A stretch of DNA of 22,373 nt from positions 1-22,373 of IMG/VR virus record IMGVR_UViG_3300025840_003224; one strand, written 5' to 3'. A program made the position numbers and the translations under genes. Below are positions 1 through 22,373 of the stretch, piece by piece. The notes beneath the pieces were generated by a model. It was not told the origin of the DNA. It worked only from the letters and a program-made list of their open reading frames with translations, and did not search any database. Positions within the stretch are counted from its first letter, which is position 1. Each line of letters starts with the position of its first letter. Origin of the DNA: a virus.

Positions 1-34
1 GGTCAATTTTATTAACTCTAGTTTTAATTCTGAT

Positions 35-62
35 ACAAAAAAGGGCAGAAAAACTGCCCTTT
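35..62 (-). terminator. intrinsic terminator after the tail sheath gene
   Basis: Read on the minus strand, a perfect stem (AAAGGGCAG pairing with CTGCCCTTT, 40-48 with 54-62) with a five-base T loop is followed by a run of Ts. This is the classical rho-independent form. It lies about 20 bases after the sheath stop codon and should separate gp18 from whatever lies further left. It is the only convincing intrinsic terminator I see in the window. Confidence 0.85.
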
Positions 63-82
63 AAATGTTTAAGTTGTTAAAC

Positions 83-2860
83 TTATGCTGTTGAGCCCAA
101 TGTATTTTGGATTCTAATTGGAATATAAATAAATTCAACTGCTTTAACAGGTTGTATTGCTACATCTATATACAATTGATTGTTATCTATTCTAGCCGCC
201 GTGTTATTTGTAGTATCACAAACTGTGATAAAGTCAAATAAACCTCTTTGTGCAACTAATTGTCCTAAGAATCTGTCTATTACAGTTTTGGCATTTGCTC
301 TTGTTACTTCGTCATTTGGTTCAAACAAGAATGGCTTAACGATATCATCAAGTCTTTCTCTAATATAAACCACTAAACGTGCAACATTCACTCTGTCTAA
401 TGCACTTGCAGTAGGATTCAAAGTCTTCTGCCCAAATATAGCGATACCTCTTCCTGGGAAGTTCCCAATTGGATTAACTTTGTTACTGTAAAGACTGTCT
501 CTTTGTCCTTCACTTAATGCAACCGCTTCAAATTCACTTGTTGCTGAACCTAAATATCCAACACTTGAAACGTTGTTTACTAATCCTCTTTGGAATCCTG
601 CTGGTGCAAACCATGGGAAAGCCACTTGGTCGTTAAATGCAATAGTTCTTAAAGCCATATAACTTGCTGGAACCATAACATTTGTGCCGTCTAAGTTTGT
701 CGCTAAACCATGTGGGTAGTATACAGCCGCATATGGTGATGAACTAACAAGTCCGTCTTCGCCATTTACATCTGCAACTGCTGTATTGTTTGCCCAAGCC
801 GCCGTACTTGTAGAATCAGCCGCTAATCTTAATGGTGCATCACCAATAACAAATGCAGTATTTTTTCTATCTGTACTTAAAGTAATCATCTCATCCAAAA
901 GTTCCGCATAACCAGGACATGCAATTAGATTAAATCTATTTGTTTCATTTCTGATTTCTGAACTTGCTGTAATGGCACTTTGAAGTGCAGTAACAACTAC
1001 TTGTCTTTGAGCTTTACGCATCATGTAAGGTGAACCATCGTTTTTGTTTCCACTATGATCTTTCCATAATCCGTTTGTTGCATCATATTTTTTAACATTA
1101 CCAACAGAAGCCATCTTGTTCCATGCTAACATACCACTTGGGTATAGTGCAGGATTAGGCAATCCGTTTGCAGTTGATATTAAACTTCCGGCACTACTTG
1201 CTCTAAAGTCTGCAAATAAAATACCATCGCTAGTTACTTGATCTGTATTATCTACTAATACCCAAGCACCTGCGGCACTCCATTTATAAATTTTAGGGAA
1301 GTTTTCTAAATCACTACTGTCGATCCATAAATCACCAGTTGATAAAGAACTTGTACCATCTGCTTGTTTAGTTGGTGCACTTGCGGCAAATTGTACATCA
1401 TTAGAATAAGTTGCCCATGTACCAGCATTTTGATATAAGATATCTATGTTTGTATTAGAAACATTATTATCATACCAAAGATCGCCCTCTGTAGCCGCAC
1501 CTGTTAGTGTTGTTGCACTTGCGGTGAAACTTAGATTTTTAAAGTTACTGTATGTACCAGCAGTAATGTTAAGATTTGATGTTCCAAAACCTGAAACATT
1601 ACCATCTGCTAACTTAATATCTTTACCTGTACTTGTTACGAATGTAATTTTATCACCTACATTTGATACAGAAATAGTATTAGCAAAAGTTGTGACTGCA
1701 TTAGCACTTGATAATGCTGATTGGATATCAGTTACCAAATTATCAACTGTTGCTGTTGCACCACCTGTTGAAAAAGTAACAGGAATAGTTGTGCCTTCAT
1801 TTATTGTTAAATTAAATGAAACATTTGAACCATGTCCTGAAACATCTGTTGTAGACAATGCTGATGAACTTGCTACTGAAACAGTAGATCCACCATTATG
1901 TCTTTGTAAAGTAATGTTTGCTATACCGTTTTCTCCTTCAGTATTTGCCCATAGATCACCAACTACTGGATTACTATAAGTATTTGTGTATACTGAATCT
2001 GATTTAGAGTCTATAACTATTGATTCTGTTGTAAATTGTCCAGTTGTTGAACTATACAATTTTACTACAAGACTTGAACCGTTGTTTGCTGATGTTGTTC
2101 TGATATGTACATCACCTGCTGTTAAGGCTCCACCACCTGATTTTGTACTTGGTATTGCTAAATGACTTGCAAATTGGAAGTCACCCGCTGATCCACTAAC
2201 AGCACTTGACCATGCTGAGGAACCAATGTTATGCCATGTACCACTTAGTTTCTGGAAGAAACTAATTTTAGGTTGTGTTCCACCTGAAGTTGTTAAATAA
2301 ACAACACAATATTCACCGTCTTGTCCAAAACTTGTTTTAGGTGTTACACCATCTGTATCTATATCAGATGCTGATGTTTGTTTAACTGTTTGTTTTACCC
2401 ATGCACTTGAAACATATTCATACACACCCCAACTAGTTGCGGATGTATCTAACCAATAAGAACCGTTAGCAGGTTTATTTGTAGGTGCTGTTGCACTTGA
2501 TGATAAATCACCTAAATCTACATTTGCTCTTAAAACGTATGCTCTATTGGCTATGCCCAAGAAACTATAGGCTGAAAGTAAACCATATTCATTTTGCTCA
2601 TCACCATGTAAAGGCGTAGAACCACTTGATTTGAATGTTGGGTTACCATAGTTCTGTAATAACTCTCTTTGACTTGTAATCAATTTAAGTTTATTTGCGT
2701 TTGCTGATGTTGTGAAAGCGGCTGTACCACTACCGTCAGGTGCTGTTTTGTCCTGTGCTGTTGCAATAACAATCAAAGGGACTGAACCGGCACCGGCGGG
2801 GGCGTAAAAACTTTCGTCTGTAGTCGTTACACTTACACCAGGACTTACTAAAGTTGCCAT
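83..2860 (-). CDS. 18: contractile tail sheath protein (gp18-like)
   Basis: Structural protein that polymerises around the tail tube and contracts to drive infection. The N-terminus (MATLVSPGVSV, with an early TTTDESFY stretch) and the C-terminal 350 residues are typical of T4-like sheath proteins. Recognisable C-terminal blocks include GRGIAIFGQKTL, RVNVARLVVYIRERL and IDVAIQPVKAVEFIYIPIRI. At 925 residues it is far longer than T4 gp18 (659). The extra length is an internal region, roughly residues 120-540, rich in Ser/Thr/Gly and containing several repeats built on a GDLW or GSYWLD core followed by a GxW strand, probably surface-exposed beta modules. It has a strong ribosome binding site (AAGGAG, 6 bases before the ATG) and a late promoter box 32 bases upstream, so it is probably transcribed alone and ended by the hairpin at 35-62. 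Confidence 0.93.
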   Translation of the reverse strand: MATLVSPGVSVTTTDESFYAPAGAGSVPLIVIATAQDKTAPDGSGTAAFTTSANANKLKLITSQRELLQNYGNPTFKSSGSTPLHGDEQNEYGLLSAYSFLGIANRAYVLRANVDLGDLSSSATAPTNKPANGSYWLDTSATSWGVYEYVSSAWVKQTVKQTSASDIDTDGVTPKTSFGQDGEYCVVYLTTSGGTQPKISFFQKLSGTWHNIGSSAWSSAVSGSAGDFQFASHLAIPSTKSGGGALTAGDVHIRTTSANNGSSLVVKLYSSTTGQFTTESIVIDSKSDSVYTNTYSNPVVGDLWANTEGENGIANITLQRHNGGSTVSVASSSALSTTDVSGHGSNVSFNLTINEGTTIPVTFSTGGATATVDNLVTDIQSALSSANAVTTFANTISVSNVGDKITFVTSTGKDIKLADGNVSGFGTSNLNITAGTYSNFKNLSFTASATTLTGAATEGDLWYDNNVSNTNIDILYQNAGTWATYSNDVQFAASAPTKQADGTSSLSTGDLWIDSSDLENFPKIYKWSAAGAWVLVDNTDQVTSDGILFADFRASSAGSLISTANGLPNPALYPSGMLAWNKMASVGNVKKYDATNGLWKDHSGNKNDGSPYMMRKAQRQVVVTALQSAITASSEIRNETNRFNLIACPGYAELLDEMITLSTDRKNTAFVIGDAPLRLAADSTSTAAWANNTAVADVNGEDGLVSSSPYAAVYYPHGLATNLDGTNVMVPASYMALRTIAFNDQVAFPWFAPAGFQRGLVNNVSSVGYLGSATSEFEAVALSEGQRDSLYSNKVNPIGNFPGRGIAIFGQKTLNPTASALDRVNVARLVVYIRERLDDIVKPFLFEPNDEVTRANAKTVIDRFLGQLVAQRGLFDFITVCDTTNNTAARIDNNQLYIDVAIQPVKAVEFIYIPIRIQNTLGSTA

Positions 2861-2891
2861 ATTGTTCTCCTTAAGAAATATTTCTTACATG

Positions 2892-2899
2892 TATTTATC
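2892..2899 (-). promoter_or_regulatory. late promoter box GATAAATA for gp18
   Basis: GATAAATA on the minus strand, matching the T4 late consensus TATAAATA at 7 of 8 positions. By T4 geometry (box at -13 to -6) transcription would start near 2886, giving a 26-base leader that contains AAGGAG. Confidence 0.75.
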
Positions 2900-2916
2900 A
2901 GAATACAATATTTTGG

Positions 2917-2954
2917 CGTATTTACGAAATTTCGGTGGTATTATGTGGTATTAT
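2917..2954. repeat. palindrome plus 10-bp tandem repeat upstream of the gp18 promoter
   Basis: CGAAATTTCG at 2925-2934 is a perfect palindrome, and CGTATTTACG at 2917-2926 is a partly symmetric neighbour. GTGGTATTAT is repeated in tandem at 2935-2944 and 2945-2954, overlapping the end of the dNMP kinase gene. Relative to the sheath start site these lie at about -31 to -68. They may be regulatory or a weak 3' end for the kinase transcript. No function is shown. Confidence 0.4.
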
Positions 2955-3613
2955 ACTAATTTTAGTGTTTGTTTAAATTCACCAGTTTTCCAATCTCTGA
3001 TGGCTTCTACTTGTTTGGCTAGATCTTCGAGTGTACCGTTATTATCTATAATGTAATCAACAGGGTAACCTGCCCAGTTCCATTCACTTTCGTGTACGTC
3101 TCTATATTTGGTTGTCATTATTTTTCTACTTACAACATTTTCGTGTGCCGTTTTTGCTGTTTCAAACCATTCAGGAAGTTCTCCACGTTGAACCCAAATT
3201 ATAACTCCGCCCATGTTTTTAATTAAATCTAATTCGTTTCTAAAACGGGCATCACTTATAACAGTACAAGATACGTTTTTTGTTTGTTTTCTAATACGAT
3301 ATTCTAAACTGTTAAGCCAAATATCTTGATCGAAAGTATTTCTAAGTACTTCTGTGCCTATAAGTTGTAATGCTAATCTAGGTGTAAAGTTTGGCACACC
3401 TAATTTTTTAGTCCAAAACATATCAGGTGTTTCTCTATACTCTCTACTTTCTACAGTATCTCCTTCAAGCATAGATCTATCCCAACCAAAAATACTTGAA
3501 CATACGTCTTTTAAAGGGGAGGCAAAACTATCATGAGCACATCCACGTTCTACAAACATATTGGCAACTGTATCCTTGCCACTGCCTATAAAACCGGTTA
3601 CTCCTATTAACAT
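2951..3613 (-). CDS. 1: deoxynucleoside monophosphate kinase (T4 gp1-like)
   Basis: Predicted cytoplasmic P-loop kinase that phosphorylates dNMPs to dNDPs for phage DNA synthesis. The Walker A loop GFIGSGKD is at residues 7-14. The layout follows the T4 gp1 family: DSFASPLKD after the P-loop, LQLIGTEVLR near residue 90, then a basic VISDARFRNELD segment and a lid-like region. At 220 residues it is close to the family size (T4 gp1 is 241). The ATG lies one base after the gp13 stop codon, and AGGA inside that junction can serve as ribosome binding site, so the gene is co-transcribed and probably translationally coupled with gp13. It has no promoter box of its own, so a nucleotide-metabolism gene here sits in a late structural unit. 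Confidence 0.88.
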   Translation of the reverse strand: MLIGVTGFIGSGKDTVANMFVERGCAHDSFASPLKDVCSSIFGWDRSMLEGDTVESREYRETPDMFWTKKLGVPNFTPRLALQLIGTEVLRNTFDQDIWLNSLEYRIRKQTKNVSCTVISDARFRNELDLIKNMGGVIIWVQRGELPEWFETAKTAHENVVSRKIMTTKYRDVHESEWNWAGYPVDYIIDNNGTLEDLAKQVEAIRDWKTGEFKQTLKLV

Positions 3614-3614
3614 T

Positions 3615-4376
3615 TTATCCTATCACAAATCCTAGAGGGGCATTGCCTTCTTCTTTCTGGAAAATACTTTCTCTTGCCTTTTCCATTTCTGATATTGCTT
3701 CTTGTTTCAATGCATCGCCATTTAACTGTATGGCTCCACCTGCTCCAGGAAGTCCACTAGCATATTTACTTCTTGCTTCACCTAACATCATTTTAGACTG
3801 TGCTAATGCATAAGAGGCCAACCAATTCGCGGCATATATGTCTTTTAACAAAATACTTTCTGGTATGAAATTATAAATGCCTACAGCAATTTCTTCTTCG
3901 TGTCTCACATTTCTTAAAATTTTAAGTTGTTTGGTATTCCTATTCCATAAGAAATTATATTCACTACCAAATACTCTACCTAAAACTTCTTTATATTGAC
4001 TAAAGGCATCAAAGACTGCTAGTCCACCCATTTGGCCTGCTTGTAACAAGTACATATTATTGAATGCCACATCAAAAGGATCAAAATTTGTACCGCCACC
4101 ACTGTTAGTCCCAACACCTTTTCTGTATAATCTACGTACTTCCATTACCTCATCTGGCAATGTGTACTCCGTTACACCTTCTTGTGTTGTTAAAAACAGG
4201 GCACTTTCTTCTACAGCACCTGAACTTAGTTGTCTATACAAAGCAAGTGACTTGTCTATAGCCACATCATAATGTGCTCTATCTAGTTCAACGTCCACAA
4301 TACCGTCTGCCAGACGTAATTGTAACTCGCTTACAAGTTCTTCCCTGTTATTATATCCTATTTGATCTACTGGCAT
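3615..4376 (-). CDS. 13: neck protein (gp13-like)
   Basis: Head-tail connector protein of the T4 type. The N-terminus (ELVSELQLRLADGIVDVEL followed by a helix with a LALYRQ core) parallels T4 gp13, whose start is a helix, then INVEL, then RALELY. The C-terminus is the clearest match: a YALAQSK helix, GLPGAGGAIQLNGDALKQEA, then an ending of PLGFVIG. T4 gp13 has an ALAKEL helix, LPGGVTIDGQRL, and ends PPFGILVG. It is shorter than T4 gp13 (253 against 309). The ATG sits five bases after a GATAAATA box with no Shine-Dalgarno, predicting a leaderless mRNA. In T4, genes 13, 14 and 15 are contiguous. Here gp14 and gp15 lie about 10.5 kb away on the other strand. Confidence 0.8.
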   Translation of the reverse strand: MPVDQIGYNNREELVSELQLRLADGIVDVELDRAHYDVAIDKSLALYRQLSSGAVEESALFLTTQEGVTEYTLPDEVMEVRRLYRKGVGTNSGGGTNFDPFDVAFNNMYLLQAGQMGGLAVFDAFSQYKEVLGRVFGSEYNFLWNRNTKQLKILRNVRHEEEIAVGIYNFIPESILLKDIYAANWLASYALAQSKMMLGEARSKYASGLPGAGGAIQLNGDALKQEAISEMEKARESIFQKEEGNAPLGFVIG

Positions 4377-4381
4377 AGTAC

Positions 4382-4389
4382 TATTTATC
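4382..4389 (-). promoter_or_regulatory. late promoter box GATAAATA, five bases before the gp13 ATG
   Basis: GATAAATA on the minus strand followed by GTACT and the ATG of the gp13-like gene. T4 late promoter geometry puts +1 on the A of the ATG. No Shine-Dalgarno is present. Confidence 0.75.
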
Positions 4390-4399
4390 TAATTTTCAA

Positions 4400-5560
4400 T
4401 TAAAACGCCTGTAGTATGATTGTGTTATCGTTCATTCTACCGTTCATCTTTATACTACTAGTAGTCAATTCGTCAAACGCTTTAGCAAACTTTGTTTTTG
4501 CTTTACCAGTCCAATTGTTAATTTGTTCTTTTGGTTTTCTAAGAGTCTTTTGTACACTAGAGTCTTCGCAGAAATCCTGTATAGTTGTTCCTTTTACCAT
4601 CAAGCCGTCTCTGCCCATACCCTTTGGATCTTTATTTTTAGCATGGTATACGCCTAACTTTCTTGTTTTAGTATTATAAACCCATAACTCATTAGCATGA
4701 ACAATCTCTGTAGGATGAATACTTGCTATACCTAATTCACTATCATTAATTTGGAATTTTAATTTTTTAATAATACTTTCTTTACTTTTAGCCCTAGGCT
4801 TACGAGCCTTTCTAGTTGTCTTTTTAGTTTCTATAATTGTATCACAAGCAGTATTGATCTTTTCATAAAACTCTAAATATTGCTTACGTTGTGTTGCTGT
4901 TAGATGGGCATACCCTTCTTTTATATCAGGGTCAATCCATTCTTTTACTTCTAATGCTTCTTGGTATGCTGGCTCAAAATCATCTTTTATAATTTTTGCA
5001 TGAGCGGCTTTTATTTCAGGTTGATAAACTAGCATATTTTTATATGGATCAAAATCTTTTAAATTGTAATTACCTTCTACTAGAAGATCTAATTGGTGTT
5101 CCCATTCAGCACAAAGATCATTTACTTGCTGTTTCATTCTTTCTTGTATGCTTATAACTTTTTTAGGATTTTCTTTGACCTTTTCTTTCTTTTCTGCTAG
5201 TTCTTTTTTACCACGTGCTATCCATTCTTCTTTTCTTCTTTCGTGATAATGAATTTCTATACTTTCTGGCATATACCCAAGCCTTGACCAAACATAGCAG
5301 GACAATCCTGCCGCACTAAAAGACCAATCAGGATTTGCTAAGATTGTTTTGATATCTTGTTTGTCCCAGCCTGATGCATCTCTTATCCATTTTTTACAGG
5401 CTTCTATTATTTTTTTACGTGGTATTTCTGTTCTTACAAAATATTCACAACCTCTAAATGCCTTTTCCTGCTCTGCAGAATCTGTAAGCATCATTAAGTT
5501 TTTCCATTCTGGTTCTTTAGTAACGTATATACTTCTGGTCTTTGTTTTTCTTCTTGCCAT
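4400..5560 (-). CDS. phage protein of unknown function, 386 residues
   Basis: I cannot assign a function. The protein is highly charged and Lys-rich (starts MARRKTKTRS), mostly helical, with a probable coiled coil around residues 105-150 and a basic Lys/Arg patch near 250-270. The C-terminal third looks more globular (HANELWVYNTKTRKLGVYHA, later GLMVKGTTIQDF) and ends NGRMNDNTIILQAF. From memory this C-terminal arrangement recurs in a conserved uncharacterised protein of T4-like cyanophages, but I cannot verify that here. The gene starts eight bases after the small membrane protein and probably shares its promoter at 5830-5837. Its position among virion genes suggests a late or structural role, which is inference. 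Confidence 0.7.
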   Translation of the reverse strand: MARRKTKTRSIYVTKEPEWKNLMMLTDSAEQEKAFRGCEYFVRTEIPRKKIIEACKKWIRDASGWDKQDIKTILANPDWSFSAAGLSCYVWSRLGYMPESIEIHYHERRKEEWIARGKKELAEKKEKVKENPKKVISIQERMKQQVNDLCAEWEHQLDLLVEGNYNLKDFDPYKNMLVYQPEIKAAHAKIIKDDFEPAYQEALEVKEWIDPDIKEGYAHLTATQRKQYLEFYEKINTACDTIIETKKTTRKARKPRAKSKESIIKKLKFQINDSELGIASIHPTEIVHANELWVYNTKTRKLGVYHAKNKDPKGMGRDGLMVKGTTIQDFCEDSSVQKTLRKPKEQINNWTGKAKTKFAKAFDELTTSSIKMNGRMNDNTIILQAF

Positions 5561-5568
5561 GTATGTGT

Positions 5569-5793
5569 TTAGTCCTCAAATAGTTCTTCTCTAGGATCAG
5601 TATACAGCATTTGTATTGCCATAGGCCAATTTTTAAATCCTACTATTTTACTTTTATCTTTCAATACTCTCTTGGTGCGGAAAAACTGAGTGAGAGACAA
5701 CATTCCTTCAAATCTGCCTTCCCTTTGGCCTGTTTTATACATAAAGTATGAGTTGGCCATAATAAAGATACCAAATATAAAATAAATCTCCAT
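5569..5793 (-). CDS. small single-span membrane protein
   Basis: A 74-residue protein with a hydrophobic N-terminal segment (residues 2-19, IYFIFGIFIMAN core), probably a membrane anchor. A short cytoplasmic domain follows, starting with KTGQREGRFEG and ending in an acidic tail (REELFED). The start is well supported: AGGAG four bases before the ATG and a late promoter box about 37 bases upstream. It leads the unit that includes the 386-residue unknown protein. No function can be assigned. Confidence 0.65.
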   Translation of the reverse strand: MEIYFIFGIFIMANSYFMYKTGQREGRFEGMLSLTQFFRTKRVLKDKSKIVGFKNWPMAIQMLYTDPREELFED

Positions 5794-5829
5794 AATACTC
5801 CTTACAAAAAATTTAGTCTAACAGAACTT

Positions 5830-5837
5830 TATTTATT
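5830..5837 (-). promoter_or_regulatory. late promoter box AATAAATA
   Basis: AATAAATA on the minus strand, overlapping the 3' end of the B12-binding radical SAM gene. The predicted start near 5824 gives a leader of about 31 bases ending in AAGGAG before the ATG at 5793. Confidence 0.65.
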
Positions 5838-7689
5838 TGTCAAGACTTATTTTATTAAGATGCCAGCCTCTTCGTCTTCCAAAAAACAACATATCTAAAT
5901 GTTCCTCTTTTTCGTCCAAGTAGTCTCCGTATCTATCAGAAATAATTAAATTTGCGGGAAAAAGGTTGCTTTTGACTTCAACATGGACAGGTTTATAGAT
6001 ATATGATCCAAATTGTTTAATTTGTAAATTTGATATTTTTACATAATCATTTAAAATATCTTGTGTTGTAAATTGTTCAGAAAATTCTTTTACAAGATTT
6101 ATGTAATAAGATTCCAAATTATTAGATTGTATCATTGGCATAACAGAATGGAAAAATTTCCAACCCTCTACAAAGATACCGTCTATTTTAGTTTCCATAT
6201 ATCCTGATTTTTTCCAATCTTGTAATCCTTTTTTCATTTGTTTAAGCCAAGATTTTAAATTAGAATCTTTATCAATAATAAAGTCGTATAATTCTTTATA
6301 AAACTCTAAATAAGATTTTCCTTGTTTTTCATAAAGGTATGTTGATATTATATTTGAAATACCAAACATATGAAACCCTAAAATAAATGCTGTAAAAACT
6401 GCAACATCTTCCATTTCTTTTTCAGAAATTGTATTTGTGCTTTTAATAACTTCTATGGACTCAGATATTTTATGTTGTTTATCATATTCAAAATTTTCAT
6501 TTTGTACTCCATAAAAGAAATCATATCCTTTAAATGTCTTTAAATCATATTCTTGTATTTGTGTGACATACATAGGTGAGTTTATAAGTAATTGTAAGAA
6601 AAATACATCTAATGTTTCAATTTTATGTATTAAAATATCTTCTATAGTATTAAGCCATGTGTTTACAGTTTCACCTGGCATTCCTAAAATTAATTCTGTT
6701 AATGCTGGTACATTTTTATCTCTAGCAGATTGTATAATATCTTCTATAGAATTAATTTTCATATTTTTACGTTTAATATTTTCTAAAACTTCATCTGTTG
6801 TTGTTTGTAAACTTAGTGTTATTCCTGTTTGTATATTTACATCTATAAATCTTTTTACAATTTCCAATACTGTATCATTGCTATTCTTTGCATAACTAAC
6901 ACTTATACCTTTAGGATATCCTGATTCTTTATTTGTTTTTACAATCATATCAGTAATCATTAAATCTCTGTCTTTGAAGATCCCAAAATTACTAGACGTA
7001 AGAGCAAGATAAGGAAGTTTATTTTTTGCGACCCATTCAAGATCTGCAAGTATTCTTTCATCATACAATTTATACATTTTACTTGCTGTTGCACTACCCC
7101 AATCGCAAAATGTACAACTATAAGGACATCCTCTATCAGTTTCTAATGTTGGTACCCATTCTATATCTGGGTATTGGTGTAAGAGATCATCAAACAATCC
7201 TAGTGTATAAGGACTAGGTAAGTTTAAATCCTTTATCCTCTCGTACTCATATACTTGCTCTAAGGGCTTCTTTTCTAAATATGTATTCAGTATCTGTAAT
7301 ACTGCTAATTCTCCTTCTCCGATAACTATAGAATCTATATATGAATTATCTTTTAAAAAATTAGGATTTCTGTGTGGTAGCTCAGGGCCACCTAGGATTA
7401 TTTTAATATTTGGATATGTTTCTTTTAGAATTTTACTTAGTGCGAGACAATAATTTTTATTCCAAATATATAAACTTATAAAAACTATGTGTGTATTTTT
7501 ACATCTATCCACTACATCTTGTAATGTTTCACGCCTAAATACCCAATTATCTACTTGATAATTTTCTTGTATTTGAGGATGTTGTATTAGATAACTCCAT
7601 AAAGCACCAACACTATACGGAAGATAATAACTGTTAAGATGTTTAGGACCAGTCTGAAAATTAGGTTGAACTAATGTTACATTGAACAT
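5833..7689 (-). CDS. B12-binding domain radical SAM protein
   Basis: Predicted iron-sulfur enzyme using S-adenosylmethionine, probably with cobalamin. Residues 1-140 form a B12-binding-type Rossmann domain: LVQPNF start, ILGGPELPHRNP near 98-109, and the characteristic VIGEGE at 122-127. The radical SAM core follows, with the cluster motif CPYSCTFC (Cys188, Cys192, Cys195) preceded by TDRG. It then has LILGMPGET near residue 336 and a long C-terminal region without obvious motifs. Members of this class do methylations on unreactive carbon or phosphorus, or ring rearrangements; the substrate here is unknown. It is the last gene of the island's first minus-strand unit. Its ATG overlaps the epimerase stop by one base (TAATG). 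It is very AT-rich. Confidence 0.85.
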   Translation of the reverse strand: MFNVTLVQPNFQTGPKHLNSYYLPYSVGALWSYLIQHPQIQENYQVDNWVFRRETLQDVVDRCKNTHIVFISLYIWNKNYCLALSKILKETYPNIKIILGGPELPHRNPNFLKDNSYIDSIVIGEGELAVLQILNTYLEKKPLEQVYEYERIKDLNLPSPYTLGLFDDLLHQYPDIEWVPTLETDRGCPYSCTFCDWGSATASKMYKLYDERILADLEWVAKNKLPYLALTSSNFGIFKDRDLMITDMIVKTNKESGYPKGISVSYAKNSNDTVLEIVKRFIDVNIQTGITLSLQTTTDEVLENIKRKNMKINSIEDIIQSARDKNVPALTELILGMPGETVNTWLNTIEDILIHKIETLDVFFLQLLINSPMYVTQIQEYDLKTFKGYDFFYGVQNENFEYDKQHKISESIEVIKSTNTISEKEMEDVAVFTAFILGFHMFGISNIISTYLYEKQGKSYLEFYKELYDFIIDKDSNLKSWLKQMKKGLQDWKKSGYMETKIDGIFVEGWKFFHSVMPMIQSNNLESYYINLVKEFSEQFTTQDILNDYVKISNLQIKQFGSYIYKPVHVEVKSNLFPANLIISDRYGDYLDEKEEHLDMLFFGRRRGWHLNKISLDK

Positions 7690-8645
7690 TATTTTCCCTT
7701 AGAAAATCTTCTATCTTGATTATATGGTATATTATTTTCTAGAACATCCTTCCAAACTGCAATAGTTCTATCTAAACCTTTGCTTAATTCTACTTTAGGA
7801 ACCCATCCTAGTCTGCTTGTAATTTTATAGTTAGTACTGTTTAATAAATAAATTTCACCTGGACGAGGAGGTTTTGTATTCCAATTTACATGGCCGTCCC
7901 AGCCTAGTTTATTTGCAATAAGTTTTACATAGTCTTTTATTTTAATTGCATTGTCAGGACCTATACAAAATATTTCTCCAGCACATTCATCTGGATGTGT
8001 GATAACTGTTTCCCATGCATCTAATAAATCATCTATATAGATAAAGTTTCTGTATGGTTCTCCATATCCTAAATTTATCTCTTTAGGATTTTTAAGCATT
8101 TGAGTAATTATTTGTTCAGTAACAAAGAAATCATTATCCTTTCTGCCGTATGCATTGGTTTGCCTTATAGCAGTAAAAGGTAGTCCATAACTTCTGTGGG
8201 CATATTCTAAATACTTTTCACAGCCATATTTTGCAACGGCATAGGGGGCATTTGGATTAGGTGGTGTCGCTTCGTTAAATGCAATAATACCTTCCTCTTT
8301 GCCATCTCTAATTAAATCACTAATAGGTTGCCAGCCATATACTTCCATTGTACTTGCAAACACAAAGTTTTTTAAATTAGGTAATGTTGCGGCAATTTCA
8401 ATGAGATTTACTGTGCCTACATAATTTACTTCACTAAAAGTAATTTGCTCATAAAAACTATCTTGTACTTCTGTTCTAGCCGCCAAATGTACAATTATTT
8501 CAGGGTCAAACTGTTTAATTTGAAATCCTACTTTAGCATGGTCTCTTAAATCTTCTTTCAAAAATTCTAGTTCATGTTTGTCTTTTAATCTTTGGACCAT
8601 GTGTTGGCCTATAAAACCGTCTGCTCCTGTTATGAATATTCTCAT
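7689..8645 (-). CDS. NAD-dependent epimerase/dehydratase (extended SDR, nucleotide-sugar type)
   Basis: Cytoplasmic short-chain dehydrogenase/reductase that probably acts on a nucleotide sugar. The Rossmann motif GADGFIG (residues 7-13) binds the dinucleotide. The catalytic set is complete: Ser98/Thr99 in ASTMEVYG, and Tyr135 and Lys139 in YAVAK. Typical extended-SDR landmarks follow: HLAARTEVQDS, AYGR, NFIYIDD, and a C-terminal RPGEIYLLN segment. The length (318) is normal for UDP/GDP-sugar epimerases and 4,6-dehydratases. Which reaction it performs cannot be decided. Its ATG overlaps the stop of the sulfotransferase-like gene (ATGA), with AGGA at a suitable distance, so translation is coupled. 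Confidence 0.88.
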   Translation of the reverse strand: MRIFITGADGFIGQHMVQRLKDKHELEFLKEDLRDHAKVGFQIKQFDPEIIVHLAARTEVQDSFYEQITFSEVNYVGTVNLIEIAATLPNLKNFVFASTMEVYGWQPISDLIRDGKEEGIIAFNEATPPNPNAPYAVAKYGCEKYLEYAHRSYGLPFTAIRQTNAYGRKDNDFFVTEQIITQMLKNPKEINLGYGEPYRNFIYIDDLLDAWETVITHPDECAGEIFCIGPDNAIKIKDYVKLIANKLGWDGHVNWNTKPPRPGEIYLLNSTNYKITSRLGWVPKVELSKGLDRTIAVWKDVLENNIPYNQDRRFSKGK

Positions 8646-9274
8646 GTGTGTTCCTGTATTTTTTTAAATTTGCTATCTATATTTATAAGATCATATGTAA
8701 ACTTTTTCTCAAAAAGATAACTTTTAACAAAAGGCTTTTGATCATAGTCTTCTAAACAACTAATCTTTCCTGGATATTTTTTACATAGATCTATAATGTT
8801 TAAGTATCTATTTTGTATTTTTTTGGACATTTCTGTAAATTCTAACAGTGATATTTCTTTATCATAGGGTTCTCTATCTGAAGAATACTGCTTTGTTTTA
8901 TTTGCAATTATAGTACTATAAATTTGTGATGTAATATCTTTTCTATAATGATATATAATTTTATCAGCACATTGTAAATATTTTTCTACTAATAATTCGT
9001 CTTTTGTTTGATTAGGTATAATTCTACATACACTATTATTTAATTTATTCCAGGTATTGAAAATATAATTGTTTTTTAATTTTGTATTAAGATTGCTTAT
9101 ATCTACATTAAAATTGTTTTCAAATCTTTTATCAAATACGTTTGTACTGTGATTTAGTATTTCGCCAAAAGAATATAATTTGTTTTCTTTTGCTAATTTT
9201 AAATTTAAAAAGGTGGAACCTGTCCTAGTAAGAGTTACAATTACAGTTTTATTAGAAGACACCTTTTTCTGCAA
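8642..9274 (-). CDS. P-loop sulfotransferase-like protein
   Basis: Putative cytoplasmic sulfotransferase that would transfer sulfate from PAPS to a small molecule or glycan. The N-terminal beta strand and PAPS 5'-phosphosulfate loop read VIVTLTRTGSTFL, with Thr16-Thr21 as the loop. A second motif, YHYRKDITSQIYS (Arg111, Ser120), fits the 3'-phosphate-binding element (Arg, then Ser seven to nine residues on). The rest is divergent and Lys/Asn-rich, and at 210 residues it is small for the family, so the assignment rests on these two motifs. The start is uncertain: a TTG at 9274 or a GTG at 9262, both inside the end of the preceding oxygenase gene. It is one of the most AT-rich genes in the window. 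Confidence 0.62.
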   Translation of the reverse strand: MQKKVSSNKTVIVTLTRTGSTFLNLKLAKENKLYSFGEILNHSTNVFDKRFENNFNVDISNLNTKLKNNYIFNTWNKLNNSVCRIIPNQTKDELLVEKYLQCADKIIYHYRKDITSQIYSTIIANKTKQYSSDREPYDKEISLLEFTEMSKKIQNRYLNIIDLCKKYPGKISCLEDYDQKPFVKSYLFEKKFTYDLINIDSKFKKIQEHT

Positions 9275-9794
9275 ATCCTGTAACTTGTAATGTATATCTA
9301 TTTTGATATCCTAAATTAGCGACATGATGCTCTGCATTAGGTTTTATTACTGTAAAATCACCTTTTTTATAATCTATCCAACATTCGTTTTCCATTTCAA
9401 AATAATGCCCCATTAATCTATCCTGTAAAAATAAATTTATTCTTACAGGCTCCAATCCTTTTACATTTAATTTTTCCTGTTTTACACGTTCTTTTATTTT
9501 AAAAAGTGTATCAGTATGAGGTGCTATAAATCTACCTGGCTTGATACAATTTACAGTTGCTACACTATATTTTAAGACATCATCAAATAGATGCTTTACC
9601 TGTTGTACCCAATAATCGCAATCGCCTTCAAATACTTGATGAACCCAGGGAGCATCATGAGGATAATCAGGAACTGCTACGCCAATTCTATCCCAAAAAC
9701 CAGCACTATAAACTGTATTAGTATGTTCAGTAAATTTTATTCTATAAATCATTTCATCTGTTACAAATGAAATATCTTTATGTCCTTTAAACAT
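9252..9794 (-). CDS. Fe(II)/2-oxoglutarate oxygenase, aspartyl/asparaginyl hydroxylase-like (copy 1)
   Basis: Predicted double-stranded beta-helix oxygenase. The iron ligands are His93-x-Asp95 in APHTDT and a distal His156 or His157 in AEHHVANLG. Arg166 (YQNRYTLQV) is in the right place to bind the 2-oxoglutarate carboxylate. The segment preceding HxD is CIKPGRFI, typical of the family. It is 180 residues, essentially the bare catalytic domain. It shares the same order of motifs with the next gene upstream (9787-10281), so the two look like tandem paralogues. The genes overlap by eight bases. The substrate could be a free small molecule, a peptide or a glycan precursor; the neighbours favour a small-molecule pathway. 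Confidence 0.78.
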   Translation of the reverse strand: MFKGHKDISFVTDEMIYRIKFTEHTNTVYSAGFWDRIGVAVPDYPHDAPWVHQVFEGDCDYWVQQVKHLFDDVLKYSVATVNCIKPGRFIAPHTDTLFKIKERVKQEKLNVKGLEPVRINLFLQDRLMGHYFEMENECWIDYKKGDFTVIKPNAEHHVANLGYQNRYTLQVTGFAEKGVF

Positions 9795-10281
9795 TCTTAA
9801 GTACCGTTATTTGTGCTGAATAAAAAGGCTCCTCTCCCATATTACCTGCTATATGCCAATCATCTATACCAAACTTTACCCATTCTCCTGCTTTCCATTT
9901 AACAAAAGGTTGTTCGTGTACTTCATAATAGTGTCCACGTTTCCAGTCTTCTAAAAATATTAAGTAACGATAACTTTCACCTTCGCCATGCTCTTGTTTT
10001 AATTTAAAATGTTTATCAACATGATGTGGAATTGTTTGTCCAGGTTCTATATTAATAACACTAACAACATGATGGTCAAAGTCTTGTGGTATTTTTTTGG
10101 CTAAGTCATGCACCCATTGTGGTGAGGTTTCAAACATCTGCCATATACTGCTATTATGTTTTGTATAATATTTTTCTACAGCAGGTGTTTGTTGATAACA
10201 TTGGAAGTAATCTTCAAAGTTCAATTGACTCATCTGATTATGTGTGATACCGAAATTATCTATTTTACCATATTTAATCAC
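9787..10281 (-). CDS. Fe(II)/2-oxoglutarate oxygenase-like protein (copy 2)
   Basis: Tandem paralogue of the downstream gene. Shared blocks are IEPGQTIPHHVDKHFKLK against IKPGRFIAPHTDTLFKIK, RGHYYEVHEQ against MGHYFEMENE, and WHIAGNMG against HHVANLG. The iron ligands appear intact: His87-x-Asp89 and His143. Unlike copy 1, no Arg follows the distal His in the expected strand (the sequence is FYSAQITVL), so cosubstrate binding may differ or the protein may have a non-standard role. The start is a GTG overlapping the amidinotransferase stop codon, with only a weak AGAG ribosome binding site. An internal ATG at residue 17 is the alternative. Confidence 0.72.
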   Translation of the reverse strand: MIKYGKIDNFGITHNQMSQLNFEDYFQCYQQTPAVEKYYTKHNSSIWQMFETSPQWVHDLAKKIPQDFDHHVVSVINIEPGQTIPHHVDKHFKLKQEHGEGESYRYLIFLEDWKRGHYYEVHEQPFVKWKAGEWVKFGIDDWHIAGNMGEEPFYSAQITVLKNV

Positions 10282-11335
10282 AATAACTCTCTAAAGTTCC
10301 TCTACGTCTAAGATCTAAAGTAGCACAATGTATACCGCCAGAGAGCGTCATAGAGTGACGGAACTGTACAGGTACACTATCTATACCGTACTTGTCAAGT
10401 TCCCTCATCAGAGGCTCTTGTGCTGAGTCTAATACTACTGTATTCTCATCTACACTTAATAAGTTCATACCAATGTATGGTGAACAGGGTGGCATGTAAC
10501 CTTCATCTGCTAATTTACTTCCTTGTACAACACAGTCATCAAACCAAATCTTATCCCACTTTGCAAACATTTCAGGGCAGTTATCTGGTGTTACTCTTGA
10601 ACTGTTCATTAGAACTAGTCCAGGTCTTAGTGGAACAATAGTGCTATCAAAATGTGCAAAACTATAGAGTTCACTATAATGCATTTTGTAACCCATTGGC
10701 TCTAATAATCTTTTTAGCCATTTATAACCTTTCATGTTTCCTGAGTTACTGACTTGATATAATAAGTCTCTACCAACTCTAACAATATTAGGTGCATCAA
10801 AACATATCTCATGATTCAATAATGTTGGTTTGTTTTCAATGTCTTCAAAAGTGTACATGTCGTCATGTAGTTTTGGCTTAGGTGCAGAAAACCATAATGC
10901 ACCATCTTCAAATGCTTCGTACATTATGTCTTCATATAATCTTGTTTCAAAATATCTTGCTCTTACAGGAGTAGGTGTTTCAATAAGCATATCACCTAAT
11001 GGCAGTATCAAGTCTCTGGGACACCAACTGTACCAGCCTTTTGTGTTCCATCCTTGACCTATATCGTAATTCTTTTTGTCCCAATCTATAATTTTAGGAC
11101 GGTGTACAATAACACCTAAATCTTCTAATGCTTTTGCAAGTCCGTCTGCATCTTCATTGGCTTCATCAATTACCCATTGTGGGTAAGTGCCTTCTAATTT
11201 TTCTACGTCTTCTTTTGGGAAATTTGCATAACTGAAACTTCTTGCTGAAATATCAGTTGCTATTCTGCTGTGGTGGGCATGTCCAACGATGATCTCTTCC
11301 AATGGGTCCCAATCGTTGTGTGAATTAACTATCAT
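10274..11335 (-). CDS. amidinotransferase (glycine / inosamine-phosphate amidinotransferase family)
   Basis: Predicted to move an amidino group from arginine to an amine acceptor, making a guanidino compound plus ornithine. The guanidine-modifying fold is complete: it opens with NSHNDWDPLEEIIVG, and the catalytic triad is visible as Asp190 (VGRDLLYQ), His228 (FAHFDST) and Cys337 (SGGIHCATLDLRR). The length of 353 matches bacterial members such as StrB-type enzymes. The acceptor (glycine, an aminocyclitol, an amino sugar or other) cannot be read from sequence. It is the first gene of the island's long minus-strand unit, with a late box at 11371-11378 and TAGGAG ahead of its ATG. By eye it is less AT-rich than its neighbours, which suggests a separate origin. 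Confidence 0.9.
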   Translation of the reverse strand: MIVNSHNDWDPLEEIIVGHAHHSRIATDISARSFSYANFPKEDVEKLEGTYPQWVIDEANEDADGLAKALEDLGVIVHRPKIIDWDKKNYDIGQGWNTKGWYSWCPRDLILPLGDMLIETPTPVRARYFETRLYEDIMYEAFEDGALWFSAPKPKLHDDMYTFEDIENKPTLLNHEICFDAPNIVRVGRDLLYQVSNSGNMKGYKWLKRLLEPMGYKMHYSELYSFAHFDSTIVPLRPGLVLMNSSRVTPDNCPEMFAKWDKIWFDDCVVQGSKLADEGYMPPCSPYIGMNLLSVDENTVVLDSAQEPLMRELDKYGIDSVPVQFRHSMTLSGGIHCATLDLRRRGTLESYCD

Positions 11336-11370
11336 TTGTGTGTCTCCTAAGTATAGTTATAATATGCTAC

Positions 11371-11378
11371 TATTTATT
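11371..11378 (-). promoter_or_regulatory. late promoter box AATAAATA for the amidinotransferase unit
   Basis: AATAAATA on the minus strand, followed after about 35 bases by the amidinotransferase ATG, with TAGGAG in the predicted 30-base leader. The box shares one base with the TAA stop of the PLP-enzyme-like gene (11378-11380). It probably drives the six genes down to 5833. Confidence 0.65.
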
Positions 11379-12256
11379 TAACAATCACCTAACCAGTCTG
11401 AAATACAGACTCTATAGTTACCAGTTACGCCTCTGTTAAATTCTGAATGCCTGATATCATCTCCTAATCCAAATATCATTGTATCAGTCCAAACTAAATC
11501 TTCGTTTTGACAAATTGTTTCATATAAGTCTCTGTATTTTTCCCAATTATAATCAGGAGAAAAGTTACGCATATATTCTACACCTAATGCCATACTATAA
11601 TTATTTTGCATTTTTACTTCATTGAGCATACTAACACCATCATCTACATAATCTTTTGTAAATCGTACGCCTACTCTGTGATTTTCCAGAGTGAAAAATG
11701 GCTTACTTAAACTACATGTAACTTCTTTAATAGCAGGAAAATCATTTAAATCTATATGTACATGTTTTGCTATTCCCCAATATGCTAAATCCAAACATAC
11801 AGGTATGTCCATAACATTACAGACTTGCATTATGTGTTCAAAGTCAGGATGTATGCAACCAAAGTCGCTGAAAGGCGCACTGATTAATAATGCATGTAGA
11901 CCTGGACCTTGTAATATACTTTCCAAATGATGTGGGGAATGTAAGTTTTGAAATTGTACATGTTTACCTAGACAGGCATGATATTGAAAATCTCCATTTA
12001 AAACAATTATTTCTCTATCCTTACTATGTCTTAAAATAAACTGATCAAACGTTTGACTAGTCCCTTGAGTATAATCTACATGAGTAAATTTTTCTAAACC
12101 TCTTAAAGATTTGGTATTTGAATAGTTTATCCATTCTCTCCAGACTTTTTCATATTCCAAAAGTGTTACATTCTTCAAATCATTACTATCTAAGTGCCAA
12201 TGAAAATCCTGTATCTCTTTATTCCTAACCGGTCTTGCTCCTCTAACTGCAGGCAT
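11378..12256 (-). CDS. short fold-type I PLP enzyme-like protein (aminotransferase-like)
   Basis: Probably an aminotransferase relative. CLDLAYWG (Asp156, Tyr159) fits the Asp that contacts the PLP pyridine nitrogen, and CSLSKPF (Lys185) fits the Schiff-base lysine. HRVGVRF follows, where class I/II aminotransferases have a conserved Arg-Gly block. YTQGTSQTF near residue 62 may contact the cofactor phosphate. At 292 residues it is about 100 shorter than usual, and the segment after the lysine is brief, so the small C-terminal domain is reduced. It could be an active minimal enzyme or a catalytically altered descendant. AAGGAG seven bases before the ATG supports the start. It overlaps the glycosyltransferase gene by 14 bases, so it is co-transcribed with it. 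Confidence 0.62.
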   Translation of the reverse strand: MPAVRGARPVRNKEIQDFHWHLDSNDLKNVTLLEYEKVWREWINYSNTKSLRGLEKFTHVDYTQGTSQTFDQFILRHSKDREIIVLNGDFQYHACLGKHVQFQNLHSPHHLESILQGPGLHALLISAPFSDFGCIHPDFEHIMQVCNVMDIPVCLDLAYWGIAKHVHIDLNDFPAIKEVTCSLSKPFFTLENHRVGVRFTKDYVDDGVSMLNEVKMQNNYSMALGVEYMRNFSPDYNWEKYRDLYETICQNEDLVWTDTMIFGLGDDIRHSEFNRGVTGNYRVCISDWLGDC

Positions 12257-13628
12257 CGTTCAACTCCTTAAAAAAGTTTTCATTACTTTTTCTTCTAAAT
12301 TTTCCTTCAACTAAATGGTTATAATTGAAATTAACACTCTCTTTTGTTTGTTCTAATAGTTCTTGATACTTTGCAGGACTTAGATTTCTTATATATTCAA
12401 ATACCGTAAAGAAACCTTTTACTCTTTCATATAATGTATCTGCTTCATTAAAATTTACAGGCCAGCAGTCATCATATGTTTTAAAATCTATATTTTTTAA
12501 TTCCTCATATATACCTTTACATCCAAAAGTTATATAAGGTTTTTTAAATACCATTGGTATAAATTGCTTTTCATCTACATATCCATATCCATATGGTTCT
12601 CCGCCAGGGGAAATTACTATATCACAATCTTCATATAACCAATGGCCTGGTATACCTCTATCATCTATATTTTTCATATCTATTATATGAGGACGACTCA
12701 TAAGATTATTCATCATTTGTTTTATAAAACTGTCTTCTAATTTTTCTTTGTGTAATAATTGATTTAAACTTGTTGATATTAATTCTATATGATATGGGTA
12801 TTCATCTTTTGTATTTTGATTATTTGCAATTTTCATAAGATCAGTTGGTCTTAAACTATAAAATCTTCCGTATGTAATATCTTCTAAACCTATTGCACTA
12901 TTTTCTAACATTGTAGAAAACAATAGTCTATGAGCTCTGCAATTTCTTAATGTACAAACAAATTTATTAGGCACAATATTATATAGTGACTTTTCTCTAT
13001 TACTCATTGATCTATCTATTTCCATATGTACATTATTAAACTCTTCGTTCTCAGATAAAAATGTCATATAATGAACTCTATCAAAATACCAAAGTTTATG
13101 TATTTTATGCACGTTAGGTACTCTACTTGTATGTGTTGTGAAGTGCCCAAAATAATCTTCTGTTTCCCCTGAACCACTTAGAACAATATTAATATGAGGA
13201 TTACTTGCCCCAAGTTCTGCAAAATATATATTTGCATCATAGAAATATGGCTCAGTGCTAGAATAAAATAAAAATGTTAAATTAGGTAAATTTAAAGAAA
13301 GTATTTGTTGTACAATTTTATCTATTTCAATACCAAAATGTGATAACTCATAATACTTACGATTTTCTATAGTAATAGGAAAACTTTGTGTATCTATAGG
13401 CACAAGAGTTATTTCGTCTTTATTACATTTACTTACGTCACCATTATTAATAATATTAATATCAAATAACTCGTCAAACGGATTAAAGTTTTGTTCTAAC
13501 TCTATTTGTGTTAAAACATGTAATGGTAAAGGCTCACGACCAGTCCAGCCTAATGACTTGTGCTGTTCTAGTGCTTCTTTACTAAATTGAAACCCGTCTT
13601 CTAAATAAAATATATTAATATTTTTCAT
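12243..13628 (-). CDS. putative glycosyltransferase
   Basis: Probably a GT-B-like glycosyltransferase, judged mainly from its second half. FVCTLRNCRAHRLLFSTML resembles the start of the donor domain in phage and bacterial transferases. The segment around 355-395 (GGEPYGYGYVDEKQFIPMVF, then KKPYITFG, then YEELKNIDFKTY) has the EK-with-following-hydrophobics and distal Gly pattern seen in fucosyltransferase/exostosin-like families. The N-terminal 200 residues are not recognised. No signal peptide or membrane span is seen, so it is cytoplasmic. The ATG lies nine bases after the encoded CCA of tRNA-Ser, with AGGA straddling that junction as ribosome binding site. It is transcribed behind the tRNA from the late box at 13736-13743. 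Confidence 0.55.
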   Translation of the reverse strand: MKNINIFYLEDGFQFSKEALEQHKSLGWTGREPLPLHVLTQIELEQNFNPFDELFDINIINNGDVSKCNKDEITLVPIDTQSFPITIENRKYYELSHFGIEIDKIVQQILSLNLPNLTFLFYSSTEPYFYDANIYFAELGASNPHINIVLSGSGETEDYFGHFTTHTSRVPNVHKIHKLWYFDRVHYMTFLSENEEFNNVHMEIDRSMSNREKSLYNIVPNKFVCTLRNCRAHRLLFSTMLENSAIGLEDITYGRFYSLRPTDLMKIANNQNTKDEYPYHIELISTSLNQLLHKEKLEDSFIKQMMNNLMSRPHIIDMKNIDDRGIPGHWLYEDCDIVISPGGEPYGYGYVDEKQFIPMVFKKPYITFGCKGIYEELKNIDFKTYDDCWPVNFNEADTLYERVKGFFTVFEYIRNLSPAKYQELLEQTKESVNFNYNHLVEGKFRRKSNENFFKELNDACS

Positions 13629-13637
13629 AATTTTTCC

Positions 13638-13727
13638 TGGCGGAGAGTGAGGGATTCGAACCCTCGAACCAGTTACCCGGTTAACACCTTAGCAGGGTGC
13701 CGCTTTCGACCACTCAGCCAACTCTCC
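13638..13727 (-). tRNA. tRNA-Ser (anticodon GCU), CCA encoded
   Basis: A complete type II tRNA. The acceptor stem is GGAGAGT with ACTCTCC, discriminator G, CCA encoded at 13638-13640. The anticodon stem GCACC/GGTGT holds loop CTGCTAA with anticodon GCU at 13691-13693. There is a long serine-type variable arm (AACCGG paired with CTGGTT) and a T arm GAGGG-TTCGAAT-CCCTC. It reads AGU and AGC codons; AGU is used often in the neighbouring virion genes. Its promoter box ends eight bases before the 5' end, predicting a primary transcript with only about three extra 5' bases. Confidence 0.97.
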
Positions 13728-13735
13728 AGTTTAAA

Positions 13736-13743
13736 TATTTATC
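13736..13743 (-). promoter_or_regulatory. late promoter box GATAAATA for tRNA-Ser and following genes
   Basis: GATAAATA on the minus strand. T4 geometry puts +1 near 13730, three bases before the mature tRNA 5' end. It is divergent from the box at 13773-13780, so this 60-bp gap is a two-way late promoter region. Confidence 0.7.
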
Positions 13744-13772
13744 GGAGTTATATACATACATAATTTTTTTAC

Positions 13773-13780
13773 GATAAATA
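13773..13780 (+). promoter_or_regulatory. late promoter box GATAAATA, five bases before ATG
   Basis: GATAAATA followed by TTAAA and the ATG of the plus-strand radical SAM gene. There is no Shine-Dalgarno; the upstream sequence is a T run and then the box. The predicted +1 is the A of the ATG. Confidence 0.75.
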
Positions 13781-13785
13781 TTAAA

Positions 13786-14871
13786 ATGGCATACCTTACA
13801 GATACAATTAAAAGAGTTCATGTAGAATTAACTGATAAATGTAATGCTCAATGTCCTGGTTGTGTGAGAACACATGCGGGAGGAGTAATGAATCCAATTA
13901 TTAAAAACCAACAACTGGGTTTAGATTTTTTTAAAAATAAATTAGGTAACGATTTTTGTTCTAATATCGTCCATTGGGATTTCTGTGGAACCAAAGGAGA
14001 TGCTGTAAGTAATTCTGAACTATTAGATATTTTAGAGTTTTTATTAATTTGTAATGAAAACACAATTATACGATTGCACACTAACGGGGGCCTACGAAAT
14101 ACAGAATGGTTTGAAAAATTAGGCAATTTATTTAAAGAAAGAAAATGCACTTGTATTTTTGCTGTAGATGGTTTAGAAGACACAAATCATATCTACAGGA
14201 AAAATGTAAAATGGAAAAAAGTCTGGGAAAATATGTTAGCATATAATAAAACAGGAGCGAAAACAAATGCAAATTTTTTAAAATTTAGACACAATGAACA
14301 CCAGATAGAAGAACTACAGATGCTTTGTAAAAGACATAGAATAAAATTACATGTTAAAACACCATATGGATTTAATGAAACTGATAAAACTATAGAAACG
14401 ATGCCGGTGCATAATGTTGACGGTACATTTGCATATTCAATTTTTCCTAATACAGAATATACAAATGGTCGAAAAATAAAAGATCCTAAAATTATTCCTA
14501 ATAAAAATTACAAACCGGGCAAATATAATATTAAAGATTTTATACAAGAATTAGAAAATGTATCTAGAATAAATTGTAAAATAAGTGAAGGTACTACTGC
14601 AAATTTATATATAGACAGTGACGGTGCTTTACTTCCTTGTTGTTATATTGCTAGTTCTTTAAATATGGGAGATGAGCAAATGACATCTTTAATAGGCAAT
14701 CGTCAAAATTTAATACCCAGTGAAAGTAATTCAGTACAAAATATTTTAGAAAGTCATTTCTTAAGTAGTACATTAGAAAAAGGTATAAAAGGAAACTTAG
14801 AAACTAAAGAAAAATACTGCATTACATGTGTCAAAGCATGTGAAATAAATACAGGATTTACAAAACGATAA
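13786..14871 (+). CDS. radical SAM protein with SPASM-like C-terminal cysteines
   Basis: Predicted S-adenosylmethionine radical enzyme. The cluster motif is CNAQCPGC (Cys19, Cys23, Cys26), right after the first strand (RVHVELTDK), as in SPASM/Twitch-family enzymes. Core landmarks include FCGTKGDA near 67, RLHTNGG near 96-102 and a later IFAVDGLED. The C-terminus holds a second cysteine set (Cys264, Cys285-Cys286, Cys345, Cys348, Cys352) suited to an auxiliary iron-sulfur cluster. Such enzymes act on peptides, sugars or aminocyclitols; the substrate is unknown. It is the only island gene on the plus strand. It starts five bases after a late box, and its TAA stop lies inside the gp14 promoter box, so it is tightly packed with the virion genes downstream. 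Confidence 0.85.
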   Translation: MAYLTDTIKRVHVELTDKCNAQCPGCVRTHAGGVMNPIIKNQQLGLDFFKNKLGNDFCSNIVHWDFCGTKGDAVSNSELLDILEFLLICNENTIIRLHTNGGLRNTEWFEKLGNLFKERKCTCIFAVDGLEDTNHIYRKNVKWKKVWENMLAYNKTGAKTNANFLKFRHNEHQIEELQMLCKRHRIKLHVKTPYGFNETDKTIETMPVHNVDGTFAYSIFPNTEYTNGRKIKDPKIIPNKNYKPGKYNIKDFIQELENVSRINCKISEGTTANLYIDSDGALLPCCYIASSLNMGDEQMTSLIGNRQNLIPSESNSVQNILESHFLSSTLEKGIKGNLETKEKYCITCVKACEINTGFTKR

Positions 14872-14874
14872 ATA
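14867..14874 (+). promoter_or_regulatory. late promoter box GATAAATA, five bases before the gp14 ATG
   Basis: GATAAATA followed by GTAGT and ATG, with no Shine-Dalgarno. The TAA stop of the preceding radical SAM gene (14869-14871) is part of the box. Confidence 0.75.
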
Positions 14875-14879
14875 GTAGT

Positions 14880-15941
14880 ATGCCTAAATTAAGTTTATGG
14901 AACCCAGTCAAAACAAATGACTACAATTTCACTGATAGAATTGTCGGAGAGCACCTTTATGCCGGTGGTACCGGTGTACATATACACAAATACTTAGGGG
15001 TACATACAACTCCAGACGAAGGAGACCCTACAAGACCTAGTAGTGCGGCAAATGATACAGAGGTTTTTATACAAGACTTACTATTTTTAGAAAATAGAGA
15101 TAGAAAATATGATAAAGATATTTACGAACTACGTGGTCAATATAATATAGGCGATAATGATGCCTTTGACCTAACACAATTTGGTATGTTTTTAGCCAAC
15201 GATACGTTGTTTATGAATTTCCATATAGAAAGCATGGTAGAAGCAGTTGGCAGAAAATTAATGGCAGGTGATGTATTAGAATTACCTCATTTAAGAGACG
15301 ACTTGTTACTAGGTAGTGATGAAGCAATAAACAGATATTATGTAGTTACTGATGCTAGTAGACCTGCAGAAGGGTATGACCCACGTTGGTGGCCACATCT
15401 TTGGAGAGTAAAATTAGGTCCTATAACAGATTCACAAGAGTACAGAGATATACTTGGTACTGGTGAAGAGGAAGAAGATTTAAGAAATCTAATTAGTACA
15501 TACGCAAATGATATTAATATAAATGATAAACTTTTAGAACAAGCAGAAAAAGATGTACCTTTTGATCCACAATATAGAAATACAACACATTTATATTTTG
15601 ATGAAACAGTTCCTGACAAACCAAGTATAGACTTTGGGGGAGCAGATGGCACACCTGTAAACGGATTAAGTTTAGTTGGCAGTGGAGCAACGTTCCCAAT
15701 AAGTGGAACGACTGACGGTGATTACTTCTTGAGGACAGACTTTAGTCCTAATAGACTATTTAAAAAATCTGGTACACGTTGGTTAAATGTTGGTACAGAC
15801 GGCAGAAAAGCCTGGTCGGCGGCAAATAGAATACTTGCTACATTTATTAATAACGATAATATTACAAATGAAAGTGACGGCACTAAAGCAAATGAAAAAA
15901 CAAATTTAAGTAAGGTTATTAAGCCTAGGACAGATAACTAA
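14880..15941 (+). CDS. 14: neck protein (gp14-like)
   Basis: Head-tail neck protein of the T4 type. The order of blocks follows T4 gp14: a FTDRIVGEHLYAGGTGVHIH region matching the T4 VAESIQMRGV segment, then DLTQFGMFLANDTLFMNFHI (T4: SNFGMQVQDEVTLSIN). Next are KLMAGDVLELPHLRDDL (T4: EPKEGDLIYFPMDNSLF) and the Trp/Pro-rich RWWPHLWRVKLGPITDSQEY. At 353 residues it is longer than T4 gp14 (256). The extra C-terminal part (about residues 260-305) contains a GDYFLRTD module with a following TRWLNVG strand, similar to modules in gp18 and gp15 here. The gene begins a plus-strand unit (gp14, gp15, Nudix) with predicted leaderless start. Confidence 0.8.
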   Translation: MPKLSLWNPVKTNDYNFTDRIVGEHLYAGGTGVHIHKYLGVHTTPDEGDPTRPSSAANDTEVFIQDLLFLENRDRKYDKDIYELRGQYNIGDNDAFDLTQFGMFLANDTLFMNFHIESMVEAVGRKLMAGDVLELPHLRDDLLLGSDEAINRYYVVTDASRPAEGYDPRWWPHLWRVKLGPITDSQEYRDILGTGEEEEDLRNLISTYANDININDKLLEQAEKDVPFDPQYRNTTHLYFDETVPDKPSIDFGGADGTPVNGLSLVGSGATFPISGTTDGDYFLRTDFSPNRLFKKSGTRWLNVGTDGRKAWSAANRILATFINNDNITNESDGTKANEKTNLSKVIKPRTDN

Positions 15942-17293
15942 TGGCGGGTAAAAATTTAGATTACTGGTACGACGAACAGATAAAACGTTATCTACTTCAA
16001 GTTATTAGAATATTTTCTAACTTCAAAGTAAGAGAATATACACAAGATGGAGTAAAGTATAATCGTGTTCCAGCAAGATATGGTGATGCTAGTAGAATGG
16101 TAGCAAATATATTGCGTAATAATTCAGAAAATGTTATTAATAGTGCTCCTTTTATTAGTGTTACAATACAAAGTATACAACCAGCAAGAGATAGAATAGC
16201 AGAACCTTTTTTTGTGGATACAAATCAAATAGCAGAAAGAGAATTTAATAAAGAAACAGGAACATACTCTTCTGAACAAGGAAACTTATACTCAACACAA
16301 AGATATATGCCTGTTCCATATAATTTAACAGTTAATGTTGATATTTGGACTACTAATACTGATACTAAATTACAAGTATTAGAACAAATATTTGTTTTAT
16401 TTAATCCAAGCATACAGTTACAGTCTAATAGTAACCCTTTAGATTGGACCAGTGTATTTGAAGTTGAACTTACAGATATTGCTTGGAGTAGTAGAGGTAT
16501 CCCAGCAGGTGTAGATGAAAATTTAGATATATCAACTTTAACATTTGCGTTACCTATTTGGATAAGTCCTCCAGCAAAAGTAAAAAGACAAACTATTATA
16601 CAAGAAATTATAAATAATGTTCATTCAATATCAGATATTTCTGAACTAGGGTATAGCCAAGATTATGCAGATTTCTTTGGTTCAATAGAAGATACATTTG
16701 AAATTGTTACAACACCAGGAGATTATAAAGTTCAAGTTATAGGTTCTTCTGCTACACTAGTAGAACAAGATGGTACCGAAGTAAAATGGTCCAGTATAAT
16801 AGAACAACTTGGAGAAATAAGATCAACAAGTTTACTTAAATTAAATATTAGCGGAGACTCAAATAATTTATTAAACTTGGTATATGGCACCGTAACTAAA
16901 AATCCAACAAGTGATACATCATTAATTTTTAATTTAGATACAGACACACTACCTACAAATACACTTTCTGCTGTGGATAAAATTATAGATCCTAGAGCGA
17001 ATTACCCTGGAGACGGTACCCTAGCGGCCGCTACTAACGGGCAAAGATACTTAATTACAGAAGAAATTACAAAATCAGGATATACCAATTGGGACGTAGA
17101 TGCCGGAGAAAACGATATTATACAATACAACGGTTCTGCTTGGACTGTAGTATTTGATGCTAGTGCCAGTGGTAGTGATATACATTATATAAACAATACG
17201 TTTACAACCAAACAATATAAATGGACAGGCAAAGCCTGGATAAGTAGTTATGAAGGAGAATACAATCCAGGATTTTGGAGACTTAGTTTATAA
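15941..17293 (+). CDS. 15: tail terminator / sheath stabiliser (gp15-like)
   Basis: Protein that caps the tail tube and sheath and joins the tail to the head. The N-terminus matches the T4 gp15 pattern: YDEQIKRYLLQVIRIFSNFKV (T4 NSSFRRYATLMGDLFSNIQI), then VPARYGD, then the APFISVTIQ strand. Later blocks are MPVPYNLTVNVDIWTTNTD with LEQIFVLFNP (T4 SPIKMIYELSIFTRYEDD, EQILPYFQP) and TFALPIWISPP near 200. At 450 residues it is much longer than T4 gp15 (272). The C-terminal addition (about 230-450) includes an NGQRYLI...YNGSAWTVVFD module and KQYKWTGKAWISS, akin to the inserted modules of gp18 and gp14. The start overlaps the gp14 stop (TAATG), so translation is coupled. Confidence 0.85.
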   Translation: MAGKNLDYWYDEQIKRYLLQVIRIFSNFKVREYTQDGVKYNRVPARYGDASRMVANILRNNSENVINSAPFISVTIQSIQPARDRIAEPFFVDTNQIAEREFNKETGTYSSEQGNLYSTQRYMPVPYNLTVNVDIWTTNTDTKLQVLEQIFVLFNPSIQLQSNSNPLDWTSVFEVELTDIAWSSRGIPAGVDENLDISTLTFALPIWISPPAKVKRQTIIQEIINNVHSISDISELGYSQDYADFFGSIEDTFEIVTTPGDYKVQVIGSSATLVEQDGTEVKWSSIIEQLGEIRSTSLLKLNISGDSNNLLNLVYGTVTKNPTSDTSLIFNLDTDTLPTNTLSAVDKIIDPRANYPGDGTLAAATNGQRYLITEEITKSGYTNWDVDAGENDIIQYNGSAWTVVFDASASGSDIHYINNTFTTKQYKWTGKAWISSYEGEYNPGFWRLSL

Positions 17294-17724
17294 TGAACAC
17301 AACAGCGGCGGGGGTTTTATTCCTTGCCAAAGACACAGGAAGATGTATGTTGCAACTCAGAGAGGGCAACAAACGATTCAATCATACCTGGGGATTTTGG
17401 GGAGGTATAATTGAAAAAGGTGAAACTCCTTACGAATGTATACAACGAGAACTTGATGAAGAAATAGGATTCGTTCCAGAATTACAAAAATTAAATCCTT
17501 TAGACGTATACCAAAGTAAAGATAAAAACTTTTACTATTACAGTTTTGTATATATAGTAGATGAGGAATTTATGCCACCTAAATTAAATGGCGAAAGTGC
17601 CGGATATGCCTGGGTAAATATCGGACAATGGCCCAAACCCTTACACAACGGTGCTAAAGTTACATTGTCTTACAATAAAGGCACAGAAAAACTACACACT
17701 ATATTAAAAATTCATTCTGAATAA
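17293..17724 (+). CDS. Nudix hydrolase
   Basis: Hydrolase of a nucleoside diphosphate linked to another group. The Nudix box is perfect: G38, E44, R52-E53, E56-E57, G59 (GX5EX7REUXEEXGU), coordinating the catalytic magnesium. The domain starts AAGVLFLAKDT and has HTWGFWGG just before the box, giving a compact 143-residue single-domain enzyme. Candidate substrates are oxidised dNTPs, nucleotide sugars, ADP-ribose or capped RNA; sequence alone does not choose. Its ATG overlaps the gp15 stop (TAATG), so it is translated behind a virion gene and will be made late. Its end contains the promoter box of the next gene. Confidence 0.92.
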   Translation: MNTTAAGVLFLAKDTGRCMLQLREGNKRFNHTWGFWGGIIEKGETPYECIQRELDEEIGFVPELQKLNPLDVYQSKDKNFYYYSFVYIVDEEFMPPKLNGESAGYAWVNIGQWPKPLHNGAKVTLSYNKGTEKLHTILKIHSE

Positions 17725-17727
17725 ATA
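17720..17727 (+). promoter_or_regulatory. late promoter box AATAAATA, five bases before ATG
   Basis: AATAAATA followed by TATGT and the ATG at 17733. The TAA stop of the Nudix gene (17722-17724) is inside the box. There is no Shine-Dalgarno. Confidence 0.65.
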
Positions 17728-17732
17728 TATGT

Positions 17733-18365
17733 ATGAGCAAAGGCGAAATAATCGATTTTGTTGTTTTGCGGATAACCACTGAACTAGACAAGTTCGAAAG
17801 AACAACTACAATTCCACATACATTTTTAGAAGGTACCATTGAATTACAGGAAATTCAAGATGTATATTATAGTAAGTTATCGGCAAAATATCAAAAAATA
17901 TTTGATAGACTTTTAAAACAGTATCATCAGAATATTGGGGGGAATTTCGAATCACTTAAAAAGGCAATGAAGAATGATTATGCTAGATTTTTGAATCATA
18001 AGGCTACAGAACATGAAAGTTTTAAGTTTAAAGAAATAATGAATCTGTACAGACCAGGTATGAATCCTATAAGAGCGATATATTATCAGACTAGAGAAGT
18101 AATAAGAAGATTTAATCCGGAACATCCTTTCCATTATTGGTTAGTAGATTTAGTTACAGATTTAGAATATAACAATATAATACTTGATGCACTAGCAAAA
18201 GATGTGAGAAAATTAGAAAGTATAATTAAAAGATATTATTTTCCAATGTTAGAACACGGTGATGGTGTTCCTTTGGAACTATTCCATGCCAAACAACAAC
18301 TAAAGGATTTTAGACATTACTATATGTTTTTTAGAGGATTAAAGAACTGGACCCCAGACGAATAA
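17733..18365 (+). CDS. phage protein of unknown function, mainly helical
   Basis: I do not recognise this 210-residue protein. It is soluble, without signal peptide or membrane span, and is mostly amphipathic helix with many aromatic residues (KRYYFPMLEHG, RHYYMFFRGLKNW near the end). No catalytic motif is evident. It follows the gp14-gp15-Nudix unit but has its own late box five bases before the ATG, so it can be transcribed separately. By position it may be a head- or tail-assembly factor, but it does not resemble T4 gp16, gp3, gp4 or gp53 as I remember them. Its stop codon directly abuts the stop of the convergent gene, without any terminator between. Confidence 0.65.
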   Translation: MSKGEIIDFVVLRITTELDKFERTTTIPHTFLEGTIELQEIQDVYYSKLSAKYQKIFDRLLKQYHQNIGGNFESLKKAMKNDYARFLNHKATEHESFKFKEIMNLYRPGMNPIRAIYYQTREVIRRFNPEHPFHYWLVDLVTDLEYNNIILDALAKDVRKLESIIKRYYFPMLEHGDGVPLELFHAKQQLKDFRHYYMFFRGLKNWTPDE

Positions 18366-18671
18366 TCAATAAATCTTTCTTACATCATAGCCAACAGGAT
18401 TAACCACTTTAATTTCGTGTTTTACGCCTAATAAATCTGTAAAGATAATATGTTTGGTTGTTATTTTTTTAATTTTTTTAGCACGATATGTCTTAGGCGC
18501 ATCTTTTTGTATTGTTGTTCCATCTGGTAATATTTTAAGATCACCAGGAAAGAAAACAGTGATTTCCCACTCTTCTCTTATAAGTGTACGCCACCAATGT
18601 TTTATCTTAGCCCATAGACTAACTTTAATTAAAACTTCTTCTTCTTTTTGCTGTATGTTATCCTGTGCCAT
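18366..18671 (-). CDS. small conserved-looking phage protein of unknown function
   Basis: A 101-residue soluble protein. After a Gln/Glu-rich start it has a Trp-rich helix (SLWAKIKHWWRTL), then beta-strand-like sequence EITVFFPGDLKILPDGTTI, KTYRAKKIKKITTKHIIF, and the ending NPVGYDVRKIY. The strand-rich part looks like a small barrel; from memory similar small proteins occur in T4-like cyanophages, which I cannot verify here. I choose the ATG at 18671 over a GTG at 18686 because that GTG lies inside the promoter box, while the ATG follows GATAAATA at exactly five bases like five other genes in this window. Function unknown. Confidence 0.65.
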   Translation of the reverse strand: MAQDNIQQKEEEVLIKVSLWAKIKHWWRTLIREEWEITVFFPGDLKILPDGTTIQKDAPKTYRAKKIKKITTKHIIFTDLLGVKHEIKVVNPVGYDVRKIY

Positions 18672-18676
18672 ATTAT

Positions 18677-18684
18677 TATTTATC
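18677..18684 (-). promoter_or_regulatory. late promoter box GATAAATA, five bases before ATG
   Basis: GATAAATA on the minus strand followed by ATAAT and the ATG at 18671. It overlaps the adenylate cyclase stop codon (TGA, 18683-18685). There is no Shine-Dalgarno. Confidence 0.7.
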
Positions 18685-20752
18685 ACTTGGTTGTTTTACG
18701 CATAACTCCGTCCCAATCGCCTTTAGGCATTGGTTGTTTAATACGTTCTGCATATAATTCTGTTAAAACAGGATTCCAATTATGTTGATTCATTATTTCT
18801 ATTTGATGTGCAACTGTGCTCCATTCTCTGTTTTGATATGCATCTACCATTCTATTAATGACCCTTGCTTCTTTATGGTCTTTTAAAATAGTATAAATTG
18901 TGACCGGTGCAGTTTGTCCTTTTACAGCAATTTTATCTAACATAACTAAATTTTCAGGTAATTTTATTTGTTTTAGTGTATGCTCAGTAAACATAAAGAA
19001 CACTCCATATTCTTTTGTTTGTGCTTCTAATCTAGCCGCTAAGTTTACACTATCGCCTAATACAGTATAATCGAATCGTTGATTACTTCCCATGTTACCT
19101 ACAACTGCATCACCTGTGTTTATGCCTATACCAACACCTAATTCCATTAAGCCATCTGCTTTTAATTCTTTATTTAACTTTTCTAACTCTACTTCCATTT
19201 CCTGTGCTGTTTCAACCGCCAACTGAGCGTGGTTTTCTATATCAAGTGGTGCTCCCCAAATAGCCATTAGAGCATCACCTATATATTTGTCTATTGTTCC
19301 TTCTTTTTGCATAACAAGATCTGTCATAGGCGTCATATATCTGTTTATAAGTTTACCCAAACCTTGTGGATCAGTTTTAAACTGTTCTGAAATAGGGGTG
19401 AACCCTCTGATATCTGAAAACAAATAAGTCATTGTTTTTGTATCGCCACCTAATTTAAGCAAACTTGGATCTTTTTGTAATTTTTTAACCATTGCCGGAG
19501 CAAGGTAATGTTCGAATTGTTTCTTTATTTGCTCACGTAATTTAAACTGCTTGTAAAAGTTATTAAATGCGGCCTGTGTAAATATTAAAAATCCAGCAAG
19601 TACAGGAAATGTTGCATCTAATAATACCAAACTACTTGTATATTTGTGTATACTATAATATGCTATACCACCTAATACTGCTAAAGCCATAGGTGCTGTT
19701 AAAAGCAAAGGTAATCTATATACTGCTAAAGCAACAAGAACCATAGTCAGTAACCCTACTAGAAGCTCTATGATAGCACTCAATTGACTTCTTGTTATAT
19801 TACTACCATCTATAAAGTTCTGTAGCATATGAGCTTGTATATGTTGAGGATATAAGTTTCCTCTAGGTGTAGGTACAGGATTTGCAATACCCTCTGCTGT
19901 AACACCTACTATTACAAACTTACCTGCTAAATCAGGTATGCTTTCTGCACCTTCATATTCTATTTCAGTAAATGTGTTATTAAAACGTATATATGCAGTT
20001 CCGTTTGGTTGTGTTACTATGGGGTCAAAGGGCGGAACTGCAACTTCCTGTATTCCTATCTCACTTGTTTTAATTATGTAACTGGGTTTACCTGTTTTTA
20101 CTCTTAACATTTCCACAGCAAAAGAGGGATATATTTTATCTTCCACAGTTATGGCAAGTGGATATGTTCTTGTTTGATTATCTGGTTGTGGTGCAGAAGC
20201 ATTAACACCTTTACCATTACTTGTAACTTCTAGCATTGGTACGTTAGTAATTAAATTTGGCCAGGTAAGTAAATAGTCTTTTGCAGGAACTGGACCTATC
20301 GTGCCTGTGCCTATATGTGGGCCTGTTGATTTTATACCTTTTACACTTGGTGTTTGGCTCAATACATTGTAGTTTACAGGATTCTTTCTGGCTCCAGGAA
20401 CATTCATTACGTTTTGATTCATCATACTTGCAAAACTTTCATCTCCCTGAAATCTATCTTTTTCAGGAAACATAATTGTCCAACCCAAAACACCACCATT
20501 TTTCATAGCAACGTCTACTACCATTTGAGCATAGTATTGTCTAGGAAAAGGATATTGTCCGTATTTTGCTAAACTTTTTTCGCCAATATTAATTAGTACA
20601 ACATCATCACTTTGTACTATTTCATCTAATTGTTGGTAACTGTCAAAAACTTGACCACGTAAACTTTGTAAAGGCGTAGGGTCTACTACCCTTAGTGCGA
20701 GTAATAGTACAATTGATACTGCTACTGCGTACCCGCTATATAACCATTTCAT
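18683..20752 (-). CDS. membrane-bound CHASE2-domain class III adenylate cyclase
   Basis: Predicted inner-membrane enzyme making cAMP from ATP. A first span (about 7-22) leads into an extracytoplasmic CHASE2 sensor domain (about 25-325; VVLINIGEKSLAKYGQYPFPR, later GKFVIVGVTAEGI and YPQHIQAHMLQNFI). Three spans follow (about 325-345, 347-366, 374-393), then a short helical linker and the cyclase domain. Catalytic residues are all present: metal-binding Asp447 (FSDIRGF) and Asp493 (DKYIGDALMAIWG), ATP-selecting Lys489 and Thr563, and transition-state Asn570 and Arg574 (VNLAARLE). The length of 689 matches bacterial CHASE2 cyclases, so nothing is missing. The ATG is five bases after a late box with no Shine-Dalgarno. 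It is a complete signalling receptor of bacterial type inside a phage late region, which is very unusual. Confidence 0.93.
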   Translation of the reverse strand: MKWLYSGYAVAVSIVLLLALRVVDPTPLQSLRGQVFDSYQQLDEIVQSDDVVLINIGEKSLAKYGQYPFPRQYYAQMVVDVAMKNGGVLGWTIMFPEKDRFQGDESFASMMNQNVMNVPGARKNPVNYNVLSQTPSVKGIKSTGPHIGTGTIGPVPAKDYLLTWPNLITNVPMLEVTSNGKGVNASAPQPDNQTRTYPLAITVEDKIYPSFAVEMLRVKTGKPSYIIKTSEIGIQEVAVPPFDPIVTQPNGTAYIRFNNTFTEIEYEGAESIPDLAGKFVIVGVTAEGIANPVPTPRGNLYPQHIQAHMLQNFIDGSNITRSQLSAIIELLVGLLTMVLVALAVYRLPLLLTAPMALAVLGGIAYYSIHKYTSSLVLLDATFPVLAGFLIFTQAAFNNFYKQFKLREQIKKQFEHYLAPAMVKKLQKDPSLLKLGGDTKTMTYLFSDIRGFTPISEQFKTDPQGLGKLINRYMTPMTDLVMQKEGTIDKYIGDALMAIWGAPLDIENHAQLAVETAQEMEVELEKLNKELKADGLMELGVGIGINTGDAVVGNMGSNQRFDYTVLGDSVNLAARLEAQTKEYGVFFMFTEHTLKQIKLPENLVMLDKIAVKGQTAPVTIYTILKDHKEARVINRMVDAYQNREWSTVAHQIEIMNQHNWNPVLTELYAERIKQPMPKGDWDGVMRKTTK

Positions 20753-20757
20753 ATCGA

Positions 20758-20765
20758 TATTTATC
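20758..20765 (-). promoter_or_regulatory. late promoter box GATAAATA, five bases before the cyclase ATG
   Basis: GATAAATA on the minus strand followed by TCGAT and ATG at 20752. The box overlaps the 3' end of the secreted-protein gene. There is no Shine-Dalgarno; a leaderless cyclase mRNA is predicted. Confidence 0.75.
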
Positions 20766-21312
20766 GTATTTTATTGCATTCCTGTTTGGCTTTTTCAAGT
20801 AATCTAAAGTTATTTGCAACAACAATTGAATATAACATATTAGTATTATTTAATTCGTCTGGTGTTACCTGTGTCCAATAATCATCATATAATAATCCAG
20901 GAAGGATTAAAAAACTTTTGGTTGCTATAATTCTAAAATCGCTTGGACGTTCTGTGTATAGTGGATTGATTTCTTTTACACAATCATATTTTAATGCTCG
21001 TGATGTCGAGTAAGCATCTAATACTTGAAATGTCCAAAATGCTAGCCATTGTTTGTTAGTTGCACGTGGTACCATATCAAATACAGGATAGTTTTTGCTC
21101 TCTAGGTTTTTGCAAAGTTCAGGATTGTTATCACAAAAATATGGATCTAGTGGGGGATTATAAGTAAGGTCTAATACTCTACCTTCCGGTAAGTATGCTG
21201 GACTAATAACAATTTCCTCTGCTGTTAAAAACAGAGGAAATGCTAATGTTATGATTAAAAGTAATCTACTCACAGTCTTCAGGTTTCTTGGAGCAATATT
21301 CTTTAATTGCAT
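20761..21312 (-). CDS. secreted or membrane-associated protein of unknown function
   Basis: The N-terminus carries a signal peptide (basic start, hydrophobic core SRLLLIITLAFPLFL, cleavage likely after LTA). The mature part has two Cys-containing segments (FCDNNPELC, later DCVKEINPLY) and a hydrophobic stretch FWTFQVLDAYSTSRAL. The Asp-Ala-x-x-Thr plus ExNPLY pattern recalls small membrane proteins of the DUF5658 sort, but that is a weak resemblance. FLILPGLLYDDYW follows. The start is uncertain: the ATG at 21312 overlaps the preceding reading frame by 47 bases. A GTG at 21273 overlaps it by only eight and still leaves a complete signal peptide. It precedes the adenylate cyclase, whose sensor domain would face the same compartment. 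Confidence 0.6.
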   Translation of the reverse strand: MQLKNIAPRNLKTVSRLLLIITLAFPLFLTAEEIVISPAYLPEGRVLDLTYNPPLDPYFCDNNPELCKNLESKNYPVFDMVPRATNKQWLAFWTFQVLDAYSTSRALKYDCVKEINPLYTERPSDFRIIATKSFLILPGLLYDDYWTQVTPDELNNTNMLYSIVVANNFRLLEKAKQECNKIR

Positions 21313-21481
21313 CTTCTAAAAGTTTATCTTTCAATAACTCTTTTAGAACTTTATTTTGCAATATAAGTTCTTTAATATCCTCTTCAGTTACCTGCTCACT
21401 CTCTTTCGAGGGTGAGTCTATGCCTTTTTGTTTTTCGTTCTGTTTTAAAAACTTAAAAGGTTTAAAGAATGAGCTAGTTAC
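21266..21481 (-). CDS. 71-codon reading frame without a start, likely -1 frameshift extension of the lipoprotein
   Basis: An open frame begins exactly at the end of the upstream lipoprotein gene and has no ATG or GTG. Only two internal TTG codons could start it. It encodes a basic segment (FFKPFKFLKQNEKQKG), an acidic linker and a probable coiled coil (EEDIKELILQNKVLKELLKD), ending EYCSKKPEDCE. Its stop overlaps a possible GTG start of the next gene (GTGAGTAG), as expected of real coding sequence. The upstream gene ends in A_AAA_AAG directly before its TAA. A -1 slip there reads straight into this frame, giving a 177-residue product. The alternatives are a miscounted A-run in the assembly or a TTG-started small gene. 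Confidence 0.5.
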   Translation of the reverse strand, partial: VTSSFFKPFKFLKQNEKQKGIDSPSKESEQVTEEDIKELILQNKVLKELLKDKLLEDAIKEYCSKKPEDCE

Positions 21482-21798
21482 TTTTTTGGCTCTTCTTTAG
21501 GTTCTTCTTGTAAAGCATCAGTTTGATTGTTGACTTCATCAGCAACAACTTGTACTAAACCAGCACCGGTATCAGCCGCAGTTTGGACTAATCCAACACC
21601 TACTTCTGCTGTAGTTTGAACTACACTACCGACATCATTTGCAACTGAACTAACAATACCACTTGCTGTACCTGTTACAGTATCAAGTGTGTCTGTTGCA
21701 AGTTTTTGTCCGCCATCGATTACTGTACCAACTGTAGCACAACCTTGAGCGAAAACAACAAAGAATATACCTAAGAACGCATTTTTAAATTTGTTCAT
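21478..21798 (-). CDS. small lipoprotein with 11-residue repeats
   Basis: A 106-residue predicted lipoprotein. The signal peptide is MNKFKNAFLGIFFVVFAQG with Cys20 as likely lipidation site; the lipobox (FAQGC) is slightly non-canonical. The mature part is low in complexity and contains a repeat of about 11 residues (VGSVVQTTAE, VGVGLVQTAAD, TGAGLVQVVAD), suggesting a long amphipathic helix. It ends in an acidic Glu-Pro-Lys tail (EEPKEEPKK). It has AAGGAG before the ATG and a late box 54 bases upstream. Lipoproteins in phage late regions are sometimes spanin components or superinfection factors; nothing here proves either. The final codons form a frameshift-type slippery heptamer. Confidence 0.7.
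   Translation of the reverse strand: MNKFKNAFLGIFFVVFAQGCATVGTVIDGGQKLATDTLDTVTGTASGIVSSVANDVGSVVQTTAEVGVGLVQTAADTGAGLVQVVADEVNNQTDALQEEPKEEPKK
21481..21487 (-). promoter_or_regulatory. candidate -1 ribosomal frameshift site A_AAA_AAG
   Basis: On the minus strand the lipoprotein gene ends CC[A AAA AAG] TAA. The heptamer is in the zero frame required for tandem -1 slippage and is followed at once by the stop codon. The -1 frame stays open for 71 codons. A hairpin with a GAAA loop (21395-21416) lies downstream but 64 bases away, further than usual stimulators. Confidence 0.5.
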
Positions 21799-21852
21799 AT
21801 TTTTCTCCTTATATATAAGTGTTATAAAACCATCTGTTATTATAACATAATA

Positions 21853-21860
21853 TATTTATC
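21853..21860 (-). promoter_or_regulatory. late promoter box GATAAATA for the lipoprotein gene
   Basis: GATAAATA on the minus strand. The predicted start near 21847 gives a 48-base leader with AAGGAG before the ATG at 21798, so this belongs to the class with leaders. Confidence 0.7.
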
Positions 21861-21866
21861 AACTAT

Positions 21867-22181
21867 TTAGAATCCTAATCTATCGTTTGAAGCATTTCCA
21901 AACATACTATGCTCATCGTGTAACATTAACTGCCACGTTAATACATCTTTTGTGATTGGATTATCTGCTTCACTGATTTGTTTTATCAATCTCAATCTAG
22001 TGCCAACTTCTACTTCATATGTTATTTCACACCATAAAAATAACAGATAAAAAATTGCTGGAGGAACAACAATAAACATTAGAACATGTGGAAATAGCCA
22101 ACCTAATGCTACTAGGTGAACTCCTAAGATAGCCATAGCATAGTTTCTCAAACTGTTTGTGTGCTTAGTAACGTGGCTCAT
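21867..22181 (-). CDS. small membrane protein of unknown function
   Basis: A protein of about 104 residues. One or two spans cover AMAILGVHLVALGWLFPHVL and MFIVVPPAIFYLLFLW, followed by a soluble C-terminus (VEVGTRLRLIKQISEAD, ending ASNDRLGF). I place the start at 22181 because GGAG lies three bases before that ATG. An in-frame ATG at 22202 has no ribosome binding site. The start overlaps the stop of the upstream membrane protein by 17 bases, so the two are co-transcribed. No family is recognised. Confidence 0.6.
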   Translation of the reverse strand: MSHVTKHTNSLRNYAMAILGVHLVALGWLFPHVLMFIVVPPAIFYLLFLWCEITYEVEVGTRLRLIKQISEADNPITKDVLTWQLMLHDEHSMFGNASNDRLGF

Positions 22182-22373
22182 AATCTCCAAACATGTCTTC
22201 ATAATCGTTTACTAATACAAACGGTCTAATGTGCGGATCGTACCCTGTAGGTTCAAACAAATAGATAGGTGTATACGGCCAATCTATGCCTTCACGTTGT
22301 GCATAATTATATACCATATAATATGCTATGAATAACCACAACGAGGGCACAACTAATAAAAATAATACGAAAA
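22165..22373 (-). CDS. membrane protein, truncated by the window edge
   Basis: The frame is open to the right edge of the window. A GTG at 22350 could start it. But the seven complete codons before that GTG are strongly hydrophobic (FVLFLLV) and extend the span LWLFIAYYMVYNY into a full transmembrane helix, so the true start is probably outside the window. The C-terminus is short and soluble (REGIDWPYTPIYLF, ending EDMFGDYEPRY). Function unknown. The stop overlaps the next gene's start by 17 bases. Confidence 0.5.
   Translation of the reverse strand, partial: FVLFLLVVPSLWLFIAYYMVYNYAQREGIDWPYTPIYLFEPTGYDPHIRPFVLVNDYEDMFGDYEPRY

Follow-up and report, generated by a model that had tools for sequence, protein, structure and literature searches.

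What does a membrane-bound cyclase do among the virion genes of a phage, and what would read the signal that it makes? The question is raised by the window, a stretch of 22,373 nucleotides covering positions 1 to 22,373 of the IMG/VR virus record IMGVR_UViG_3300025840_003224, in which a gene for a CHASE2-class III cyclase has T4-like virion genes (gp15, tail sheath and head-tail adaptor) as neighbours. The preferred answer, with a probability of about 0.6, is that this catalytically competent receptor is the inner-membrane output end of a phage curli/FecR module, expressed late and making cAMP under envelope control. Read from sequence, this answer draws on intact domains and catalytic residues, purifying selection, a late-type leaderless element, linkage to CsgG and FecR in phages, and linkage of FecR to CHASE2 in bacteria. 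The features involved are as follows.

18366..18671, minus strand: 101-aa ORF downstream of the cyclase, preceded by a separate leaderless GATAAATA promoter (18684-18677); present in some relatives
18683..20752, minus strand: CHASE2-class III adenylate cyclase, 689 aa (ORF list, Pfam, residues, model)
18887..19438, minus strand: cyclase catalytic domain, residues 439-622, with the Lys/Thr purine pair (Pfam PF00211, Guanylate_cyc, E 3e-20)
19739..20710, minus strand: CHASE2 sensor domain, residues 15-338 (Pfam PF05226, E 3.6e-31)
20758..20765, minus strand: T4-late-type promoter element GATAAATA, 5 nt before the cyclase ATG (leaderless); conserved in relatives
20761..21312, minus strand: 183-aa protein upstream of the cyclase, with an N-terminal hydrophobic or signal segment (ORF list, hydropathy)
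21478..21798, minus strand: predicted lipoprotein, 106 aa, signal segment followed by Cys; many relatives also have it upstream of the cyclase
21867..22202, minus strand: small membrane protein, 111 aa (ORF list, relatives)
22165..22371, minus strand: membrane-protein ORF, incomplete because the window ends inside it (match to a spacer gene in relatives)

The initial annotation had described a complete CHASE2 domain joined to a class III cyclase with named catalytic residues and four membrane spans, and this description is confirmed by Pfam, a residue check and an AlphaFold2 model. Both Pfam matches lie well beyond the curated cut-offs. D447, K489, D493, T563, N570 and R574 were all found at exactly the positions given, and the class III set of metal-binding (two Asp), purine-binding (Lys and Thr) and transition-state (Asn and Arg) residues is complete in the 689-aa protein. 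The K489-D493 and T563-N570-R574 spacing, together with the Lys/Thr pair, corresponds to what we take to be the class IIIb pattern, as for CyaC. The solved sequences and folds closest to the catalytic domain are those of Cya2, CyaC and CyaB. The AlphaFold2 model, built on a 41-row alignment (mean pLDDT 87), places helices at residues 7-23, 325-346, 349-374 and 381-413 as four predicted membrane helices framing an extracytoplasmic CHASE2 domain, three of which were recovered by the hydropathy scan alone. Pfam and the model together indicate the architecture of a CHASE2 receptor, in which an N-terminal helix is followed by CHASE2, three more helices and a cytoplasmic output. Lys489 predicts ATP as the substrate, and the product would be cAMP; a guanylate cyclase is disfavoured by the invariance of Lys489 in 104/104 phage sequences.

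The initial annotation had also proposed a leaderless late promoter, and this proposal gains support from comparison with relatives. The GATAAATA element occupies -13 to -6 relative to the cyclase ATG. In T4, the late element acts at -13 to -6; were this one to behave likewise, +1 would be the A of this ATG. An identical 5-nt spacing between element and ATG is kept in 63 of the 66 relatives with enough upstream sequence (1.96 expected by shuffling), while the other three carry CTAAATA at the promoter position, and the upstream sequence around the conserved element diverges. The bare count of ATAAATA in the window is uninformative because the sequence is AT-rich, and the fixed spacing to a start codon is the only informative quantity. 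ATAAATA stands exactly 5 nt before an ORF at 6/16 sites in the window, at 5/9 sites in a 25.8-kb stretch of HTVC008M, at 2/20 in a further 50 kb of the same phage and at 0/25 in 41 kb of T4 late genes. The leaderless sites of the window lie at 13786, 14880 and 17733 on the plus strand and at 20752, 18671 and 4376 on the minus strand. Most relatives outside the clade of the window lack an element of their own at the cyclase. A brief literature search found no description of leaderless late genes with ATAAATA 5 nt before the ATG.

Elsewhere in the window, a tailoring-type cluster (5833-14871) lies between the neck/sheath and gp15 genes and is partly kept in many relatives; by eye, it contains a B12-type radical SAM protein, an NAD epimerase, 2OG-oxygenase-like and aminotransferase-like proteins, a radical SAM protein and tRNA-Ser. 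The tail sheath (925 aa, 83-2860) and the gp15-like stabiliser (450 aa, 15941-17293) are unusually long compared with those of T4.

At its right end, the window breaks off within a series of genes for small membrane proteins and lipoproteins, and the initial annotation could not see what follows because the window stops just before it. In the relative L005, whose cyclase is 95% identical, the order is CsgG, curlin, FecR and a second curlin, and then the small membrane and lipoprotein genes. The partial ORF at 22165..22371 matches the L005 spacer gene between curlin/FecR and the cyclase, also found in L028 and L004, and the L005 homologue of the 183-aa upstream protein gives a sub-threshold DUF5658 match. 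The window ends short of the curli/FecR position, which is occupied by the module genes in L005 and L016; with relatives up to 95% identical, curli and FecR genes probably stand beside the window's own cyclase as well. FecR and curlin genes accompany the cyclase in all 48 phage contigs that reach 5 kb or more upstream of it, and CsgG in 45 of them, the remaining three being cut or reaching the flank limit near FecR. A separate scan seeded with CsgG, covering the best 80 contigs nearest the HTVC008M-type CsgG and so speaking for that group, found FecR and the cyclase in 25/25 contigs with at least 5 kb downstream.

A module of type VIII secretion system (T8SS), FecR and adenylate cyclase has been described in pelagiphages (Wittmers et al. 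2022, PMC9599517), and the curli genes of phage Melnitz have also been described (Buchholz et al. 2022, PMC9004378). In podophages, a histidine kinase is reported to precede CsgF in the module. The initial annotation had held that no characterised phage system of this kind was known; this claim fails because the pelagiphage module is published, and the cyclase is annotated in both HTVC008M and Melnitz. The window cyclase is probably a new member of this known phage curli-secretion module, and its last gene. The new points worth following are the reassortment of sensor and catalytic halves among phages, the old pairing of FecR with CHASE2, and the missing receptor.

The linkage to CsgG could also be read in terms of lysis, with the cyclase timing it or controlling the CsgG pore, and cAMP signalling that envelope assembly is finished. 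The phage CsgGF proteins have been proposed as a gated lysis pore (Buchholz et al., PMC9004378), and in the clade of the window lipoprotein and small membrane genes lie between curli and cyclase. However, none of the genes in the module was recognised as a lysis gene, and the retention of curlin-repeat genes in 48/48 modules with enough flank is more in keeping with the secretion of fibres than with a pore alone, which makes this an unlikely account.

The module at the output end of which the cyclase is placed in the preferred reading includes FecR, which was interpreted as the ferric-citrate regulator by Wittmers et al. (PMC9599517). The L005 phage FecR has PF04773 as its sole match (residues 64-156), and phage FecRs have at most an N-terminal signal-like segment, with no further hydrophobic helix. 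The phage FecR is thus predicted to be a secreted protein in which the FecR domain alone is recognised, and it lacks the combination of anti-sigma domain, one transmembrane helix and periplasmic FecR domain that defines an E. coli-type anti-sigma FecR.

Bacterial genomes point to CHASE2 as the partner of FecR. Among 115 alphaproteobacterial genomes, CHASE2 occurs in 47/54 with FecR versus 5/61 without it (Fisher 9e-19), and FecR lies within 8 kb of CHASE2 in 28/61 cases among the matches listed for alphaproteobacteria, versus about 0.4% by chance. A SAR11-order genome (G115:C1, L334:3549-8419) encodes a CHASE2 protein with a non-cyclase output two genes before FecR, that is, the same sensor-partner pair with a different output. 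By eye, this output resembles a SpoIIE-type phosphatase, and the operon also contains a TPR/barrel-like protein. In Campylobacterota, too, genes for CHASE2 cyclases and a FecR protein are clustered (PMC9239204). The pairing of FecR with CHASE2 in bacteria is an old one. Curli genes were found near none of the bacterial CHASE2 cyclases in 80 loci with flanks of up to about 8 kb, and a search for CsgG in seven CHASE2-carrying bacterial genomes gave one marginal match. Combined with the FecR-CHASE2 pairing, this absence makes the phage module look like curli secretion added to an old pair. Finally, loss of CHASE2 leaves CyaD1 of S. meliloti making cAMP constitutively (PMC5498481), which suggests, by analogy, that CHASE2 restrains the cyclase.

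The proposed mechanism would be one of release. CHASE2 would face the periplasm and hold the dimeric cyclase off; the state of the FecR/curlin/CsgGF apparatus would lift this restraint, and cAMP would be made once the apparatus is assembled or engaged. That FecR or curlin gates CHASE2 is inferred, as is the effect downstream.

The fate of the cAMP is the next question. The initial annotation had named reprogramming of host catabolism first among its ideas; in this reading, the phage would raise cAMP to act through the host CRP. An intact cyclase with a late promoter element would suit such a role, and cAMP-CRP control is a textbook function in enterobacteria. Against this, no class III cyclase was detected in 147 SAR11-order genomes, and a cNMP-binding match appeared in 10 of the 147, with weak scores and nearly all in an 870-aa frame. 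Assignment to this order rested on four 16S probe sites that we take to mark SAR11, all four of which match exactly in two genomes. A phage-encoded receptor is likewise missing, with no cNMP-binding domain in 12 phage records, two complete genomes included, and a gene switched on late would have little time to change host transcription. The scans weaken the CRP route to the point of being quite improbable, with the proviso that SAR11 are the usual hosts and may not be the host of the window phage. The usual SAR11 hosts seem to lack a standard cAMP receptor on which the output step could act.

Interference of cAMP with nucleotide-signal defences (CBASS, Pycsar, Thoeris) has only general plausibility in its favour and is very improbable, given that neither the curli/FecR linkage in every contig with enough flank nor an extracytoplasmic sensor would be expected of a cytoplasmic counter-defence.

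The cyclase belongs to phages, as the initial annotation had argued in rejecting a passive host fragment. The search that it proposed, for phage CHASE2 plus cyclase near T4-like virion genes, was carried out as two scans of viral contigs and returned well over 100 homologues from many samples, up to 100% identical; by tblastn, two isolates carry homologues too, namely HTVC008M (37% over 87%) and Melnitz (32% over 100%). The median dN/dS, 0.07 for the cyclase and 0.11 for CHASE2, indicates strong purifying selection. That the gene is decayed, a passive piece of host DNA or the product of a chimeric assembly can be dismissed, having nothing in favour besides the metagenomic origin and being ruled out by more than 100 non-redundant intact phage homologues, the two isolates, the dN/dS of 0.07 and the grouping of the phages on one side of a branch from bacteria in both protein halves.

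Among 104 non-redundant phage sequences, D447, K489, D493 and R574 are kept in all, and N570, like the full catalytic set, in 95. At position 563, 57 sequences have Ser, 38 (the window protein included) have Thr and nine have Asp, and all nine Asp563 sequences, of the Melnitz type, carry Ser570. Because of this Asp563/Ser570 variant, the phage members are not all necessarily standard adenylate cyclases, and the variant, itself under strong purifying selection (cyclase dN/dS 0.046), may use a different substrate. Its members (L074-L080, L174, L176, L178, L182 and Melnitz, L082) are found beneath several CHASE2 lineages.

The initial annotation had further called for a tree of the cyclase with bacterial homologues. 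Quick maximum-likelihood trees of 105 rows, made separately for the two halves, divide phages from bacteria by one branch (support 99 for the sensor half and 98 for the catalytic half). Within phages, the halves disagree: the Asp/Ser type is one clade by the catalytic half (support 100) and falls in five places by the sensor half. Trees constrained to unite the Asp/Ser rows were rejected by the sensor data (AU p 8e-88), and trees constrained to unite the rows with window-type CHASE2 were rejected by the cyclase data (p 7e-6), for groups named after the trees had been seen. Identity between the L074 protein and the window protein is about 90% across CHASE2 and 45% across the cyclase; against Melnitz, the values are about 30% and about 80%, with the break near residue 400. 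This form is shared by several contigs from different samples. Judged from these alignments and trees, sensor and catalytic halves have been swapped among phages, with a breakpoint near residue 400.

That the cyclase is so strictly tied to an amyloid secretion module encoded by widespread marine phages suggests that a new envelope sensor is supplied to the infected cell. A wider and more tentative idea is that marine phages equip hosts lacking both a class III cyclase and a CRP-type receptor with a complete new cAMP circuit for sensing the envelope. The catalytic halves would be swappable beneath a shared sensor, and the cAMP, or the product of the Asp/Ser variant, might be read by an unknown receptor or exported. 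The absence of a standard cAMP receptor from SAR11-order genomes and phages sharpens the question of what reads the signal, while the half-swapping and the old FecR-CHASE2 pairing point to concrete partners.

Among known systems, the pelagiphage T8SS module (PMC9599517) shares, judging by the relatives of the window, the CsgF-CsgG-curlin-FecR-curlin-cyclase order, occurs in marine T4-like phages and shows the same alphaproteobacterial affinity. The clade of the window differs from it in that several genes for small membrane proteins and lipoproteins separate curlin from cyclase, and in that the cyclase has a leaderless late promoter element of its own. Neither the reassortment of halves nor the bacterial FecR-CHASE2 pairing figures in the discussion of that paper, as far as its available text goes. 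The cyclases of HTVC008M (AGE60353) and Melnitz also combine CHASE2 with a class III cyclase downstream of curli genes, but are 32-37% identical to the window protein; the former lacks the C-terminal tail and the latter carries the Asp563/Ser570 catalytic variant. Bacterial CHASE2 cyclases, such as S. meliloti CyaD1 and those of the Campylobacterota CHASE2-AC/FecR/TPR clusters, share the architecture and the FecR neighbourhood, differ in the curli-free surroundings noted above, and include relatives about 28-38% identical to the window protein. Finally, the class IIIb enzymes CyaC (1WC0-1WC6) and CyaB (3R5G) have the same metal, purine and transition-state set and a matching catalytic fold (TMt 0.82-0.89), whereas their sensor domains differ from the CHASE2 of the window protein.

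Follow-up and report, generated by a model that had tools for sequence, protein, structure and literature searches.

A lipoprotein gene of a marine phage very probably undergoes programmed -1 ribosomal frameshifting. The gene lies on the minus strand of a 22,373-nucleotide stretch of viral DNA (IMG/VR record IMGVR_UViG_3300025840_003224, denoted as the window). At the level of sequence, comparison with homologous loci demonstrates a slippery heptamer, a 6-nt spacer, a covarying 11-bp helix (P1), and a tail that is selected as a protein and has no shared start codon. In the proposed mechanism, most ribosomes would terminate at the TAA codon and release a short lipoprotein, while some would pause at P1, where two Lys-tRNAs would slip back by one base. 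The shifted ribosomes would read 71 additional codons, and the resulting lipoprotein of 177 aa would carry a basic stretch followed by a long helix and would end in C-x6-C. Translation would then terminate at a TAG whose bases overlap the GTG start of the next exported gene, so that frameshifting probably also feeds this gene through re-initiation. In a sister group, with a spacer shorter by one base and an altered slippery site, the shift would most likely be -2.

The lipoprotein gene and its overlapping tail frame

The open reading frame running from 21798 to 21478 encodes 106 aa, and its 3' end reads GAG CCA AAA AAG TAA. By eye, its product displays the n-region, the hydrophobic stretch, and the lipobox with a cysteine by which bacterial-type lipoproteins are recognized. 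The lipobox-like FFVVFAQGC lies in the signal sequence, and its Cys20 (codon at 21741–21739) is invariant among 31 aligned homologues. As the original prediction had stated, the gene ends on A_AAA_AAG in the correct phase with TAA immediately following (21487–21478). The -1 frame, which begins with GTA (21481) and stops at TAG (21268–21266), was also correctly predicted in coordinates, phase, and size: it remains open for 71 codons without an in-frame ATG or GTG, and the fused product would comprise 177 aa (106 + 71). The first possible start codon within it is a TTG at +119 nt, inside the predicted helix. The anticipated overlap between the tail stop and a possible start of the next gene was likewise found, with the GTG at 21273. 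The features are listed in Table 1.

Table 1. Coordinates in the window of the putative frameshift junction and adjacent genes
Feature	Position	Strand	Remarks
Zero-frame lipoprotein gene, 106 aa + TAA	21478..21798	(-)	ORF; 31 homologues aligned
Slippery heptamer A_AAA_AAG	21481..21487	(-)	X_XXY_YYZ phase; zero-frame TAA (21478-21480) directly after
-1 frame tail, 71 codons + TAG	21266..21481	(-)	Open; purifying selection
P1 5' arm (GCTCATTCTTT)	21464..21474	(-)	6 nt past heptamer
P1 3' arm (AGAGAGTGAGC)	21394..21404	(-)	11/11 pairs with 5' arm
Predicted long helix, tail residues 33-65	21287..21385	(-)	AlphaFold2, pLDDT mostly 80-89
C-x6-C motif at tail end	21272..21295	(-)	Tyr62 and both Cys invariant in 31 tails
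Next gene, exported protein with C-x6-C, sub-threshold DUF5658 match	20761..21273	(-)	GTG start overlaps tail stop by 8 nt
CHASE2 adenylate/guanylate cyclase, last gene of curli-type cassette	18683..20752	(-)	
Small membrane protein, upstream in same cassette	21867..22202	(-)	

Across 30 distinct -1 sequences, stop codons are absent from the tail frame but number 169 and 270 in the two alternative frames. The pN/pS ratio of the tail is 0.20 between the most similar pairs and 0.44 in the bin of greatest divergence, and these values agree with the earlier description of the -1 frame as protein-like. Differences at the three codon positions number 6632/3551/8836, counted over pairs that are not independent. 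Tyr62, Cys63, Pro67, and Cys70 are invariant in 31 aligned tails, six of which are weakly matched by PHROG 3128 (best E 2.4e-4). AlphaFold2 predicts a single long helix at residues 33–65 of the tail following a disordered start (mean pLDDT 68.8), and the model of the lipoprotein body was unusable (mean pLDDT 47). The make-up originally proposed for the tail therefore held in part: the basic stretch stands, as a predicted disordered region, while the coiled coil is replaced by one predicted helix followed by the C-x6-C motif. Judged by these comparisons, the overlapping tail frame is maintained as a protein without a shared start of its own.

Protein searches of IMG/VR and GTDB genomes yielded 46 close loci including the window, of which 34 are distinct at the DNA level. 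GTDB contributed one MAG contig (L123, JALRDI010000311.1), with every other contig derived from IMG/VR. This contig is labeled as an Ilumatobacteraceae MAG, and since it carries the junction, it is probably phage DNA. L034, which starts within the tail, was left out, and L038 and L041, which possess the heptamer on contigs cut at the lipoprotein, stand outside the 46. The tail is in the -1 frame in 42 loci and in the +1 (equivalent to -2) frame in four (L078, L079, L083, and L088). An in-phase A_AAA_AAG is present in all 30 distinct close -1 sequences; the proposed conservation of the heptamer and the -1 frame in related phages was thus observed. The heptamer is located directly 5' of the stop codon in 29 of the 30, with one codon intervening in L075. 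The zero-frame stop varies between TAA and TAG across the close relatives, indicating that the heptamer, rather than the stop, is the element being kept. The terminal Lys codon is AAG in all 30 sequences, whereas Lys in the lipoprotein bodies is encoded by AAA 147 times and AAG 9 times; hence, the invariant AAG does not reflect codon preference. Two motif scans of viral_contigs retrieved 39 and 4 contigs, each of which had previously been assigned to the family.

A covarying helix downstream of the heptamer

The DNA following the stop is conserved beyond protein need. The Ser codon is TCA in all 33 rows having that codon, and the Arg codon at the 5' arm of P1 is CGC in 21 of 34, with no CGC among the 219 Arg codons of 13 window genes. 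RNAalifold, applied to 34 sequences, independently predicted one 11-bp helix, which pairs the post-stop bases with a segment close to the ESEQ/EDEQ codons. P1 is paired in 99.0% of 308 cells (28 distinct rows), compared with 50–62% when slid. Four pairs are changed on both sides, a number equalled in 1 of 500 shuffles, and the covariation score was reached by none of 500, with further pair types reached by 82 of 500. The changes include C-G to A-U (L075), C-G to U-A (L077 and L086), and U-A to A-U (L080). In a recoding test covering 33 of the 34 sequences (L075, whose 5' arm differs, was left out), the observed 10–11 of 11 pairs compare with means of 6.5–8.2 of 11 after synonymous recoding, and the share of recodings reaching the observed pairing is 0.003–0.083 per sequence.

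The heptamer and P1 are separated by 6 nt in every one of the 30 -1 rows and by 5 nt in each of the four -2/+1 rows. Both A_AAA_AAG and G_GGA_AAG are described as highly shift-prone in E. coli, with spacers commonly of 5–9 nt (PMC5009743). P1 is accordingly placed, as an 11-bp covarying helix within the 5–9 nt downstream range, to act as a putative stimulator, and its location at the usual stimulator distance lends support to the frameshift interpretation. When the stretches are cut just behind the 3' arm, P1 is part of the lowest-energy fold, or of a fold within 3 kcal/mol of it, in all 34. With longer 3' sequence, several folds favor other pairings, and the lowest-energy fold of the window then does not retain the whole of P1; P1 could therefore compete with local structure. 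A hairpin inside the 3' arm, with 82.7% of cells paired, one pair changed on both sides, and pair counts not above those of shuffles, may be a competitor of P1. Searched with the covariance model R1, the window has a single strong match (E 2.3e-20, with the runner-up at 0.46), as does each of three family contigs; the matches in the phages HTVC008M and Melnitz are weak, with E values no better than 0.06. Rfam over the window returned tRNA only. A GAGC/GCTC pairing across the heptamer, seen by eye, was dropped as it is not conserved. From inspection by eye, an upstream Shine-Dalgarno-like stimulator is not claimed, because the purine stretch also encodes KEEPKEEPKK.

Distant relatives and the sister group

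A deeper scan produced 160 candidate relatives, 80 of which are listed, and 36 of those listed are new (the distant loci). A tail in the -1 frame with a C-x6-C end is found in 29 of these 36, 28 recognized by a script pattern and L226, which lacks the Tyr, by eye. Their slippery sites are A_AAA_AAG in 22, G_GGA_AAG in six, and GGAAAAG in one. The other seven distant loci listed (L221, L225, L228, L231, L234, L238, and L240) contain neither tail nor heptamer and have a terminator-like hairpin close behind; these tail-less homologues are likely to constitute a comparison group for tail function. L225 and L231, the two tail-less loci read in detail, are positioned downstream of what we take to be a gp32-like gene. 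The distant stems differ in sequence, as exemplified by CCTTCTTA/TAAGAAGG, CTTCATC/GATGAAG, and CCCCTG/CAGGGG. The best stem 4–9 nt downstream was scored against synonymous recodings for each cluster, and p fell below 0.05 for 12 of the 24. Taken singly, the 10 distant clusters are weak (p 0.013–0.334), with a combined value of 3.7e-4. The degenerate GGAAAAG belongs to L227 (IMGVR_UViG_3300023176_003532, about 95–450), in which an ATG overlaps the lipoprotein stop (TAATG). This locus may re-initiate instead, and could represent a natural switch away from frameshifting.

L078, L079, L083, and L088 share GAA_AAG_AAG_TAR together with the same helix P1. These four loci form one clade by tail and sit beside three different kinds of -1 lipoprotein by lipoprotein, which suggests an exchange of the junction-tail module. 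A -2 shift is a better guess than +1, since a move of two bases backward would let the P-site tRNA-Lys exchange AAG for AAA, while +1 slippage would meet AGA or AGU. Shifting by -2 is known from phage Mu and from arteriviruses; the resemblance lies in the +1 frame needed by the four relatives, the 5-nt spacer, and GAA_AAG_AAG, with the difference that here the choice of -2 over +1 is drawn only from possible tRNA re-pairing. According to PMC5009743, -2 shifting operates in phage Mu, and with the HIV cassette a shorter spacer increased -2 relative to -1 shifting, an effect that the 5-nt spacer of these loci fits.

Conserved frameshifting in tailed phages is best known from tail-assembly chaperones. 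The present gene resembles lambda gpG/gpGT in its predicted short and C-terminally extended products, with the shift near the 3' end of the gene. It differs in encoding a signal-bearing lipoprotein, in having a curli-type cassette or other neighbors with no chaperone similarity found, in the short form ending at or just past the heptamer, and in the presence of a covarying helix. A tail-assembly chaperone identity was rejected because Pfam gave nothing above the cut-off, PHROG gave no more than a weak match to tape measure (E 0.016), and the neighbors are curli-type genes; Pfam likewise lent no support to an entericidin, a glycine-zipper protein, or a spanin lipoprotein. The chaperones employ -1, -2, or +1 shifts in different phages (PMC5009743). 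E. coli dnaX (tau/gamma) uses the same A_AAA_AAG with a downstream hairpin (PMC3711429), but its shifted product is shorter, whereas the product here would be longer. A largely non-subscription literature, including parts of PMC9599517, PMC9004378, PMC7029224, PMC3711429, PMC10885494, and PMC5009743, yielded no description of programmed frameshifting in a lipoprotein gene of a phage. The word "frameshift" is absent from the main texts of the first three, and "lipoprotein" occurs 0 times in the covered part of the last. Among named phages, there was no match for the 177-aa fusion, the window DNA, or three distant lipoproteins.

Gene neighborhood, alternative explanations, and possible function

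In close relatives with enough flanking sequence, the gene order is CsgF, CsgG, curlin-like, FecR, curlin-like, small membrane proteins, the lipoprotein gene, DUF5658-like, and CHASE2 cyclase, with other cargo sometimes inserted between the last two. The CsgF gene is presumed from its position and from resemblance. Pfam matches in the cassettes comprise CsgG (4.5e-46), FecR (1.4e-12), and the curlin repeat (3.4e-8 and 8.8e-12). Among the curlin-like proteins, one in L048 has no Pfam match, and the first in L039 falls below the cut-off. The lipoprotein gene is located within a CsgG/curlin/FecR cluster in L039, L048, L005, L080, and L011. Of the distant loci listed, 14 of 36 have at least one cassette gene and 22 have none, so the lipoprotein gene is not bound to curli; some of these 22 adjoin a gene presumed to be gp32-like. 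Phage curli cassettes are described in PMC9599517, PMC7029224, and PMC9004378, and the type VIII secretion cassettes of pelagiphages share the order CsgF-CsgG-curlin-FecR-curlin-cyclase (PMC9599517). Pelagibacter phage HTVC008M and Methylophilales phage Melnitz have the same cassette without the lipoprotein gene. Among the 34 distinct sequences, 22 have the GTG of the DUF5658-like gene 5 nt ahead of the tail stop, and eight have its start elsewhere near by.

The window represents part of the genome of a large marine myophage. A tail sheath (best PHROG 10581, E 9.9e-248), whose best phage relatives are among jumbo phages, and in addition a sheath or sheath-stabilizer-like protein are encoded at 83–2860 and 15941–17293. 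A tRNA-Ser(GCT) (13638–13727, minus strand) is situated between modules. An apparent cargo block occupies 5833–13628, containing genes presumed to be radical-SAM-like, NAD-dependent epimerase-like, sulfotransferase-like, and amidinotransferase-like.

The tail might instead be a short gene in its own right, read after the lipoprotein stop either through re-initiation or from an unusual start codon, which we consider highly improbable. It is true that the tail starts immediately past the stop, that L227 carries TAATG, and that 20 of the 75 tailed loci listed have an early in-frame start; the positions of these starts differ, however, and no ATG proper to the second frame is shared. In the other 55, including the window, ATG, GTG, and TTG are all absent between the upstream stop and +30 nt, and L249–L251 have no in-frame start anywhere before the Cys motif. 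A separate gene would also leave the in-phase heptamer and the covarying helix at a fixed 6 nt unexplained, and its product would lose the export signal, although its C-x6-C resembles that of co-encoded exported proteins. Transcriptional slippage in the A run preceding the stop is an extremely improbable source of the longer product: the run in the window consists of six A, compared with n > 7 for slippage-prone runs (PMC3711429), the relatives with G_GGA_AAG lack a long run, and an RNA helix at 6 nt is a requirement of a ribosomal shift, not of a polymerase. The probability of a sequencing or assembly error, or of a decayed gene, is practically negligible. A-runs are error-prone, and all contigs but one share IMG/VR as their origin; nevertheless, the same junction recurs in 46 close and 29 distant tailed loci that are diverged, separately assembled, and maintained by protein selection, and none of them has a different A count fusing the two frames into one.

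The frameshift could also be real with the coupling of the next exported gene as its main purpose and the fused tail as secondary, an unlikely arrangement in our estimate. The GTG 5 nt before the tail stop and the lack, by eye, of a strong ribosome-binding site upstream of that gene speak for it. Against it, the tail is under amino-acid selection, distant relatives hold the tail and heptamer next to unrelated genes, and L010, L074, L080, and L087 keep the tail where the DUF5658-like gene is absent, which argues that the tail is selected independently of coupling. Coupling may rather be a second use of the frameshift. The points that count against a programmed -1 shift as a whole are the early in-frame starts, the degenerate heptamer and ATG of L227, the possible competitor of P1, the incomplete P1 in the window fold with longer 3' sequence, and the weakness of single distant stems; the programmed shift remains our preferred explanation.

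With regard to function, the gene neighborhood tentatively suggests one possibility, namely an outer-membrane lipoprotein accessory to the curli-type export apparatus, in which the frameshift would fix the ratio of plain to tailed forms, by analogy with ratio setting in lambda G/GT and dnaX. Not every distant relative has curli genes beside it. The C-x6-C motif is common to the tail, the next exported protein, and CsgG, where it follows the lipid anchor. The CsgG insert (CxxDFLECxEEP) was found at L039:152–1165, L048:1–954, L170 (reverse; L080), and L171:2116–3150 (L011), that is, in all four cassette CsgG proteins with that end in hand, and it is absent from the CsgG of HTVC008M. This common motif suggests that the tailed form may work at the CsgG pore. 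A bolder and rather doubtful extension is that the tailed form of an outer-membrane lipoprotein would dock on the phage CsgG through its helix and a C-x6-C disulfide, that the frameshift rate would set the number of gated pores and, by re-initiation, the amount of the next exported protein, and that loss of a spacer base would have switched between -1 and -2 with the helix kept.

Gene callers would overlook the tail or label it as non-coding. The -1 and -2/+1 versions, which have one helix in common and differ by one spacer base and the slippery site, offer a natural experiment, and tail modules of the second kind occur on three different lipoprotein types. The putative conserved frameshift described here would serve a secreted lipoprotein whose diverged relatives use two canonical heptamers and several stems that look unrelated, and the puzzling curli cassettes of phages would thereby gain a regulated membrane component.
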